Below, piece after piece: positions 1 to 64,000 of a stretch of 64,000 nt of DNA; position 1 is the stretch's first letter; each line of letters starts with the position of its first letter. The notes beneath the pieces were generated by a model. It was not told the origin of the DNA, did not search any database, and saw nothing but the letters and a program-made list of their open reading frames with translations. A program made the translations under genes and the position numbers. Origin of the DNA: an uncultured Eubacteriales bacterium (GTDB lineage: Bacteria > Bacillota > Clostridia > Christensenellales > Aristaeellaceae); the NCBI GenBank assembly GCA_900315315.1, contig OMYT01000007.1, positions 1-64,000 of the forward strand, written 5' to 3'.

Positions 1-468
1 AAAGGTGGACTCATTGTGTGGAACGGGGCACCGGACTCATTGAGCGGAAAGGTTGCTCTGAACGGCGGAAAAGCTGCTCTCAGAGCCCGGAATATTCAGG
101 CTATGATTGAAATTACTGAAAATAAAGAATATAGACTAAAAACTGATGGTTCCACGCCGTGTCCAAATGATATCCAAAATGGTTCCGGTTCAGAACCACA
201 ACCAAGCGTAACCCAACCCATCGTAACCCAGTCCAACGAAGCAAAACTTAACGAAACTCAACAGAGCGGAGGGAAGGGTAGCGTCGAAGGGGAACCCCTG
301 TATGATTATGAGACACTCCTTATTCAGAGTAATATGTGGGGCATGGATAAAAAAAGAATGGATGAGTTTATCAACGCCTATGGAATTAATGAAGCGTATA
401 AAGAATTACGGCGTTGGCATGATGCCAATGAAAATCCAAATTACTTCGGCAAATCATATATGCAATAG
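1..468 (+). CDS. Hypothetical protein, 5' end outside the window
   Basis: The reading frame is open from base 1 (it reads KGGLIVWNGAPDSL at the window edge) and stops at 468, so the gene starts upstream; the GTG at base 16 is the only early start codon and has no convincing ribosome binding site. The middle (about residues 45-90) is a polar, Asn/Gln/Ser-rich linker. The last 55 residues form a helical, charged domain (MDKKRMDEFINAYG, YKELRRWHD) that could be a small protein- or DNA-binding fold. I do not recognise the family. Low GC, and a transcription terminator, an XRE regulator and a tRNA end nearby, suggest it is cargo or a replication-type gene of an integrated element; that last part is inference. 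Confidence 0.55.
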   Translation, partial: KGGLIVWNGAPDSLSGKVALNGGKAALRARNIQAMIEITENKEYRLKTDGSTPCPNDIQNGSGSEPQPSVTQPIVTQSNEAKLNETQQSGGKGSVEGEPLYDYETLLIQSNMWGMDKKRMDEFINAYGINEAYKELRRWHDANENPNYFGKSYMQ

Positions 469-542
469 CTTTTCATTGTTTGCGTACAACGTAATCACAT
501 ATGGGTATTTTCACAAAAAAGCCACAATATTGACGAAAGAGA

Positions 543-575
543 ACTGGAACTGAAAAAAGTTCCAGTATTTTATTA
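543..575 (+). terminator. Intrinsic terminator after the first gene
   Basis: A perfect 8-base inverted repeat (ACTGGAAC at 543-550 and GTTCCAGT at 559-566) with an A-rich loop is followed by ATTTTATTAT. It sits 75 bases after the stop of the first gene and would end its transcript. Confidence 0.7.
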
Positions 576-841
576 TAATATTTTAGGAAAAGGGTTGACA
601 AGTTAGGCAATGTGACCACTTGCGTTACTGAAAGCAATACCCTGTCCAAACCAATACTACACAATAAATGATGTGCGTACTATCAAAGTCAATATAAAAA
701 GAAATTCATCACTGCTTCCCTATACCCCGCCACCCCCGTATAGGTGGATATGTCAGATAAAGACAGCAAAAATGCGTCCGTCAGACACTTTTAAACAAAG
801 AATGTTCTGCGGATTGATGTAATCACTACCTCAAACGCCAA
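576..841. other. Intergenic stretch, nothing recognised
   Basis: AT-rich sequence between two terminators. Short open frames exist on the minus strand but lack ribosome binding sites and protein-like composition. A C-rich patch near 720-740 is the only compositional anomaly. I see no gene or structured RNA here. Confidence 0.5.
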
Positions 842-875
842 GAAAAAAGCCAGAACAATACAGTTCCGGCTTTTA
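842..875 (-). terminator. Intrinsic terminator of the minus-strand pair
   Basis: Read on the minus strand, AGCC-GAAC and GTTC-GGCT arms (848-856 and 863-871, one mismatch) form a hairpin followed by a run of six T. It lies 30 bases beyond the stop of the secreted protein gene and fits as its terminator. Confidence 0.65.
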
Positions 876-904
876 AATAATTCATGCCTTTACAATTGAA
901 CTGT

Positions 905-1417
905 TTATTTTTTTAATGGAAAGTGTAAGGTAAATGGCTCAGCTTTATAATGATTCCCAGCATCATCATTAAACCAGAAGGAAATTCGGAAATCCATTTC
1001 TTCTATCTCTTCATAGGTTTTTATTCCCGCATCAGAAATGTTTATATTTATGTCGTCTTTGTTCTTTTTATGAGGATGTGCCTCTATTCCGGCAGAGTTA
1101 CTATAGACATCCCATCCATTAACACTTAGTTCAGTATAAAACGAAAACTCCTTGTCCGAATCATTGATTATAATAGCATCAAGATTCAAGGCATCCCTGT
1201 AATCATATGAATACTCACCCGTGAGATATACAGAAACACCTTCATGCTCAAATATCAATATATTACCTTCGGTCGTCATTTCTCTTTTTGTCAATTCATT
1301 TCTTACAGCGTCTTGAATTGCGTACAATTCATCGTCTGTCTTGCTTGAATAGTCTTCAGCGTATGAAATACCCGTAATCAGCATAATTACAAACAATACA
1401 GATAAAAATCTTTTCAT
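905..1417 (-). CDS. Small secreted protein of unknown function
   Basis: The start at 1417 is chosen because an AAGGAG lies 9 bases upstream; the longer frame adds 13 residues without a better site. The first 20 residues (MKRFLSVLFVIMLITGISYA) are a signal peptide with a likely cut after SYA and no lipobox cysteine. The mature part of about 150 residues starts with a short helical segment (DDELYAIQDAVRNELTKRE) and continues as a beta-rich domain that looks like an Ig-like or FxLD-type extracellular fold. The SxDELxxIxxAVxxEL start is common in secreted proteins of unknown function from gut Firmicutes. It lies downstream of a zinc-ribbon gene on the same strand, 16 bases apart, so the two are probably cotranscribed. 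Confidence 0.75.
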   Translation of the reverse strand: MKRFLSVLFVIMLITGISYAEDYSSKTDDELYAIQDAVRNELTKREMTTEGNILIFEHEGVSVYLTGEYSYDYRDALNLDAIIINDSDKEFSFYTELSVNGWDVYSNSAGIEAHPHKKNKDDININISDAGIKTYEEIEEMDFRISFWFNDDAGNHYKAEPFTLHFPLKK

Positions 1418-1433
1418 GTGTATCGACTCCTTA

Positions 1434-1706
1434 CTATAAATTCCAAGATTTCCCACAATCTTGACAAATAGCCACTTTCTCCATTTTGTTCTTTGTGGTT
1501 TCTCTGCCTTTAGCCTTTGTTATGACCAAATTTGACATACCAAGAGTGGAAACAGCTGCAACACCACGAGCGAGATTATGAGCTTTTCCCCCAAGCCCAA
1601 GGCTTGTTTTTGATGTTTTAGACCCAACATCAATCATTTGAACACTTATGTTACATCCTTTGCACTTCGGACATTGAAGAGTTGAACCGCCGCCAAATAA
1701 GCCCAT
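1434..1706 (-). CDS. Small zinc-ribbon protein
   Basis: Starts at the ATG at 1706, preceded by AGGAGG at a good distance. The 90-residue product has CPKCKGC near residue 12 and CQDCGKSW at its end, so two Cys pairs bracket the protein and could bind one zinc. Between them is a Gly/Ala/Ser-rich segment (GLGGKAHNLARGVAAVSTLGMSN) that may be weakly amphipathic. Such proteins are common small cargo genes and their role is unknown. It is the first gene of a two-gene minus-strand unit whose promoter region overlaps the operator of the divergent XRE regulator, so it is probably repressed by that regulator. Confidence 0.7.
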   Translation of the reverse strand: MGLFGGGSTLQCPKCKGCNISVQMIDVGSKTSKTSLGLGGKAHNLARGVAAVSTLGMSNLVITKAKGRETTKNKMEKVAICQDCGKSWNL

Positions 1707-1748
1707 AGACAAACCTCCTCGAAATATATTTTGTTTCTCGTTGTGAAC

Positions 1749-1802
1749 AGATTATCACATTTTGTGATATTCTTCAACATCTCCAAACAAGATTTCTATA
1801 AT
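1749..1802. promoter_or_regulatory. Divergent promoters with a 17-base operator
   Basis: A perfect inverted repeat TATCACA-TTT-TGTGATA lies at 1753-1769. On the minus strand it fills the spacer between a possible -35 TTGAAG (1772-1777) and -10 TAATCT (1749-1754), 17 bases apart. On the plus strand a TTCAAC-like -35 (1773-1778) and TATAAT (1797-1802) could drive the XRE gene. The geometry is that of a repressor that shuts off the minus-strand pair and probably itself. Confidence 0.6.
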
Positions 1803-1834
1803 TTAATAGATTAAGTGAGAAGGCGGTATCATAC

Positions 1835-2074
1835 ATGCGGTTGCGAGATATCCGAGAAGACCATGATTTAACGCAAACCGCTATAGCTGAGTTTCTCCAT
1901 ATCAAGCAAAGCACATACTCGCAATATGAGACCGAACAGCGACAAATACCGCTTAGTGTATTGATAAAGTTGGCAATTTTTTATCAAACTTCAACCGATT
2001 ATCTGCTTGGTTTGACGGATGAGCTGCGTCCATATCCACGTTCAAAGCGTAATTGTAGTATCATTAAAGCTTGA
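1835..2074 (+). CDS. XRE-family helix-turn-helix regulator
   Basis: A 79-residue protein that is almost entirely a Cro/CI-type HTH domain: LRDIREDHDLTQTAIAEFL (helices 1-2), then IKQSTYSQYETEQRQIP (recognition helix and the conserved E/Q/R turn), then LIKLAIFYQTSTDYLLGLTD (helices 4-5, typical of the family). There is no separate sensing or protease domain. It is divergent from the zinc-ribbon/secreted gene pair with a palindromic operator between them, so local repression and autoregulation are likely. Proteins of this size and type are typical of phages and integrative elements. Confidence 0.85.
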   Translation: MRLRDIREDHDLTQTAIAEFLHIKQSTYSQYETEQRQIPLSVLIKLAIFYQTSTDYLLGLTDELRPYPRSKRNCSIIKA

Positions 2075-2327
2075 TTGAGCCAAGAAATTAATAATTTATT
2101 TCAAATAACGTTGACTTCAACAGAAAAAACAGTCACGTGAAATATGGCTTCTGTCTAAGTACTTTTTTGTCAACGCTTTTTTGATTATTAATTTAAAAAA
2201 ACATACCGCCACCATACCGCCAAGTGGAGAAATTCAAGCAACATTTTCCAAAATGAAAAATACAATAAACACGTGTTTTCATGAAAGAAAAAACTTGAAC
2301 AACAGTCCGCAAATCCCAATGGGATAA

Positions 2328-2348
2328 TTCAAATCCCGGCTTCTCCGC
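2328..2348 (+). other. tRNA 3' end without the rest of a tRNA (attachment-site remnant)
   Basis: TTCAAAT-CCCGG-CTTCTCC-GC reads as the T-loop, T-stem 3' strand, acceptor 3' strand and discriminator of a tRNA; an acceptor ending CTTCTCCG is of the serine type. The upstream sequence does not pair as a T-stem (GATAA precedes it), and no anticodon or D arm is present. A tRNA 3' end directly followed by a terminator is the usual footprint of a tyrosine-recombinase element that inserted into a tRNA gene. The tRNA identity is inferred. Confidence 0.5.
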
Positions 2349-2351
2349 TTA

Positions 2352-2390
2352 AAAACCCTAGGAAAATCAACGTTCCTAGGGTTTTCATTT
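2352..2390 (+). terminator. Strong intrinsic terminator after the tRNA remnant
   Basis: A perfect 12-base stem (AAAACCCTAGGA at 2352-2363, TCCTAGGGTTTT at 2374-2385) is followed by CATTTT. It works in both directions on paper. Its position directly after a tRNA end fits the original terminator of that tRNA gene. Confidence 0.8.
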
Positions 2391-2532
2391 TGCCCTGTAC
2401 CCCAACCGTACCCCAACGGGAGGAAAAAAAAGGCCCCACTCTCAGACGAGAATGAAGCCCAAAAACAGAAAAAAACCAACACCAAAAAAAATCACAGGCT
2501 GCTGATATAAGCCTGCATGCGGGAACGAGACC

Positions 2533-3003
2533 CTTAAAATAAGCAATCTGTGCTCAATCGCTCAGGAAGTTATGTTTATTCTTGATGGAGATCATTATAC
2601 GAATCATGTTAGTTCTTATCCCTTTAAATCAAAAATGCATCTTGGAGATGGAGGATTTGATGTAAATCCAAAAGGGGATATTATAGTAGGGGATGATGTC
2701 TGGATTGGTTACAGGTCTACAATTTTATCCGGAGTTGAGATAGGACAAGGCGCAATAATTGCTGCCGGAAGTGTTGTGACCAAAAACGTTCCGCCTTATG
2801 CTATAGTCGGCGGAAATCCTGCCAAGGTGATCAAATTTAGGTTTTCTGAAAAAATCATCTCTAAACTGATGAGTATTGACTTTTCACTGGTATCAAAAGA
2901 AGTCGCCGATAAATGTCTGAAAGAATTGTACCTGGACATAACTGAAGAGAACGTAGATGAAGTAGTGAATACAATAAAAAATTATCAGGGGCCGGCTGTG
3001 TGA
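2533..3003 (+). pseudogene. 5'-truncated hexapeptide-repeat acetyltransferase
   Basis: The protein (from ATG at 2572, 143 residues) is the C-terminal part of a left-handed beta-helix acetyltransferase of the CatB/virginiamycin (xenobiotic acetyltransferase) type: [47 protein letters not shown] and a helical tail are the family signatures. Full-length relatives have about 200-220 residues. Family-like sequence continues in frame upstream of the ATG ([13 protein letters not shown], 2533-2571) but runs into an in-frame TGA at 2503 with no start codon, so the gene has lost its 5' end. The break lies just beyond the tRNA/terminator attachment remnant, so the truncation may come from element insertion or excision. 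Whether the short product is made is unknown. Confidence 0.75.
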
Positions 3004-3142
3004 AACGGATCAAGGGATTTTGCCTTCTTCACCATTAAGCTGGTATACTGTCTGTCATGTACAAAGTCAATGCTTCTGTTTCTGTTGTAACAGAGTCAAA
3101 TGTGAAGGACTCAGCATGAAATATTTTCAATGCTGTTTTTCG

Positions 3143-3171
3143 TTGCGCATTGGAAGAAGAACGGGTATAAT
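3143..3171 (+). promoter_or_regulatory. Sigma-A-type promoter of the PAP2 gene
   Basis: TTGCGC (3143-3148), a 17-base spacer and TATAAT (3166-3171) lie just upstream of the AGGAGG and ATG of the phosphatase gene. The predicted start of transcription, near 3178, leaves a leader of about 20 bases. Confidence 0.65.
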
Positions 3172-3198
3172 ACACGGAAAGAACAGGAGGGAAGACTT

Positions 3199-4134
3199 AT
3201 GGTAAACGGAAATGTATTTTACTTTGATTGGGAAGTTGATCTGATTGAATGGCTCCAGCAGAACATGGGAAAGATCGGGGAAACCGCGTCCAAAATCTTC
3301 TCCTATATCGGCGGCGAAACCATTTCACTGCTGCTGATCATTATTCTGGTGTTCTGTTATAAAAAGGAAGTGGGGAAACGGGTTTCCCTGACGGTTCTGA
3401 CGGCAAGCATGTGGTTCCCCATGATCAAGAATATCGTACTGCGGGTACGGCCCTATATGGCTCATCCGGACAAGGTCAAATGCCTGCAGGTGGTGGAGCC
3501 GGATGCAGACCCGATGGATATTGTCCAGCAGGGTTATTCATGCCCGAGCGGCCATGCCGCTACTTCGGCTGCCCTGTTCGGCGGCGTCGGGATGGAAGTA
3601 CGGAAACGCTGGATGTGGACACTGGCTATTGTGATGCCCCTGCTGATCGGCTTCAGCCGCTTTGCGGTCGGCGTGCATTATCCGACGGATGTGCTGGGAG
3701 GCTGGCTGGTCGGCCTGCTCGCGATCGGGTTCAACGTCCTGCTGAACAAGAAGGTTCAGAAGGAATGGTTGCGCTGTGTGATTCTCCTGGTGCTGTCGGT
3801 ACCCGGGATTTTCTGGTGCAACAGCCGGGATTACTATACCGCGCTGGGCCTGCTGATTGCGGCGACGATTGCTTTCCCCTTTGAGGCGAAATATGTCCGT
3901 TTCGAGGATACCCGGAATGTGTGGGCAATGATCCTGCGCAGTGTCGGTGCCTTTGCGATCTATTTTGCGCTGAACACGCTGCTGAAGATGCCCTTCAGCA
4001 AGGATTTCCTGAACAGCGGCGTGCTGGCGGCGAATCTGGTCCGGACGGCCAGGTATGCAATTATCCTGTTTGTGATCCTCGGGGTTTATCCGAAGGTGTT
4101 CCCGGTGTTTGAGAAGATCGGAAAGAAGAAATAA
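3199..4134 (+). CDS. PAP2-superfamily membrane phosphatase
   Basis: The ATG at 3199 follows AGGAGG by 8 bases; the 23 extra residues upstream overlap the promoter and are rejected. The 311-residue integral membrane protein carries the three PAP2 active-site motifs: KNIVLRVRP (motif 1), CPSGHAATS (motif 2) and SRFAVGVHYPTD (motif 3, with the catalytic His), between hydrophobic helices. Four to five more membrane segments follow motif 3, making it longer than minimal PAP2 enzymes. The family dephosphorylates lipid phosphates such as undecaprenyl pyrophosphate or phosphatidate at the membrane; the substrate here cannot be told. The stop codon runs straight into the repeat family described below. 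It appears to be a single-gene unit, perhaps cotranscribed with the pseudouridine synthase gene. Confidence 0.88.
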   Translation: MVNGNVFYFDWEVDLIEWLQQNMGKIGETASKIFSYIGGETISLLLIIILVFCYKKEVGKRVSLTVLTASMWFPMIKNIVLRVRPYMAHPDKVKCLQVVEPDADPMDIVQQGYSCPSGHAATSAALFGGVGMEVRKRWMWTLAIVMPLLIGFSRFAVGVHYPTDVLGGWLVGLLAIGFNVLLNKKVQKEWLRCVILLVLSVPGIFWCNSRDYYTALGLLIAATIAFPFEAKYVRFEDTRNVWAMILRSVGAFAIYFALNTLLKMPFSKDFLNSGVLAANLVRTARYAIILFVILGVYPKVFPVFEKIGKKK

Positions 4135-4193
4135 GGGGGCTTTCCGATCGGATGGACCAGAGGGCTTTCCGATCGCCCTCTGGACTCCTTCGG
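4135..4193 (+). repeat. Structured intergenic repeat, one broken and one intact copy
   Basis: A partial copy begins right at the TAA stop of the PAP2 gene (GGGGGCTTTCCGATC, right arm degraded). A full copy follows at 4157-4193: stem CCAGAGGGC / GCCCTCTGG around the loop TTTCCGATC, then ACTCCTTCGG. The family recurs throughout the window; see the finding on covarying stems. Confidence 0.85.
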
Positions 4194-4224
4194 TTTTAAG
4201 AAGGGGATCGGTTAAAAGAAATAA

Positions 4225-5121
4225 ATGGAATATATAGTCAAGCCGGAGGAGGACGGGCGAAAGATCCGGGATATCCTGCGGCGGAGCATGGGCGTCAGTT
4301 ATACGGCCCTGAAGAGCGCCAAGTGGAACGGACGGATCCGGGTGAACGGGGAAACAGCCCGGGCAGATGAAAAGGTTGCGCCGGGTGACCTTGTGAGCAT
4401 CGAATGGGCTGAGGACGAACCGGTTTATCTGCTCAAACCCTATCCGCTGGAGATCGAAGTCCCGTGGCTGGATGAGCATCTGATGATCGTCGACAAGCCG
4501 GCCGGGATTGCCAGCCAGGCGAGCCGGAATCATCCGGAGGATTCACTGGAAAACGTGGTATACGCATATTTCAATTGTCCGGAGAATTTTATCTACCGGC
4601 CGGTCAACCGACTGGACAAGGGGACGGGCGGACTGATGGTGATTGCCCGGACACCGCACGCGCAGCATCTGCTGCAGCGGCAGCTGCACACAACAGCCTT
4701 CCGGCGGCGGTATCTGGCGCTGACGGACGGCGTGCCGGAGGAGCCGGAAGGAATCCTGGATTTCCCGATCGGGAAGATGCCGGGATCGACTGTGAAGCGG
4801 GTGGTTTGTGAAGACGGGAAGCCTTCCCGGACGCGATACCGAACACTGCGAACCGGGAATGACGGCGCGCTGATCCTGTTGGAACTGGAAACGGGACGGA
4901 CCCACCAGATCCGGGTGCATCTGAGTCATATCGGCTGCCCGGTGCGGGGCGATTTCCTGTACGGAACGGAACGGCCTGAGGAATATCCGGGGTGCTTTGC
5001 ACTACACAGTGCGATGATGGAGATGGTTCATCCCCTGACGGGGGACTGCATCCGGCTGGCGAGCCTGCCGGAGTGGGCAGAGGGAATTGATAAGGGTGTT
5101 CTTTTCATGAATATGAATTGA
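4225..5121 (+). CDS. RluA-family RNA pseudouridine synthase
   Basis: A 298-residue protein that isomerises uridine to pseudouridine in rRNA or tRNA. Residues 1-75 form an S4-like RNA-binding domain (GRKIRDILRRSMGVSYTALKSAKW, IRVNGE). The catalytic domain begins at LDEHLMIVDKPAGI and contains the family motif RPVNRLDKGTGGLMV with the catalytic Asp, followed by RRYLAL and GRTHQIRVHLSHIGCPVRGDFLYG. The motif has GTGG where many RluA members have TSG. Target site and exact subgroup (RluC/RluD-like) cannot be told. The last codons are mirrored just after the stop by a 9-base inverted repeat that includes the TGA. Confidence 0.9.
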   Translation: MEYIVKPEEDGRKIRDILRRSMGVSYTALKSAKWNGRIRVNGETARADEKVAPGDLVSIEWAEDEPVYLLKPYPLEIEVPWLDEHLMIVDKPAGIASQASRNHPEDSLENVVYAYFNCPENFIYRPVNRLDKGTGGLMVIARTPHAQHLLQRQLHTTAFRRRYLALTDGVPEEPEGILDFPIGKMPGSTVKRVVCEDGKPSRTRYRTLRTGNDGALILLELETGRTHQIRVHLSHIGCPVRGDFLYGTERPEEYPGCFALHSAMMEMVHPLTGDCIRLASLPEWAEGIDKGVLFMNMN

Positions 5122-5143
5122 CAATTAAAGATGATCAATTCAT
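5113..5143 (+). repeat. Gene-specific hairpin containing the stop codon
   Basis: ATGAATTGA (5113-5121, including the TGA stop) pairs perfectly with TCAATTCAT (5135-5143) across a 13-base AT-rich loop. There is no T-run, so it is not a standard terminator. Similar stop-codon hairpins occur after the CoA-ligase and carbamate kinase genes. Confidence 0.6.
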
Positions 5144-5162
5144 AATAATAAATTAAGGGTTT

Positions 5163-5236
5163 CAGAGAGATTTCATGCCTGCGGGCACGACCAGAGGCTT
5201 TCCGATCGCCCCTGGACCCTTCGGGCCGAATCTCTG
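5163..5236 (+). repeat. Structured intergenic repeat, two-hairpin form
   Basis: TTTCATGCCTGCGGGCACGACC forms the first hairpin region and is followed by the loop TTTCCGATC flanked by CCAGAGGC and GCCCCTGG, then ACCCTTCGG. Outside, CAGAGA-GATT (from 5163) can pair with AATCTCTG (to 5236), enclosing the element in a further stem. Confidence 0.8.
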
Positions 5237-5302
5237 CTTGGAAATCTTCGGCTTTGGCCGCAGGATATATTTTTTCAGTAATTATGTTTGAGGAGACACT
5301 TT

Positions 5303-6937
5303 ATGACAATCATCGAACTGCTTGAGAGAAACGCCAGGGAATGGCCTGACGATACTGCCCTGGTGGAGATCAATCCGGACCAGCCGGAAACCCGGCGGGT
5401 GACCTGGCACGATTTTGAACTGGTGGAACCCACCGCGAAACAGAAGCACTATCGCCGGGAGATTACCTGGGCAGTTTTTGATGAAAAGGCAAACCGGATC
5501 GCCAACATGCTGAAGAGCCACGGCATAGGGAAGGGCAAGAAGGTAGCCATCCTGATGATGAACTGCATCGACTGGCTGCCGATCTACTTCGGCATCCTGA
5601 AAACCGGCGCGGTGGTCGTACCGATGAATTTCCGCTACGCGGCGAACGAGATCGAGTACTGCCTGAAACTGAGCGAGAGCAATATGCTGATCTTCGGGCC
5701 GGAATTCATCGGACGGATTGAAGAAATCGCGGATAATATTCCGGACGTTTCCCTGGTATACCTGGGACCCGGATGCCCGACCTTCGCGGATGATCTGAAA
5801 GATCTGGTCGGGGAGAGCAGCAGCAGCTTCCCGCCCTGCACGCTGACCGAAGACGATGACGCGGCGATTTACTTCTCCTCTGGTACGACGGGCTTCCCGA
5901 AGGCGATCCTGCACAAGCACCGCAGCCTGATCCACAGCGCGCGGGTCGAGCAGGCGCACCACGGGCAGACGAAGGACGACTGCTTCCTGTGCATTCCGCC
6001 GCTGTATCACACCGGTGCGAAGATGCACTGGTTCGGCAGCCTGATTTCCGGCGGCAAAGCCGTGATTTTGAAGGGGACGCGGCCCCAGACAATCCTGGAG
6101 GCGGCAAGCAGCGAGCACTGCACGATCGTTTGGCTGCTGGTACCGTGGGCGCAGGATATCCTGACGGCGCTGGACAGCGGCGAGCTGAAGCTTTCCGACT
6201 ATCAGCTGGATCAGTGGCGCCTGATGCACATCGGCGCGCAGCCCGTGCCCCAGAGTCTGGTGCACCGGTGGCTGAAGTATTTCCCGAACCACGCCTACGA
6301 CACGAACTACGGCCTGAGTGAATCCATCGGTCCCGGTGCGGTACACCTGGGTGTTGAGAACGTGCGGAAGGTCGGCGCGATCGGCATTCCCGGCTACGGC
6401 TGGGAGACGAAGATCATCCGGCCGGACGGCAAGGAGGTTGCCCCCGGCGAGGTGGGCGAACTGTGCCTGAAGGGCCCCGGCGTCATGGTCTGCTATTACA
6501 ACAACCCCCAGGCGACGGCGGAAACGTTGAAGGACGGATGGCTGTTAACCGGCGACATGGCGCGGCAGGATGAGGAAGGTTTCATATATCTGGTAGACCG
6601 GAAGAAAGACGTGATCATCACCGGCGGTGAGAACCTGTATCCGGTGGAGATTGAGAACTTCATGGCAGCCTGCCCGGCAATCAAGGACGTGGCTGTGATC
6701 GGCCTGCCGGATGCACGGCTGGGCGAGATCGCGGCGGCGATTGTGGAGCTGGTACCCGGAAGCACGGCGACGGAGGAGGATATCCAGGAGTTCAACATGG
6801 GTATGCCGCGGTATAAGCGGCCGCGGAAGATCATCCTGGCACCGGTGCCGCGAAATGCGACGGGGAAGATTGAGAAGCCGAAACTCCGCCGGATGTACGG
6901 CGGAGAATGCCTGGTGGATTCTCAGAACAGAAGTTAA
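5303..6937 (+). CDS. AMP-forming acyl/aryl-CoA synthetase
   Basis: Start at the ATG at 5303, six bases after AGGAGA. The 544-residue enzyme belongs to the adenylate-forming (ANL) superfamily: the P-loop-like motif YFSSGTTGFPKA near residue 190, YGLSE (A5), LTGD plus DRKKDVIITGGENLYP (A7-A8) and a C-terminal NATGKIEKPKLR with the lysine needed for adenylation. It activates a carboxylic acid to an acyl-AMP and then an acyl-CoA. The next genes are iorA and iorB, whose product is an arylacetyl-CoA, so phenylacetate, indoleacetate or a related acid is a reasonable but unproven substrate. An insertion at residues 25-60 (ETRRVTWHDFELVEPTAK) lengthens the N-terminus compared with most family members. 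A stop-codon hairpin and a long repeat separate it from iorA. Confidence 0.87.
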   Translation: MTIIELLERNAREWPDDTALVEINPDQPETRRVTWHDFELVEPTAKQKHYRREITWAVFDEKANRIANMLKSHGIGKGKKVAILMMNCIDWLPIYFGILKTGAVVVPMNFRYAANEIEYCLKLSESNMLIFGPEFIGRIEEIADNIPDVSLVYLGPGCPTFADDLKDLVGESSSSFPPCTLTEDDDAAIYFSSGTTGFPKAILHKHRSLIHSARVEQAHHGQTKDDCFLCIPPLYHTGAKMHWFGSLISGGKAVILKGTRPQTILEAASSEHCTIVWLLVPWAQDILTALDSGELKLSDYQLDQWRLMHIGAQPVPQSLVHRWLKYFPNHAYDTNYGLSESIGPGAVHLGVENVRKVGAIGIPGYGWETKIIRPDGKEVAPGEVGELCLKGPGVMVCYYNNPQATAETLKDGWLLTGDMARQDEEGFIYLVDRKKDVIITGGENLYPVEIENFMAACPAIKDVAVIGLPDARLGEIAAAIVELVPGSTATEEDIQEFNMGMPRYKRPRKIILAPVPRNATGKIEKPKLRRMYGGECLVDSQNRS

Positions 6938-7079
6938 TCTTCTGTTCATGAAAACAGAAAGGGTTTCGCGCCTGCGGGCGCGACCAGGGCTTTCCGAGTA
7001 CCCGGGGCTGCAGCCCGTTCTCTGCTGAGAAAGGGCCACCGGCCCTTTCTCCGGGCGCGACGAACCCCTGAACATTCGG
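6925..7079 (+). repeat. Stop-codon hairpin followed by a long-form intergenic repeat
   Basis: GAACAGAAG (6925-6933) and CTTCTGTTC (6939-6947) pair perfectly, with the TAA stop of the CoA ligase in the loop. From 6961 follows the long form of the repeat family: hairpin CGCGCC-TGC-GGGCGCG, the CTTTCCGAGTACCC core, CTGCAGCCCGTTCTCTGCTG, an inner hairpin GAAAGGGCC/GGCCCTTTC, then CCGGGCGCGACGAACCCC and a degenerate ATTCGG end. Confidence 0.8.
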
Positions 7080-7098
7080 TTAGGAAGTGTATATATTT

Positions 7099-8856
7099 AT
7101 GAAGAAGTTACTGATTGGCAATGAAGCGGTGGCATGGGGACTTTACAACGGCGGGATCGGGCTGGTATCCAGCTATCCCGGAACCCCATCCACGGAGATC
7201 ACGGAATTCCTGGCGAAGCATGACGACATCCACAGCGAGTGGGCGCCGAACGAGAAGGTTGCCATGGAAACGGCTTTCGGCGCAAGTCTGGCCGGCATGC
7301 GCAGCGTCTGCGCGATGAAACACGTAGGCCTGAACGTGGCTGCGGATCCGCTGTTCACGCTGAGCTATACAGGCGTGACCGGCGGACTGGTCGTATGCGT
7401 GGCGGACGACCCTGCGATGCATTCCAGCCAGAATGAACAGGACAGCCGGCACTACGCCATCGCATCCAAGGTGCCGATGCTGGAGCCTTCCGATTCCGCG
7501 GAAGCATACGCGTTTGCAAAGAGCGCGTTTGAACTGAGTGAAAAGTATGATACACCGGTGCTGCTGCGGATGTGCACCCGCATCGCCCACAGCCAGTGCG
7601 TGGTCGATATCGGCGAGCGGGAGGAAGTGCCGCTGAAGGATTATGTGAAGCAACCCTCCAAGTACATCATGATGCCCGGCTACGCAAAGCTGCGTCACCC
7701 GGTCGTGGAAGAGCGGACGGAGAAGCTGAAGGCGCTGGCGGAAGACTGCATGTATAACCGGGTTGAGATGGCAGAGAACAGCGAGATCGGCATTATCACT
7801 TCCGGCTGCAGCTATCAGTATGTGAAGGAAGTGTTTGGCGACAGCGTAAGCGTGCTGAAGATCGGTATGCCGAACCCGCTGCCGGAGAAACTGATCCGAG
7901 AATTTGCCGCGAAGGTGAAGAAACTGTATGTGATCGAGGAACTGGATCCGGTGATCGAGAACCATGTGAAGGCGCTGGGCATCGGGGTGACCGGCAAGAG
8001 CCTGTTCTCCGCGATCGGCGAATTCAGCCAGAGAACGATCCGCGAAGCCTTTGTGAAGGAAGGCATCGCCGTGAAGGATATTCCGGAAGCCCAAGGCGAG
8101 GCGCCCGCGGTTCCCGGCCGGCCTCCGATGATGTGCAGCGGCTGCCCGCATCGAGGCATATACTACACACTGGTAAAAAACCACATTACGGTGCTGGGAG
8201 ACATCGGCTGCTACACGCTGGGTGCGGTGGCACCGCTGAACGCACTGGATTCCACCCTGTGCATGGGCGCGAGCGTGAGCGGTATCCACGGGTTCAACGC
8301 AGCCCGGGGCAGTGAAACCGAGAAGAAGACCGTGGCGGTCATCGGAGACAGTACATTCATGCACAGCGGCATGACCGGGCTGGTGAACATCGCCTACAAC
8401 GCCACGAACTCCACCGTGATCATTCTGGACAACTCCATCACCGGCATGACCGGGCACCAGCAGAACCCGACCACCGGCTATAACATCAAGGGGGACCCGG
8501 CGGCGAAGGTGAACCTGGAAGCCCTGTGCAAGGCGCTGGGAATCAACCGGGTGCGTGTGGTCGACCCCTATGACCTGAAGGCCTGCGAGGACGCGGTACT
8601 GGAAGAACTGGCAGTGGAGGAACCGAGCGTCATCATCTCCCGCCGTCCCTGCGTACTACTAAAGTATGTGAAGCCGAAGAAGCCTCTGAATGTGGACGCG
8701 GCCAAATGCCGCGGATGCAAGAAGTGCATGAAGATGGGCTGCCCGAGCATCAGCTTCAAGGAAGGGAAAGCCCGCATTGACCGGACGCTGTGCGTCGGGT
8801 GCGGCGTGTGCAGCCAGCTGTGTGCATTCGGAGCGATCGGAGGGAACGAAGAATGA
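7099..8856 (+). CDS. iorA: Indolepyruvate:ferredoxin oxidoreductase, alpha subunit
   Basis: Catalyses oxygen-sensitive oxidative decarboxylation of aryl pyruvates (from Trp, Phe, Tyr) to arylacetyl-CoA and reduced ferredoxin, with the beta subunit encoded next. The N-terminal pyrimidine-binding TPP domain starts GNEAVAWGLYNGGIGLVSSYPGTPSTEI. The PP-binding TPP domain contains GDIGCYTLGAVAPL (about residue 366), MGASVSGIHGF and GDSTFMHSG. The C-terminus has two 4Fe-4S clusters (CRGCKKCMKMGCP near residue 537, and CVGCGVCSQLC). The 585-residue length is normal. ATG 7099 is preferred over the in-frame GTG at 7087 because family proteins start at MKKLLIGNEA. It overlaps iorB by four bases (ATGA), so the pair is translationally coupled. 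Confidence 0.96.
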   Translation: MKKLLIGNEAVAWGLYNGGIGLVSSYPGTPSTEITEFLAKHDDIHSEWAPNEKVAMETAFGASLAGMRSVCAMKHVGLNVAADPLFTLSYTGVTGGLVVCVADDPAMHSSQNEQDSRHYAIASKVPMLEPSDSAEAYAFAKSAFELSEKYDTPVLLRMCTRIAHSQCVVDIGEREEVPLKDYVKQPSKYIMMPGYAKLRHPVVEERTEKLKALAEDCMYNRVEMAENSEIGIITSGCSYQYVKEVFGDSVSVLKIGMPNPLPEKLIREFAAKVKKLYVIEELDPVIENHVKALGIGVTGKSLFSAIGEFSQRTIREAFVKEGIAVKDIPEAQGEAPAVPGRPPMMCSGCPHRGIYYTLVKNHITVLGDIGCYTLGAVAPLNALDSTLCMGASVSGIHGFNAARGSETEKKTVAVIGDSTFMHSGMTGLVNIAYNATNSTVIILDNSITGMTGHQQNPTTGYNIKGDPAAKVNLEALCKALGINRVRVVDPYDLKACEDAVLEELAVEEPSVIISRRPCVLLKYVKPKKPLNVDAAKCRGCKKCMKMGCPSISFKEGKARIDRTLCVGCGVCSQLCAFGAIGGNEE

Positions 8857-9425
8857 AAACAACGAGCATTATGATTGTCGGCGTCGGCGGGCAGGGAAGC
8901 CTGCTGGCCTCCAGGCTGCTGGGTACACTGCTGACGGATGAAGGATATGACGTGAAGGTCAGCGAGGTTCACGGCATGAGCCAGCGCGGCGGCAGCGTTG
9001 TGACCTATGTACGCTATGGCGAGAAGGTATACAGTCCCATCGTGACCGAGGGGGAATGCGACTTCATCATCAGCTTCGAAAAGCTGGAAGCTGCCCGCTA
9101 TGCAGCCTGCCTGCGCAAGGGCGGCAAGATCATCGTGAACACCCAGGAGATTGACCCGATGCCCGTGATTACCGGCGCGGCGGAGTATCCCGCGGGGGTG
9201 CTGGACGAGCTGAAGGCAAAGGGCTTTGACATTGATGACTTTGATGCCCTGACCCCGGCAATGGAAGCCGGCAGTGCCAAAGCAGTGAACATTGTGCTGA
9301 TGGGCCACTTTGCGAAACATACGGATATTCCGAAAGAAAAATGGCTGGCAGCCATGGAAAAGGTGATCAACCCGAAGTTCCTGGAGATGAACCGGAAAGC
9401 GTTTGACCTGGGATACGGAAGCTAA
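8853..9425 (+). CDS. iorB: Indolepyruvate:ferredoxin oxidoreductase, beta subunit
   Basis: A 190-residue gamma-type domain of the 2-oxoacid:ferredoxin oxidoreductase family: MIVGVGGQGSLLASRLLGTLL at the N-terminus, SEVHGMSQRGGSVVTYVRYG (substrate/CoA-side motif) and a helical C-terminus. The start at 8853 overlaps the iorA stop (ATGA) and the start codon follows AGGGAACGAAGA. Together with IorA it would feed electrons from aromatic amino acid fermentation into ferredoxin. A strong terminator 22 bases after the stop closes the unit. Confidence 0.95.
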   Translation: MKTTSIMIVGVGGQGSLLASRLLGTLLTDEGYDVKVSEVHGMSQRGGSVVTYVRYGEKVYSPIVTEGECDFIISFEKLEAARYAACLRKGGKIIVNTQEIDPMPVITGAAEYPAGVLDELKAKGFDIDDFDALTPAMEAGSAKAVNIVLMGHFAKHTDIPKEKWLAAMEKVINPKFLEMNRKAFDLGYGS

Positions 9426-9446
9426 GCAGAAATGAATTAAAAAGAT

Positions 9447-9490
9447 AAGGCCGTTATCTGAATGAACAGCATCAGATGACGGCCTTTTTC
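9447..9490. terminator. Bidirectional intrinsic terminator
   Basis: A 15-base stem (9447-9461 with 9472-9486, one G-T pair) has a 10-base loop, T-run TTTTTC on the plus side and A-rich sequence on the other. It lies between the convergent iorB and the minus-strand hypothetical gene and can serve both. Confidence 0.85.
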
Positions 9491-9507
9491 TTTCCTCTTC
9501 AGCACAA

Positions 9508-10005
9508 TCAGATATGACAATCGATCAGGTTAACATACCAGTCCCGGGGATAACTGTCCAGGATCTTTCCGAACTCGACAACCCAGTCAATGTCCTTTTC
9601 ATGTTCCGCGAAGGTTCCGAGCCACCAGGCATACCTGCTGCCGGGCTCCAGCCAGGTGCCGTCAGGCAGGACCAGGCAGAAGCAGAAGTGATTCCAGAAA
9701 CATTCCCTCAATGTTTCTCCCTGGGGATTTTTAGTCCAGGCCTCCCAGAGACGGGGACACTTCCGCTTCAGGTCTTCATCGGTATCTTCAGGCCGGATCA
9801 TCGGGAAATCTTCCAGAGTGCAGCATGATTCGCCATTCAACATCCAGTCATAACGGCCGCCGAACCCCAGGAAATCGAATTTGTGATCATGGTCTTCGAC
9901 ATAATAGGGATCGTCCGGATTTTCCGTATAGGGTCCGATCACGTCCAGGACGTCAAACAGGTCGTCGAGCGGATTTTCTGAAATAATCATTACGGGGAAA
10001 TGCAT
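9508..10005 (-). CDS. Hypothetical cytoplasmic protein, Trp- and Asp-rich
   Basis: The ATG at 10005 (MHFPVMIISENP) is chosen because GAGGTGG lies six bases upstream; the GTG nine bases earlier overlaps that site. The 165-residue product is acidic and rich in aromatic residues and Cys (DHDHKFDFLGFGGRYDWML, PRLWEAWTKN, GTWLEPGSRYAWWLG, DSYPRDWYVNLIDCHI), with no signal peptide or membrane helix. This layout, ending in a short sequence that begins around WYVNLIDCH, is typical of small single-domain proteins of unknown function from Clostridia. I cannot name a family. It is separated by 50 bases from the next minus-strand gene and has its own ribosome binding site. Confidence 0.7.
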   Translation of the reverse strand: MHFPVMIISENPLDDLFDVLDVIGPYTENPDDPYYVEDHDHKFDFLGFGGRYDWMLNGESCCTLEDFPMIRPEDTDEDLKRKCPRLWEAWTKNPQGETLRECFWNHFCFCLVLPDGTWLEPGSRYAWWLGTFAEHEKDIDWVVEFGKILDSYPRDWYVNLIDCHI

Positions 10006-10056
10006 AACAGCCACCTCTTTTTCTGAAATTGGTTTACCTTTTCAGCCAACGGATAC

Positions 10057-11895
10057 TCAGGAATTATTCGGAAAAACGTACGGATTGAACCCGTTCAATG
10101 CCATAACGAACCAGGCGGTTGGCGCAATGTGAGGCGTCGTTCCATATACCCAGGGAGATCCGTCAAACAGTTCGATACCCGTGGACAGATCCGGAACGGT
10201 GGCCGCGGGGAACAACCCGCTGTCCAGCTGAATGGATTCCAGTGCTTTCAGGGCTTCCTCCGCTAACCTGTTTTCTCCCCGCAGGCGATACATCAGAGCC
10301 GTGAAAGAAGTTCCTTCCGCCCACCAGCCGCCGTTGATGTTAGAAGCGCAGAAAGGATATCCGCCTTCCGGCAGTTTCATGCTTTCAACAATCTTCAGGG
10401 AATCTTCATAGGGGACGAATTCGTCTCCCAGCGCCATACAGGACCAGACCTGTGCGTCCAGCACGATGTTTTCCGTGCTGGGCGTTTTCCCGTCATTGGT
10501 CGTTCCCGTGAAGAACAGTCCCCGGTCCTGGTCATACAGGGACCGGATCAGTTCCAGCGCGCTTTCCGCAGCGTCCGCATATTTCTGCTCACCGGTACGC
10601 GCGTAAAGCTGCCGGAATGCAGCATAGGCATCGATATTATGCTCGATGGACTTGTAGGTGAAGACATAGGTCACATCCGGACCGCCCTCCGGCCACCCGT
10701 CATAGCCGCCTGTAAATCCGGGGGTCTCATCCCGGCAGTTTTCAATCACCCAGTCCATCAGGCGGGCGGCTGTTTGCAGATACCGTTCGTTTCCGTACAG
10801 CGCATCCGCCTGCAGCAGTGCCAGCGCAGCATAGGATGTATTGCCGACATTGCACCCGGTCTGATACCGGTCTTCAAACCATTCTCCGCTGTCCGCGTCA
10901 TACCAGCCGGGAAGCCGTGCCGCTCCGTCCCAACCCGGGAAGGCCGTAATATCCCCGGCAGCATAGGCATTCCGTATGCGTCCCGGCTGATACCGGTCGT
11001 TTTCCACCGCGTACACAAAGGAATCCAGCAGCTTTTCAGCTTCCTGCTGTTTTCCGGCCGAAAGAAACGCCATGGCTGTGAGCGCGTTATCATAGATATA
11101 AGCGGCATTCCGGATATAGATGTTGTCCGTGTCATAGGAGCGCAGCATCGGATGAGCGTCTCTTTCCGAAAAGTCTCCCGTGAAACGGATTTCATCCAGA
11201 TAGAACACGTTCTCACCCGTGCCGGATTTTTCGCCGAAGAGGGTATAACCGAAACCGCAGCAGATATTGCTCATGTCCACTCCGCGAAGATCGATGGTAT
11301 ACTCTGTCCATTCGGGAGTCAGCGTGATGTAGCCGAGGCTTTGCTTTTTTGCGCTGTCGTGAAAGGTTACGGTCGGCGTACCCCATTGCCCGTGGTATCC
11401 GAAACCGCAGGTAAAGAATTCAACCGTTTCCCCGCCGTTTGCCCCGCGGGCAAGGAAAGTCAGCGCTTCTGCCCCGGAAAGGTCCATTCCCTGACCGTCC
11501 GTGCTGCCGTCATTCAGGCGCGGAACCGATTCCCCTTCCGGAAGCCAGCCGTTCAGAAACAGCCAGCCGCCCCAGTCCGTCGGCACGGTGATCTGCGTGC
11601 AGCGGATACAGCTTTTACCAACAGCAGGGTTTTCCTGCCAGTTTTCATCCATATCCATGACCAGGGTAGCATCCCACCCGGCCATCTTTGCTTTCTGAGT
11701 AAAATGGTTTTCGGTATCCCCGAAGTCCCGGTAGACATAAATACGGCTGTATTGCTCCTTCAGCAAGGTTTCAAGCGCAGAAAGCGCATGGTCAGCCGCG
11801 GGCCGGAAGGCATCGTAGCCCGTTCCCTCCGCTGCAGCGGTTACGAGAACCATCGCCATGAACAGGGACAGCAACATGATCAGAATCTTCTTCAT
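10057..11895 (-). CDS. Secreted six-hairpin glycosidase-like protein
   Basis: Start at 11895 follows GGAGGGAGAGACGC; the 20-residue longer frame would place the ribosome binding site inside the gene. Residues 1-22 (MKKILIMLLSLFMAMVLVTAAA) are a signal peptide without lipobox. Residues about 45-235 look like a carbohydrate-binding jelly-roll (YTLFGEKS, NVFYLDEIRF at the end). Residues about 245-610 are alpha-helical with repeated Ala/Leu helices and aromatic loops (YIYDNALTAMAFLSAG, WVIENCR, YKSIEHNIDAYAAFRQL, WWAEGTSFTALMYRL, HIAPTAWFVMALNGFNPY), the pattern of an (alpha/alpha)6 six-hairpin toroid. Such domains are glycoside hydrolases or lyases; the exact family and catalytic residues are not assigned. 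It probably acts outside the cell on polysaccharide. Confidence 0.72.
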   Translation of the reverse strand: MKKILIMLLSLFMAMVLVTAAAEGTGYDAFRPAADHALSALETLLKEQYSRIYVYRDFGDTENHFTQKAKMAGWDATLVMDMDENWQENPAVGKSCIRCTQITVPTDWGGWLFLNGWLPEGESVPRLNDGSTDGQGMDLSGAEALTFLARGANGGETVEFFTCGFGYHGQWGTPTVTFHDSAKKQSLGYITLTPEWTEYTIDLRGVDMSNICCGFGYTLFGEKSGTGENVFYLDEIRFTGDFSERDAHPMLRSYDTDNIYIRNAAYIYDNALTAMAFLSAGKQQEAEKLLDSFVYAVENDRYQPGRIRNAYAAGDITAFPGWDGAARLPGWYDADSGEWFEDRYQTGCNVGNTSYAALALLQADALYGNERYLQTAARLMDWVIENCRDETPGFTGGYDGWPEGGPDVTYVFTYKSIEHNIDAYAAFRQLYARTGEQKYADAAESALELIRSLYDQDRGLFFTGTTNDGKTPSTENIVLDAQVWSCMALGDEFVPYEDSLKIVESMKLPEGGYPFCASNINGGWWAEGTSFTALMYRLRGENRLAEEALKALESIQLDSGLFPAATVPDLSTGIELFDGSPWVYGTTPHIAPTAWFVMALNGFNPYVFPNNS

Positions 11896-12156
11896 AAGCG
11901 TCTCTCCCTCCATTGCATAAGCTTTCGGTTGGTTCGTTTTGTCTGACTCAGTCAAAGAATGAAGGTGTGCCTCGTGAACAGAAACGCGTTTGGTTGTCCA
12001 TATCTCTATTTTACCATAAAGGTTGGCTGTTTGTATATCAATTCGGTGTGTTCAACAAAACGGAGCAGGGTATCAGACAGGATCCGGAGACCGGGGAATG
12101 CAGCAAGCAGCATCTCAAAGGGTGTCGAGCAGTATTTCATGACATTGTACGCACAT

Positions 12157-13047
12157 TTATACGCTGTGGATGAGGGTGACGGCGTCACGGATGTTGCGGA
12201 TTTCGATGAGATGTGCACCGTCGGCTTCCTCGCCGTCGAGGGTCCACTTCAGGTCCGGACTGCCTTCGAAGGTGAAACGGGAGGCCCGGAGAAAGCGCAG
12301 GGATGGGTTATCATAATGATGGGTCCGCAGGGCCGTCAGGATCTGGTTCAGGACGATGAGATCCGGCGGGAAGGGGATGAACAGAGCCTCGAAGAGGCCG
12401 TCATTCATATGGACTTCGCTGTTTTCCAACTTCAGGACGCCGCCGAGGGACGTTGAATTGCACACGGCGCCGAAGATATAATCATTTTCATACTGCTGAT
12501 CATCAGCAGTTATTTTCATGCGGATCGGATGAATATCCGCCAGGGAGCGGATACCTTCGAGAATATAGGCGGCATGGCCGAGAACATTTTTGACATTCTG
12601 CGGCGTAGACCAGGAAACGCTGGTAAAGGCTCCGAAGGAGGCGGTATAACAGAAATACCGGTCGGGAGAGAAGAGACCGATATCCAGCGTATGCGGACTG
12701 CCGGAAACGATGGCATGGGCTGCCTTGAGCGGCTGCGTCGGGAGACCGAGGCCGGAGGCAAAATCATTGGTGCTGCCACAGGGGATATAGCCGACGGGGA
12801 TCTTATACCCACCAAGCTGGAGGCCGGTGATTACTTCATTCAGGGTGCCGTCTCCGCCGCAGGCAACCACAAGGTCTGCGTTTCCGGTTTCATCGCGGGT
12901 GTAGTCTACGGCATCCCCGCGTTTCTCCGTTATAAAGACCGTACAAAGGAAGCCTGCCCGGTTAAAAACAGAAATGATCTCCGGGAGGAAACGGCGGCCC
13001 TGACGGGTGCCGGCGGTGGGGTTAATGACAAGGTGGAGTTTTTTCAT
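12157..13047 (-). CDS. Diacylglycerol kinase-family lipid kinase
   Basis: A 296-residue soluble protein of the DagK/YegS/LCB5 family. The N-terminal nucleotide-binding domain has VINPTAGTRQGRRFLPEI and the signature VVACGGDGTLNEVITGL (about residues 60-76), then GYIPCGSTNDFASGLGLP. The C-terminal beta-sandwich contains AVCNSTSLGGVLKLENSEVHMNDGLFE, with the conserved D-G-L end. It would phosphorylate diacylglycerol or a related lipid alcohol at the membrane surface. The start at 13047 has GGAGG seven bases upstream. It is divergent from the TIR gene set and has its own promoter region; I see no functional link. The 260 bases between its stop and the upstream start of the glycosidase gene contain no further gene. 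Confidence 0.9.
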   Translation of the reverse strand: MKKLHLVINPTAGTRQGRRFLPEIISVFNRAGFLCTVFITEKRGDAVDYTRDETGNADLVVACGGDGTLNEVITGLQLGGYKIPVGYIPCGSTNDFASGLGLPTQPLKAAHAIVSGSPHTLDIGLFSPDRYFCYTASFGAFTSVSWSTPQNVKNVLGHAAYILEGIRSLADIHPIRMKITADDQQYENDYIFGAVCNSTSLGGVLKLENSEVHMNDGLFEALFIPFPPDLIVLNQILTALRTHHYDNPSLRFLRASRFTFEGSPDLKWTLDGEEADGAHLIEIRNIRDAVTLIHSV

Positions 13048-13102
13048 CGATAGCCTCCGATGGGAAGGGAGTGAGGGAACACTTGAATTATATCAAAAAG
13101 GA

Positions 13103-13131
13103 TTGAAAAAAGCGAACAAATCATATATTAT
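13103..13131 (+). promoter_or_regulatory. Promoter of the TIR gene set
   Basis: TTGAAA (13103-13108), a 17-base spacer and TATTAT (13126-13131) lie 58 bases before the first TIR gene. The surrounding 100 bases are AT-rich. It is the only promoter-like sequence I see before the three TIR genes, so they may share it. Confidence 0.6.
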
Positions 13132-13188
13132 TACATAGAGTATAGCCATCTTAAAGCTTCATGTATTCCGAAAGGGATTTTCAGACAG

Positions 13189-14211
13189 ATGAAGAAGATC
13201 CAGCGCGGCTGCCCGCCATATGAGGGCAACGATCCATATCTCTATTTCTGTTTCGCGGAAAAAGACCGGGAAGCTGTGTTTCCGTTGCTTGAATATCTGT
13301 ATCTGCGCGGCGTGCGGATCTGGTATAACGTGGAAAATACAGCGGATATCCGGAAACTGAACCGGCAGCAGGAACGGATGAACAAGGCCACGCTGCTGAT
13401 TATCTATCTGACAGAAAACGCAAGAAACGACGAACGGGTCAAGACGTCCCTGCTGTATTATCAGCACGGCAAGCCGGTTATCGGCATCGACACGGACGAC
13501 GGAGATAACGAGCTGGCTTTCGGCATGACGGGCCGCGCGCAGCATGTGGACGGGCGGAACGGACGGAACCCGGAAGAACTGGAGGCAGACCTGATCCGGA
13601 CGGAAGGCTTCAGCCAGGAACTGATCGGCGATCCGCCGAACCGGATGAAGCTGCTGCTGAAGAAGGTGCTGAAGATCGTGGCGGTGGCAGCAGCGGTTGC
13701 GCTGATTGCCGTGACGCTGATCATCGGCAAACAGCAGTGGGGCTGGTTCCCGCCGCCTCCGACACCGACGCCGGTGCCGACGGCAACGCCGACGCCTACG
13801 CCGACACCGACGCCGACACCTACCCCGACACCCACGCCTACCCCGACACCCACGCCGACGCCTACCCCGACACCCACGCCGACGCCGACGCCGAGCCCGA
13901 CCCCGACGCCCACGCCGACACCGAGCCCGACCCCGACGCCCACGGTGATCCCGGATACCGTGTTCTTTGACGAACAATGGCTGACGGATGCGCTGCGGCA
14001 GACTGTGAGCGGCGTGCTGCTGACCGAAGAAAGCCTGGCAGAAGTCAAAAAGCTGGAGCTGGACAGGCTGCCGGCAGACCTTTCGGAACTGGACAAGCTT
14101 CCGAGCCTGGAGGTTCTGAGCATTCCCCAAAACCTGGCGGATGAGGCCGGCGAGATCATGGAGAAGGGCATCAGCATCGCGCTGCGTCCGGAGGGGAAGG
14201 GAACACCGTGA
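13189..14211 (+). CDS. TIR-like / membrane helix / Thr-Pro linker / LRR-remnant protein
   Basis: First of three tandem paralogues (340 residues). Residues about 15-120 are TIR-like: [21 protein letters not shown] (beta-A and alpha-A), [31 protein letters not shown] and [11 protein letters not shown]. The position of the catalytic glutamate in alpha-C is Thr here, so NADase activity is unlikely. Residues 161-182 form one hydrophobic helix preceded by KLLLKKVLK, so the N-terminus should be cytoplasmic. Residues 188-252 are a near-perfect Thr-Pro repeat. The last 88 residues contain a single leucine-rich unit ([31 protein letters not shown]) that matches parts of the large paralogue, so the LRR region seems reduced. 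It overlaps the next gene by four bases (GTGA), with GGAGGGGAAGGG at the junction: strong coupling. Confidence 0.82.
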
Positions 14212-15644
14212 CGGAGTTTTTCAAACCCTATGAAGGGACAAAGCCTTATCTTTTTGTCAGCTACAGCCACCGGGATACAGCCAAGGTTATCGATACGATC
14301 CGACCGATCCACGACATGCACTACCGCCTGTGGTACGACGAGGGAATCCCGGCAGGCAGCGACTGGCCGAGGAACATTGCGGTACACATGCGGGACTGCC
14401 GGATGGTCCTGTTCTTCCTGAGCAAGACAGCACTGGCTTCTCCGAACTGCCTGAGCGAGATTACCACGGCGGCGAAGCAGGGAAAGACAATCCTGCTGAT
14501 GAAGCTGGAAGACATTCTGATTGAAGAGACAAATGAAAAGTGGCAGGAGGCCCTGAAGAGCGCCGTTATCATCGAACCGGATGACGACGCGGCGGACCGC
14601 ACGCAGCACATTCTGAATTGCCCGCTGCTGACGGATGAATTCCTGGGTACAGAAGAAGACTTTGCCGACGACGGAAGCAGAAGCAATAAACGGAATATCC
14701 TGACGACCATCGCGATCATCCTGGCGGCTGTGCTGCTGATTGTCGCGATCGGTGGGTCGGTGGGGATTGTGACCGGACAGATTAACTGGTTTGTGACACC
14801 AACCCCGCCGCCGACGCCAACGCCGAGCCCGACACCGACGCCGACGCCGACACCAAGCCCGACACCGACGCCGACGCCCACACCTACGCCGACGCCGACA
14901 CCGACACCCACACCGACGCCGACGCCGAGCCCGACGCCGACACCCACGCCGACGCCGACCCCGAGCCCCACGCCGACGCCGACACCGACGCCAACGCCGA
15001 CACCAAGCCCAACGCCGACGCCGACACCGACCCCTGCACCGACCGTGCAGCCGACGGCGAACATTCCCGAAAGCGCGAAGGCGCTGTTCCAGAAGATGAT
15101 GGACTTCCCGGATGATCAGCAGGAGCGGCGAATCCGAGCTGTGCTGGATGCGGCGGACGGGGATATCCTGCAGGAAAGACTGCAGGAGATTACGGAGCTG
15201 TATTACGTGGGTACGATGAGCCCGAAGAGTACGAAAGGGCTTGAAATCGGAGAGGACGGAGCGGTTATGATGAACACCGTTCCCGTGAAGCAGGGGAAGG
15301 TGAAAGACCTCAGCCTGATTTATATGATGCCGAACCTGAAGCATCTGGCGCTTGTGAACCAGCCGGTCAGCGATATCAGCGGGTTAATGGATCTGGTGCT
15401 GCTGCTGGACCTGAACCTGGCAGCGACAGAGGTGAGCGACATCAGCGGACTGACGAACCTGCCGAGCCTGCAGACGCTGAACCTGGAACATACGAAGGTG
15501 AAGGATCTGACGCCGCTGTCACGGGTGAAGGAAGGAACGACGGAGAAGGAACTGCCGCTTTTGACCAAAGTGACGGTCAGCAAGGATATGCTGCCGCTTG
15601 AGCTGGACCCGGATGCAACGTATGAGGTTATATTAGTAAAATAA
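14208..15644 (+). CDS. TIR / membrane helix / Thr-Pro linker / LRR protein with catalytic-type TIR
   Basis: Second paralogue (478 residues, GTG start coupled to the previous stop). The TIR domain (residues 8-130) is the best conserved of the three: [61 protein letters not shown]. Glu84 in SPNCLSEI sits where NAD-cleaving TIR domains carry their catalytic glutamate. Residues 164-190 are a membrane helix preceded by RSNKR, indicating a cytoplasmic TIR; residues 197-279 are the Thr-Pro linker. Residues about 300-478 hold one leucine-rich module ([66 protein letters not shown]). The TIR fold would produce an NAD-derived signal when the outer LRR domain is engaged; this function is inferred. Confidence 0.88.
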
Positions 15645-15742
15645 GGGGGCTTTCCGATCGCCCCCTTAACCCCTTCGGACATAATGTTGGCTTTCTGAGT
15701 GCCCGGGGATACCGGGCGCGACGAACCCCCTGGATTCTTCGG
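15643..15742 (+). repeat. Two intergenic repeat copies between TIR genes
   Basis: A short copy begins at the TAA stop of the second TIR gene: AAGGGGGC / GCCCCCTT around TTTCCGATC, then AACCCCTTCGG (15643-15678). A second, long-type derivative follows (GGCTTTCTGAGTGCCC, CCGGGCGCGACGAACCCCC, ATTCTTCGG) up to 15742, directly abutting the GGTGGAGG ribosome binding site of the next gene. Confidence 0.85.
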
Positions 15743-15757
15743 TGGAGGTAGAAAACG

Positions 15758-18700
15758 ATGAACAAACCCTACAGCGGGAATTCGAAGCCTTTTGTGTTGG
15801 CGCTGTTCTCGGAGAAGGATACCGAGAAAGTGACGCCGGTGCTGGAAGCACTGGAGAAGAAAGGCCTGACGCTTTGCGGACAGGACGGGCACGCCACGGA
15901 GAAACAGGCGAAGAAGGCCTGCACGACGATTGCGTTCCTGTCGGAAAACTTTGCGAAGGATGAGCAAAAGCAACAGGTGTTCTTCACGGCGGACGCGGCG
16001 CGGATGCCGATCATCCCGGTGAAGCTGGACGACGCGAAGCAGCCGGAAGTGCTGGAACGGTCAATCATGGCGAAAAACGCGATTATGGCGGGACGCTACA
16101 GCACGGAAGAACTGGCTACGCGCATCGCCGGGGCAGAAAGCCTGAAGGCCCCGGCACTGACAAAAGCACAGAAGAACGGGAGCCGGCTGCGGCTGGGCGT
16201 GATCCTCGGTGTTGCAGTAATCGCGCTGGCCTTCGCGGGCCTGTATATCGCAGACCAGCAGATGGGCCTGGGCATCCTGATCCCGACGCCGACCCCGACG
16301 GCTTCACCGACGCCGACCCCGACGCCTACTCCGACACCCACACCTACACCGACGCCGACCCCGACGCCTACCCCCACACCGACGCCGACGCCGACCCCCA
16401 CGCCAACGCCGACACCGACACCTACTCCGACACCTACGCCAACACCGACCCCGACACCTACACCAACTCCGACACCAACCCCTACGCCGACGCCGACACC
16501 GAGCCCGACACCCACACCCATCGTGGACCCGCTGCTGACGGAGGCATACGGGTTTACGGACGGCGATCTGCAGAAAATCGAATGTATCGTGATCCTTGGC
16601 GACCGGTTTATGTATTACACGCAAGAAAACTGGCTTAATGAATACGGGCACTGGCCCAATGTTGACGATTTCGCGGAGCAGAGCTATCAGGCGGGAAACA
16701 CCAAATGGTACTCCAAGGAAGACGGCAGCGAGATACAAACCTACAAGTGGGACGATCTGAGCTTTCTTGCGCTGATGCCGAACGTCCACTCTCTGAACAT
16801 TACGCAGGCTGAGATCGGGAGTATACCGGATCTGCCTGATTCTGTATGGAAACAGCTGGAGAACGTGAGCATTCAGGACTGCACGCTGCGGGATCTGAAC
16901 TGGCTGAAGGGCAGCAATCTGCGGGAATTCCAGATCTGGGGTCCGCAGAACGACCTTGACCTGACACCGCTGAACGAATGCCCAAGATTAAACAATCTTT
17001 TCATCAGATTCGAAGACACGACCAACATTAACCTGTCCAGGCTTGCACCGAAGAAGCTGAAATATCTGCATCTGGACGCAGGTGCATTTCTGCGGGAAGC
17101 ACGGCTGGACGGACTGAAGGAATGCAGTGAGCTGCGGGAAGTGAGCCTGGACATGATCCCGCAGCTGCGAAGCATCGCTTTCCTGGAAGGAACCACCGGA
17201 CTGCAGCAGCTTCATCTCAGCAATCTCGGCATTTCCGACCTGAGTCCGATTGCGAACAGCAAGGGAAGCCTGTACAGCTTCCAGGCAGACGACTGCCGGA
17301 GTCTCCATGATTTCAGCCCTCTGGCGGAGTGCACCAATATGGTTGACATCCATCTGGGCGGATGGAGAGAATGGCGGGATGTATCCTTCCTATACAACAT
17401 GAAGGGGCTGAAAAGCGTAAGTATTTTCAGCGTGGATCTGCCAAACCTGGATTTCATTCAAAACATGAACCAGAGCGGGGAAGCGATCGGCGTGACCGTG
17501 CACGGAAGGGTTCGCGACTGGTCCGCACTGGCAGAGGTAAAGAATTATAACTATTTAGACCTTCGGTCAGATGACCGCGACTTCTCCCAAATTGCGCCGT
17601 ATCTGGAAGGGTGCAGCGTCCGAGAATTGACGTTAAATAATTTTGATAATCTTGATTTCACACAACTGCCGAAGGTGACCATTGAACTGCATATTCAGGA
17701 AGGGAACGGAAACCGCGACCTGAGCGGGATGACCGGGCTGACGGTGGGCAAGCTGACCCTGGAGGATCTGCAGGATCTGGAATCACTGAACGGCCTGGAG
17801 ACTGCCTTTGCGGATGGCAACCGCCCCCAGCTGGTGATTATGGGCTGTCCGCGGCTGACAGACTGGAGCGCGCTGGAGAAGAAGAAGCTGAGCTGGCTGA
17901 ACCTGACCGGTGTGTATACACTGCCGGACCTCAGCAAAGCCGAGATCTCCGGACTGCGGCTGGAAGGCCTGGACTGGATCGAGGATCTGAGTATCCTGGA
18001 CGGGCTGGACGCGAAGCAATATTACAGCAGCATCGAGCTGGCTGCCTTGCCGGTGACGATCGACATCTCCCCGGTGCGCAGGCTGCAGGGAAACATCCTG
18101 AAGGTGCAGCCGGAATTCCGGGAACTGGCCCAGTCCATCGTGGATGAGGGACGGTTCTACCGCCTGGAGATCGAGTATCCGGAAGGCGGATGGGAACCCT
18201 GGAACGGAGAAGTGAAGCTGAAGAACCTGGAGGAACTGGACCGGCTGCCGATCGCAGCGCTGAAGCATGTGAAAAACCTGGCACTGGCCGGGGACCGGAT
18301 CGTGGACTGGGACAAATATGATCTATGGGAGCGGTGGGACAACGACCGCCGTCACATGATCCTTTACGACAAGGAAACGGATGAGGAGATTCCGGTCCAG
18401 ACCGGAACGCTGACCGATCTCACCCGGCTTCAGAACCTGACCGGACTGGAAGAACTTGAGATCTGCGAACAGCCGCTGACGAGCCTGGAAGGCATCGACG
18501 GGATGCTGGATCTGCGGAGAATTAACCTGAAGTGCTGCTATCAGCTGGAGGACATTTCCAAAATGTTCACGCTGGAAAAGATTCAGCAGATTGAACTGAT
18601 CAGCGCTCCCGTCCATTCCATCCAGGGAATCCAGAATCTGTCGTCGCTGCGGAAACTGGCACTGCACCAGACGGAGGTAACGGATCTCTCCCCGCTGGCG

Positions 18701-21331
18701 GAATGCGACCTGACGGAAGCATACAGGGAGGACGGGCTGACACTGGAAATGTATGGCGGAGACCCGATCGATGCGACGCCACTGGAGAGCATCCGGAAGT
18801 TTGACAATGTGCAGACAAGCAACGACTGGTATCCCGGATGGCTTGCGCACATGCAGAACGCGGAAGTCAACACCCTGAACATGAACGATTTCCATGATAA
18901 GCAGATCACCGATCTGACATTCCTCGGGAGTGTGAAGGTGCGGAACCTGCGGATTGACAGTTTCCCGTATCTGAAGTCCCTGCACGGACTGGAGGAAATG
19001 CTGGAAGACGGATGCCTTGAGCAACTGGAGATTCTGGGCTGCCCGCGGCTGGCGGATTTCAGCGCGCTGGAAGGAAAACGGCTGGAGCAGCTGTGGTTAT
19101 ACGGGACCTATACAGTGCCGGAAATGACGAACCTGGATATTGGGACCCTGCGATTGGAGCAGCTGGACTGGGTTACGGATCTGGGCATTCTGGACAGCCT
19201 GCCGGAAGACAAGGAGATCAGCCTCGAGCTGGCACAGATGGAGCAGCTGAAGGATCTGAGTCCGCTGAAACGACTGAAGGCAGGGAAGCAGATTGCCGTA
19301 CCGGAGAACCTGCTGACGCAGGCGAAGACGCTGGTCAGGAACGGAAGCTTCCAGGGGGCTTCGATCGCGGACGAGGACGGCTGGGGCGTGAGCGACAGAA
19401 ACTTCAGCCTGCAGAGCTGGGAGGAGCTGGACGAGCTGCCGGACAGCGTGCTGGCCCGGATCGAGAGCATTTACCTGGCCGGAGACACGCTGTATGACGG
19501 CAGCCAGTACGACATCAACGAAGAATGGGACTGGAACGGACAGAACAATATCCGGACCCTGATGCTGCATCATTTTGACACGGACAGCCGGACACCCGTC
19601 GAAACGGGCACGATGAAGGATCTGAGCAGGCTGAGCCGGATGACGGGGCTGAAGGAACTGGTGATCTGCTGCCAGCCGCTGACCTCGCTGGACGGCATTG
19701 AGAATATGACGAAACTGGAGCGGGTTGAGATCCAGCAGGCACCGGGAATGAAGGATATCGGGCCGCTGCAAGGGCTGGAAAACCTGCAATGGCTGACGCT
19801 GCGGGAGATCGGGGCGGAAGATTACAATGCGCTCGGGAAACTGAAGAAACTGCAGGAGATCAGGCTGTATGACGACATGAAGGATATCTCGTTCCTTAGG
19901 GATTTGGATTTCAGCCACGCATATCAAAACGGCGGCCTAAGCCTGTATCTGAATACAGTGGATGAAACCGACCTGAGCCCGTTGGATGGTATTCGGGAAT
20001 ATGACTGGCTGCAGCTGGACGGGGGCAAGGCAAACTGGCTGCAGCATGTACAGAACGCGAAGGTGCGCCAGCTGACGATCAACGACATAAATGAAGAATT
20101 CACGGCGGATATGCTGCCGGAAGTGACGGAACGGCTGGAATTCCACAGCGTGAGGAAACTGAAGGATCTGAACGGGCTGAAAGGTCCGGGACCGAGAACG
20201 ATCCAGCTGGACAGCCTGCCAGCGATGATAAGCCTGAAGGGATTGGAGAGCCTGGACAACCTGCGGGAACTGGAACTTTGCAGCCTGCCGAAACTGACGG
20301 ACTGGAGCGCGCTGGACGGAAAGAAGCTTGATTCCATCAAGGTATGCGGCAATATGGTCTTCCTGCCGGAGGAACTGAAGCAGCAGGTGCAGCAGGCGGA
20401 GCAATGGGACGGCTGGTGGAACAACAACGCGGACTTCCAGGCGGACAGCATCGAAGAACTGCAGAGTCTGCCGGACGAACTGCTGGCAAGCATAGAGCGG
20501 CTGCAGATCTTCGGGGACCAGGTATACGACTGGGACAATTACGGCCTGGATAACCGGTGGGATGACAAGAAGAGAAAAGATGTTCCTTATCTGAATGACT
20601 ACGAGACCGGGGAGGAAACTCCGCTGGAGCCGGGTACGGGGATCGACCTGAGCTTCCTGAACAAGATGACGGGGCTGAAAGAACTGATCCTCGGCGCTCA
20701 GCCGATCACGGATCTGGAGGCTGTGCGGCCACTGAAGCAGCTGAACTATCTGAACGTGAAATTCTGCGAGAACCTGCAGGATATTTCCGCCGTGGCGGAT
20801 CTGCCGGAGCTTGAGCGGCTGAGCCTGGAATTGTCGGGAATCAAGTCGATCGAGGGAATCGGCGGGTTGAAGAAACTGAAGGAGTTGAACCTTAACGGGA
20901 CGGACATCACAGACCTGAGCCCGCTGAATGAATGTGACTTTTCCTACGGCGAGGAGAACGGAGGAATTAATCTCCAGCTCGGCATAGACACACAAAAAAC
21001 CAAGGACTGGTCTGTACTGGAAAAAATCAGGAATTATGAGTGGCTTAATCTGAACAATGCAGACGCCAAAAAATGGATGGAGCATGTCAGCGGCGCACAG
21101 ATCAGGGGCATTTTTAACAACGGATTCAAAAACCAGAAGCAATTTGAGGAATTCCTGGACGCCCATCCGGAGATTGAGCAACTGCATATCCAGTGGGATC
21201 AGCAGATCACGGATCTTACGAAAGTGCTAGAACTTCCGAATCTCCGCTATCTGAGGATTTCCAACAATATGAAGAAGGCAATCAAGAGCCTGGAGGGGAA
21301 GGAGTATTCTTTCCAACTGGAAATTGAATAA
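15758..21331 (+). CDS. Giant TIR-like / Thr-Pro linker / multi-LRR surface protein
   Basis: Third paralogue, 1857 residues. Residues about 9-120 are a diverged TIR-like domain ([46 protein letters not shown]); the catalytic glutamate position is Val. One membrane helix (about 146-167) follows KNGSRLR, so the N-terminus should be inside. Residues 176-254 are the Thr-Pro linker. The remaining 1600 residues are leucine-rich repeats of the LxxLxLxxTxVxDLSPL type (internalin-like), organised in four large super-repeats, each opening with LxxIxxxxxxGDxxYDxxxY-WD (near nucleotides 16560, 18244, 19435, 20466) and followed by [27 protein letters not shown]. No LPxTG or S-layer anchor is present; the N-terminal helix is the only anchor. 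ATG 15758 has GGTGGAGG 9 bases upstream. Confidence 0.87.
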
Positions 21332-21333
21332 AT

Positions 21334-21364
21334 CAGGGGGGCCGATCGCCCCCTGAACCTCTTC
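21334..21364 (+). repeat. Intergenic repeat with shortened loop
   Basis: CAGGGGG...CCCCCTG stem around a core that has lost most of the TTTCC (GGCCGATCG remains), then AACCTCTTC. It follows the stop of the giant LRR gene by two bases. Confidence 0.75.
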
Positions 21365-21411
21365 AACAATATGTTTTTTGATTTAGAAGAAATGAGATAC
21401 GAGAAAAAAGT

Positions 21412-23010
21412 ATGAAAAACGAAAACAAAATTCCGTTGTTGGTCGGGGTGACCGGACATATTGATCTGCGGGAAGCAGACCGGGATGCACTGCTGCAGGC
21501 GGTGATAGGTGAACTGAAGAGACTGCGGGAAACATATCTTCACACGCCGCTGAAGATGCTGAACAGCCTGGCGGCGGGTGCGGATCTGCTGTGCGCGGAT
21601 GTTGCGGAGGCACTGGGAATTCCGCTGATCGCGGCTCTGCCGATGGAGACAGCCGAATATGAGAAGGACTTCAGCCCGCAGGAACTGGAACACTTCCGTC
21701 ATCATCTGAGCCGGGCGGAGAGCGTATTTGTCGCGCCAGGCGCGGAAGCGGAAACGGGAGAAAGACGAGACTTCGCCTACCGGCAGGCCGGGATCTATGT
21801 AGTGGAGCACGCGCATCTGCTGCTGGCCCTGTGGGACGGGAAAGAGAATCCCTCGGCCCGGGCAGGGACGGCAGCCACGGTGGAATTTGCGCTGAAAGGA
21901 AACTGGGAACCGGAACAGGGGATCCCGGTCAGTTCCGCCGGGAATACGGCGGTGATCCATATCCTGACGCCGAGACGGGACATGCCGGCGGAAGGCGCAG
22001 GGGAAACCCGGAGAATCGCGGATGAGGAAATGTGGGATACCCTGATGGCCCGAACCGAGGAATTCAATATACTGGCAGCTGAAATACCGGAGGCAGAGGA
22101 ACATATGCTGCCTGAATCGGATGAGAGCGATGCTGTGCTTCAACAGCTGGAAGCCCTTTACAACGCAGCAGACAAACTCAGCCTGCAATTTGCCCGGCAG
22201 TTTCGCAAGGCTCTGGCGATGCTGGCGCTGGCCGGGACGGTGCTGACCTTTGCCTTCCTGCTGTACGACGAGGGAAGCATGGTCCCGATGATCCTGGTAT
22301 GCGGCGCGGCACTGCTGTACGCTTTTTACTGTTACCGGCAGACCACAAAGAGCGAATGCCACCGGAAGTATATCGAATACCGGGCACTGGCGGAAACACT
22401 GCGGGTCCAGATGTATCTGCGCTACGCGGGCAGCCGGCTCGAGGTTCAGCGGCTGATGAACTGGAGCCAGCAGCAGGAGACCGCGTGGATTCTTTGCACC
22501 ATCTGCGCATTGAACGGGGCTCCGCAGCCGGAGAAAAAGCGGGATATTCTGAACTGCTGGGTGGAAGAACAGAGGAACTATCATTGCCAGGCCGGGAAGA
22601 AGACTGCCGGTCAGCTGGAAAAGAATGACAGGGTGCTGGGGATCGCCATGAAGATCAGCATCCTGACCTATGTGGTCACCCTGATCTACGAGTTTTTATT
22701 TGGCGGGCTGGGTTTACGGCCTCTGGTGTCCCTTCGCGATCCGGAGCAAGGCCGGACGCTGATCAAAATCGTGCTGGGGACACTGTCCGCCGGTACGCTG
22801 TTCATGGCAAATTATTACGGGAAGATGAGCCTGCGGCGCGTTACGACAGACCACGCAAAGATGGCAAAATTCTATGAAAAAGCAGCGGATCAACTGACCC
22901 GCTGCGGACAGAATGAGCATATTCTGGAGGCGTTGGCCCGGGAAGAACTGGCAGAGAACGGAAACTGGTGTTCCTACCAGAAAGATAACGCGCCGGAATT
23001 AAATTTTTAA
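21412..23010 (+). CDS. SLOG-domain protein fused to SLATT-like membrane domain
   Basis: A 532-residue protein 80 bases after the TIR/LRR set, same strand. Residues 8-190 look like a SLOG-type Rossmann fold: LLVGVTGHIDLREAD (nucleotide-loop region), KMLNSLAAGADLLCADVAEALGIPLIAALPM, VVEHAHLLLALWDG. SLOG domains bind or process nucleotide signals; the SLOG domain of Thoeris ThsA senses a TIR-made ADP-ribose isomer. Residues 264-310 are two membrane helices followed by KYIEYRALAETLRVQMYLRYAG, the helical motif typical of SLATT (SMODS/SLOG-associating 2TM effector) domains. Two further hydrophobic segments lie near residues 410-430 and 450-468. SLATT proteins are thought to form pores that kill the cell. 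Sensor plus pore makes it the likely effector of the TIR proteins (inference). Confidence 0.8.
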   Translation: MKNENKIPLLVGVTGHIDLREADRDALLQAVIGELKRLRETYLHTPLKMLNSLAAGADLLCADVAEALGIPLIAALPMETAEYEKDFSPQELEHFRHHLSRAESVFVAPGAEAETGERRDFAYRQAGIYVVEHAHLLLALWDGKENPSARAGTAATVEFALKGNWEPEQGIPVSSAGNTAVIHILTPRRDMPAEGAGETRRIADEEMWDTLMARTEEFNILAAEIPEAEEHMLPESDESDAVLQQLEALYNAADKLSLQFARQFRKALAMLALAGTVLTFAFLLYDEGSMVPMILVCGAALLYAFYCYRQTTKSECHRKYIEYRALAETLRVQMYLRYAGSRLEVQRLMNWSQQQETAWILCTICALNGAPQPEKKRDILNCWVEEQRNYHCQAGKKTAGQLEKNDRVLGIAMKISILTYVVTLIYEFLFGGLGLRPLVSLRDPEQGRTLIKIVLGTLSAGTLFMANYYGKMSLRRVTTDHAKMAKFYEKAADQLTRCGQNEHILEALAREELAENGNWCSYQKDNAPELNF

Positions 23011-23040
23011 GGAGCTTTCCGACAGATTCGGACTCTTCGG
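23011..23040 (+). repeat. Degenerate intergenic repeat between convergent genes
   Basis: GGAGCTTTCCGACAGATTCGGACTCTTCGG follows the TAA of the SLOG gene in thirty bases and ends exactly at the stop of the convergent HD gene. The core and CTTCGG end are kept; the stem is eroded. Confidence 0.7.
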
Positions 23041-25089
23041 TTAATCTTTCCCGAGCTGGTAGATCCGCAGACCGTCATATTTGCGGAGAAGCTTCAGCAT
23101 GCTGTTGAAGGGGAGCCAGTCCTTGCCCTGGTCTTCCGGGGAGAGCGTCTCATAATGAGACAGGATCTCTTCTTCGGAAGCATCGATGTTCAGGGTCAGC
23201 TTATGGCGGCGAAGCTGCTCGCGGAGAGCTTTGCGCTCAGCTTTCTCTTTCTCCTTGGGCCCAAGAATGAGCAGCGTCTCGTATTCATCGCCATACCGCC
23301 AGCCTGCGAGCTGATGATCCCGAACCCAGCGGGCATGTTCCATGGGAGCGAAGACGCTGGTCATTTCAGAAGTGAACGCTTTCAGAACATCAAAGTCTAC
23401 GGGTTTATCTGTATAGAAGCAATCAATGACATTCAGATAGCGGGCGAAGCTGCGGACCTGGTTGATATTCAGAAGCTTATATTCCAGAGAAAGTTCGTTA
23501 AACTCCTTCTCAAGCTGCTCAACGGGAATTTCATCCTCACGGCCCTGATAGTTATAGCGGGCATTGAGTGCAACGGCAAAGTCGTAAATGTGCAGGAAGC
23601 TGCTGTTGGACAGATAGGTATGCTTGACTTTCCTGTTTACGGGCTTCAGATCCGAATCCACATAAAGCGGGAAGCCGGTAAGATCCACGATGCTTTCAAT
23701 ATCTTTGCGGAAACGCTGTTCCTTGGCGGCGGTATCACTGTAATCCTTGAGGCGAGGGGCTTTGGATCCGTCGTTTTTTTCTTCCCAGGCAAAGTATTCT
23801 TTCCAGAAATCGTGGATTTTCTTCTTTTCCTCTATGTCATAGTGATAGACGCTGTGAATGGAGTTATGGGAGAAGTGGAAATCAGCGCCCAGGGGATGCA
23901 GCTCAGTGCGGGAGTTGCGGCCGTAAGCGGTTCTGTCCCAACATTGCAGTTCATCGCAGAGCATCAGGAGCCAGGCTAAAGGATGGAGTTCCTTTTTAAA
24001 GGGATCTTTTTTCTTTTCAGGATCCTTATAGAAGGCAATCGCGAACTTATACAAACTGTTGTGCAGCATGATCGCTGTCAAAGCGTCCACATGGGCGTTG
24101 GTCAGATCTCCCGTATCCGGCAGGGAAACCATTTCCTGATAAAGCCGGCAAGCGCTGAAGAAGGCATGATCCATGAAATAACCATTTTTCTCCGGATGAG
24201 TCGGCTTGCTCTCAATGACTTTGAGCAGACGGCTTTCGGAGATTCTGTACGCCTTGCCAAGATGCAGGAAGATTCCGTGGGCCAGAAGGTCACATACGGA
24301 AGAAAAACGGCGACCATACAGGACTTCCAGCCGATCGTTTTCTTTATCGGCGATGGCCGTGAACTGTTCCAGATCATGGTAGGCAATATAGAGGAGACCG
24401 GGCGCCCTCTTCTTCCGATCGATTTCGAAGTAGGAGATGACCTGTTCGAAGGGAATCTCGAAGGGATAACCGATATCATGGAACAGGGCAGTCAGCCCCC
24501 AGAACTTCAGGAAGAAGGCTGCAGCGGCCGGACCGTCATCCGGATCAAGCGCATAGAAATTGATAAATGCTTTCCGGAAATCAGCATACATCTCATAAAT
24601 CGCCAGACCCAGGGCAAAGACATAGACCGAGTGAGAGTAATGATCCCGGTGCTTCATGAGCAGGGAGGAAGCATTGGATTCGAACTCGGAGAGAAGCTCC
24701 ACCATGCTCTGGGAACGGCCGTATTCGCCAACGAACATTTCCAGGTAAGCATAATAAACGGTATAGGCATCTTCCGCCACGCCGGAATCGATGAACTTGC
24801 CGAGTTCATTTTTCAGGCAGAGCCGGTCGATATCCATCTGCATATTGTAGGGAATCTGGTTCGGGCAGAGAGAAGTGCCAAGGTACTGACCGGTCTCCTC
24901 TTCCTCCTTCTCCTTTTCAGCGCTGAAGCGCAGACCCACGCAGCGTTTTTCCAAAAAACGAAGGGCAGCCGACTTAAGGTCTGTGCCTGTTTCTTCGTCG
25001 GGGAATAACGGCGGAGGGAAGGGACCGATGTCAGTGTGGAAACGCTCGGCATTCTTTTGTCTCATGGCTTCGATGGCGGTGTAACTCAT
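23041..25089 (-). CDS. HD-domain protein with C-terminal RyR domain
   Basis: Start at 25089 has AAAGGAG seven bases upstream; the frame extends further but only through repeat sequence. The 682-residue protein has an HD-type hydrolase core: His in DHYSHSVYVFAL (about 153), the HD pair in ALFHDIGYPFE (204-205), LLAHGIFLHLG, and Asp in PLAWLLMLCDELQCWDR. HD enzymes cleave phosphate or nucleotide esters. Near residues 580-601 the sequence MEHARWVRDHQLAGWRYGDE is a clear RyR (ryanodine-receptor-repeat) motif, a domain that in bacteria accompanies TIR, SLOG and SLATT proteins and is thought to recognise nucleotide-derived ligands. It converges on the SLOG gene with 30 bases between stops. It may degrade or sense the TIR signal; that is inference. 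No membrane segment. Confidence 0.78.
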   Translation of the reverse strand: MSYTAIEAMRQKNAERFHTDIGPFPPPLFPDEETGTDLKSAALRFLEKRCVGLRFSAEKEKEEEETGQYLGTSLCPNQIPYNMQMDIDRLCLKNELGKFIDSGVAEDAYTVYYAYLEMFVGEYGRSQSMVELLSEFESNASSLLMKHRDHYSHSVYVFALGLAIYEMYADFRKAFINFYALDPDDGPAAAAFFLKFWGLTALFHDIGYPFEIPFEQVISYFEIDRKKRAPGLLYIAYHDLEQFTAIADKENDRLEVLYGRRFSSVCDLLAHGIFLHLGKAYRISESRLLKVIESKPTHPEKNGYFMDHAFFSACRLYQEMVSLPDTGDLTNAHVDALTAIMLHNSLYKFAIAFYKDPEKKKDPFKKELHPLAWLLMLCDELQCWDRTAYGRNSRTELHPLGADFHFSHNSIHSVYHYDIEEKKKIHDFWKEYFAWEEKNDGSKAPRLKDYSDTAAKEQRFRKDIESIVDLTGFPLYVDSDLKPVNRKVKHTYLSNSSFLHIYDFAVALNARYNYQGREDEIPVEQLEKEFNELSLEYKLLNINQVRSFARYLNVIDCFYTDKPVDFDVLKAFTSEMTSVFAPMEHARWVRDHQLAGWRYGDEYETLLILGPKEKEKAERKALREQLRRHKLTLNIDASEEEILSHYETLSPEDQGKDWLPFNSMLKLLRKYDGLRIYQLGKD

Positions 25090-25100
25090 AAGCAACTCCT

Positions 25101-25227
25101 TTCGCGCTTCCGGCGCGACCAGGGCTTTCCGATCACCCTGGATCTTCGATATTAGTAATAGAGGCTCTGCACTTGCTGTGCGGGCGGAATTCAAAGAGCT
25201 TTCCGATCACCCTTTGGAAACCTTCGG
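25101..25227 (+). repeat. Two intergenic repeat copies in a divergent promoter region
   Basis: First copy (25101-25148): CGCGC-TTCC-GGCGCG hairpin, then CCAGGGCTTTCCGATCACCCTGG and ATCTTCG. Second copy (25191-25227): CAAAGAGCTTTCCGATCACCCTTTGG, AAACCTTCGG. Both keep the same orientation as all others in the window although they lie upstream of both flanking genes, in the leader of the HD-RyR gene read antisense. Confidence 0.8.
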
Positions 25228-25266
25228 GGACAATGTATGAGTTTGGGAACGGGATTTATCATTACC

Positions 25267-25294
25267 ATCATATCACAGATATCCGGAAAAACAA
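25267..25294 (-). promoter_or_regulatory. Probable promoter of the HD-RyR gene
   Basis: On the minus strand TTGTTT (25289-25294), a 16-base spacer and TATGAT (25267-25272). The leader to the start codon would be about 170 bases and includes the repeat copies. Confidence 0.4.
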
Positions 25295-25295
25295 A

Positions 25296-25324
25296 TTGAT
25301 TTTTTGGGAGAGTTGGCGTATTGT
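25296..25324 (+). promoter_or_regulatory. Probable promoter of the ABC exporter genes
   Basis: TTGATT (25296-25301), a 17-base spacer and TATTGT (25319-25324), back to back with the minus-strand promoter. Confidence 0.45.
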
Positions 25325-25379
25325 TGATGCTGTACGAACATGTTGATGAGAGATCCTTTACGAAAGCGGGGAAATTCCT

Positions 25380-27113
25380 TTGAGACACTGGATGAAATAC
25401 ATCAAGCCATACAAGGCATGGTTCATTCTGGGGCCACTGTGCATGATTATCGAGGTTGCGGGCGAGATGTTCATGCCGCTGCTGCTGGCGAAGGTGATTA
25501 ACGCGGGCAATGCCGGTACACTGACAATCGGCTCCAGCATTGGGACCGCCGGACTCCTGATCGCGATCGCGCTGATCATGATGGCGGGCGGCATCGGCGG
25601 ATGCTATTACGCCGCGAAAGCGAGCATCGCATTTGCCGGCGATATCCGAAACGACCTGTACCGGAAGATCCAGAGCTTTGCTTTCGGTAACATCGACCGG
25701 TTCTCTACGGGGTCGCTGGTGACGCGGGTGACCAACGACGTGACCCAGGTTCAGAACTTCGTGATGATGGTAATGCGGATGGCGCTGCGGGCGCCGGGCA
25801 TGATGATCGGCGGTCTGATCATGGCGATCCGGCTCCGCTCAGACCTGGCGATTGTTTTCCTGATCAGCATTCCGGTACTGCTATTGTTTGTGGGCGGGAA
25901 CATTTTGAGAGGCTTTCCCCGCTTCAAGATCATGCAGGAGAAGGTTGACGGATTGAACTCCACCGTACAGGAAAATATCACAAATGTCCGTGTGGTGAAA
26001 TCCTTCGTACGGGAAAAGGATGAAACGAAGAAGTTCGGAAAGGCCAACGGCGATCTGAAGAACGCCGCGATGCGCGCAATGCGGGTGGTCATTTTCATGC
26101 AGCCGATCACCACGTTGGTTTTGTATGCTACGGTGATCGCGGTCGGCTGGAAGGGACATGCGCTTGTTTTGAACGGTGAAATGGCGGTCGGTGACCTGGC
26201 GGCTTTCATCAACTATGTGATCCAGATTCTGATCTCCCTGGTCATGATCACTTTCCTGCTGATGTTCTCCTCCCGGGCGCTGGCGAGTGGCAAGCGCATC
26301 ATCGAGGTGCTGGAGGAGGAGCCGGACCTGAATGACGACAAGGCGCAGCAGAAGGAACTAACCGTGAAGTACGGCGCGATCGAATTCCACCATGTTTCTT
26401 TCCGCTATTACAAGAACAGCGAGGACAGCGTGCTGGACGATATCAACCTGACGATCCAGCCGGGGAGCACGGTGGGTATCATCGGGTCAACCGGCTGCGG
26501 AAAGAGTACGCTGGTATCGATGATCCCGCGGCTGTATGACCCGGATGAGGGCGAGATCCTCGTGGACGGCGTGAACGTGAAGGACTACAGCCTGTATAAC
26601 CTGCGGGAAGGCGTGGGCATGGTGCTGCAGAAGAACGTGCTGTTCTCCGGGACAATTGCCGAAAACCTGCGCTGGGGCGATGAAGACGCGACAAACGAAG
26701 AGATGATCGCCATGGCGAAGGCAGCCCAGGCGGACAAGTTTGTCTCCACCTTCAATGAGGGATATGAAACGCAGCTGGACAAGGGCGGAAACAACCTTTC
26801 CGGCGGACAGAAGCAGCGCCTGTGCATTGCCCGGGCCATGATGAAAAAACCGAAGATCCTGATTCTGGACGACTCCACCTCCGCCGTGGACACGGCGACG
26901 GAGGCACAGATCCGTCATGCCTTTACGCATGAACTGGCGGGCAGCACGAAGATCGTGATTGCTCAGCGGATCAATTCCGTGATGGATGCGGACCAGATCA
27001 TTGTGATGAACGAAGGAAAGATCACCGGCATCGGGACGCATGAGGAACTGCTGGAATCCAACACGGAGTACCAGGAAATTGCCGAGTCCCAGCTGGGCAG
27101 GAAGGGGGCGTAA
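25380..27113 (+). CDS. ABC exporter half-transporter, degenerate ATP site
   Basis: A 577-residue type IV ABC exporter subunit: six membrane helices in residues 10-310 (YIKPYKAWFILGPLCMI onward), then the ATPase domain with Walker A GSTGCGKST (about residue 370), Q-loop MVLQKNVLFSG, signature LSGGQKQRL, Walker B ILILDDSTSAVD and switch IAQRI. The residue after the Walker B aspartate is Asp instead of the catalytic Glu, and the switch His is Gln (IAQR), so its own ATP site is degenerate. The next gene supplies a normal site; such pairs form asymmetric heterodimers (BmrCD/TM287-288 type) exporting drugs, lipids or peptides. The start may be TTG 25380 or ATG 25392; neither has a strong ribosome binding site. 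Confidence 0.9.
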   Translation: MRHWMKYIKPYKAWFILGPLCMIIEVAGEMFMPLLLAKVINAGNAGTLTIGSSIGTAGLLIAIALIMMAGGIGGCYYAAKASIAFAGDIRNDLYRKIQSFAFGNIDRFSTGSLVTRVTNDVTQVQNFVMMVMRMALRAPGMMIGGLIMAIRLRSDLAIVFLISIPVLLLFVGGNILRGFPRFKIMQEKVDGLNSTVQENITNVRVVKSFVREKDETKKFGKANGDLKNAAMRAMRVVIFMQPITTLVLYATVIAVGWKGHALVLNGEMAVGDLAAFINYVIQILISLVMITFLLMFSSRALASGKRIIEVLEEEPDLNDDKAQQKELTVKYGAIEFHHVSFRYYKNSEDSVLDDINLTIQPGSTVGIIGSTGCGKSTLVSMIPRLYDPDEGEILVDGVNVKDYSLYNLREGVGMVLQKNVLFSGTIAENLRWGDEDATNEEMIAMAKAAQADKFVSTFNEGYETQLDKGGNNLSGGQKQRLCIARAMMKKPKILILDDSTSAVDTATEAQIRHAFTHELAGSTKIVIAQRINSVMDADQIIVMNEGKITGIGTHEELLESNTEYQEIAESQLGRKGA

Positions 27114-27115
27114 GC

Positions 27116-29083
27116 ATGGCCAGAAGTCTTGAAAGGCTGAGAACCCAATACGCCGCCAAACCCGAAGATATGATGAAACAATCCCACGGTCCGGGCCGGA
27201 ACGGTCCTCCCGGCCGGGGAGCGACGGGCAAACCGAAGAACACGGGAGAGACCGTCAAACGGCTGCTGAGCTATGTGGGGAAATACTGGTACCGGCTGGT
27301 ACTGGTTCTGCTGTGCATGCTGATGGCTACAGTCGCGAGTCTGTGCGGCGGCTATCTGATGGCTCCGATTATCGACCACCTGACATTGGCAGTGAAACCG
27401 GACGCGGTGATCACGATGAGTCCGTTCGAAAAGATCGCGGACGATGTGCTGACGCAGATTACATCCGGCCAGGCGGTGCAGGACTGGATCGCGTCCGGTA
27501 CCATCCAGGCGGTATCCGCCTATGTGGCGGTGGCACTGATCGTGCTGGGGATCGTCTACCTGATCAGCGTAATCTGCACCTATCTGCAGGCGAGGCTGAT
27601 GATGTCCGTTTCCCTACGGGTGATCGAGAATCTCCGGAACGACCTTTTCCGGAAGATGCAGGGGCTGCCGGTGCGCTACTACGACGGCCACCCGACGGGC
27701 GAGCTGATGAGCCGGTATACCAACGATATCGACAACATCGACACGATGATCAACAACAGCCTGGTGGGGCTGATTTCCGGCCTGATCACGCTGATCGGCA
27801 CCTTCGTGTTCATGATTACCACGAGCTGGGTGCTGACCCTGATCACCATCGTCTTCATTCCGATTTTCCTGTTCGGCGGTATGGCCATCGCCAAGAAGAG
27901 CGCAAAATACTACAAGGCGCAACAGGCGGCACTGGGCGCGGTGAACGGCTATATCGAGGAAACCGTGACCGGGCAGAAGGTCATCAAGGTCTTTAACCAC
28001 GAGAGTGAATGCGTGGAGGAGTTCTCCCAGCTGAACGAGGATCTGAAGGACAAGCAGTTTGGCGCGCAGTTCTTCGGCGGGATCATGGGCCCGGTGATGG
28101 GTAACATGGGCCAGATCTGCTACGGTATCACAATCGGCGTGGGCGGTATCCTGATGTGCACTGGCAGCCTGACACCCGGCGCGCTGTCCGTATTCGCCGG
28201 GTACAGCCGGCAGTTCTCCATGCCGATCAACCAGATGAGCCAGCAGGCGACAACGATCCTGGCGGCCCTGGCCGGCGCGGAACGAGTGTTTGCCGTGATG
28301 GACGCGGAACCGGAGGTTCCGGACCGGGAAGGCGCGGAGGCGACCGAGATCCGCGGGGACGTGGTGATGGAGCATGTGACCTTCGGCTATGTGCCGGAGA
28401 AGATCGTACTGAAGGATATTACGCTCTACGCACATCCGGGACAGAAGATTGCCTTTGTCGGCTCCACCGGCGCGGGAAAGACCACGATTACAAACCTGCT
28501 GAACCGGTTCTACGATATCGAAGAAGGCAAGATCACCATCGACGGGAAGGATATCAAGGACTATCCGCGCGACTGGCTGCGGCAGAACATCGCAATGGTG
28601 CTGCAGGATACCCATCTGTTCACCGGCACGGTGCGGGAGAATATCCGGTATGGCCGGCTGGACGCGACGGACGAGGAAGTGGAGGCAGCGGCGAAACTGG
28701 CCAGCGCCCACAGCTTCATCATGCGGCTTGAAAACGGATATGACACGATGCTGGAGGGCGACGGCGCGAACCTGAGCCAGGGCCAGCGGCAGCTGCTGAA
28801 CATCGCCCGGGCTGCGGTGAGCAAGGCGCCGATCCTGGTGCTGGATGAGGCAACCAGCAGCGTCGATACCCGGACCGAGCGGCATATCGAGCACGGGATG
28901 GACCGGCTGATGAAGACCCGGACGACTTTCGTGATTGCCCACCGGCTGAGCACCGTGCGGAACGCCAACGCGATCATGGTGCTGGAAAAAGGCGAGATCA
29001 TCGAGCGCGGGACGCATGAGGACCTGCTGGAGATGAAGGGAAGGTATTACGAACTGTATACCGGCAAAGCGGAACTGGCCTGA
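27116..29083 (+). CDS. ABC exporter half-transporter, canonical ATP site
   Basis: Partner of the preceding subunit; the ATG lies two bases after its stop with AGGAAGGGGG as ribosome binding site. The 655 residues begin with a polar 40-residue extension (ARSLERLRTQYAAKPEDMMKQSHGPG) and a longer first external loop than the partner. Six membrane helices are followed by Walker A GSTGAGKTT, signature LSQGQRQLL, Walker B ILVLDEATSSVD with the catalytic Glu, and IAHRLS with the switch His. The signature LSQGQ differs from LSGGQ, as is common in the partner with the intact Walker B. Function: ATP-driven export of an unknown substrate as a heterodimer. Confidence 0.92.
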   Translation: MARSLERLRTQYAAKPEDMMKQSHGPGRNGPPGRGATGKPKNTGETVKRLLSYVGKYWYRLVLVLLCMLMATVASLCGGYLMAPIIDHLTLAVKPDAVITMSPFEKIADDVLTQITSGQAVQDWIASGTIQAVSAYVAVALIVLGIVYLISVICTYLQARLMMSVSLRVIENLRNDLFRKMQGLPVRYYDGHPTGELMSRYTNDIDNIDTMINNSLVGLISGLITLIGTFVFMITTSWVLTLITIVFIPIFLFGGMAIAKKSAKYYKAQQAALGAVNGYIEETVTGQKVIKVFNHESECVEEFSQLNEDLKDKQFGAQFFGGIMGPVMGNMGQICYGITIGVGGILMCTGSLTPGALSVFAGYSRQFSMPINQMSQQATTILAALAGAERVFAVMDAEPEVPDREGAEATEIRGDVVMEHVTFGYVPEKIVLKDITLYAHPGQKIAFVGSTGAGKTTITNLLNRFYDIEEGKITIDGKDIKDYPRDWLRQNIAMVLQDTHLFTGTVRENIRYGRLDATDEEVEAAAKLASAHSFIMRLENGYDTMLEGDGANLSQGQRQLLNIARAAVSKAPILVLDEATSSVDTRTERHIEHGMDRLMKTRTTFVIAHRLSTVRNANAIMVLEKGEIIERGTHEDLLEMKGRYYELYTGKAELA

Positions 29084-29117
29084 TTGATACAACAATACGG
29101 ACCGGGAGCGGGATCCT

Positions 29118-29615
29118 ATGAAAAAACTGTATTGCGGCGGGAGATTCGAATTTGATTACCGGGACGATGATTATCTGGAAAAGGCGGAAGAAGATTATCG
29201 CGCTTTGATTCTGGATGATGTAAACAGGATGCTCTGGCCCGGCGAATTTGTCCCGATTTCGGATGATGTGCTTTATGTCGGCCCCTTTTACTATGAGATG
29301 AATGAAATGGCGGACCGTGGCATCGTAAAGATCGAGAAGGCACAGATCGAGCAATGTACCCATGCCTTCTTCCTGCTGGAGGATGGGATCTGCCCGGGAA
29401 CGGTTGCCGAGCTGATCTACGCCGCTTCCCTGAATAAACAGATTACGATCTTTTCCATTCAGGATTTCAGGGAAACAGAGAGTACCCTGCATTCAGCCTG
29501 CTGGTATCCGATTATCATGGCGCAGGAAATCTCGAACGTTGCGCCTGAGATTATCCACTGCAAGGATCTTCCGGAAGCACACGAAAAGATTCTGCAAAAA
29601 GCACGGGAATTATAG
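29118..29615 (+). CDS. Nucleoside 2-deoxyribosyltransferase-like protein
   Basis: A 165-residue protein with the layout of the nucleoside 2-deoxyribosyltransferase family, a Rossmann-like fold related to SLOG: KLYCGGRFEFDYRDDDYL at the start, VLYVGPFYYEMNEMADRGIVKIEKAQIEQCTHAFFLLEDGICPGTVAELIYAASLNKQITIFSI in the middle. The Glu in GTVAELIYA is the usual catalytic nucleophile position. Members swap bases on deoxynucleosides or hydrolyse nucleotides; some act in nucleotide signalling systems. It sits 35 bases after the ABC pair on the same strand but with its own ribosome binding site, and about 4 kb from the HD-RyR gene. A role with either is not shown. Confidence 0.7.
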   Translation: MKKLYCGGRFEFDYRDDDYLEKAEEDYRALILDDVNRMLWPGEFVPISDDVLYVGPFYYEMNEMADRGIVKIEKAQIEQCTHAFFLLEDGICPGTVAELIYAASLNKQITIFSIQDFRETESTLHSACWYPIIMAQEISNVAPEIIHCKDLPEAHEKILQKAREL

Positions 29616-29643
29616 ATAAACCAATGGCACTTTTTACCGATAC

Positions 29644-29675
29644 GGGACGGGCTGAAACGGCTCGTCCCTGTTCTG
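29644..29675 (+). terminator. Terminator-like hairpin after the NDT-like gene
   Basis: GGGACG (29644-29649) pairs with CGTCCC (29663-29668), with GGC/GCT inside, followed by TGTTCTGTTTG. The upstream context ACCGATACGGGACGGGCTGAA closely resembles the terminator at 31,091-31,141, so the two may belong to one repeat family. Confidence 0.6.
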
Positions 29676-29775
29676 TTTGTCTGGACAGAATGTACCGGCT
29701 GTGAATAAAGATGGGATATGCTGTTTTGTCAGGACGGTATCGAGACAACAGAATGCTTTGGTGCCAGACTCCTTC

Positions 29776-29825
29776 TTGACAGATAACAGCCTTCCGCCTA
29801 CAATCAAATTAGCTAAATTAGCTAA
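29776..29825 (+). promoter_or_regulatory. Promoter and twin operators of the toxin-antitoxin pair
   Basis: TTGACA (29776-29781), 17 bases, TACAAT (29799-29804). Two copies of the palindrome TTAGCTAA (29809-29816 and 29818-29825) cover the predicted transcription start. This is the usual arrangement for autorepression by a Phd-type antitoxin, alone or with its toxin. Confidence 0.75.
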
Positions 29826-29846
29826 TTAAATGTCGGGGTGATCGGG

Positions 29847-30095
29847 ATGACTACCGTCAGCATGTTTGAAGCAAAGACCAATCTGTCCAGATATGTTGCT
29901 TCCGTCGCAGATCATCAGGAGCCATATATCGTCATTACCAGGAGCGGGAAGCCGGTGGCCAAGATCGTTCCGTTTACAGATGAGGAAACGAACAGGATCG
30001 GCCTTGCTGAAGGGAAACTTCCGTCTCTCTCTTCCCTGGAAGACTTCAACAGCATCGTTACGGAAGATGAATTCACCGGGGGAGGTATCCTTTGA
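29847..30095 (+). CDS. Phd/YefM-family antitoxin
   Basis: An 82-residue protein: TTVSMFEAKTNLSRYVASV and YIVITRSGKPVAKIVPF are the Phd/YefM DNA-binding fold; the acidic C-terminus (SLEDFNSIVTEDEFTGGGIL) would wrap the toxin. ATG 29847 is chosen over the GTG at 29838 because GGGGTGAT lies upstream at a suitable distance and relatives start at about this point. It binds the twin TTAGCTAA operators in this reading, and neutralises the PIN toxin encoded next (stop and start overlap, TGATG). Confidence 0.88.
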   Translation: MTTVSMFEAKTNLSRYVASVADHQEPYIVITRSGKPVAKIVPFTDEETNRIGLAEGKLPSLSSLEDFNSIVTEDEFTGGGIL

Positions 30096-30502
30096 TGAAA
30101 CTGCTTCTGGATACGCATATGGTGATCTGGGCGCTGACGAATGATCCGCAGCTGCCCTATTCCGCACGGGAGATGATCAATTCCCCGGAAAATATCGTTT
30201 TCTTCAGCGCTGTCTCTTTATGGGAAATCGCCATCAAGAACCAGAAAAGTCCGGAAAAATGCCCGTGGAACGAGAAGGAGATCCTGGACTACTGCATTGC
30301 ATCCGGGTTTGAACCCATGAATGTCCTGCCGGCCCATATCCTTGCGATCCGCAGCCTGAAGATCCGGCCGGACCGTGTGCTGAGCAATCTGGACCCGTTT
30401 GACCGCCTGCTGGTTGCGCAGGCGAAAACAGAGGAGTGCCGTTTCCTTTCCCATGACCGGAATCTTGATCACTATGAGGAAAAGCATATATCACTGGTGT
30501 AA
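30095..30502 (+). CDS. PIN-domain toxin (VapC-like)
   Basis: A 135-residue PIN-domain ribonuclease: KLLLDTHMVIWAL carries the first conserved Asp, FFSAVSLWEIAIK the conserved Glu, and NLDPFDRLLVAQAKTEECRFLSHDRNLDHY the C-terminal Asp cluster (DPFDRLLVAQA, then SHD). These acidic residues bind Mg or Mn in the active site; the toxin would cut RNA (often tRNA) when free of antitoxin. The ATG overlaps the antitoxin stop by one base and GGGGGAGG lies at 30078-30085. All key residues appear intact, so the pair is probably functional. Confidence 0.9.
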   Translation: MKLLLDTHMVIWALTNDPQLPYSAREMINSPENIVFFSAVSLWEIAIKNQKSPEKCPWNEKEILDYCIASGFEPMNVLPAHILAIRSLKIRPDRVLSNLDPFDRLLVAQAKTEECRFLSHDRNLDHYEEKHISLV

Positions 30503-30528
30503 GATACTCGTTATTGGACAGAGATTGA

Positions 30529-31061
30529 CAGAACTGTAAAGAACTGTACCATAATGTGCATCGCTTTAAGCAGCAGATCACTTGGGAAACATGCAGCGCA
30601 AGAGAATGGTTGAATAACACTTTTCTGAACGCTGCTTTCAGCAAGGAAGAACAAAAGGCGATTCCCATAACGGAATTGGATAACAGCGACAGACTGAACC
30701 CCAAGATCAATTTTAAGGGGAATTGAATAATACGCAGGATCGGATCTTCCTGCTGAGCAAAACGGAGGCAGGAATTTATTTTAATCTCGGTGAACGCAAC
30801 GAACAGGAAAAATCACGCATTGCACCTACACCTTATGCAATCGCGAAGGATGCTTTTATCAGTGGCATATATCAGACGGAAGAAGGATTACCAGCAGGGC
30901 AATGGCTGCTTCGGACGCCATCCGGTGATTATTCTGACGGAATGGTTGTGATTCAATCCGGTACATATTATGGGATGGACAAGAGAGATAATGATTGCAG
31001 CGGCAGTTTAACTGTTGCCCGGCCCGCTCTGTGGCTGGATCTGAATGCTGATATTTTCTAA
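30529..31061 (+). pseudogene. Frameshifted, 5'-truncated DUF6273-like gene
   Basis: Two adjacent frames give one interrupted protein. Frame one (30547-30723) reads TWETCSAREWLNNTFLNAAFSKEEQKAIPITELDNSD, and frame two (30723-31061) continues NNTQDRIFLLSKTEAGIYF and ends RPALWLDLNADIF. This order (S-x-R-x-WLN-xx-F, FLLS, RPALWL) is that of the DUF6273 domain found in many secreted gut-Firmicutes proteins. The shift lies at about 30715-30725 and the 5' part is missing: an in-frame TGA occurs at 30526. The family assignment is from motif memory. It lies between the toxin gene and the purine locus in AT-richer DNA, consistent with decay. Confidence 0.72.
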
Positions 31062-31100
31062 GCTGAAGCAATGTGTCAAAGCAAAACTGGTTCCGATACC

Positions 31101-31141
31101 GGACGGGCTGAAGAAGTGCTGAAGAAGTCCGTCCTTTTTTT
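31101..31141 (+). terminator. Intrinsic terminator before the adenine deaminase gene
   Basis: GGACGG (31101-31106) pairs with CCGTCC (31129-31134), followed by seven T. It separates the pseudogene from the ade promoter. Confidence 0.75.
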
Positions 31142-31150
31142 CGGAAAATG

Positions 31151-31179
31151 TTGCACTTATCGGCAGAATACAGTACAAT
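31151..31179 (+). promoter_or_regulatory. Promoter of the adenine deaminase gene
   Basis: TTGCAC (31151-31156), 17 bases, TACAAT (31174-31179). The leader to the ATG is about 95 bases. I looked for a purine riboswitch in it and did not find the conserved TATA and loop elements. Confidence 0.65.
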
Positions 31180-31280
31180 AGTCTGAAGAGCAAAACGTAT
31201 CATCCAGGCGGCAAAGAGACAAACAAAAACGATGCAACTTATACCAGGTTATACTCTGACAGAAGCGGTGAGGTGTATAT

Positions 31281-32987
31281 ATGGAACTTGAGAAATACAT
31301 CGGATGTTCGGAAGCGGCCAGGAAACTGATCAAGGCGGATCTGGTACTCAAAAACGCGAGCATCATCAATGTGTTCACCGACCGGGTGGAACCCGGCAAC
31401 ATCGCGATCAAGAACGGGATGATCGTCGGAATCGGGGACTATGAGGGCGAGGAAGAGATCGACATCAAAGGCCAGTATGTGTCCAGCGGGTTCATCAACG
31501 CCCACCTGCACCTGGAATCCACGATGGTCAACCCGCAGGTGCTGATCGCCCAGGCGGCGATGCACGGAACGACGACCTTCATCGTGGACCCGCACGAGGC
31601 GGCGAACGTTTCCGGCCGGGACGGGATTGACTACATCCTGGACCAGACGAAGCATTCTCCGGCCCATGTGTATGTGATGATCGCTTCCTGCGTTCCGGCA
31701 ACACCGATTGACGACAACGGCTTCCGGCTGACGGCACGGGAGATGGAGCCCTATCTGAAGAACCGGCGGGTGCTGGGCCTCGGCGAAGTGATGGATACGA
31801 AGTCGGTGATCGACGGCGATCCTGAAATGAACGCCAAGCTGCAGCTGTTTGACGGGAAAATCAAGGACGGACACGCACCGGCGCTTTCCCCGGAGGAAAT
31901 GGCGGCCTATGTGCTGGCCGGCGTCACGACAGACCATGAAGGCACGAACTATGAATACATCATGCGGGAACGGGCTGCAGGCGTGTTCTGCCTGATCCGC
32001 GAGGGAAGTGCGGCGAAGAATCTCGAGGCGATTGTGAAGGGTATCGTGGAGAACAACACGAACACGGAAGGTTTCGGATTCTGTACGGACGACCGGCATA
32101 TCGAGGATATCATCCGGGAAGGCGATATTGACAACAACGTCCGCAAAGCTGTGAGTATGGGCATCAGCCCGATTGCCGCGGTGAAGATGGCGACAATCCA
32201 GCCGGCCCGCTGCTACGGACTGCGCCGGACCGGCGCCGTGGCACCCGGATACGACGCGGACCTGGTGGTGTGGGATTCACTGAAGGACTTCAATGCGCAG
32301 ATGGTGTTCTACAACGGACGACGCATTGACGATATGCTGCGCATCAAGCCGGCACCCTGCCCGCCGCAGCTGACGGATACCGTACACCTGGCGAAGATCG
32401 ATCCGGAGAAGCTCGTGATTAAGCCCGGCAACGTTCCGTTCCCGGTGATTAAGATGATTCCGGGTGAGATTCTGACGGAACGGGTCGACATGGTGCTGCC
32501 GGGGACGGAGAACGGCGGCGAGTTTGTGCCGAACGGAGAGGTCAACAAGATCGCAACGTTTGAGCGGCATCACTACACGGGAAAAATCGGCGCCGGCGCG
32601 GTGCTGGGCTTCGGGATCCGGAACGGAGCGATTGCCTCGTCTGTGTCACATGACAGCCACAACATCATTGTGATCGGCGATAATGACAGGGATATCCTGA
32701 TCGCCGTGCAGGAACTGGAACGGACGCACGGCGGATATACAGTGGTGGAGAACGGGGAAGTGTTCGATACACTGGAACTGCCGATTATGGGCCTGATCTC
32801 TGATCGGAGCTACAGCTATGTGAGCAAGAAAGTGCGGCGGATGACGAGCAAGGCGCATAAGATGGGTGTGCCGAAGGATATGGAACCGTTTATTACGCTG
32901 AGCTTTATGGCGCTGCCGGTGATTCCGGAGATTCGGTGTACGCCGAGGGGCGTGTGGTCGGTGAGTGAGTGGAAAATGCTGACCTGA
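31281..32987 (+). CDS. ade: Adenine deaminase
   Basis: A 568-residue amidohydrolase that converts adenine to hypoxanthine and ammonia. Family motifs in order: VEPGNIAIKNGMIVGIG, GFINAHLHLESTMVNP (metal His pair), GTTTFIVDPHEAANVSG, GLGEVMD, AGVTTDHEGTNYE, GFCTDDRHIEDI, and the C-terminal MALPVIPEIRCTPRGVW found in bacterial Ade. Length matches the family. It opens the purine catabolic locus and supplies hypoxanthine to the xanthine dehydrogenases. GTGAGGTG lies six bases before the ATG. Confidence 0.96.
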   Translation: MELEKYIGCSEAARKLIKADLVLKNASIINVFTDRVEPGNIAIKNGMIVGIGDYEGEEEIDIKGQYVSSGFINAHLHLESTMVNPQVLIAQAAMHGTTTFIVDPHEAANVSGRDGIDYILDQTKHSPAHVYVMIASCVPATPIDDNGFRLTAREMEPYLKNRRVLGLGEVMDTKSVIDGDPEMNAKLQLFDGKIKDGHAPALSPEEMAAYVLAGVTTDHEGTNYEYIMRERAAGVFCLIREGSAAKNLEAIVKGIVENNTNTEGFGFCTDDRHIEDIIREGDIDNNVRKAVSMGISPIAAVKMATIQPARCYGLRRTGAVAPGYDADLVVWDSLKDFNAQMVFYNGRRIDDMLRIKPAPCPPQLTDTVHLAKIDPEKLVIKPGNVPFPVIKMIPGEILTERVDMVLPGTENGGEFVPNGEVNKIATFERHHYTGKIGAGAVLGFGIRNGAIASSVSHDSHNIIVIGDNDRDILIAVQELERTHGGYTVVENGEVFDTLELPIMGLISDRSYSYVSKKVRRMTSKAHKMGVPKDMEPFITLSFMALPVIPEIRCTPRGVWSVSEWKMLT

Positions 32988-32990
32988 TTC

Positions 32991-33024
32991 AGAGTGGAGA
33001 GTGGAGAGTTAAGAGTGGAGAGTT
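32991..33024 (+). repeat. Short tandem GAGAGT repeat at the guaD start
   Basis: AGAGTGG-AGAGTGG-AGAGTTA-AGAGTGG-AGAGTT: imperfect 7-base units repeated five times, starting four bases after the ade stop and running into the N-terminal codons of the guanine deaminase frame. Confidence 0.7.
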
Positions 33025-34304
33025 CAGGGAGAAGTTTTATTCTCAAGGGGCATATCTGTTATACGCCGGAGATCGGGAGACTGGTTATCCGGGAAAATGC
33101 CTTTGTTGTATGTGAAGACGGGGTCTGCCGGGGTGTTTTTGAGGAGATCCCGGAACGGTATGCCGGACTGAAGATCATTGACTGCACGGACCGGCTGATC
33201 CTGCCCGGCATGGTTGACCTGCATATTCACGCGCCGCAGTATCCCTTCAGCGGAACGGGGATGGATTTTGGACTGCTGGAATGGCTGGACAAGATTACTT
33301 TTCCGGAAGAAATTCGGTACGCGAATGCGGAGTATGCAACAAAAGCATACAGGATCTTTGCACAGGCACTAAAGCGGGGTGCCACCACGCGGGCGGTGAT
33401 TTTCGGGACAATCCACACGGATTCTACGCTGATCCTGGAGGAACTGATGGAAAAGAGCGGCCTGGTAACCTATGTAGGCAAGGTTGGGATGGACCGGGAT
33501 GTACCTCCGGGATTACTGGAGAAGAGCGCTGATTTCTCGGCGGAGGAGACAAGACGATTCATTGAGGAAACGGCAAAGCGCGGATACCGGCGGACAAAGC
33601 CGATCATTACGCCGCGGTTTATCCCGTGCTGTTCAGAGAATATGATGCGCCTGCTGGGGCAGATCCGGAAAGAATACGATTTACCGGTGCAGAGCCATCT
33701 TTCGGAAAGCCCGGAAGAGGTTGAACTGGTTCGGGAAATAGCGCCGGAAGCGGCATTCTACGGGGATGGGTATGACCGGTTCGGCCTTTTCGGAAGAGAC
33801 AGCCATACGGTAATGGCACACTGCGTGTGGTCTACACCGGAGGAAGTAAAGAGGATTAAGGAGAATGGAGTTTGGATTGCCCATTGTCCGGCTTCCAATA
33901 TCAATCTCGCGTCCGGAATCGCGCCGATCCGGCGGTATATTGAGAAGAAGATGCGGGTCGGATTGGGGACGGATGTGGCCGGCGGACACAGTGATTCCAT
34001 GTTCCGGGCCGTGACGGATGCCATCCAGGTATCCAAACTGTACTGGAGGCATGTGGATCAGGAAGCGAAAGCGCTGACATTCCCCGAAAGCCTGTATCTG
34101 GCGACAAAAGGCGGAGGAGAGTTCTTCGGGAAAGTCGGAAGCTTTGAGGACGGATTTGAGTTTGACGCGCTGGTTCTGGATGATTCCGGGATCCCGTGCG
34201 CGCGGGAGCTGAGCGTTCAGGACAGGCTGGAGAGGGCATTCTATCTGGGAATGGACAGAATGGGTATTATGATGAAGTTCGCTGATGGCGAACAAATCAT
34301 ATAA
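32994..34304 (+). CDS. guaD: Guanine deaminase
   Basis: An amidohydrolase of about 436 residues that turns guanine into xanthine and ammonia. Motifs: LPGMVDLHIHAPQYPFSG (metal-binding HxH), YVGKVGMDRDVP, PVQSHLSESPEEVELV, MAHCVWSTPEEV, IAHCPASNINLASGI and VGLGTDVAGGHSDSMF (catalytic Asp region). The start is uncertain: the frame opens with GTG 32994 inside a tandem repeat, a second GTG is at 33015, and an ATT at 33036 follows AGGGAG, while conserved sequence begins only around SFILKGHICYTPE. Seven bases separate it from the ade stop, so the two deaminases are cotranscribed. Confidence 0.92.
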   Translation: MESGELRVESSGRSFILKGHICYTPEIGRLVIRENAFVVCEDGVCRGVFEEIPERYAGLKIIDCTDRLILPGMVDLHIHAPQYPFSGTGMDFGLLEWLDKITFPEEIRYANAEYATKAYRIFAQALKRGATTRAVIFGTIHTDSTLILEELMEKSGLVTYVGKVGMDRDVPPGLLEKSADFSAEETRRFIEETAKRGYRRTKPIITPRFIPCCSENMMRLLGQIRKEYDLPVQSHLSESPEEVELVREIAPEAAFYGDGYDRFGLFGRDSHTVMAHCVWSTPEEVKRIKENGVWIAHCPASNINLASGIAPIRRYIEKKMRVGLGTDVAGGHSDSMFRAVTDAIQVSKLYWRHVDQEAKALTFPESLYLATKGGGEFFGKVGSFEDGFEFDALVLDDSGIPCARELSVQDRLERAFYLGMDRMGIMMKFADGEQII

Positions 34305-34312
34305 AAACGAAA

Positions 34313-34378
34313 TTTCGCGGCTGCGGCCGCGACCAGGAAATCAGGGGGCTTTCCGATCGCCCCCTGAAACCTCTTCGG
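34313..34378 (+). repeat. Intergenic repeat, two-hairpin form
   Basis: TTTCGCGG-CTG-CGGCCGCGACCAGG, then CAGGGGGC / GCCCCCTG around TTTCCGATC, then AAACCTCTTCGG. The first hairpin has a different stem (CGCGGC/GCCGCG) from other copies. Confidence 0.85.
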
Positions 34379-34447
34379 CCTCGGGTGAGAAAAGAAGGAA
34401 ATAAAATATGCAAAATGAGTTAAGTATGGGATAAAGGGGGTTGACCT

Positions 34448-36733
34448 GTGTATACGGGACAGAGCGTAAAGAGAGTGGATGCCTTTGACAAGGTAACGGG
34501 GCGCTGCAAGTATACGGATGATCTGTGCGACAGAAAAGCGTATATTGCCCGGATCCTGCATTCCACCATTGCCAACGGGAAAGTAGTGTCTTTCGATACG
34601 TCAGAGGCGGAGAAAGTACCGGGAGTCGTAAAGATCCTGACCTGCTTTGACCTGACAGAGAAGCACTATTTCCCGACAGCGGGACATCCCTGGTCCACGG
34701 ATCCGGGCCATCAGGATGTGGCAGACCGGCTGATCCTGACGGAGCGGGTGCGCTTCTATGGAGACGACATCGCGGCAGTGGTGGCGGAGGACGAGGTAGC
34801 GGCTGCCCAGGCGCTGCGACTGATCAAGGTGGAGTATGAGGAATATCCGTTCGTGCTGGATGTGCAGAAAGCCATGGAGGACGGCGCACCGCTGCTGCAT
34901 GAGGAATACCCGAACAACATTCTGAAGCATACCCAAATCCGGCAGGGCGATTATGAGAAGGCGATCCAGGAACCGGGACTGATCAAGGTGGAAGGCTGGT
35001 ATGAGACGCCGACCGTCCAGCACTGCCACATTGAGAACTTCATCTGTTATGCCGAGAAGGAAGGAGACAAGATTGTCGTTACTTCCTCCACGCAGATCCC
35101 CCATATTGTACGACGGATTGTAGGCCAAGCACTGGGCATCGGCTGGGGAAATGTACGGGTGATCAAACCCTACATCGGCGGCGGATTCGGAAACAAGCAG
35201 GATATCCTATACGAACCGCTGTGCGCCTGGCTGAGCCTGCAGACGGGCGGACACCTGGTGAAACTGGACGTGCCGAGAGAAGAAACGTTCGTCTGCAACC
35301 GGGTGCGGCATTCCATCCGGAACCACATCATCTCCTGGGTGCGGCCGGACGGGACCTACGCGGCCAGGAAACTGGAAGCCTTTTCGGATCAGGGCGCCTA
35401 CGCGTCCCACGGGCACAGCATCTGCGCCAAAGGCGCGGGCGCGTTCCCGCAGCTGTATCCATGCCCGAACGTGGAAGTGGACGCCTATACGGTGTTCACG
35501 AACAAACCGGTGGCCGGCGCCATGAGAGGTTACGGGATTCCCCAGGCAATGTGGGCGGTGGAATCCCATACGGAGGACGTCTGCGCGGCGATCGGGGCGG
35601 ATCCGCTGGAATTCCGGCGGAAGAACCTGATGCCCGTGGGCTATGTGGACGGATTCTCCAAGAATGAAAATTACTTTGACTCCTTCAACCAGTGCCTGGA
35701 CAAGGCGATGAAAGCCATCGATTACGAGAAGAAGGTGAAGAAGTATCAGAACCAGACCGGAGACATCCGGCGGGGCATTGGTATGGCGGTGTTCTGGTAC
35801 AACACGGCGGTATGGCCCATCTCGCTGGAAAGCTCCAGCTGCCGGATGGTGCTGAACCAGGACGGATCCTTCCAGCTGCAGCTTGGCGAGACAGAGATCG
35901 GCCAGGGCGCGGATACAGCCTTTGCCCAGATGGCGGCCGATGTGGTCGGCGTTCCGATGGATAAGGTGCATGTGGTGTCCTGCCAGGATACGGATGTGAC
36001 GCCCTTCGGTACCAGCGCCTACGCTTCGCGGCAGACTTACATTGCGGGATTTTCGATTCGCCAGACGGGCCTTCAGCTGAAAGAAAAGATCCTGGATTAC
36101 GCCCATGAACTGACCCGGATGCCGGCGTTCAACCTGGACATTCAAGACGGGAATATCGTCCGGACGACGGACGGGCGGGTACTGATGACCCTGGAAGAGC
36201 TGGCGACGGAAGCATTGTACAGCCTGACAAACAGCCGTCATATTACAGCGGAGAGCACCTATCAGATCAAATCCAACGCGTATTCCTTCGGATGCACGAT
36301 TGCAGAAGTGGAAGTCGATATTCCGATGTGCCGGGCGAAGCTGCTGAATGTGGTGAACTGCCACGACGCCGGAAAACTGATCAACCCTGCGCTGGCAGAG
36401 GCGCAGGTGCACGGCGGCATGAGCATGGGCATCGGCTTCGGAATGAGTGAGAAGCTGATCTTCGATGAGAAGACGGGACGGCCGCTGAACAACAACCTGC
36501 TGGATTATAAACTTTCCACATTCCTGGATCACCCGACGCTGATGGCGGAATTTGTGGAAAATCCGGAACCGACCAGCGCCTTCGGAACGAAGGGACTGGG
36601 CGAGCCGCCTGCCTGCTCGGTGGCACCGGCAATCCGGAATGCGATCTTCCATGCGACGGGGGTCGGGCTGAAGAATGCTCCGGCGAATCCGCATAACCTG
36701 TTTAAAGCGTTTAAGGAGGCAAACCTGATATAG
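34448..36733 (+). CDS. xdhA: Xanthine dehydrogenase, molybdenum-binding subunit
   Basis: The catalytic subunit (761 residues) of a three-part xanthine dehydrogenase that oxidises hypoxanthine to xanthine and xanthine to urate, or runs in reverse. Domains: N-terminal a/b hammerhead (KVTGRCKYTDDL to LHEEYP), then the Mo-cofactor domains with RVIKPYIGGGFGNKQD (cofactor-binding), AMRGYGIPQAMWAVE, GETEIGQGADTAFAQM and FGTKGLGEPPACSVAPAI, which holds the catalytic Glu of the family. GTG start with a GGGGG site seven bases upstream. Followed by FAD and iron-sulfur subunits, so the complex is XdhABC. Confidence 0.94.
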   Translation: MYTGQSVKRVDAFDKVTGRCKYTDDLCDRKAYIARILHSTIANGKVVSFDTSEAEKVPGVVKILTCFDLTEKHYFPTAGHPWSTDPGHQDVADRLILTERVRFYGDDIAAVVAEDEVAAAQALRLIKVEYEEYPFVLDVQKAMEDGAPLLHEEYPNNILKHTQIRQGDYEKAIQEPGLIKVEGWYETPTVQHCHIENFICYAEKEGDKIVVTSSTQIPHIVRRIVGQALGIGWGNVRVIKPYIGGGFGNKQDILYEPLCAWLSLQTGGHLVKLDVPREETFVCNRVRHSIRNHIISWVRPDGTYAARKLEAFSDQGAYASHGHSICAKGAGAFPQLYPCPNVEVDAYTVFTNKPVAGAMRGYGIPQAMWAVESHTEDVCAAIGADPLEFRRKNLMPVGYVDGFSKNENYFDSFNQCLDKAMKAIDYEKKVKKYQNQTGDIRRGIGMAVFWYNTAVWPISLESSSCRMVLNQDGSFQLQLGETEIGQGADTAFAQMAADVVGVPMDKVHVVSCQDTDVTPFGTSAYASRQTYIAGFSIRQTGLQLKEKILDYAHELTRMPAFNLDIQDGNIVRTTDGRVLMTLEELATEALYSLTNSRHITAESTYQIKSNAYSFGCTIAEVEVDIPMCRAKLLNVVNCHDAGKLINPALAEAQVHGGMSMGIGFGMSEKLIFDEKTGRPLNNNLLDYKLSTFLDHPTLMAEFVENPEPTSAFGTKGLGEPPACSVAPAIRNAIFHATGVGLKNAPANPHNLFKAFKEANLI

Positions 36734-36740
36734 GCATTCA

Positions 36741-36850
36741 ACCCTTTCCCCCTACCCCCTTCCCCACGCAGAAACAGATCTGTATTGTTGATTGACTTGC
36801 GTGGGGACGGGGAAAAGTTAGTGGTGGGGCTTCGCCCCACACCCCGACTT
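36741..36850 (+). repeat. Different GC-rich hairpin element between xdhA and xdhB
   Basis: CCCCACGCA (36762-36770) pairs with TGCGTGGGG (36798-36806) and the flanking CCCTTTCCCC region can extend the stem with GGGGAAAAG. A second perfect hairpin GTGGGGC-TTC-GCCCCAC follows at 36824-36840. It is unlike the TTTCCGATC family and splits the xdhA-xdhB operon by 170 bases. Confidence 0.75.
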
Positions 36851-36904
36851 TTATGTGCGTAGCAAGCTTAAGGAATATTTGGTTACCATTGGGAGGAATT
36901 GTTT

Positions 36905-37792
36905 ATGTATGATATCAAAGCGCTATATGAAGCGGAGAGTGTAGAGGATGCGATCCGGCTGATGCAGGAGCATCCGGAGGCGCAGATCATTGCCGGCGGA
37001 AGCGACGTGCTGGTGCAGATCCGGGAGGGAAGACGCGCCGGCGTGGAGCTGGTGAGCATTTACGGGATTGACGCGATGCGGGGCGTGACCTTCGACGACG
37101 AAGGCGCGATCCGAATCGGGTCGCTGACGAGCTTTTCCCATATCGCGGTTTCCCCGATCATTCAGGAGAAGATCCCGGTACTGGGAGAAGCGGTGAGCCT
37201 GGTCGGCGGACCACAGATCCGGAACATCGGAACCATCGGCGGGAACACCTGCAACGGCGTGACGAGCGCGGATTCCGCGTCGACGCTGTTCGCCTGGGAC
37301 GCCATCGTGGAACTGACCGGACCGGAGGGAGTCCGGAGACTGCCGATCCAGGAGTTCTACATCAAGGCGGGCAAGGTGGCTTTGCAGCCGGCGGAACTGC
37401 AGACGGCGATCATCATCCCGAAGAAATCCTACGAGGGATATCACGGGAACTACATCAAGTATGCCATGCGGGAAGCGATGGATATTGCGAACCTGGGCTG
37501 CTCGGTGAACGTATTGCTGTCCGAAGACAAACAAACGATCGCAGATGTCCGCATTGCCTACGGCGTGGCCGGGCCGATCCCGATGCGGGTGCCTTCAGCG
37601 GAGGCTGCCGGCAAGGGTCAGAAGGTATGCAAGGAAACCGTTGAGGCCTTCAGCAAGGCTGTGCTGGAGGACATCCATCCGCGGGACAGCTGGCGGGCGG
37701 CCAAAGCCTTCCGGGAGCATATCGCGGTGGAGATGGCCAAGCGGGCACTGAGCAAGTCAATCGAACTGAGCGGAGGTGAGATCCGTGAGTAA
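36905..37792 (+). CDS. xdhB: Xanthine dehydrogenase, FAD-binding subunit
   Basis: A 295-residue CO-dehydrogenase-flavoprotein-type subunit. The FAD pyrophosphate site AQIIAGGSDVLVQIREG (about 29-45) and the second motif GGPQIRNIGTIGGNTCNGVTSADS are both present, followed by the C-terminal cluster domain. It passes electrons from the 2Fe-2S clusters to NAD. ATG 36905 is eight bases after GGGAGG; the earlier TTG is rejected. Its end overlaps the iron-sulfur subunit gene by eight bases. Confidence 0.94.
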   Translation: MYDIKALYEAESVEDAIRLMQEHPEAQIIAGGSDVLVQIREGRRAGVELVSIYGIDAMRGVTFDDEGAIRIGSLTSFSHIAVSPIIQEKIPVLGEAVSLVGGPQIRNIGTIGGNTCNGVTSADSASTLFAWDAIVELTGPEGVRRLPIQEFYIKAGKVALQPAELQTAIIIPKKSYEGYHGNYIKYAMREAMDIANLGCSVNVLLSEDKQTIADVRIAYGVAGPIPMRVPSAEAAGKGQKVCKETVEAFSKAVLEDIHPRDSWRAAKAFREHIAVEMAKRALSKSIELSGGEIRE

Positions 37793-38273
37793 ACAGTACA
37801 AGCAGATTCACTGCGTGATTAACGGGAAGGAACGGGAAGCCATGGTGGACGTGCGCGCTTCCCTGACGGACCTACTGCGGAACGACTTCAGGCTGACCAG
37901 TGTGAAGAAGGGCTGTGAAGTGGGTGAATGCGGTGCGTGCAACGTGCTGGTGAACGGGGAGTGCTTCAACAGCTGTATTTACCTGGCAGTCTGGGCGGAC
38001 GGGAAAGAGATTCTCACACTGGAAGGGCTGGAAGGTCCGAACGGCGAGATTTCCGATATCCAGCAGGCGTTTATTGATGAGGCGGCCGTACAGTGCGGAT
38101 TCTGTACGCCGGGCGCGATCATGAGCGCGGTGGAGATCCTGAACGAGGGCCGGGAGTTGAGCGACGAGGAGATCCGGATCCGGATGTCCGGCCATCTGTG
38201 CCGCTGCACGGGATACGAGAATATTTTCCGGGCGGTCAAAAAGACGATGCTGAAAAGACTGGGGAAAGAATGA
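37785..38273 (+). CDS. xdhC: Xanthine dehydrogenase, 2Fe-2S subunit
   Basis: A 162-residue protein with two [2Fe-2S] clusters: the plant-type ferredoxin set CEVGECGACNVLVNGECFNSC and the all-alpha cluster CGFCTPG with CRCTGYENI. It carries electrons from the molybdenum centre to the FAD subunit. GTG 37785 follows CGGAGGTG by seven bases and is preferred over the in-frame GTG at 37776, which lies within that site. It is translationally coupled to xdhB. Confidence 0.93.
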   Translation: MSKQYKQIHCVINGKEREAMVDVRASLTDLLRNDFRLTSVKKGCEVGECGACNVLVNGECFNSCIYLAVWADGKEILTLEGLEGPNGEISDIQQAFIDEAAVQCGFCTPGAIMSAVEILNEGRELSDEEIRIRMSGHLCRCTGYENIFRAVKKTMLKRLGKE

Positions 38274-38351
38274 ACGTCAACTGCTGTTCCGTGATAAAGA
38301 CTGAACAGATAGAAAATTACAGAAAAAGCGGGGATTCCGCGGGAGGAAAAC

Positions 38352-39821
38352 ATGATCAATCTGACCATCAACGAAAAGGGAAGAGCTAATAACATTCAGC
38401 GCGCAAAAGAGCAGAACATCATTATCCCTACCATTGCACAGATGAAAGATCCGCAGACCATTCCGGAAAAGATCCGGGACCAGCTGAAGAACGTGGGACT
38501 GTGGGAGGTGAACCCGCTCAACCTGTTCCGCATCACATGGAAGAACGAGCCGAAGGAGTCGGGCGGACTTTTCGGAAAACCAAATTTCATCGTCCTGCCT
38601 CCCGAACTGACGGGCGTCAAGGCGAAAATCCTCCTGATGGTGGGTAAGTATTTTCCCACGGGCTGCCATAAGGTCGGCGCGTCCTTTGGCTGCCTTGTGC
38701 CGCGGCTGGTGACGGGACAGTTTGATTCCTCAGCACACCGGGCGGTCTGGCCGTCCACAGGCAATTACTGCCGCGGCGGTGCGTTTAATTCAAAGCTGCT
38801 GGGCTGCCACTCCGTTGCGATCCTTCCCGAGGGAATGAGCCGTGAACGCTTTGAATGGCTGGAAACGGTAGCCAGCGAAATCATTGCGACCCCCGGTACA
38901 GAATCAAACGTGAAAGAAATATTTGACAAGACCCATGAGCTGGAGCAGGAACCGGACTGCATCATCTTCAACCAGTTTGCCGAGATGGGCAACTATATGT
39001 GGCATTATCACGTGACAGGCAACGCCATTGCCGAGGCATTTGAACAGATCAAAGGCGAGAGCGATCAGCTCTTCGGAGCGATCTTCACCTCCGGTTCTGC
39101 CGGCACCATGGCTTCCGGAGACCGTATCAAGGACCTGTACCCGAAGGCAAAGCTGGGCGTCGGCGAGGCACTGCAGTGCCCGACGCTGCTGGAGAACGGC
39201 TTCGGCGCCCACAGGATCGAAGGAATCGGAGACAAGCATGTTCCGTGGATCCACAACGTGAAGAACACGGACCTGGTTGTCGATATCGACGATGAGGATT
39301 CCCAGAAGGTACTCCGCCTGTTCAATGAGCCGATCGGACGGGAATACCTGCGCAGCGCGGGTGTTCCGGAAGAGACGCTGAACAACCTGGAACTCTTCGG
39401 AATATCCGGCATCGCCAACATGCTCTGCGCCATCAAGATGGCGAAGTACTATGAACTGACCGAACACGACGTGGTGGCATCGGTCATGACGGACTCCGCC
39501 GTGATGTACAGCTCCCGTGTGCGTGAGCTGCAGGAAGAGGACGGGGAATATACTCGGGAGATGGCGGCGGTCGACTTCCATACCCACATTCTCGGGGAAA
39601 AGACCGACAATATGCTGGAACTGACCTATCAGCAGCGGAAACGGGTGCATAACCTGAAGTACTACACCTGGGTTGAGCAGCAGGGCAAGACTTCTGAGGA
39701 ACTGCAGAGCCTGTGGTACGATACGGAACACACCTGGGACAGCGTGAAAGCGGACGCGGACAGGGTGGATGAGCTGATCCGGCAGTTCAACGAGGATACC
39801 GGACTGCTGAAGAAGCTGTAA
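38352..39821 (+). CDS. Fold-type II PLP-dependent enzyme of unknown substrate
   Basis: A 489-residue enzyme of the tryptophan-synthase-beta (fold type II) PLP class. The likely PLP lysine is in FPTGCHKVGASFG; GNYCRGGAFNSKLLGCHSV resembles the substrate-loop region, and GAIFTSGSAGTMASGDRI the glycine-rich phosphate loop. A long C-terminal helical part (EEDGEYTREMAAVDFHTHILGEKTDN onward) exceeds ordinary cysteine synthases. I do not know its substrate. It lies directly after xdhC and before a threonine-synthase-like gene, at the place where the enterobacterial purine cluster has ygeX (diaminopropionate ammonia-lyase, also fold type II), so a role with a C3 amino acid from purine breakdown is plausible. 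GGGAGG precedes the ATG. Confidence 0.8.
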   Translation: MINLTINEKGRANNIQRAKEQNIIIPTIAQMKDPQTIPEKIRDQLKNVGLWEVNPLNLFRITWKNEPKESGGLFGKPNFIVLPPELTGVKAKILLMVGKYFPTGCHKVGASFGCLVPRLVTGQFDSSAHRAVWPSTGNYCRGGAFNSKLLGCHSVAILPEGMSRERFEWLETVASEIIATPGTESNVKEIFDKTHELEQEPDCIIFNQFAEMGNYMWHYHVTGNAIAEAFEQIKGESDQLFGAIFTSGSAGTMASGDRIKDLYPKAKLGVGEALQCPTLLENGFGAHRIEGIGDKHVPWIHNVKNTDLVVDIDDEDSQKVLRLFNEPIGREYLRSAGVPEETLNNLELFGISGIANMLCAIKMAKYYELTEHDVVASVMTDSAVMYSSRVRELQEEDGEYTREMAAVDFHTHILGEKTDNMLELTYQQRKRVHNLKYYTWVEQQGKTSEELQSLWYDTEHTWDSVKADADRVDELIRQFNEDTGLLKKL

Positions 39822-39834
39822 GGGAGGAATACGC

Positions 39835-41091
39835 ATGGCGATGCGGAACGTCACGGGAGCCAGATGCACAATCTGCGGAAAAGTCAGCCCCGCCGGACCG
39901 GAAACGACCGTCTGCCCGCACTGCGGCGGGATCCTGGATATCGAGTACGACTACGACTATATCCGTTCCTGCTTCCGGAAGCATCCGCTTCAGGAGCGGA
40001 GCGATCCGACCATGTGGCGCTATCTGGAACTATTACCGGTAGAAGGCCCGGGAACCCGGCCGAAGCTGCGTGTGGGCGGTTCCCCCCTGTACAAGGCAGA
40101 TGCTTTGGGAAAAGAACTGGGCATCCGGGAACTGTGGATCAAGGACGACGGGCAGAACCCTACCGCGTCACTGAAGGACAGGGCTTCCGCCATGGCTGTC
40201 GTCAAGGCATGTGAGGCAGGGAAAACAACCATTGCCTGTTCGTCCACGGGAAATGCCGCCAGCTCCCTGGCGGGAAACGCGGCTGCCGCGGGGCTTTCCA
40301 CCTTCATCTTTGTGCCGTCCAGGGCTCCCAAGGGCAAGGTGGCGCAGCTGATGATGTTCGGCGCTACGGTCATTCTGGTGGAGGGAAGCTATGAAGACAC
40401 CTTCCGGATCTCCGCGGAGGCGATCGAACGGTGGGACTGGTACAACCGCAACGCTGCCATCAATCCGTACCTGATGGAGGGAAAGAAAACGGTCTCCCTG
40501 GAGATCGCTGAACAGCTTTCATTCAAGATGCCGGACTATGTGGCGGTCTCCGTCGGCGACGGCTGTACCATCGGCGGAGTCTGGAAGGGATTCAAGGATC
40601 TATATCAGGCGGGCCTGATTGACAGGCTGCCGCGCATCATCAGCGTACAGGCTTCCGGCTGCTGCCCCATCAATACGGCGGCTGCCGCGGGGACCATGGA
40701 GTGGGTTCCCCAGGAAGAAAATACGCTGGCGGATTCCATCGCGGTGGGCGTGCCCCGGAATCCCGTCAAGGCGCTGCGCGCCATCAGCGAGTCCAATGGC
40801 GTAACGGTGAACGTCAGCGATGAAGAGATCATGGCGGCTATGCGCCTGCTGGGCAAACATGCCGGGGTATTTGCGGAACCGGCCGGAGCGGCCGGTACAG
40901 CGGGCGTTAAAAAGGCCGTGGAGACAGGGCTGATTGAACGGAATGCGTCCGTCGTGAGCATCGTCACCGGAAACGGGCTGAAGGATGTGAACAACGCGAT
41001 CCGCGCTGCCGGCGAACCCATGAGCATCCGGCCGGAGATGGATGCGCTTCTGGAGGCTTTTGCCGCGAAAGGCGTGAACCTGCCGGAATAA
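39835..41091 (+). CDS. Threonine-synthase-like PLP enzyme with zinc ribbon
   Basis: A 418-residue fold-type II enzyme. The N-terminus has a zinc ribbon (CTICGKVSP, CPHCGGILDIEYDYD), then LKDRASAMAVVKA with the PLP lysine in TASLKDR, SSTGNAASSLAGNAAAAG (the STGN substrate loop), SVGDGCTIGG (phosphate loop) and SIVTGNGLKD at the end, as in threonine synthase. The locus contains no homoserine or threonine pathway genes, so it may be a lyase of purine-derived diaminopropionate or serine instead of a biosynthetic enzyme; this is inferred from context only. It is 13 bases after the other PLP gene. Confidence 0.82.
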   Translation: MAMRNVTGARCTICGKVSPAGPETTVCPHCGGILDIEYDYDYIRSCFRKHPLQERSDPTMWRYLELLPVEGPGTRPKLRVGGSPLYKADALGKELGIRELWIKDDGQNPTASLKDRASAMAVVKACEAGKTTIACSSTGNAASSLAGNAAAAGLSTFIFVPSRAPKGKVAQLMMFGATVILVEGSYEDTFRISAEAIERWDWYNRNAAINPYLMEGKKTVSLEIAEQLSFKMPDYVAVSVGDGCTIGGVWKGFKDLYQAGLIDRLPRIISVQASGCCPINTAAAAGTMEWVPQEENTLADSIAVGVPRNPVKALRAISESNGVTVNVSDEEIMAAMRLLGKHAGVFAEPAGAAGTAGVKKAVETGLIERNASVVSIVTGNGLKDVNNAIRAAGEPMSIRPEMDALLEAFAAKGVNLPE

Positions 41092-41138
41092 CAGAAATAA
41101 CGAAATAACCGGAGCGGTTGCAGAAAAGGGGTATGGAT

Positions 41139-42479
41139 ATGATGCTGATCGGAAACGGACAGGTGATTACCCGGGATCCGGAGAGACCTTACCTGAAGAA
41201 CGGTGCGGTGGTGACAGAAGGCGCACAGATTGTTGCCGTGGGTGACGAGGCCGCGCTGAAAAAGCAATATCCGGACGCACAGTTTGTGGATGCGGCGGGC
41301 GGGGTCATTATGCCCGGCCTGATCAATGCCCATACGCATATCTATTCCGGGCTGGCCAGAGGGCTGGCGATCGATGGAAACAATCCCACCAACTTCCTGG
41401 AGATCCTGGAAGGCATGTGGTGGAACATCGACCGTCATCTGACACTGGACGGAACCCGGGCTTCCGCCTATGCGACTATCCTGGACTGCATCCGCAACGG
41501 CGTGACAACGATCTTCGATCATCATGCCAGCTTTTGCGAGATTCCGGGATCATTGTTTGCGATCCGGGATGCGGCGAAGGAACTGGGGATCCGCGCATGC
41601 CTGTGCTACGAGGTGTCCGAGCGGGACGGCGAGGAAAAGACCTTGCAGGGTATTCAGGAAAACGAAGACTTTGCCGTCTGGGCGAAGGAGGCCGATGATC
41701 CTATGATCAAGGCCATGTTCGGCGGGCATGCCCTGTTCACGATCTCCGACAAGACCTTCGAGAAGATGGTGGAAGCCAACAACGGGATGACCGGCTTCCA
41801 TATCCATGTGGCGGAGGGCATGAACGACGTATACGACAGCCTCCGGAACTACGGGTGCCGCCCGGTGAACCGGCTGCTGTACAACGGGATCCTGGGCGAG
41901 CGGACGCTGCTGGGCCACTGCATCCATGTGAGTCCCGCAGAGATGGATATCATCAGGGAAACCGGGACAATGGTGGTCAACAATCCGGAATCCAACATGG
42001 GGAACGCCGTGGGCTGCGCGCCGGTGCTGCAGATGATGAAGAAGGGAATCACGGTGGGCATGGGTACGGACGCCTATACCCACGACATGCTGGAAAGCAT
42101 GAAGGTGTTCCTGATCATCCAGCGGCATAACGCGGCGCTTCCGAACGTGGCCTGGGGTGAGGACGTGACGATGCAGTTTGTGAATAACCGCATCATTGCC
42201 GAGAAGTACTTCGGCGTGCCTGTCGGCATCCTGAAGGAAGGCGCGGCGGCGGACGTGATCGTGATGGACTACAAGCCCTTCACTCCGTTTGACGATACGA
42301 ACATCGACGGGCATATGCTGTTCGGGATGAACGGGCGGAACTGCCGTACGACGATCATTAACGGACGGCTGCTGTATAAAGACAGGGAGTTTGTTGATAT
42401 TGACGAGGAGAAGATCAATAACTGGACGATGGAGCAGAGTAAAAAACTCTGGGGTGAGTTGAATCACAGAGTATATTGA
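41139..42479 (+). CDS. ssnA: SsnA-type amidohydrolase
   Basis: A 446-residue metal-dependent amidohydrolase of the ATZ/TRZ class, named SsnA in the enterobacterial purine cluster. Motifs: PGLINAHTHIYSGLARG (metal His pair), NGVTTIFDHHAS, FHIHVAEGMND, LLGHCIHVSPAEMD, NNPESNMGNAVG and TVGMGTDAYTHDM (catalytic Asp). It probably opens or deaminates a purine-derived ring intermediate; the exact substrate is unknown. The start is taken at the ATG at 41139, seven bases from AAGGGG; ATG 41133 is also possible. Confidence 0.9.
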   Translation: MMLIGNGQVITRDPERPYLKNGAVVTEGAQIVAVGDEAALKKQYPDAQFVDAAGGVIMPGLINAHTHIYSGLARGLAIDGNNPTNFLEILEGMWWNIDRHLTLDGTRASAYATILDCIRNGVTTIFDHHASFCEIPGSLFAIRDAAKELGIRACLCYEVSERDGEEKTLQGIQENEDFAVWAKEADDPMIKAMFGGHALFTISDKTFEKMVEANNGMTGFHIHVAEGMNDVYDSLRNYGCRPVNRLLYNGILGERTLLGHCIHVSPAEMDIIRETGTMVVNNPESNMGNAVGCAPVLQMMKKGITVGMGTDAYTHDMLESMKVFLIIQRHNAALPNVAWGEDVTMQFVNNRIIAEKYFGVPVGILKEGAAADVIVMDYKPFTPFDDTNIDGHMLFGMNGRNCRTTIINGRLLYKDREFVDIDEEKINNWTMEQSKKLWGELNHRVY

Positions 42480-42482
42480 GGA

Positions 42483-42539
42483 TTTCGCGCCTGCTGGCGC
42501 GACCAAAGGGCTTTCCGATCGCCCTTTGGAAACCTTCGG
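42483..42539 (+). repeat. Intergenic repeat, two-hairpin form
   Basis: TTTCGCGCC-TGCT-GGCGCGA, then CCAAAGGGC / GCCCTTTGG around TTTCCGATC, then AAACCTTCGG. Begins four bases after the ssnA stop. Confidence 0.88.
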
Positions 42540-42581
42540 ACACCGAGGGGAAGAAGAGGCTTTGCTAATCAGGAGGGCAAT

Positions 42582-45560
42582 ATGAGCGATGTTATGCGGC
42601 CCATGAGCTTTGGGCATCTGATGAACTGGGTTTTGGAGGAATATTCGAAGAGCGGAAGCATCTTCGGGGTGTTCAGTCCGGTGAAGCACAGTGACGGGCA
42701 GGCTCTGCCGATCTTTGAGGAGAAGATCGAAGCGCCATTCGGTCCGGCAGCCGGGCCGAATACGCAGCTGGCGCAGAACATCATCGCGGCCTATGCGGCC
42801 GGCGCCCGTTTCTTCGAACTGAAGACGGTACAGGTGATGGACGGCCCGGAGCTGGCAGCCTGCATCAACAAACCCTGTATTACGGCGGGGGACGAGTGCT
42901 ACAACTGCGAATGGTCCACGGAGTTGTATGTGCCCGAAGCGTATGCAGAGTATGTCAAAGCCTGGGTAGCCTGCAAGCTGCTGGCGAAAGAATACGGATT
43001 GGGAGATCCGGATGCCTTCGTGTTTAACATGTCGGTCGGGTATGATCTGGCCGGGATCAAAAGCGAGAAGATCAATGCCTTTATTGACGGCCTGATCGAG
43101 GCGAAGGACACAGATGCCTTCCGGGAGTGCATTGAATGGGCCAAAGCTAATATCGGGCGATTCAAAAATGTCGATGAGGCCTATGTGTGGGGCATCAGCT
43201 CCCGGATTTCGAGTTCCATCACGGAGTCCACGCTTCACGGCTGTCCTCCGGATGAAATCGAGCGGATCGCTACCTACCTGATCACGGAAAAACATCTGAA
43301 CACCTATATCAAACTGAACCCGACGCTGCTGGGGTATGAATTTGCCCGGGAACGGCTGGACAGCCTGGGGTTTGACTATGTGTGCTTTGACGACCGGCAC
43401 TTCCGGGAAGATTTGCAGTGGAAAGACGCGGTGCCGATGCTGGAGCGGCTGACGGCGCTGGCGAAAGAAAAGGGCCTGGAATTCGGCGTCAAGCTGACGA
43501 ATACCTTCCCGGTGGACGTGAAAGCCGGCGAACTGCCCAGCGAGGAAATGTATATGGCCGGACGGGCACTGTTTCCGCTGACGATCCACCTGGCGGCAAA
43601 GATCAGCGAGACCTTTGGCGGGAAACTGCGTATATCTTATTCAGGCGGCGCTGATGTCCACAACGTGGCGGACCTGTTCAAGGCGGGAATCTGGCCTATT
43701 ACCATGGCGACAACGATCCTGAAACCGGGCGGATATCAGCGACTGACGCAGATTGCAGAGAGCCTGGCGGATTGCGGAAGCGAACCTTTTCGGGGCGTGA
43801 ATGTGGAAGCGGTGAAAGCTCTGGATGAAGGTGTGACAGCAGCCGGGTTGTACCGGAAGCCGGTCAAACCGCTGCCGGAGAGAAAGACCGGCCGGACGCT
43901 TCCGCTCTTCGACTGTTTCTCTGCTCCGTGCAGGGAAGGATGCCCCATCGGGCAGGATATCCCGGCTTATTTGCAGGCGATGCTGGAAAATGATCCGGAA
44001 AAGGCGACACGCATTATTATGGACCGGAATCCGCTGCCGCATATCACGGGAACCATCTGCCCCCATCACTGCGCGGACAAGTGCATGCGCAACTACTATG
44101 AGGAGAGCCTGCTGATCCGGCAGACAAAACTGAAAGCAATTTCGGGCGGATTCGATCGGGTTTTCCCGACCCTTCAGCCGGCGGAAAAGAAGACCGACAG
44201 GAAGACCGCAGTAATCGGCGCGGGACCCGCGGGCCTTGCGGCAGCTATGTTCCTGAGCAGAGCGGGATACCCGGTGACTGTGTTCGAGCGGAAGGAACGT
44301 CCCGGCGGCGTGGTTGCCCATGTGATTCCGGAATTCCGGATTTCAACTGAGGCGATCGAAAAGGATGTTGCTATCTGCAAGGCTTTCGGCGCGGAAATTG
44401 TGTGCGGACGGGAGATCAAATCCATTGAGGAACTGAAGGCGGAAGGCTACAGCAACGTGATTGTTGCCGTCGGCGCATGGAAACACAAGGAAAGTCCGCT
44501 GGAGGAGGGCGAATGCCTGGACGCGCTGGATTTTCTGGAGCAGATCAAGAAGGATCCGTCCTCGATTGAAGTCGGAAAAGACGTCGTTGTGCTGGGCGGC
44601 GGCAATACGGCCATGGATGTGGCCCGGGCGGCTAAACGGCTTCCGGGAGAACGGAATGTACGCCTGGTCTATCGCCGGACAAAGCGCTATATGCCGGCGG
44701 ATGAGGAAGAACTGGAAATGGCGGTCGAGGATGGCGTGGAGTTCATGGAACTCATGGCTCCCGAACGGCTGCAGGACGGGCAGATGATCTGCCATGCGAT
44801 GGAACTTGGCGCGCCGGATGAGAGCGGCAGGCGCTCGCCGGTCGATACGGGTAAAATCCTGAAGATACCGGCGGATACAGTGATTGCCGCCGTGGGCGAG
44901 CAAGTGGATACCGCGCTGTTTGAGGCTGCAGGCTGCGAAATCAACGCGAAGGGACGGCCGGTCACGGATAAGGGAATGAAGACCGGCGTGGAAGGCGTTT
45001 ACGCGATTGGTGACGCGCGCAGGGGAGCGGCTACGGTAGTTGAGGCAATCGCAGACGCGATGGCCGCGGCGGAAGATATCTGCGGTGCATCGAACCTCCC
45101 CGAGCCCCCTTCGGCTGATGAAGCGTTGTATCTCTACAAGAAGGGACAGGTAGCGAAGGACGCGGCGGAGCTTCCGGACTGGCGCTGTCTGGGATGTCCG
45201 ACGGTCTGCGAAGTTTGTGCGGACGTATGTCCGAACCGTGCGAATGTTGCGATCCATGTACCGGGAAAATGCCAGGCGCAGATTATCCATGTGGACGGGA
45301 TGTGCAACGAATGTGGAAACTGTGCCGTGTTCTGCCCGTACACCGGCAGGCCGTACCGGGTGAAGTTCACGCTGTTCTGGACCGAGGAAGATTTCGCGGA
45401 CAGCTCAAATGAAGGCTTCCTGATGGTCGGGGAGGACAGCGTCAAAATACGACTGGACGGACAGGAGCAGACGGTGAAGATCGATGAACTGGACAAGGTG
45501 TCAGCAGAAGCGGCTGCAGTGATCCGGACAGTGATTCAGGAGTATGGTTATTTAATATAA
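42582..45560 (+). CDS. ygfK: YgfK: multidomain iron-sulfur flavoprotein reductase
   Basis: A 992-residue protein of the YgfK family (annotated as putative selenate reductase subunit in E. coli). Residues 1-430 resemble a dihydropyrimidine/dihydroorotate-dehydrogenase barrel (PFGPAAGPNTQLAQN, LHGCPPDEIERI, SYSGGADVHNV). Residues about 445-860 are a GltD-like reductase: cluster-binding Cys (PCREGCPIGQDIPAY, ICPHHCADKCMRN), FAD site IGAGPAGLAAAMFL (546) and NAD(P)H site VVLGGGNTAMDVARAA (668). Residues 868-925 carry further 4Fe-4S motifs (CLGCPTVCEVCADVC, CNECGNCAVFC). It likely delivers electrons for reductive cleavage of a purine ring, an activity suited to anaerobic urate or xanthine breakdown; substrate not shown by sequence. 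Confidence 0.93.
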   Translation: MSDVMRPMSFGHLMNWVLEEYSKSGSIFGVFSPVKHSDGQALPIFEEKIEAPFGPAAGPNTQLAQNIIAAYAAGARFFELKTVQVMDGPELAACINKPCITAGDECYNCEWSTELYVPEAYAEYVKAWVACKLLAKEYGLGDPDAFVFNMSVGYDLAGIKSEKINAFIDGLIEAKDTDAFRECIEWAKANIGRFKNVDEAYVWGISSRISSSITESTLHGCPPDEIERIATYLITEKHLNTYIKLNPTLLGYEFARERLDSLGFDYVCFDDRHFREDLQWKDAVPMLERLTALAKEKGLEFGVKLTNTFPVDVKAGELPSEEMYMAGRALFPLTIHLAAKISETFGGKLRISYSGGADVHNVADLFKAGIWPITMATTILKPGGYQRLTQIAESLADCGSEPFRGVNVEAVKALDEGVTAAGLYRKPVKPLPERKTGRTLPLFDCFSAPCREGCPIGQDIPAYLQAMLENDPEKATRIIMDRNPLPHITGTICPHHCADKCMRNYYEESLLIRQTKLKAISGGFDRVFPTLQPAEKKTDRKTAVIGAGPAGLAAAMFLSRAGYPVTVFERKERPGGVVAHVIPEFRISTEAIEKDVAICKAFGAEIVCGREIKSIEELKAEGYSNVIVAVGAWKHKESPLEEGECLDALDFLEQIKKDPSSIEVGKDVVVLGGGNTAMDVARAAKRLPGERNVRLVYRRTKRYMPADEEELEMAVEDGVEFMELMAPERLQDGQMICHAMELGAPDESGRRSPVDTGKILKIPADTVIAAVGEQVDTALFEAAGCEINAKGRPVTDKGMKTGVEGVYAIGDARRGAATVVEAIADAMAAAEDICGASNLPEPPSADEALYLYKKGQVAKDAAELPDWRCLGCPTVCEVCADVCPNRANVAIHVPGKCQAQIIHVDGMCNECGNCAVFCPYTGRPYRVKFTLFWTEEDFADSSNEGFLMVGEDSVKIRLDGQEQTVKIDELDKVSAEAAAVIRTVIQEYGYLI

Positions 45561-45596
45561 AATATTGGATTTCAGCATAAGGAAGGAGCAGTTGAA

Positions 45597-46976
45597 ATGG
45601 CATTGGATTATGAGGCGATCAAAAAAGCGGCTGAAGGGTATAAGGCAGACATGGTCTGCTTTCTGCGGGCGATGATCTCCCATCCCAGCGAAAGCTGCGA
45701 GGAGAAGGAAGTCGTGGCCTGCATCAAGGCGGAGATGGAAAAGCTCGGCTATGACAAGGTGGAGGTGGACGGCCTCGGCAACGTCATCGGCTGGATTGGG
45801 GAGGGCGAGAAGATCATCGCGATTGATTCCCATATCGACACCGTCGGCATCGGCAACCGGGAGAACTGGACGGCGGATCCCTATGAGGGATATGAGACGG
45901 ACGAGATCATCTACGGCCGGGGCGGATCTGACCAGGAAGGCGGCATGGCCAGCGCGGTCTACAGCGGGAAGATCATGAAGGATCTGGGGCTGATCCCCGC
46001 AGGGTATAAGCTGATGATCGTCGGGTCCGTGCAGGAAGAGGACTGCGACGGCATGTGCTGGCAGTACATCGTGAACAAGGACGGAATCCGTCCCGAGTTT
46101 GTGATTTCCACAGAGCCTACGGACGGCGGTATCTACCGCGGACATCGCGGCAGGATGGAGATTCGCGTGGATGTTCATGGCGTTTCCTGCCACGGCAGCG
46201 CTCCGGAGCGCGGAGACAACGCGATTTACAAGATGGCTGACATCCTGCAGGAGATCCGCCAGCTGAACAACAACGGCTGCTCGGAGAGTACCGCGATTAA
46301 GGGCCTGGTGAAGATGCTTGATCCCAAGTACAACCCGGAGCATTATGAGGATGCCCGTTTCCTGGGACGCGGCACCTGCACGGTTTCCCAGATCTACTTT
46401 ACGTCCCCCAGCCGCTGCGCGGTGGCTGACTCCTGCTCCATCTCCGTGGACCGCCGGATGACGGCCGGGGAGACCTGGGAGAGCTGCCTGCGGGAGATCC
46501 GGGATCTGCCGGCTGTGAAGAAGTATGGCGAGGACGTTCAGGTATCCATGTATATGTATGACCGGCCTTCCTGGACCGGTGAAGTGTATGAGACGGAAGC
46601 TTATTTCCCGACCTGGATCAACCGGGAAAGCGCAGCGCACGTCAAGGCGCTGGTGGACGCACATAAGGCGATGTTCGGCGAGGAACGCATCGGTGCGCCC
46701 AGCGCGATGAGCACCCGGGAGGGAAGGCCGCTGACCGACAAGTGGACCTTCTCCACCAACGGCGTGGCAATCCAGGGACGGTACGGAATCCCGTGCGTAG
46801 GGTTCGGGCCCGGTGCGGAGAGTCAGGCGCATGCGCCGAACGAAATTACCTGGAAGCAGGATCTGGTGACCTGCGCGGCAATGTACACGGCGGCGATCAA
46901 TCTGTATCCGGAAGAGGAACAGACGGGAGATGTGACGCAGTTCCGGGCGGGAAAGACGAATAATGATATTAAGTGA
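45597..46976 (+). CDS. ygeY: YgeY: M20-family metallohydrolase
   Basis: A 459-residue M20 amidohydrolase/peptidase: [13 protein letters not shown] (first metal ligands), [29 protein letters not shown] with the catalytic Glu pair, [18 protein letters not shown], and the dimerisation domain starting [17 protein letters not shown]. In purine clusters YgeY hydrolyses a ureido or carbamoyl intermediate. It has a good AAGGAAGGAG site and is followed by ygeW 12 bases later, so the two are cotranscribed. Confidence 0.92.
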
Positions 46977-46988
46977 GGAGAAATGAGA

Positions 46989-48185
46989 ATGGGTAATAAG
47001 ATGCAAAGCTATATTGAACGGTTGAACAAGCTGGATTTCAGCAAGATGTATGAAGGGGACTTTTTCCTGACATGGGAAAAGACCGATGAGGAACTGGCTG
47101 CTGTTTTCGCGGTGGCGGATGCGCTGCGCACGCTGCGGGAGAACAACATTTCCACGAAGATCTTCGATTCCGGGCTGGGGATTTCCCTGTTCCGGGACAA
47201 TTCCACGCGGACCCGGTTCTCGTTTGCTTCCGCATGCAACCTGCTGGGTCTGGAGGTGCAGGACCTGGACGAAGGCAAGAGCCAGATTGCTCACGGGGAG
47301 ACTGTCCGGGAGACAGCGAACATGATCTCCTTCATGGCGGACGTCATCGGCATCCGGGATGATATGTATATCGGCAAGGGAAACACATACATGCATAACG
47401 TGGTCAACGCGGTGACGGAGGGCCATCAGCAGGGCGTGCTGGAACAGAAACCCACGCTGGTCAACCTGCAGTGCGACATTGACCATCCGACCCAATGCAT
47501 GGCAGATCTGCTGCACGTGATCCATGAGTTCGGCGGAGTGGAGAACCTGAAGGGCAAAAAGGTCGCTATGTCCTGGGCATATTCCCCCAGCTACGGGAAG
47601 CCGCTGTCTGTTCCCCAGGGTGTGATCGGCCTGTTCACCCGCTTCGGGATGGATATTGTACTGGCTCACCCGGAAGGATATGAAATCATGCCGGAGGTGG
47701 AGGAGGTTGCAAAGGCCAACGCTGCAAAGACCGGCGGAAGCTTCAGCAAGACCCATTCCATGGCCGACGCATTCAAGGATGCGGATATTGTCTATCCCAA
47801 GAGCTGGGCACCGTTTGCCGCGATGGAGAAGCGTACGAACCTGTACGGCGAAGGTGATTTCGACGGTATCAAAGCCCTGGAGAAGGAACTGCTGGCACAG
47901 AATGCGGAGCATAAGGACTGGTGCTGCACGGAAGAACTGATGGCCACAACCCGGGGCGGAAAGGCGCTGTATCTGCATTGCCTGCCGGCTGATATCAACG
48001 ATGTGAGCTGTGTGGACGGCGAAGTGGCGGCATCCGTGTTTGACCGGTACCGCACGCCGCTGTACAAGGAGGCCAGCTTTAAGCCATATATCATCGCGGC
48101 GATGATTTTCCTGGCGAAGGTGAAGAATCCGCAAGCGACCCTCAAAGCTCTTGAGGATCGCAGTGTCGCTCGCGTTAATGCATAA
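46989..48185 (+). CDS. ygeW: YgeW-type carbamoyltransferase
   Basis: A 398-residue member of the aspartate/ornithine carbamoyltransferase superfamily: FRDNSTRTRFSFASACNLLG binds carbamoyl phosphate, DIDHPTQCMADLLHVI is the HPxQ loop, and HCLPADINDVSC the C-terminal substrate loop. Sequence and context identify the YgeW type, whose natural substrate is a purine-derived ureide; phosphorolysis there would yield carbamoyl phosphate for the carbamate kinase encoded next. GAGGAG is eight bases before the ATG at 46989, so the earlier ATG at 46983, only two bases from it, is rejected. Confidence 0.93.
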   Translation: MGNKMQSYIERLNKLDFSKMYEGDFFLTWEKTDEELAAVFAVADALRTLRENNISTKIFDSGLGISLFRDNSTRTRFSFASACNLLGLEVQDLDEGKSQIAHGETVRETANMISFMADVIGIRDDMYIGKGNTYMHNVVNAVTEGHQQGVLEQKPTLVNLQCDIDHPTQCMADLLHVIHEFGGVENLKGKKVAMSWAYSPSYGKPLSVPQGVIGLFTRFGMDIVLAHPEGYEIMPEVEEVAKANAAKTGGSFSKTHSMADAFKDADIVYPKSWAPFAAMEKRTNLYGEGDFDGIKALEKELLAQNAEHKDWCCTEELMATTRGGKALYLHCLPADINDVSCVDGEVAASVFDRYRTPLYKEASFKPYIIAAMIFLAKVKNPQATLKALEDRSVARVNA

Positions 48186-48205
48186 CGCACAATGCTTGAC
48201 AAGGA

Positions 48206-48256
48206 TTTCGCGCCTGCGGGCGCGACCAGGGCTTTCCGATCGCCCTGGACCTTCGG
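48206..48256 (+). repeat. Intergenic repeat, consensus two-hairpin form
   Basis: TTTCGCGCC-TGC-GGGCGCGA, CCAGGGC / GCCCTGG around TTTCCGATC, ACCTTCGG. This 51-base copy is close to the consensus of the family. Confidence 0.9.
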
Positions 48257-48336
48257 CCGGCATGTGTTGAAGAAAACGAGTATAAGCTGACCGGATTTTC
48301 ACATCCGGCAGCTTCCTGCCTTTTGGAGGCTTACAT

Positions 48337-49275
48337 ATGGGAAAGAGGATTGTCATTGCTTTGGGCGGGAATGCTCTGGGAAGCAATCTGCCGGAGCAGA
48401 TGAAGGCTGTGAAGATCACGGCCAGGGCGATTGTGGATTTGATTGAGGACGGCCATGAAGTCGTCATCTGTCACGGAAACGGACCGCAGGTCGGCATGAT
48501 CCAGAACGCCATGGTGGAACTGACAAGGTCAGATCCGGAAAAGTATATCCCGTGTCCGCTGTCGGTCTGCGTGGCGATGAGCCAGGGCTATATCGGCTAT
48601 GACCTGCAGAACGCCATGCGGGAGGAAATGTTGGACCGGGGTATCAGCAAAGGTGCGGCAACCGTGCTGACCCAGGTGGAAGTGGATCCGGAGGATCCGG
48701 CATTCCTGAACCCCACCAAGCCGATCGGCCCCTTCATGACGGAAGCGGAGGCCCGCGCACTGGAGAAGGACCGCGACTACCATGTAATGGAGGACGCCGG
48801 GCGAGGATGGCGCAGGGTGGTGGCCAGTCCCGAACCGAAGAGCATTATCGAGATCGATACCATCCGTTCCCTGGTGGAAACGGATCACATCGTCGTAGCC
48901 TGCGGCGGAGGCGGGATTCCTGTTTTCAGAACTGAAGGGCATCATCTCAAGGGCGCCGCGGCTGTGATCGATAAGGACTTCGCAGCGGCAGTGCTGGCAA
49001 AACAGCTGGACGCGGATCTGCTGATTATCCTGACGGCGGTGGAAAAGGTATCGATCCACTTCGGCAAGCCTGACCAGCAGGATCTGGACAGGCTGACGGC
49101 AGAAGAGGTGAGAAAGTATATCGCGGACGGGGAGTTCGCTCCCGGATCCATGCTGCCGAAGGTGGAGGCGGCACTGTCCTTTGCGGAATCGGCACCGGGA
49201 CGGGAAACGCTGATTACGCTGCTGGAGAAGGCAAGGGACGGGATTAACGGGAAAACGGGAACAATCATTGTTTAA
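48337..49275 (+). CDS. arcC: Carbamate kinase
   Basis: A 312-residue amino-acid-kinase-fold enzyme: IVIALGGNALG, VICHGNGPQVGMIQNAM, LSVCVAMSQGYIGYDLQNAM, VVACGGGGIPV and APGSMLPKVEAALSF are carbamate kinase signatures. It transfers phosphate from carbamoyl phosphate to ADP, giving ATP, ammonia and CO2. In this locus it is the energy-yielding step (the yqeA position in E. coli) following YgeW. TTTTGGAGG precedes the ATG. The last codons form one arm of a perfect hairpin across the stop codon. Confidence 0.95.
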   Translation: MGKRIVIALGGNALGSNLPEQMKAVKITARAIVDLIEDGHEVVICHGNGPQVGMIQNAMVELTRSDPEKYIPCPLSVCVAMSQGYIGYDLQNAMREEMLDRGISKGAATVLTQVEVDPEDPAFLNPTKPIGPFMTEAEARALEKDRDYHVMEDAGRGWRRVVASPEPKSIIEIDTIRSLVETDHIVVACGGGGIPVFRTEGHHLKGAAAVIDKDFAAAVLAKQLDADLLIILTAVEKVSIHFGKPDQQDLDRLTAEEVRKYIADGEFAPGSMLPKVEAALSFAESAPGRETLITLLEKARDGINGKTGTIIV

Positions 49276-49358
49276 AAATAACAATGATTGTTCATAAAGA
49301 CAAAGGATTTCGCGTCTGCGGACGCGACCAGGGCTTTCCGAGTGCCCTGGACCTTCGG
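49260..49358 (+). repeat. Stop-codon hairpin followed by intergenic repeat
   Basis: AACAATCATTGTT (49260-49272) pairs perfectly over 13 bases with AACAATGATTGTT (49280-49292); the TAA stop is in the 7-base loop. A repeat copy follows (49308-49358): CGCGTC-TGC-GGACGCG hairpin, with a compensatory T/A change relative to other copies, then CCAGGGC-TTTCCGAGT-GCCCTGG and ACCTTCGG. Confidence 0.85.
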
Positions 49359-49398
49359 ACGCAATGAGGTTGTTGAAGATTTTCGATGGAGGGAATGA

Positions 49399-51975
49399 AT
49401 GTCTGAGGTTTTTCGGTTTGTTGTAAACGGGATTGAACGGACAACAGAGGCGGATAAGCCGCTGCTGCGGTATCTGCGGGATGACCTGCACCTTTATTCC
49501 GTGAAGGACGGGTGCAGCGAAGGCGCCTGCGGTACATGCACGGTGATTGTGGACGGGAAGGCAACAAGGGCGTGCATCCTGACAACAAGAAGAGCGGCCG
49601 GGAAAACGATCCAGACGGTGGAAGGCCTGACGGATTTCGAGAAGGAAGCCTTCGTCTATGCTTTCGGGACCAGCGGATCGGTTCAGTGCGGCTTCTGCAC
49701 GCCGGGTATGGTGATGGCCGGAAAGGCGCTGATCGACAAGAATCCGGATCCTTCGGAGGAGGAGATTCGGGCGGCTTTGAAGGGAAATCTCTGCCGGTGC
49801 ACCGGTTACTGGAAGATTATCGACGGCGTCAAACTCGCGGCGTCTGTTCTCCGGGGAGAGACGAAGATCGATCCGGAGCGTGAAAAGGGAGACCGGTACG
49901 GCGTTGGACAGAAGGCGTTTCGCGTTGATATCCGCGAAAAGGTGCTTGGATACGGCAAATATCCGGATGATGTCGACATGGAAGGCATGCTGCACCTCTC
50001 CGCGGTGCGATCGCAATATGCCAGAGCCCGGGTGCTTTCCATCGATGCGACGGAAGCGTTGGCAATGGAAGGCGTGACCGGCGTGCTGACAGCGGAAGAT
50101 GTGCCTCACAACAAAGTCGGGCATCTGCAGCAGGACTGGGATGTCATGATTGCCGTGGGGGATATCACACGGTGCGTAGGAGACGCAATCTGCCTGGTGG
50201 TCGCGGAGACGGAGGAAATCCTGGAGGAAGCCAAGAAGAAGATCCGGATCGAGTATGAGGTACTGACACCGGTCGCCTCCATTGCTGAAGCGATGGCTCC
50301 TGACGCACCGAAGGTGCACAGCGCCGGGAATCTGTGCCAGACGAGGCATGTAACCCGGGGCGACGCGGCAACGGCACTCCGGAACTCGGCCTATACGGTT
50401 ACGAAGTCCTTCAGTACCCCGTTCACGGAGCACGCGTTCCTGGAACCGGAATGCGCAGTGGCCTTCCCCTACAAGGACGGCGTCAAGATCCTGAGTACGG
50501 ACCAGGGTGTGTACGACACCCGGAAGGAAACGGCGATCATGTTCGGGTGGGAACCGGAGCGGGTTGTGGTGGAAAACCAGCTGGTCGGCGGCGGGTTCGG
50601 CGGCAAAGAGGACGTATCGGTCCAGCACCTCGCCGCGCTGGCGGCATGGATTTACAAACGGCCGGTCAAAGCCCGCATGAAACGGCAGGAATCGATCAAT
50701 TTCCATCCGAAACGCCATGCGATGGAAGGTACTTTCACGCTCGGATGTGACGAGAACGGGATCTTTACGGCACTGGACTGTGATATCTATTTTGACACGG
50801 GCGCTTATGCCTCCCTGTGCGGACCGGTGCTGGAGCGAGCCTGCACGCATTCCGTTGGCCCGTACTGCTACCAGAATACGGATATCCGCGGATACGGATA
50901 CTATACCAACAATCCGCCTGCCGGCGCTTTCCGGGGGTTCGGGGTCAGCCAGAGCGAGTTTGCCCTGGAGGCCATGATCAATCTGCTGGCGGAGAAGGTC
51001 GGGATTTCTCCCTGGGAAATCCGGTTCCGCAATGCCATTGAACCGGGCAAAGTTCTGCCGAACGGGCAGATTGCCGACTGTTCCACAGCGCTGAAGGAAA
51101 CGCTGCTGGCAGTGAAAGACGTTTATGAAGCCAACCGTTCGCATGCCGGAATTGCCTGCGCGATGAAGAACTCGGGCGTGGGCGTCGGCCTGCCGGACAA
51201 GGGACGCGCGAAGCTGGTGATCGAGGACGGCGTGTGCGTGGTCTACTGTGCCGCATCGGATATCGGGCAGGGATGTCTGACGGTGTTCTGTCAGGATGTG
51301 GCGGAGGCGACCGGCCTGCCGCTCTCGAAGATCCGAAACGGCAGCGGCAGCACGGAAGCGGCGCCGGATTCCGGAACGACCTCCGGATCCCGCCAGACAC
51401 TGCTGTCGGGCGAGGCAGTGCGGATGGCGGCGCTGCAGCTGAAAGAAGCGCTGGATGAAGCCGGCGGAGATCTTGCCGCGCTCAACGGGAAAGAATTCTT
51501 CTATGAATATTTTGAGCCGACCGATAAGCTGGGAGCGGACAAACCGAATCCCAAGAGCCATATTGCTTACGGATACGCAACGCATGTGGTGATCCTGGAT
51601 GATAACGGCATGGTGAAAGAAATATATGCTGCGCATGATTCCGGAAAGGTGGTCAATCCGATCTCCATCCAGGGACAGATCGAAGGCGGCGTGCTGATGA
51701 GCATGGGATATGCGCTGACGGAGGATTTCCCGCTGGAGAACGGTGTGCCGAAAGCCAAGTTCGGGACGCTGGGCCTGCTGCGTGCGACACAGATTCCCGA
51801 GATCCACGCGATCTATGTGGAAAAGGACGAACTGCTGCCCGTGGCATACGGCGCGAAGGGTATCGGCGAGATTGCCGCGATTCCCACGGCACCGGCGGTC
51901 CAGGGAGCGTATTACGCGCTGGACGGGGTGTTCAGGACGAAGCTGCCGATGGAACATACTTATTACAGAAAATAA
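49399..51975 (+). CDS. xdhD: Selenium-dependent-type xanthine dehydrogenase (XdhD), fused subunits
   Basis: One chain of 858 residues joins a 2Fe-2S domain (CSEGACGTCTVIVDGKATRAC, CGFCTPGM, CRCTGYWKI; residues 1-155) to the molybdenum domains (KVLGYGKYPDDVDMEGML, VGGGFGGKEDVSVQ, AFRGFGVSQSEFALE, DIGQGCLTVFCQDVA, GAKGIGEIAAIPTAPAVQGA with the catalytic Glu). There is no FAD domain. This architecture is that of the selenium-dependent molybdenum hydroxylase family of Clostridia and E. coli XdhD, in which a labile selenium replaces the sulfido ligand. The neighbouring selD, yqeB, yqeC and mocA genes support this. It should oxidise or reduce a purine such as xanthine. Confidence 0.92.
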   Translation: MSEVFRFVVNGIERTTEADKPLLRYLRDDLHLYSVKDGCSEGACGTCTVIVDGKATRACILTTRRAAGKTIQTVEGLTDFEKEAFVYAFGTSGSVQCGFCTPGMVMAGKALIDKNPDPSEEEIRAALKGNLCRCTGYWKIIDGVKLAASVLRGETKIDPEREKGDRYGVGQKAFRVDIREKVLGYGKYPDDVDMEGMLHLSAVRSQYARARVLSIDATEALAMEGVTGVLTAEDVPHNKVGHLQQDWDVMIAVGDITRCVGDAICLVVAETEEILEEAKKKIRIEYEVLTPVASIAEAMAPDAPKVHSAGNLCQTRHVTRGDAATALRNSAYTVTKSFSTPFTEHAFLEPECAVAFPYKDGVKILSTDQGVYDTRKETAIMFGWEPERVVVENQLVGGGFGGKEDVSVQHLAALAAWIYKRPVKARMKRQESINFHPKRHAMEGTFTLGCDENGIFTALDCDIYFDTGAYASLCGPVLERACTHSVGPYCYQNTDIRGYGYYTNNPPAGAFRGFGVSQSEFALEAMINLLAEKVGISPWEIRFRNAIEPGKVLPNGQIADCSTALKETLLAVKDVYEANRSHAGIACAMKNSGVGVGLPDKGRAKLVIEDGVCVVYCAASDIGQGCLTVFCQDVAEATGLPLSKIRNGSGSTEAAPDSGTTSGSRQTLLSGEAVRMAALQLKEALDEAGGDLAALNGKEFFYEYFEPTDKLGADKPNPKSHIAYGYATHVVILDDNGMVKEIYAAHDSGKVVNPISIQGQIEGGVLMSMGYALTEDFPLENGVPKAKFGTLGLLRATQIPEIHAIYVEKDELLPVAYGAKGIGEIAAIPTAPAVQGAYYALDGVFRTKLPMEHTYYRK

Positions 51976-52033
51976 GGGGGCTTTCCTGTTTAACAAAGGT
52001 GCCACTGGCACCTTTGCCCCTTAACCCCTTCGG
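51974..52033 (+). repeat. Intergenic repeat with an inserted hairpin
   Basis: Starts at the TAA of xdhD with AAGGGGGCTTTCC, then an inserted hairpin AAAGGTGCC-ACT-GGCACCTTT replaces the usual loop, and GCCCCTTAACCCCTTCGG closes. The outer stem pairing is preserved. Confidence 0.85.
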
Positions 52034-52063
52034 ATAGATAGAGATTGTTGAGAGTGATTGATT

Positions 52064-53455
52064 ATGAAAACATTGATTCGCGGAGGGACCATCGTAACGG
52101 AGCAGGGAACTTTTCCCGGGAGTGTGCTGATTGGGGACGGGAAGGTTCTGAGGGTGTTCGAGGTTCCGGATGGGCCTGTTGAAGCTGACGAGGTCATTGA
52201 TGCGTCGGGGAAGTATGTGCTGCCGGGGGCAGTGGATATCCATACGCACATGGATCTGGACGTCGGGATCGCGCGCGTGATTGATGATTTCCACACCGGG
52301 ACGGTGGCAGCGGCCTGCGGCGGGACGACGACGATCGTGGATCATATGGCCTTCGGACCGAAAGGATGCAGTCCGTGGCACCAGGTGAAGGAATATCACC
52401 GGCTTGCGGACGGCAACGCCGTGGTGGATTATGGCTTCCACGGGGTGCTGCAGCATGTGAATGAACAGGTGCTGGAGGACATGGCGCAAATCGCCAAAGA
52501 GGAAGGAATCACCAGCTTCAAGATCTATATGACCTATGATTTCGGGCTGGACGACCTGGACCTGATGAAGATCCTGCAGAGAGCCGCGAAGGAAGATATC
52601 CTGATTGCCTCCCACTGCGAGAATCACGGGATTGTGACTTACTGGCGGGAACGTTTTGCCCGCGAAGGAAAAACGCAGACAAAATGGCATCCGGTCAGCA
52701 GACCTGCCGAGGCTGAGGCGGAAGCGGTCAGCCGGCTGCTGTATCTGGCACAGGCGGCAGGAGAGGCGCCGGTGTATATCGTGCATCTGTCAAGCCTGAA
52801 AGGCCTGGAAGAGATGCGGAAGGCCAAGGCGGCAGGACAGAAGCATTTCGGAGCGGAGACATGCCCGCAGTATCTGCTGCTGGATGAAAAGCTTTACGAC
52901 GACCCGCAGGAGGGGCTGAAGGCGGTCATGGCACCGCCGCTCCGGAAACAGGAGGACCGGGATGCGCTGTGGGAGGCGCTGGGCAATGACGAGCTGGATA
53001 CGATCGCGACAGACCACTGCCCCTTTACCTTTGCAAAACAGAAACAGCAGGGAGCAGAAGACTTTATGAAGTGTCCCAGCGGCGCCCCCGGCGTGGAAGA
53101 ACGGCTGATTCTGCTATATTCGGAAGGCGTCATCAAGGGCAGAATTACCCTGCCGCAGCTGGTGAAATATGCCTGCGCGAACCCTGCCAGGGTAGCCGGG
53201 CTTTATCCGCGCAAAGGGGTCATTGAAGCCGGCGCAGACGCGGACGTGGTGATCCTTGATCCGGAAAAGGAATGGACAATGACCACCGGAAGGATGCACG
53301 GGAATGCGGACTATACCTGCTATGAAGGGATGAAGATCAAGGGTGCGGTGGATCGGGTGCTGCTGCGGGGGAAGACCATCGTGAAAGAGGGGGAATTCTG
53401 CGGCGCGCGCGGCGACGGGCAGTATCTGAAGCGGGGGAAGAGTGTGCTTGTATGA
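52064..53455 (+). CDS. hydA: Dihydropyrimidinase / hydantoinase (HydA)
   Basis: A 463-residue cyclic amidohydrolase. Motifs: PGAVDIHTHMDLDVG (metal ligands HxH), CGGTTTIVDHM, TSFKIYMTYDFG with the carboxylated Lys, ASHCENHGI, IVHLSSLKGLEEM, GAETCPQYLLLD and ATDHCPFT. It opens dihydropyrimidine or hydantoin rings; in purine clusters it acts on a hydantoin- or dihydropyrimidine-like intermediate. ATG 52064 follows GAGAGTGA by seven bases. The stop overlaps the mocA-like start (ATGA). Confidence 0.94.
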   Translation: MKTLIRGGTIVTEQGTFPGSVLIGDGKVLRVFEVPDGPVEADEVIDASGKYVLPGAVDIHTHMDLDVGIARVIDDFHTGTVAAACGGTTTIVDHMAFGPKGCSPWHQVKEYHRLADGNAVVDYGFHGVLQHVNEQVLEDMAQIAKEEGITSFKIYMTYDFGLDDLDLMKILQRAAKEDILIASHCENHGIVTYWRERFAREGKTQTKWHPVSRPAEAEAEAVSRLLYLAQAAGEAPVYIVHLSSLKGLEEMRKAKAAGQKHFGAETCPQYLLLDEKLYDDPQEGLKAVMAPPLRKQEDRDALWEALGNDELDTIATDHCPFTFAKQKQQGAEDFMKCPSGAPGVEERLILLYSEGVIKGRITLPQLVKYACANPARVAGLYPRKGVIEAGADADVVILDPEKEWTMTTGRMHGNADYTCYEGMKIKGAVDRVLLRGKTIVKEGEFCGARGDGQYLKRGKSVLV

Positions 53456-54039
53456 TCGGTTGCATCATTATGGCGTCCGGGTTGTCTGTGCGGTATGGGA
53501 AAAACAAGCTGCTGGAGAAACTGGGCGACAGGGAAGTGATCCTTCATACGGCAGGGAATCTGATTGCAGCGGGATTTGCTCTGCTGACGGTTACCCGGAG
53601 CGTGGAAGTTAAAGCCCTGATGGAAAAGGAAGGATTAGCCTGCGCTCTTCATGACGGGCCGAAAAGGAGCGATACGATGCATGTCGGCCTTCAGAATCTG
53701 GATCCGGATCTGTCAGGTTATTTATTCATGCCCGGGGATCAGCCGCTTGTCAGGCCGGATTCCCTTAGAAGAATGACGGCTGTTTTTTCGGATCATCCGG
53801 AACGGGCAATTCGACTTGGATATAACGATACGCCGGGAAGTCCCGTACTGTTCCCGGCTTTTTGCAGGCAGAAGCTGCTGGCCTATGAGGGAGAGCGCGG
53901 CGGCGTCGAAGTGCTGAAAAAGGAACATATTCCCTTTGAGATCGTCCAGGCGGCATATGAATGGGAACTGTGGGATGTGGATACACCGGAAATGATGGAA
54001 CAGGTCCGTAAAATATATAAAAGCAGGCTGAAAAGGTAA
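53452..54039 (+). CDS. mocA: MocA/YgfJ-like nucleotidyltransferase
   Basis: A 195-residue member of the MobA/MocA NTP-transferase family: CIIMASGLSVRYGKNKLLEKL is the nucleotide-binding loop (usually LAAGxSxRxGxxKL), FMPGDQPLV the metal-binding Asp motif, and NDTPGSPVLFP the C-terminal motif. MocA adds CMP to molybdopterin to give the cytidine dinucleotide cofactor of xanthine-dehydrogenase-type enzymes. The lone Leu-Ser-Val in the loop is somewhat unlike the MocA consensus (AAG-SxR), as in the YgfJ type that accompanies selenium-dependent hydroxylases. Coupled to hydA by a four-base overlap. Confidence 0.9.
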   Translation: MIGCIIMASGLSVRYGKNKLLEKLGDREVILHTAGNLIAAGFALLTVTRSVEVKALMEKEGLACALHDGPKRSDTMHVGLQNLDPDLSGYLFMPGDQPLVRPDSLRRMTAVFSDHPERAIRLGYNDTPGSPVLFPAFCRQKLLAYEGERGGVEVLKKEHIPFEIVQAAYEWELWDVDTPEMMEQVRKIYKSRLKR

Positions 54040-54076
54040 AGAACTGGAGGATACCCCTGAAATTCGATTTGTCTTC

Positions 54077-54125
54077 TTGACAATGAACCCCGGTCATCAT
54101 GTATAATGACCAGGGTTATTTTTTA
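54077..54125 (+). promoter_or_regulatory. Terminator stem overlapping a promoter with 19-base spacer
   Basis: AACCC-C-GGTCAT (54086-54097) pairs with ATGACC-A-GGGTT (54106-54117), followed by ATTATTTTTT: a terminator for the hydA-mocA transcript. The same bases hold TTGACA (54077-54082) and TATAAT (54102-54107), both perfect, 19 bases apart, with the inverted repeat in and beyond the spacer. It may be a controlled promoter for the HTH-selD genes, with the repeat as operator. Confidence 0.6.
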
Positions 54126-54176
54126 TAAAACATAACGAAAAACAGAATCAACGGCAACAAGGAGAAACATGCGGGA

Positions 54177-54536
54177 ATGATACAGGAACAGATGCAGCCT
54201 GTAACGGTCAGGGTTAAACTGACATTGTGCGGAAAGGAAAAGTTTTTCGGCCCGGGGGTATGCGAATTACTGGAAAGGATCAGGGAGACCGGATCAATCC
54301 AGGCGGCTGCGGCCAGCATGGAAATGTCCTATTCAAAAGCCTGGAAGATCCTGAAACGGGCTGAACAGGAAATGGGGACTGAACTGATTACACGTGTCAG
54401 CGGCGGCAAGAACGGCGGAAGCTCAACATTGACCAAAGCAGGCGAAGAGACGGTCCGGGTTTTCCGGGAAATCGAGACAAAGGTAACGGAGCATGCAGGG
54501 GAATTGCTGAAAGCAAGTAAGTGGGGAGACAAATGA
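54177..54536 (+). CDS. ModE-like winged-helix regulator without molybdate domain
   Basis: A 119-residue protein consisting of the LysR/ModE-type winged HTH only: KLTLCGKEKFFGPGVCELLERIRETGSIQAAAASMEMSYSKAWKILKRAEQEMGTELITRVSGGKNGGSSTLTKAGEE. The IQAAAASMEMSYSKAWKIL helix-turn-helix and the GGSSTLTKAGEE wing are characteristic of ModE N-termini. The C-terminal molybdate-binding (TOBE) domains are absent, so it senses another signal or works with a partner. Candidate targets are the selD-yqeB and modABC genes around it. A tiny ATG-CGG-GAA-TGA frame lies between the AAGGAG site and this ATG. Confidence 0.85.
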   Translation: MIQEQMQPVTVRVKLTLCGKEKFFGPGVCELLERIRETGSIQAAAASMEMSYSKAWKILKRAEQEMGTELITRVSGGKNGGSSTLTKAGEETVRVFREIETKVTEHAGELLKASKWGDK

Positions 54537-54558
54537 GCTGCGTTGAAGGAGGACAAAG

Positions 54559-55602
54559 ATGGAATCGGAAGCAAGACTGACCAGACTGGCATCCTGCGCG
54601 GGGTGCGGGGCCAAGGTGGGCGCAGGGACGCTGTCCCAGCTGCTGCAGGATTTCAAGACACGGACAGACCCGCGGCTGATCGTCGGCTTTGACAAAAGCG
54701 ATGACGCCAGCGTGTATATAGTCAACGACGAAACGGCACTGATCCAGACGGTGGACTTTTTTCCGCCGATTGTGGACGATCCCTATCTGTTTGGCCAGAT
54801 TGCCGCAACCAACGCCATTTCGGATATCTACGCCATGGGCGGGGAACCGAAGCTGGCGCTGAACGTGCTTTGCGTGACGGAAACAATGGAAGAAGCATGG
54901 ATCCGGGAGATCCTTCACGGAGGCTATGACAAGGCCTACGAAGCCGGGGTGATTATATCCGGAGGCCATACGATTCACGGGAGCGAACCGCTGTACGGGC
55001 TGGCAGTCACCGGGTTCGCAAAGCCGGAGGAGATCCGGAAAAACGACGCGGCAAAGCCCGGAGATATGCTGATCCTGACAAAGAAACTGGGTGTCGGGAT
55101 TCTGACTACGGCGGCAAAGGCCGGGATAATGACGGATCCGGCGGTGATGGACAGGTTGTACCGGCAGATGACGCAGCTGAACAAGAACGCGTGCGAAGTG
55201 ATGCAGCATTACCGGGTGCACAGCTGCACGGACGTAACGGGCTTCGGCCTGATGGGACACAGCTGCGAAATGGCCCAGGGAAGCGGATGCACGCTGCACC
55301 TTCAGGTCGAAAAGGTTCCGTTCCATCCGGAAGCGCTGGAGATGGCGGATATGGGGCTGGTTCCCGCAGGTGCCTACCGGAACCGGGATTTTGCCGAGAA
55401 GGCGGCGGAAGTGCAGGGCGAAGTATCCCGGGCGATGCAGGATATCCTGTACGATCCACAGACCAGCGGCGGACTGCTGATTGCCGTGGATGAGCGGGAC
55501 GGGGAGGCGTTACTGCGGGAACTGAAGTCTGCGATTCCGGACGCCGCGATGATCGGATACGCGGCGGAAAGAGAAGATCAGGCAATCGTTGTTGAAGGAT
55601 GA
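54559..55602 (+). CDS. selD: Selenide, water dikinase (SelD)
   Basis: A 347-residue enzyme that makes selenophosphate from selenide and ATP. The active-site region ASCAGCGAKVGAGTL has Cys (not selenocysteine) with the catalytic Lys; FDKSDDASVY, QTVDFFPPIVDDPY, GQIAATNAISDIYAMGGEPKLALNV and CTDVTGFGLMGHSCEM are the AIR-synthase-fold ATP and metal motifs. No selA, selB or tRNA-Sec appears in this window; next to yqeB, yqeC and xdhD it probably supplies selenium for the labile selenium cofactor of molybdenum hydroxylases, the orphan-SelD situation. AAGGAGG is five bases before the ATG. It is cotranscribed with yqeB. Confidence 0.95.
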   Translation: MESEARLTRLASCAGCGAKVGAGTLSQLLQDFKTRTDPRLIVGFDKSDDASVYIVNDETALIQTVDFFPPIVDDPYLFGQIAATNAISDIYAMGGEPKLALNVLCVTETMEEAWIREILHGGYDKAYEAGVIISGGHTIHGSEPLYGLAVTGFAKPEEIRKNDAAKPGDMLILTKKLGVGILTTAAKAGIMTDPAVMDRLYRQMTQLNKNACEVMQHYRVHSCTDVTGFGLMGHSCEMAQGSGCTLHLQVEKVPFHPEALEMADMGLVPAGAYRNRDFAEKAAEVQGEVSRAMQDILYDPQTSGGLLIAVDERDGEALLRELKSAIPDAAMIGYAAEREDQAIVVEG

Positions 55603-55607
55603 GGCAT

Positions 55608-56408
55608 ATGATTATTGTTCGCGGGGCGGGAGACATCAGCACGGGAACGATTCACCGGCTTTTCCAGGCGGGATTTCCGGTGCTGGCACTGGAGACGGAT
55701 CACCCCTCCGCCATTAGGAGAAAGGTGGCATTCTCCGAGGCCGTCTATGACGGGACGGCAACGGTGGAAGGTGTTACGGCGGTCCGGATCGAGGATGCCG
55801 GGCAGGCGGAAGAGATGCTTACACAGGGAAAGCTGCCGCTGCTGGTGGACCCGGCGGGCGAGAGCATCCGGAAGCTGAAACCGGACGTTGCAGTGGATGC
55901 TGTTCTGGCAAAGAAAAACCTCGGTACCACAATGCAGATGGCACCGCTGACCATCGCCCTGGGTCCGGGGTTTGAGGCCGGCCGTGATGTTCATTTTGTG
56001 ATCGAAACCATGCGCGGACACGATCTGGGCCGAATCATTTCCTCAGGATGTGCTGCTGCGAATACCGGTGTTCCCGGCATCATCGGAGGATACGGCGCGG
56101 AACGGGTGATCCATTCGCCGGCGGCCGGGGTGTTCCGGCAGCAAAAGGAGATCGCGGACGAAGTGCAGGCAGGAGAGACGATCGGAATGGTAGAAACACC
56201 GGCAGGAGAGGTGCCGGTGGTTACGGTGATCGCCGGGATCCTGCGCGGGATTATCCGGGACGGGTATCCGGTTTCCAAAGGGTTTAAGCTGGCTGACGTG
56301 GACCCGCGGCTGGAGGAGAAGAAGAACTGCTTCACGATTTCCGACAAGGCGAGATGTATCGCGGGAAGCGTGCTGGAACTGGTGAACCGGTTTTGCAGAT
56401 GCAAATGA
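55608..56408 (+). CDS. yqeB: YqeB / EF2563-family selenium-dependent hydroxylase maturation protein
   Basis: A 266-residue protein of the EF2563/YqeB family found beside selenium-dependent molybdenum hydroxylases. It opens with a Rossmann-like IIVRGAGDISTGTIHRLFQAGFPVLALE, contains VDPAGESIRKLKPDVAVDAVLAKKNLGTT and TIALGPGFEAGRDVHFVIET, and a C-terminal lipoyl/biotinyl-like segment (HSPAAGVFRQQKEIADEVQAGETIGMV). Its biochemical step is not established; it is predicted to help insert selenium. ATG 55608 with GAAGGATGAGG upstream is preferred to ATG 55599, which overlaps the selD stop. Confidence 0.9.
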   Translation: MIIVRGAGDISTGTIHRLFQAGFPVLALETDHPSAIRRKVAFSEAVYDGTATVEGVTAVRIEDAGQAEEMLTQGKLPLLVDPAGESIRKLKPDVAVDAVLAKKNLGTTMQMAPLTIALGPGFEAGRDVHFVIETMRGHDLGRIISSGCAAANTGVPGIIGGYGAERVIHSPAAGVFRQQKEIADEVQAGETIGMVETPAGEVPVVTVIAGILRGIIRDGYPVSKGFKLADVDPRLEEKKNCFTISDKARCIAGSVLELVNRFCRCK

Positions 56409-56451
56409 ATGGGGATTCCTCCAGGCCGGGATGACAGATAGGAGCGGCACG

Positions 56452-57123
56452 TCAGGGGATTAAAGAACAGGGAAAGGCATCCTTGCTGATCAGGTCACAG
56501 AGACGGCGGGCGGATTCAAGGCTCGGCAGGGTGTCGATCTGGTTGACCAGATAACAGTCCGCCAGGTTTTCCCGGTTCAGGACTGCGGCAATATCTTCCT
56601 CGCGGACCGGCGTGTCGGGAGTGATGCCTGCCAGCTCAGCGAACAGATCCGGGCAATGACAGGCTTCCGGGACCGTCTTTCCGATGCCGGAGGCGCCAAC
56701 CAGACAGACGGTCAGATCGGAACAGGCCGGAATGACCGGTTCCCACGGGCGGTGGGCCTTGAGCGGGCGGCCGGCTGAGCCGTCTGCTTCCACAAGGATA
56801 TGATCCGCTTCAGACAGCAGAGATTGAAAGGGGATTGACGCTGAAGGATCGGCCAGTTTTCCGGAAGGTTCGGACTTGCCCAGACAGACAATCCTGCTGC
56901 CGGCCAGGGCGGAACGGAGCCTGCACAAGAGCGGTTCCCGGCCTGCGTCAGCGGCGTCTACGAGCGGGATCTCCGGAAAGGGCCGGATGTGCGTTGAGGT
57001 GGTCAGGATGACGGTTCCGGGGAGACGGTCGGCCAGGCAGCGCAGGAAGGTGGTTTTTCCACCGCTGCCGATGACGGAAATAAAACTGCCGGTCGGGCAG
57101 AACTCTTCAAGGGGTCGATACAT
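56452..57123 (-). CDS. yqeC: YqeC, selenium cofactor biosynthesis ATPase
   Basis: A 223-residue P-loop protein: FISVIGSGGKTTFLRCLAD is a Walker A loop, HILVEADGSAGRPLKAHRPWEPVIP the conserved family motif, and NQIDTL near the C-terminus a base-recognition-like loop. The YqeC family co-occurs strictly with selenium-dependent molybdenum hydroxylases. Start at 57123 is supported by GGAGG; the longer frame runs through a repeat. It is the only gene of this locus on the minus strand, converging with yqeB 43 bases away, so it needs its own promoter, which would lie in or near the repeat at 57,137-57,186. Confidence 0.9.
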   Translation of the reverse strand: MYRPLEEFCPTGSFISVIGSGGKTTFLRCLADRLPGTVILTTSTHIRPFPEIPLVDAADAGREPLLCRLRSALAGSRIVCLGKSEPSGKLADPSASIPFQSLLSEADHILVEADGSAGRPLKAHRPWEPVIPACSDLTVCLVGASGIGKTVPEACHCPDLFAELAGITPDTPVREEDIAAVLNRENLADCYLVNQIDTLPSLESARRLCDLISKDAFPCSLIP

Positions 57124-57136
57124 AGCGGAGACCTCC

Positions 57137-57186
57137 GGAAAGACAGTTCCGCGCCTGCAGGCGCGGCCAGGGTTCTGGACCTTCGG
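57137..57186 (+). repeat. Intergenic repeat in a divergent region
   Basis: CGCGCCTGCAGGCGCG hairpin (two bases changed symmetrically from the consensus), then a shortened core CCAGGG-TT-CTGG that has lost CTTTCCGATCGC, and ACCTTCGG. It lies between divergent yqeC and the XdhC/CoxI gene. Confidence 0.8.
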
Positions 57187-57215
57187 ATTATAGCATGCAG
57201 AGAGGAGATCAGTCC

Positions 57216-58256
57216 ATGGCGGGTTTCTTTGAAACAATCCGGCAAAAGAAAGGGAGCGGACAGCTTCTGGCAGCCTGGATCATTGACGGGAACAACGCGG
57301 GAGCCAGAATGCTTCTTAGTCAGGAAGAATTGCTTTTCCGGGATGAAGATTTTCCGGAAGAACTTGCGGAGAAGATCCGGAAATCCGGCGGGGATCGAAA
57401 GGGTGTTTTAAAGAAAGCAGGTTCCCGTGTATTTATGGATCATCTGTCAGACGGCAGAAGACTTGTGATCTGCGGCGCCGGCCATGTATCCCTGTGTGTG
57501 ATCCGCCTTGGCGTGATGCTCGGCTATGAGGTGACGGTGATCGAGGATCGGGAGGAGTTTGCAGAAAAGGCCCGGGCAGCAGGCGCACATCAGGTGATCT
57601 GTAAACCCTTCGGAGAGGCTCTGGACGGCATCACGGGAGATCCGGTGACGGCCTTTGTAATCATGACCCGGGAGCATATCCACGATGTGGAGTGCCTGCG
57701 AAGGATCCTGACAAAAACCTATGCTTATGCCGGGATGATGGGAAGCCGGAGCAGAACTCAGAACGTCCGGCAGCAGCTGCTGGATGAGGGATACGACGTT
57801 CGGAAAGTCGATGACGTACAGATGCCTATCGGGCTTCCCATCGGGTCCAGAACACCGGAGGAAATCGCTGTTTCCGTGATGGCGCAGGTTATCCAGGTGA
57901 TGAATGCTGCCGACCCTGGGGAAGATTTTCCGAAGGGAATGCCGGAGGAACTGGCAGCGATTGAAAAGGCAGAAAACGGTCGCGGTGTGCTTGCCATGAT
58001 TGTGGAGAAAAGCGGCGAGGCACCCAGAAGGCCCGGAACAAAAATGCTGGTCAGAAAGGACGGCAGTTTTCTGGGAACAGTCGGCGGGGGATATGCCGAG
58101 GCGGTGATCCTGGAGACGGCGAGGAAGATGGTCAGGGAAGGAACACCGCAGAATACGCTGATCAAGGTCAGCATGAAAAAAGGAGCAGTGCATTGCGGGG
58201 GAGAGATAGAGGTGTTTCTTTGGGGAATATCGAAGGGGTTTACGATCGCCACCTGA
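57216..58256 (+). CDS. XdhC/CoxI-family molybdenum hydroxylase maturation protein
   Basis: A 346-residue protein of the XdhC/CoxI family (a chaperone, different from the FeS subunit named xdhC above). Residues 84-200 are a Rossmann domain (LVICGAGHVSLCVIRLGVMLGYEVTVIEDREEFAEKA, VIMTREHIHDVECL, YAGMMGSRSRTQNV), followed by IGLPIGSRTPEEIAVSVMAQVIQV and a second, CoxI-like segment (GTVGGGYAEAVILETARKM, VHCGGEIEVFL). Order differs from many XdhC proteins, in which the CoxI part comes first. The family binds the molybdenum cofactor and sulfurates it; here it may place selenium. GAGAGGAG precedes ATG 57216. The last codons are made of repeat sequence. Confidence 0.85.
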   Translation: MAGFFETIRQKKGSGQLLAAWIIDGNNAGARMLLSQEELLFRDEDFPEELAEKIRKSGGDRKGVLKKAGSRVFMDHLSDGRRLVICGAGHVSLCVIRLGVMLGYEVTVIEDREEFAEKARAAGAHQVICKPFGEALDGITGDPVTAFVIMTREHIHDVECLRRILTKTYAYAGMMGSRSRTQNVRQQLLDEGYDVRKVDDVQMPIGLPIGSRTPEEIAVSVMAQVIQVMNAADPGEDFPKGMPEELAAIEKAENGRGVLAMIVEKSGEAPRRPGTKMLVRKDGSFLGTVGGGYAEAVILETARKMVREGTPQNTLIKVSMKKGAVHCGGEIEVFLWGISKGFTIAT

Positions 58257-58267
58257 AACCCCTTCGG
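58233..58267 (+). repeat. Repeat copy that runs into the end of a coding region
   Basis: AAGGGGTTT (58233-58241) and AAACCCCTT (58256-58264) pair around a core TACGATCGCCACCTG that contains the CGATCGCC of the family, and TTCGG ends the copy. The final codons of the XdhC/CoxI gene (KGFTIAT) and its TGA come from this copy. Confidence 0.75.
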
Positions 58268-58298
58268 ATATAAAATTTTATAAAAGGAGAACAAGTCG

Positions 58299-59114
58299 AT
58301 GAAAAAGATTATGATGATGGTACTGGCGCTGGTTCTGGCTGTGAGCGTCTGTGCAGGCGCAGCGGCGGAGACACTGAAAACGGAACTGACGGTATTTGCG
58401 GCGGCTTCGCTGACAGAATCGCTGACGGAGATCAAGGCAAAGTATGAGGAAGCGAACCCGGACGTTACGCTGGTATTCAACTTCGATTCTTCCGGAACGC
58501 TGAAGACGCAGATTCAGGAAGGAGCAGTGTGTGACGTATTTATTTCAGCGGGACAGAAACAGATGAACCAGCTGGACATCACAAAGGATGAAGAAAAGAA
58601 TCCGGAACGGCTGGACTTCGTGAAGGACGGGAGCCGGATTGACCTGCTGGAAAACAAGGTGGCGCTGGTGACGCCGGCGGATAATCCGAAAGGAATCAAA
58701 ACCTTTGACCAGCTGGCAGAACTGCTGAAGGACGGCGAACTGCTGATGGCCATGGGCAATTCCGATGTGCCGGTGGGACAGTATACGCAGAAGATTCTGG
58801 CCTATTACGGATTGAATGAAGAGGACCTGGCAAAGGCCGGAAAGATCACCTACGGCTCCAACGTGAAGGAAGTGACCACGCAGGTTGTAGAAGGCAGCGT
58901 GGACTGCGGCATCGTGTACGCGACGGATGCTTTCAGCGCGGGGCTGGATGTGATTGATACTGCGACGGCAGAAATGTGCGGGCAGGTGATTTATCCCGCG
59001 GCTGTGATGAAGAACAGCGCGGCTCCGGATGCGGCGCAGGCATTCCTGAATTATCTCCGGGGTGATGAGGCGATGAAAGTCTTTGAAGGGATCGGTTTCT
59101 CACCGGTTCCATAA
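58299..59114 (+). CDS. modA: Molybdate ABC transporter, substrate-binding protein
   Basis: A 271-residue secreted binding protein. Residues 1-22 are a signal peptide (KKIMMMVLALVLAVSVCAGAAA); the Cys at 18 is not in a proper lipobox, so anchoring is uncertain. The mature part shows the ModA pattern: LTVFAAASLTESLTEI, FNFDSSGTLKTQI, CDVFISAGQKQMNQL, NSDVPVGQYTQKIL and DCGIVYATDA, giving oxyanion-binding Ser residues in AASLT and SSGT. It supplies molybdate for the cofactor of the two xanthine dehydrogenases. AAAAGGAG precedes the ATG. Confidence 0.94.
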   Translation: MKKIMMMVLALVLAVSVCAGAAAETLKTELTVFAAASLTESLTEIKAKYEEANPDVTLVFNFDSSGTLKTQIQEGAVCDVFISAGQKQMNQLDITKDEEKNPERLDFVKDGSRIDLLENKVALVTPADNPKGIKTFDQLAELLKDGELLMAMGNSDVPVGQYTQKILAYYGLNEEDLAKAGKITYGSNVKEVTTQVVEGSVDCGIVYATDAFSAGLDVIDTATAEMCGQVIYPAAVMKNSAAPDAAQAFLNYLRGDEAMKVFEGIGFSPVP

Positions 59115-59141
59115 ATCCGGGAAGACTTCGAAAACAACATG

Positions 59142-59162
59142 CGGCTGTCCCCGGGACAGCCG
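59142..59162 (+). other. Hairpin between modA and modB
   Basis: CGGCTGTCCC-C-GGGACAGCCG is a perfect 10-base inverted repeat with one central base and no T-run. It may stabilise or attenuate the transcript so that the binding protein is made in excess of the membrane parts. Confidence 0.55.
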
Positions 59163-59184
59163 TGCCCACTGAGGTTATCGGAAA

Positions 59185-59853
59185 ATGGTAACAGATTTAT
59201 ACCCATTGTATAATTCCCTGCGGATTGCCGCCATCAGCTGTGTGATCGTGTTCTTTACAGGAATATTCGCAGCGTATTACGCGGCAAGACTTCCCCGGGT
59301 TCTCAAGGGAATCCTGGACGTAATCCTGACACTGCCGATGGTTCTGCCGCCTACCGTATGCGGCTATTTTCTGCTGCTCATTTTCGGCGCCCGGCGGCCG
59401 GTGGGCATGTTTCTGGCAGATCTGGGACTCAAGCTGGTCATGAACTGGCCCGGCGGCGTAGCAGCCGCCGTGGTGGTGGCTTTCCCGCTGATGTACAGGA
59501 CGGCACGGGGAGCCTTTGAAAGCTTTGATGAAAACCTGGCCTGGTCCGGGCAGACCCTGGGCCTGTCCAACACCTGGATCTTCTGGCATGTGCGGATGCG
59601 CTCCTGCCGGCAGGGAATCCTGGCGGGAACGGTGCTCGCCTTTGCCAGGGCGCTGGGCGAATACGGAGCGACCAGCATGCTGATCGGCTACACGCCGGGC
59701 AGAACGGCAACAGTATCCACGACAGTTTACCAGCTCTGGCGGACCAATGATGAACAAGGCGCCTTCTTCTGGGTGATGGTCAACCTGGCGATCTCGGCAG
59801 TGGTACTGCTGGCTGTGAACCTGCTGGAGAGGAGGCGTAAAAATGGCGCTTGA
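59185..59853 (+). CDS. modB: Molybdate ABC transporter, permease
   Basis: A 222-residue membrane protein with five to six helices: SLRIAAISCVIVFFTGIFAAYYAARL at the start, LTLPMVLPPTVCGYFLLLIFG (a ModB signature), VAFPLMYRTARGAFES and the EAA-loop AFARALGEYGATSMLIG, then a C-terminal helix. It forms the channel of ModB2C2. The end overlaps modC by 11 bases. Confidence 0.95.
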   Translation: MVTDLYPLYNSLRIAAISCVIVFFTGIFAAYYAARLPRVLKGILDVILTLPMVLPPTVCGYFLLLIFGARRPVGMFLADLGLKLVMNWPGGVAAAVVVAFPLMYRTARGAFESFDENLAWSGQTLGLSNTWIFWHVRMRSCRQGILAGTVLAFARALGEYGATSMLIGYTPGRTATVSTTVYQLWRTNDEQGAFFWVMVNLAISAVVLLAVNLLERRRKNGA

Positions 59854-60883
59854 AGTCAATGTTGAGAAACAAGCCGGTTCATTTCATCTGCACGCCTCTT
59901 TTACCTGTGAAAAGGAATTTCTGGGCCTTCTGGGCGCTTCCGGCAGCGGCAAGAGCATGACGCTGAAATGCATTGCCGGGATTGAAAAGCCGGACTGCGG
60001 CCGGATCGTGTTGGACGGCCGGGTGCTTTTCGATTCGGAGCAAAAGATCAATCTGCCACCGCGGCAGCGGCGTGTGGGATATCTGTTCCAGAACTATGCA
60101 CTGTTTCCGGACATGACCGCACGGCAGAATATCCTCTGTGGTCTGCATGCTGAAAAAGACAGGCAAAAAAGAGAAAAACGGGCAGACGAGATAATGGAAC
60201 TGCTGCAGATCCGGGATGTTGCCACTCTGAAACCATGGCAGCTTTCCGGCGGCCAGGCGCAGCGGACGGCTCTGGGGCGGATTCTGGTCAATGAACCGGA
60301 ACTGCTGATGCTGGACGAGCCTTTTGCCGCGCTGGATACACACCTGCGGCTGAAACTGCAGATGGAATTGAAAGACCTTCTGTCCGGATATGACCGGGGG
60401 ATCATTATGGTCACCCATGACAGGGATGAAGCCTTCCGGATGTGCGACCGGATCGGCGTGATCGACCAGGGGCAGATGCTGGCTGTGAAAGAAACCAGGG
60501 AACTGTTCGCGGATCCGGGAAGCCGGGCAGTGGCTTCGATCACGGGCTGCAAAAACATCGCCTATGCCCGGAAAACGGGCAAGCATGAAGTGTTTGTGCC
60601 CGAATGGAATGTTTACCTGAAGACGGAGAAAACGGTTCGGGACGAGCTGAAAGCCGTGGGGATCCGGGCGCACAGCTTTCATCCCGAAGAACAGGAAAAC
60701 CGTTTTTCCGTCACGATTGTGCGGGAAATGGAAGAACCGTTTGAATGGGTCAGCGAATTTGTTTATGAGGGTCAGGCTCCCGCCAGTCCGGCGGTATGGT
60801 GGAGATATTCGAAAGCGTTCAGGCTGTCCGAGCAGCCCGGCGCACTCGGGGTTTCGACGGATGAAGTGCTGCTATTGTATTAA
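59843..60883 (+). CDS. modC: Molybdate ABC transporter, ATPase
   Basis: A 346-residue ABC ATPase: Walker A LLGASGSGKSMTL, LFQNYALFPDMTARQNI (Q-loop), LSGGQAQRTALGRIL (signature), LLMLDEPFAALD (Walker B with catalytic Glu), ITVTHD-type switch IIMVTHDRDEAFR. Residues about 235-346 are a regulatory extension in place of a clear molybdate-binding TOBE pair. GAGGAGG within modB precedes the overlapping ATG. The TAA stop merges with a long-form repeat. Confidence 0.94.
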   Translation: MALEVNVEKQAGSFHLHASFTCEKEFLGLLGASGSGKSMTLKCIAGIEKPDCGRIVLDGRVLFDSEQKINLPPRQRRVGYLFQNYALFPDMTARQNILCGLHAEKDRQKREKRADEIMELLQIRDVATLKPWQLSGGQAQRTALGRILVNEPELLMLDEPFAALDTHLRLKLQMELKDLLSGYDRGIIMVTHDRDEAFRMCDRIGVIDQGQMLAVKETRELFADPGSRAVASITGCKNIAYARKTGKHEVFVPEWNVYLKTEKTVRDELKAVGIRAHSFHPEEQENRFSVTIVREMEEPFEWVSEFVYEGQAPASPAVWWRYSKAFRLSEQPGALGVSTDEVLLLY

Positions 60884-60983
60884 GGGGGCTTTCCGAGTGC
60901 CCTGGGCTGTTGCCCGTTCTCTGCTGAAAACTGTCCACTGGACAGTTTTCCGGGCGCGACGAACCCCCCTTAAACCCCTTCGG
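60882..60983 (+). repeat. Long-form intergenic repeat
   Basis: Begins at the modC stop: AAGGGGGCTTTCCGAGTGCCC, then GGGCTGTTGCCCGTTCTCTGCTG, inner hairpin GAAAACTGTCC-ACT-GGACAGTTTTC, CCGGGCGCGACGAACCCCC and TTAAACCCCTTCGG. The outer arms AAGGGGG and CCCCCCTT enclose the whole 100 bases. Its end touches the -35 of the next promoter. Confidence 0.88.
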
Positions 60984-60985
60984 GA

Positions 60986-61014
60986 TTGCATTAGGGTTAA
61001 AAATGCGATATAAT
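60986..61014 (+). promoter_or_regulatory. Promoter of the BMP-type transporter genes
   Basis: TTGCAT (60986-60991), 17 bases, TATAAT (61009-61014). A small hairpin GGGCAG-CCGAGGA-CTGCCT (61028-61046) lies in the leader, followed by A-rich sequence and AGGGGGAAA before the ATG. Confidence 0.75.
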
Positions 61015-61072
61015 CATCTCAATTCCTGGGCAGCCGAGGACTGCCTAAAAAAAGAAAACGAGGGGGAAATCC

Positions 61073-62161
61073 ATGATGAAAAAGCTGATCGCGTTAATCT
61101 GCGCAATGGCACTGGTGATGGGCCTGTTTGCCGCTCCGGCAATGGCTGAGGGAAAACCGCTCAAGATCCTGATCGTGACTTCCAGCGGTGTTGATGACGG
61201 AAACTTCAATCAGGACTGCTACAACGGCATTCAGGCTTTTCTGGCCGACCATGCGGACTGCAGTGTGAAGGATGTCAAGGAGCCTGATCTGGCTGAACTG
61301 ATCCCCACGGTGGAACGGCTTGCCGGGGACTACGACGTGTTTGTGCTTCCGGGCTTCAATTTCGGCGGAATCGGTGATATCGTGCTGGCAAATCCCGATA
61401 AATACTTCCTGGTTGTTGATTCCACTATCCAGGACAGCGAAGGAAACCCCGTCACTGCAGACAACGTATACACCATGACCTACAAAGAGCAGGAAGGCGG
61501 ATTCATGGTTGGACTGGCGGCTGCTCTGACCTCGAAGAGCAACAAGGTGGCTGAGATCAACGGCATGCCCTTCCCATCCAACACCAACTACCAGTTCGGC
61601 TTCATGGGCGGCGTGAAGTATGCCAACGAAAAGTTCGGTACTGCTGTGGAATGTGTGGAGATTCCGTCCTTCTCCGGCGGAGACGGCGTAGGCGGGAACT
61701 ATGTCGGCAATTTCGCAGACCCGGCAACGGGCAAGGTGGTTGCCGAAACCCTGATCGGCGAAGGGTGCGATGTGATCTTTGCCGCGGCCGGTGAGTCCGG
61801 AAACGGCGCCCTGACCGCTGTCAAGGAAGCTGAGGGCGTATGGTTCATCGGCTGCGACGTGGACCAGTATGACGACGGTGCAAAGGGAGACGGAAACGTC
61901 ATCCTGACTTCCGCCCTGAAGGTGATGCACCTGGACGTGCAGCGCGAGCTGGAAAACATTTACAACGGTACCTTCACCGGAAAGGATGCTCTGCTGGGCG
62001 CAGATTCCGATTCCACGGGCTATGTTTCTGCAGAAAGCAGGCAGCAACTGAGCGAAGACGCACTGGCCAAGCTGGCTGAGTCCTATGAGCTGATGAAGAA
62101 GGGCGAGATTGTTCCTCCGACCACTGCGGACGGGGTGAATGACTTCCCGGGGCTTAAATAA
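61073..62161 (+). CDS. BMP-family ABC substrate-binding protein (nucleoside/purine type)
   Basis: A 362-residue secreted protein of the basic-membrane-protein (BMP/PnrA/Med) family. Residues 1-25 are a signal peptide (MALVMGLFAAPAMA, cut after AMA), with no lipobox Cys. Family motifs: TSSGVDDGNFNQDCYNGI, YKEQEGGFMVGLAAALTSKSNKVAEINGMPFPS, FAAAGESGNGALTAVKEAEGVWFIGCDVDQYD and GNVILTSALKVM. BMP proteins bind purine nucleosides or bases. Next to a two-domain ATPase and permease of the same transporter class, and after a purine catabolic locus, it likely imports nucleosides, urate or xanthine; the ligand is inferred. Confidence 0.9.
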   Translation: MMKKLIALICAMALVMGLFAAPAMAEGKPLKILIVTSSGVDDGNFNQDCYNGIQAFLADHADCSVKDVKEPDLAELIPTVERLAGDYDVFVLPGFNFGGIGDIVLANPDKYFLVVDSTIQDSEGNPVTADNVYTMTYKEQEGGFMVGLAAALTSKSNKVAEINGMPFPSNTNYQFGFMGGVKYANEKFGTAVECVEIPSFSGGDGVGGNYVGNFADPATGKVVAETLIGEGCDVIFAAAGESGNGALTAVKEAEGVWFIGCDVDQYDDGAKGDGNVILTSALKVMHLDVQRELENIYNGTFTGKDALLGADSDSTGYVSAESRQQLSEDALAKLAESYELMKKGEIVPPTTADGVNDFPGLK

Positions 62162-62176
62162 GAGTTTGAGCTTTCG

Positions 62177-62207
62177 CGCTCTCTCCTCCAGGAGGAGGGA
62201 GCGTTTT
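62177..62207 (+). terminator. Intrinsic terminator after the binding protein
   Basis: CGCTCTCTCCTCC (62177-62189) and GGAGGAGGGAGCG (62191-62203) form a stem of 12 pairs plus one wobble, followed by TTTT. It could let the binding protein be made in excess of the ATPase and permease. Confidence 0.8.
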
Positions 62208-62214
62208 AAAGTTG

Positions 62215-62312
62215 TGGGGGCTTTCCGATCTTCCTGGGCTGCCGCCCGTTCTCCGCTGAAAACTGTCCACTGGACAGTTTTCCGGGCGCTACGAACCCCC
62301 ACACCCCTTCGG
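62215..62312 (+). repeat. Long-form intergenic repeat
   Basis: TGGGGGCTTTCCGATCTTCCTGGGCTGCCGCCCGTTCTCCGCTG, the same inner hairpin as at 60,930 (AAACTGTCC-ACT-GGACAGTTT), CCGGGCGCTACGAACCCCCACACCCCTTCGG: the two long copies are nearly identical in their middle 60 bases. Confidence 0.88.
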
Positions 62313-62368
62313 CCTCAAGGTAAAAGAGGGAACGTTTTTCCTGTCAATTATGATCAGGCGGTGAAGGC

Positions 62369-63901
62369 ATGAGCGAATACATTGTTGAAATGCGGCATAT
62401 TACCAAAAGATTTCCGGGGATTATCGCGAACAATGATGTTTCCATCGGGATTCGGAAAGGAGAGGTATATGCACTGCTGGGTGAAAACGGCGCCGGGAAA
62501 TCCACGCTGATGAGCATGCTGTTCGGGATGTATGAGCCGGACGAAGGAGAGATCCTGATCGACGGGAAGACGGTGACTTTTCATTCTTCCACGGACGCGG
62601 CGGCCTGCAGCATCGGGATGGTTCACCAGCATTTCAAGCTTGTGGAACCTTTTACGATTGCGGAAAACATTGTGCTGGGCGTCGAACCGGTGGAAAAACG
62701 ATTGGGCGTTCTTCCGTGGGTCAACATCCGGAAAGCCAATGAACAGATCAGCGAACTGTCCAAGGCATACGGCCTGGAGGTCAACCCGACGGACCGGATT
62801 GAAGATGTGCCGGTTTCCGTACGCCAGCGGGTGGAAATCCTGAAGATGCTTTACCGCGGCGCAGAGATCATGATCTTTGACGAGCCGACTGCCGTGCTGA
62901 CACCGCAGGAGATTGATTTTCTGCTGCAGATTATCGACAATCTCCGGAAGGACGGGAAAACGATTATCCTGATTACCCACAAGATCGCAGAGATCAAACG
63001 GATCGCCGACCGATGCGCAATCCTGCGCCAGGGGCGACTGATTGACGTGCGGGATGTTGCGGAATCATCGGTGCAGGATCTGGCGGACCTGATGGTCGGC
63101 AGGCAGGTCCGGTTTACACAGGATAAGGCGGCGCCGAACTTCCGGGATCCGGTGCTGGAAGTGCAGAACCTGACGGTCAGGGATGAACACAAGTTTGAGG
63201 TTGTGAAAGATGTTTCCTTTACGGTGCACGGCGGCGAGATCTTCGCGATTGCCGGCGTTTCCGGCAACGGACAGGAGGAGATCGCGGACGCGATTGCCGG
63301 GCTGGTGAAGGCAGCATCCGGGAAGATCATCCTGAACGGAAAGGATATCACCGGGGAACCGGTACGGGAACGCTGCCTGACCGGACTGTCCTATATTCCC
63401 GAAGACCGGAACGCTACAGGAACCATTCCCGATATGACGCTGCAGGAGAATCTGGCACTGCGGGAATACTACAAAGAGCCTTTTTCGAAAAAGGGGATTC
63501 TTCAACACGATGCTTTCCGCAGGTATGCGGATCAGCTGATTGAAACGTACGATATCCGCTGCGCACAGGGACCGGACACCGTGCTGAGATCCATGTCCGG
63601 CGGAAACCAGCAGAAGGCAATTGTCGGCCGGGAAATCGAGGAGCAGACGAGCCTGATTATTTTTGTGCAGCCTACGCGGGGGCTGGACATCGGGGCGATC
63701 GAGAACATTCACCGGCAGATCCTCCAGGAAAGGGACAGAGGTGCGGCGATCCTGCTGATCTCCCTGGAACTGGAAGAGGTGATGATGCTGGCGGACACGA
63801 TTGGCGTTCTGTACCGGGGCGAAATGCTGCGGATTGATTCGGCAGAGAATATGACCATGCAGGAAGTCGGCCGCTACATGATGGGGGTGAGGGAAGCATG
63901 A
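62369..63901 (+). CDS. ABC transporter ATPase of nucleoside/sugar class (two ATPase domains)
   Basis: A 510-residue tandem ATPase like YufO/NupA/RbsA. First domain: Walker A LLGENGAGKSTLMSMLFG, QHFKLVEPFTIAENIVLG, signature VSVRQRVEILKMLYRG, MIFDEPTAVLTPQE with the catalytic Glu, ITHK. Second domain: IAGVSGNGQEEI (degenerate Walker A, normal for this class), MSGGNQQKAIVGREI and IIFVQPTRGLDIG, where Gln replaces the catalytic Glu, also usual. It would energise uptake of the nucleoside or purine bound by the BMP protein. It overlaps the permease gene by four bases. Confidence 0.94.
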   Translation: MSEYIVEMRHITKRFPGIIANNDVSIGIRKGEVYALLGENGAGKSTLMSMLFGMYEPDEGEILIDGKTVTFHSSTDAAACSIGMVHQHFKLVEPFTIAENIVLGVEPVEKRLGVLPWVNIRKANEQISELSKAYGLEVNPTDRIEDVPVSVRQRVEILKMLYRGAEIMIFDEPTAVLTPQEIDFLLQIIDNLRKDGKTIILITHKIAEIKRIADRCAILRQGRLIDVRDVAESSVQDLADLMVGRQVRFTQDKAAPNFRDPVLEVQNLTVRDEHKFEVVKDVSFTVHGGEIFAIAGVSGNGQEEIADAIAGLVKAASGKIILNGKDITGEPVRERCLTGLSYIPEDRNATGTIPDMTLQENLALREYYKEPFSKKGILQHDAFRRYADQLIETYDIRCAQGPDTVLRSMSGGNQQKAIVGREIEEQTSLIIFVQPTRGLDIGAIENIHRQILQERDRGAAILLISLELEEVMMLADTIGVLYRGEMLRIDSAENMTMQEVGRYMMGVREA

Positions 63902-64000
63902 AAAAGAAAAACATTTTTCTTGCCCGCCGCCTGACCGGACGCTATGCCTCCCTGTGGGTATCCGTGATTGCAATCCTGCTGACGATTGTGACAGCAAGTA
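63898..64000 (+). CDS. ABC transporter permease, N-terminal fragment
   Basis: The ATG at 63898 overlaps the ATPase stop (ATGA). The visible 34 residues (KKKNIFLARRLTGRYASLW then VSVIAILLTIVTAS) are a basic segment and the start of a first membrane helix, as in permeases of BMP-linked nucleoside transporters. The gene continues past the window. Confidence 0.8.
   Translation, partial: MKKKNIFLARRLTGRYASLWVSVIAILLTIVTAS

Follow-up and report, generated by a model that had tools for sequence, protein, structure and literature searches.

Do some gut bacteria raise a TIR alarm from receptors that face outward? To our knowledge, the bacterial TIR systems investigated to date detect components of phages within the cell. 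The question is raised by a five-gene unit encoded at positions 13189-25089 of a 64,000-nucleotide stretch of contig OMYT01000007.1 (the window), from an uncultured Eubacteriales bacterium, in which genes A, B, C and D lie on the plus strand and E is convergent on the minus strand (Table 1). Judging from sequence, a conserved set of five genes found in some gut Clostridia resembles a bacterial version of a Toll-like alarm. If so, bacteria with an outward-facing TIR-LRR operon would have a layout for pattern recognition near to that of animal Toll-like receptors, and a host-encoded RyR enzyme may end the signal. An initial annotation had reported three tandem TIR-helix-linker-LRR proteins together with D and E; that observation is confirmed, and chance is excluded because the A-E linkage is conserved across loci and genomes. 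The interpretation attached to it, a surface receptor signaling to a membrane pore, is partly supported. The reading frames of A and B overlap by 4 nt. The open reading frame of E spans 23041-25194 (minus strand), and its orthologues begin at the ATG at 25089, where the initial annotation had also placed the end of the locus. Long antisense reading frames across the linkers were dismissed as shadows of repeats.

Table 1. Genes and domains of the five-gene unit, in window coordinates
Feature	Coordinates	Strand	Evidence
A: predicted pseudo-TIR, membrane helix, Thr-Pro linker, short tail, 340 aa	13189..14211	+	ORF, Pfam, hhalign; without catalytic Glu
A membrane helix, residues 161-179	13669..13725	+	hydropathy 2.76
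B: TIR with catalytic Glu (SPNCLSE), membrane helix, Thr-Pro linker, LRR, 478 aa	14208..15644	+	TIR_2 6.9e-13, LRR_4 1.4e-9
B membrane helix, residues 164-182	14697..14753	+	hydropathy 2.95
B predicted ectodomain with LRR	15042..15641	+	Pfam; ectodomain comparison
C: predicted pseudo-TIR, membrane helix, Thr-Pro linker, long LRR ectodomain, 1857 aa	15758..21331	+	LRR_4 1.2e-23; hhalign to B and A
C membrane helix, residues 146-164	16193..16249	+	hydropathy 2.57
C predicted LRR ectodomain, fastest-diverging part	16520..21328	+	Pfam; ectodomain comparison
D: SLOG plus SLATT-like membrane protein, 532 aa	21412..23010	+	Pfam, SLATT_3, family alignment, model, Foldseek
D SLOG domain, about residues 1-205	21412..22026	+	YAcAr in 20/26 members; Foldseek YpsA 2.6e-5
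D membrane part, two predicted helical hairpins with long helices, residues 241-532	22132..23007	+	model; SLATT_3/DUF4231
E: HD-RyR protein, start as in orthologues	23041..25089	-	orthologue starts, family profiles, invariant residues
E HD-type region, residues 183-421	23932..24648	-	H/HD/H/H/D invariant 38/38; Pfam HD weak
E RyR domain, residues 597-717	23044..23406	-	Pfam, alignment, invariant residues

The three tandem proteins differ in their TIR domains. B passes the Pfam cut-off for TIR_2 (49.6 bits against 28; 6.9e-13); A (20 bits, 1e-3) and C (17.6 bits, 5.8e-3) fall below this 28-bit cut-off and are linked to B by hhalign, with probabilities of 99.0 for A-B, 94.3 for C-B, and 97.4 for C-A. 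The catalytic glutamate of the alpha-C motif (SPNC/SHNC-x-SE) is present in 19 of 19 B proteins and absent from 8 of 8 C proteins and from 20 of the 21 rows filed as A. The sole A row with the glutamate (L074|3) mixes A-like and B-like stretches; L079|8 scored nearest B but was likewise counted as A. By this residue, only B keeps the TIR catalytic glutamate, and A and C are predicted pseudo-TIRs. Because A and C lack it, the three TIR receptors would not be three signal makers. A conserved catalytic glutamate is not proof of NADase activity, according to the available portion of PMC7075850.

Hydropathy gives A, B, and C one clear membrane helix apiece, both in the window and in the scored orthologues. 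Lysine and arginine residues before and after the helix number 5/1 in window A, 3/0 in B, and 4/0 in C, and are more numerous before it in most orthologues of B (17 of 19) and C (21 of 25). The excess of basic residues ahead of the helix, taken to put the TIR inside, is thus seen in the window proteins and most B and C orthologues. It is weaker in the A orthologues (greater before the helix in only 10 of 19, equal in 6, fewer in 3), and the net charge of window B goes the opposite way (-2 before the helix, 0 after). We infer an LRR-outside, TIR-inside orientation from these charge rules, which are weak for A and net-charge reversed for window B. Pfam LRR_4 matches B (1.4e-9) and C (1.2e-23, over nine stretches), and A has no LRR match in Pfam. 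The annotated TIR-helix-Thr-Pro-LRR architecture therefore applies in its TIR and helix to all three proteins; A has hardly any LRR, and the long Thr-Pro linker, which occurs only among close relatives of the window, is not a defining part of the receptors. PADLOC PD-T4-6 and NCBIfam TonB/GltJ matches of A-C lie on this low-complexity linker and were discounted. By eye, the 89-residue tail of A holds at most one or two repeats. The ectodomain of window C is 67% identical to that of the C protein of G038, against 91% for the TIR, and two C copies within locus L073 match at 100% across TIR and helix and at 39% across the ectodomain. Fastest divergence in the predicted external part of C is as expected of receptors. 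Two or three copies of C are present in L061, L071, L073, L092, and L109.

Single-protein profiles of D and E were too weak, and family alignments were used instead. Window D alone matches DUF4231 at 0.0038 in Pfam (18.1 bits against a cut-off of 24.7) and SLATT_3 at 1e-3 (19.1 bits against 45), short of the SLATT profile cut-off. Among 26 D family members, DUF4231 is found in 25 and YAcAr, a YspA-type SLOG, in 20 (E-value <=1, best 6.8e-6). The model of D shows two helical hairpins with long helices, and its only PDB match under 1e-3 in Foldseek is the SLOG protein YpsA (2.6e-5), so that structure prediction bears out the SLOG call. By profile and predicted fold, D carries a SLOG domain of the YspA/YpsA type. 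No SIR2 or macro match was found by Pfam in the D or E families. A PDB profile match to KtrA spanning 38 residues only and Foldseek matches to ABC transporters, of low probability, were not used. YpsA-like SLOGs are described as sensing cADPR variants, and SLATT as a predicted ADPr-gated effector, in the available text of PMC9503650.

For E, a 38-sequence alignment (A4) was built from 36 of 79 usable E proteins, the window protein, and L048. RyR (PF02026) scores 0.092 in window E (13.4 bits, below the cut-off of 27.4 bits), is matched in 26 of the 38 members at E-value <=1, and reaches 50.7 bits (2.1e-13), above the cut-off, in the E protein of an A-B-C-E-D operon in G120. RyR residues H620, W623, and D692 are invariant (38/38) and align with residues of 6uag, a bacterial RyR, with the same spacings as H75, W78, and D117 of RyDEP; E has no histidine at the position of H100, the phosphate His, and the second half of the alignment scores only 8.4 bits. 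Phage RyDEP cleaves cyclic ADP-ribose signals via an RyR catalytic pair, as reported in the accessible part of PMC13232231. Since E keeps this pair in alignment, it may bind or destroy the TIR signal, and the earlier suggestion that the HD-RyR protein clears the signal gains support from the likeness. HD is the weakest domain call: Pfam HD appears in only 8 of 38 members (best 0.013), NCBIfam adds one HDIG match at 0.13 and nothing more, and the E model has no Foldseek match under 0.001. Residues H185, H239, D240, H343, H378, and D414 are invariant in 38 of 38. The annotated TIR, SLOG, SLATT-like, and RyR domains are thus backed by profiles, hhalign, family alignments, and Foldseek, and HD weakly. 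Of 20 divergent loci, 10 encode an HD-RyR protein joined to SLOG; these fusions tie E to the sensor domain of D. The analysis covered 20 of 25 further E genomes (all but G166, G229, G322, G256, and G313).

The neighborhood itself is conserved in relatives. Among 80 E loci surveyed from 310 E relatives, 11 hold A-E all together, and the 4-nt A/B overlap is kept in 17 of the 18 loci having both genes. Across 297 genomes, the A profile is strong (E-value <1e-50) in 7 and E is present in 31; all seven genomes with strong A also hold E (hypergeometric 7e-8) and D. An independent search with D found E adjoining it in six of eight genomes with full-length D, and in a seventh on the same contig, 37 kb off. 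TIR genes lie <=3 kb from E in 39 of the 54 loci with >=3 kb of flank on both sides, against an expectation of ~0.004 from 79 TIR_2 matches in 45 genomes of the genus, an order-of-magnitude comparison that takes loci as independent and sets an iterated profile against TIR_2. A lack of profile matches or of conservation had been named as grounds for abandoning the annotation; the set being real and conserved, neither was found.

E also lies beside TIR-WD40, TIR-LRR_5, and TIR-TIR-TPR genes. Among the other E-linked TIR proteins, ten of which were run against Pfam, are some with an N-terminal TIR and a helix followed by LRR_5 or WD40 repeats, or by a GH88-like C-terminal part. Of the 80 loci, whose flanks are often short, 18 have neither TIR nor D, 11 have D without TIR, and 33 have TIR without D, and D is missing from 6 of 13 genomes checked, incomplete genomes included. 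Of the partners, E is shared most widely, and several other TIR types occur without D.

We propose a surface-sensing TIR signaling operon in which a messenger made by B is read by D and bound or broken down by E, a scheme to which, as a whole, we give somewhat less than even credence. Weighing against it are the loci and genomes that lack TIR or D, the weak or reversed charge rules of A and window B, the absent H100 histidine, and the weak HD matches. In the proposed order of events, A, B, and C would span the membrane with their TIR domains in the cell and their LRRs exposed, and C, plus the small tails of A and B, would meet an external ligand. The assembled receptor would let B turn NAD+ into an ADP-ribose-type messenger, A and C serving as putative pseudo-TIR scaffolds. 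The SLOG domain of D would read the messenger, and D would open or disturb the membrane via its SLATT-like hairpins. The RyR domain of E would bind or break down the messenger, and its HD part might hydrolyze the product or another nucleotide. A candidate catalytic subunit, messenger reader, and eraser are each named to the residue and are thus directly testable. A broader version is tentative, and we incline to doubt it: a heteromeric TIR-LRR surface immune receptor, with one catalytic TIR and two pseudo-TIRs, would send a messenger to a SLOG-gated effector with an RyR off switch, and E would be a shared hub for exchangeable TIR receptors (LRR, WD40, LRR_5, TPR).

E might instead be the main effector, its RyR domain sensing the TIR product and thereby activating the HD hydrolase to destroy a nucleotide pool, with D an optional second effector. 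E does persist without D, both in the 33 of 80 loci with TIR but no D and in G004, G016, G036, and G047, and its HD metal-type residues are invariant (38/38). The 80 loci were found with E, however, so that E is present in them by construction; D is held by 7 of 7 genomes of the A-B-C type, and the RyR residues match those of a signal-cleaving enzyme. An effector role for E is, on balance, somewhat unlikely. Catalysis by the receptors may also be questioned. Many animal TIRs are scaffolds, and with two of the three TIRs here lacking the catalytic glutamate, all might be assembly scaffolds without enzyme activity that pass a conformational signal to D. This is improbable given that the glutamate and surrounding motif are invariant in 19 of 19 B proteins and that the constant partners carry domains of nucleotide-reading type (SLOG, RyR).

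What is sensed, and where, invites two further readings. The same parts could serve to sense events at the cell surface, the community, or predators (contact, envelope damage, protozoa) and not phage defense, as suggested by sensors predicted to face outward, by stable flanks common to G000, G038, and G016, and by the near absence of E on mobile elements (none of 72,556 plasmid records, one of 50,697 phage records, and one confirmed viral contig). We consider this unlikely, since TIR, SLOG, and SLATT are found in conflict systems (available portions of PMC9503650 and PMC7159879) and the patchy occurrence of E (31/297 genomes), with fast ectodomain divergence, would suit an arms race. The LRR halves could also be cytosolic and act as internal phage sensors, if the helix is a false call or anchors the protein to the membrane; the charge bias of A is weak, and the TIR systems known from bacteria detect phage proteins within the cell, such as capsid, in the part of PMC12578639 available. 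That arrangement becomes very improbable in view of the single strong helix in each scored orthologue, the charge bias in B and C, and the WD40, LRR_5, and GH88-like C-terminal parts that follow the same layout.

The proposed surface-sensing operon has partial counterparts among known systems. Literature searches found no account of the A-E set, in agreement with the initial annotation, which knew of none. Thoeris (ThsB TIR, ThsA effector) likewise combines a TIR enzyme with a SLOG-bearing effector, and it has two-TIR versions (ThsB1/ThsB2) in which the TIR that binds the trigger then recruits its partner (PMC12578639, as far as its available text extends). In contrast to Thoeris, the TIRs of A-C are predicted membrane receptors with LRR, D joins SLOG to membrane hairpins without a SIR2 or macro match, and an HD-RyR partner is present. 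PADLOC Thoeris models gave best ThsB scores of 0.054 (B) and 0.058 (A) and no ThsA match; of the features of a ThsA-type effector (SIR2-SLOG, or macro with membrane helices), SLOG alone was found. RyDEP, a phage RyR-domain cADPR glycosidase, shares PF02026 with E, and the catalytic His/Asp and adenine-stacking Trp given in the accessible part of PMC13232231 are aligned and invariant in E; E differs as a host protein with an HD part and no histidine at the H100 position. Animal Toll-like receptors share a single span with LRR and TIR on opposite membrane sides, as predicted for A-C. The order in A-C is reversed (TIR first), however, the LRR is internalin-like, and the TIR of B is probably enzymatic; the resemblance would be one of layout and not of demonstrated descent. 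Burroughs 2015 is reportedly the founding survey of nucleotide-signal conflict systems with SLOG-SLATT proteins. Such proteins, described in the available portions of PMC9503650 and PMC7159879 as predicted signal-gated effectors, resemble D in joining SLOG to SLATT-like helices; D differs in having two predicted hairpins and in sharing an operon with TIR receptors and an HD-RyR protein.

By its components, the system belongs among the known NAD-derived TIR signaling systems; what is new is the receptor layout, the combination of one predicted catalytic TIR with two pseudo-TIRs, and the HD-RyR partner. Our literature search, which covered few subscription papers, found no account of TIR-membrane-LRR receptors with SLOG-SLATT and HD-RyR proteins, in keeping with the initial annotation, which knew of no such described system. 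The locus lies on contig C77 of a draft genome (4.26 Mb, 89% complete) that has rumen Clostridia among its relatives, with the three tandem proteins A, B, and C and the SLOG protein D encoded on the forward strand and the HD-RyR protein E on the reverse strand. The coding regions of A and B share 4 nt. The G+C content is 38-45% in window positions 1-4000 versus ~55% across the remainder.

Genes bounding the A-E set in the window
Feature	Position	Remark
YegS-like lipid-kinase gene	12157-13047	Bounds the set on one side
ABC transporter pair	25380-29083	Bounds the set on the other side; named from sequence

A, B, and C each carry one membrane helix. Profile searches of the window proteins gave a full TIR match plus LRR for B, many LRR matches with a weak TIR match for C, and a weak TIR match with no LRR match for A; profile comparison joined A and C to B, with pairwise rather than database E-values. 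The TIR-helix-LRR layout initially assigned to all three proteins holds for B and C, with hardly any LRR in A. The catalytic glutamate is present in 19/19 B sequences, in 0/8 of the C sequences that aligned, and in 1/21 A sequences, the lone exception being the odd L074|3; inspection of a wider C set (n = 26) by eye also found it absent. The set is predicted to comprise one catalytic TIR (B) and two pseudo-TIRs lacking that residue (A and C). A staphylococcal Thoeris study (PMC12578639) describes one TIR protein that binds the trigger and recruits the other, therefore providing precedent for a division of labor among TIRs.

Surface sensing, if true, would lift the system beyond a variant of NAD-derived TIR signaling. 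A K+R bias ahead of the helix is clear in B (17/19) and C (21/25) and weak in A (10/19). Between the window and genome G038, ectodomain versus TIR identity is 67% versus 91% for C, 80% versus 91% for A, and 80% versus 85% for B, with D at 79% and E at 84%. Across six pairs of same-locus C paralogues, the TIR and helix are 57-100% identical and the ectodomains 38-45%, reaching 100% versus 39% in the L073 pair. In the 101 residues past the helix, T+P counts are 66-80 in the window and 5-28 in most other sequences; the annotated Thr-Pro linker is present here, but is long only in near relatives and is not a defining feature.

The neighborhood, for which the initial annotation had proposed a survey, is retained in related genomes. 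An E profile search of named genomes retrieved 310 relatives, and the best 80 loci were analyzed. A-E were complete in 11/80, ordered E-A-B-C-D or A-B-C-E-D, and the D-E convergence in the window is an unusual arrangement. Among the same best 80, D occurred in 29 (five or six without SLOG), and a TIR gene lay within 3 kb of E in 49 and somewhere in the locus in 51. At least one of TIR and D was present in 62, and 18 had neither. Searching A alone against 297 genomes of the order, drawn evenly, gave any match in 24, with E-values below 1e-50 in 7 and 2.4e-17 or weaker in the remainder. Protein E was found in 31 of the 297, including all 7 strong-A genomes (only 28-32% identical in 3 of them), and D in 7/7. 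Within the genus, a TIR_2 match occurred in 11/11 genomes with E versus 17/34 without (Fisher 0.003). D searched alone against 100 relatives matched 9 genomes, one only partially; E adjoins D in G000, G021, G012, G015, G044, and G013, and lies on a different contig in G068. In G038 (contig C16; L036, L021), E is in two pieces in different frames, 37 kb from A-B-C-D, and purine-catabolism-like genes adjoin D. Neighboring frames with weak and strong TIR_2 matches at G012:C3:114073-115445 are possibly an A-B pair apart from E-D.

E is a putative hub common to several TIR partner types. Further E-adjacent TIR genes encode repeats (WD40, LRR_5, or TPR) or a weakly matching GH88-like region, and the YegS-like/ABC transporter site holds A-B-C-D-E in G000 and E with a TIR-LRR_5 gene in G016. 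At L064, L065, L083, L088, and others, the adjoining TIR proteins bear WD40 propellers past the membrane helix; in a 1154-aa protein (L084:12139-15603), TIR and a membrane helix are followed by a PT repeat and a C-terminus weakly resembling GH88, a family that the window gene at 10057-11955 matches weakly as well. In several loci (L178:345-9419, L138, L104, L110, others), a TIR-TIR-TPR gene comes after E; in G316 these two are followed in turn by genes for a protein kinase and D. A kinase-like family was seen in 8 of the best 80 E loci. A C-terminal SLOG is fused to the HD-RyR protein in 10/20 divergent loci (L164-L172 and L174, ~735-790 aa). Next to several of the fusions lies a protein of 610-730 aa for which two or three membrane helices are predicted; the one scanned (L170) had no Pfam match.

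D had been annotated as a SLOG plus SLATT-like protein. The SLOG assignment is borne out by YspA-type SLOG in 20/26 homologues and by a good model (pLDDT 88, pTM 0.87) whose best PDB match is YpsA. SLATT profiles scored under their cut-offs. SLATT was reportedly named in a 2015 survey. DUF4231 is present in 25/26 homologues, and comparison of the model with the BcThsA SLOG bound to 3'cADPR gave an E-value of 0.11 and probability of 0.94.

RyR was detected in 26/38 E homologues (best value 1.8e-11, from distant homologue L048) and HD in 8/38; the E model (pLDDT 83) had no PDB match under 0.001. H620, W623, and D692 of E are invariant and align with residues of the bacterial RyR structure 6uag, at the spacing of H75, W78, and D117 in RyDEP, a phage RyR-domain enzyme that cleaves cyclic ADP-ribose signals (PMC13232231). 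Judged by these residues, E could have the messenger as its ligand, its substrate, or its gating signal. The alignment placed no His of E at the RyDEP H100 position. An unannotated 8.3-kb phage record from human feces encodes E at 34% identity over 95% of its length (MT836912.1:3916-6195).
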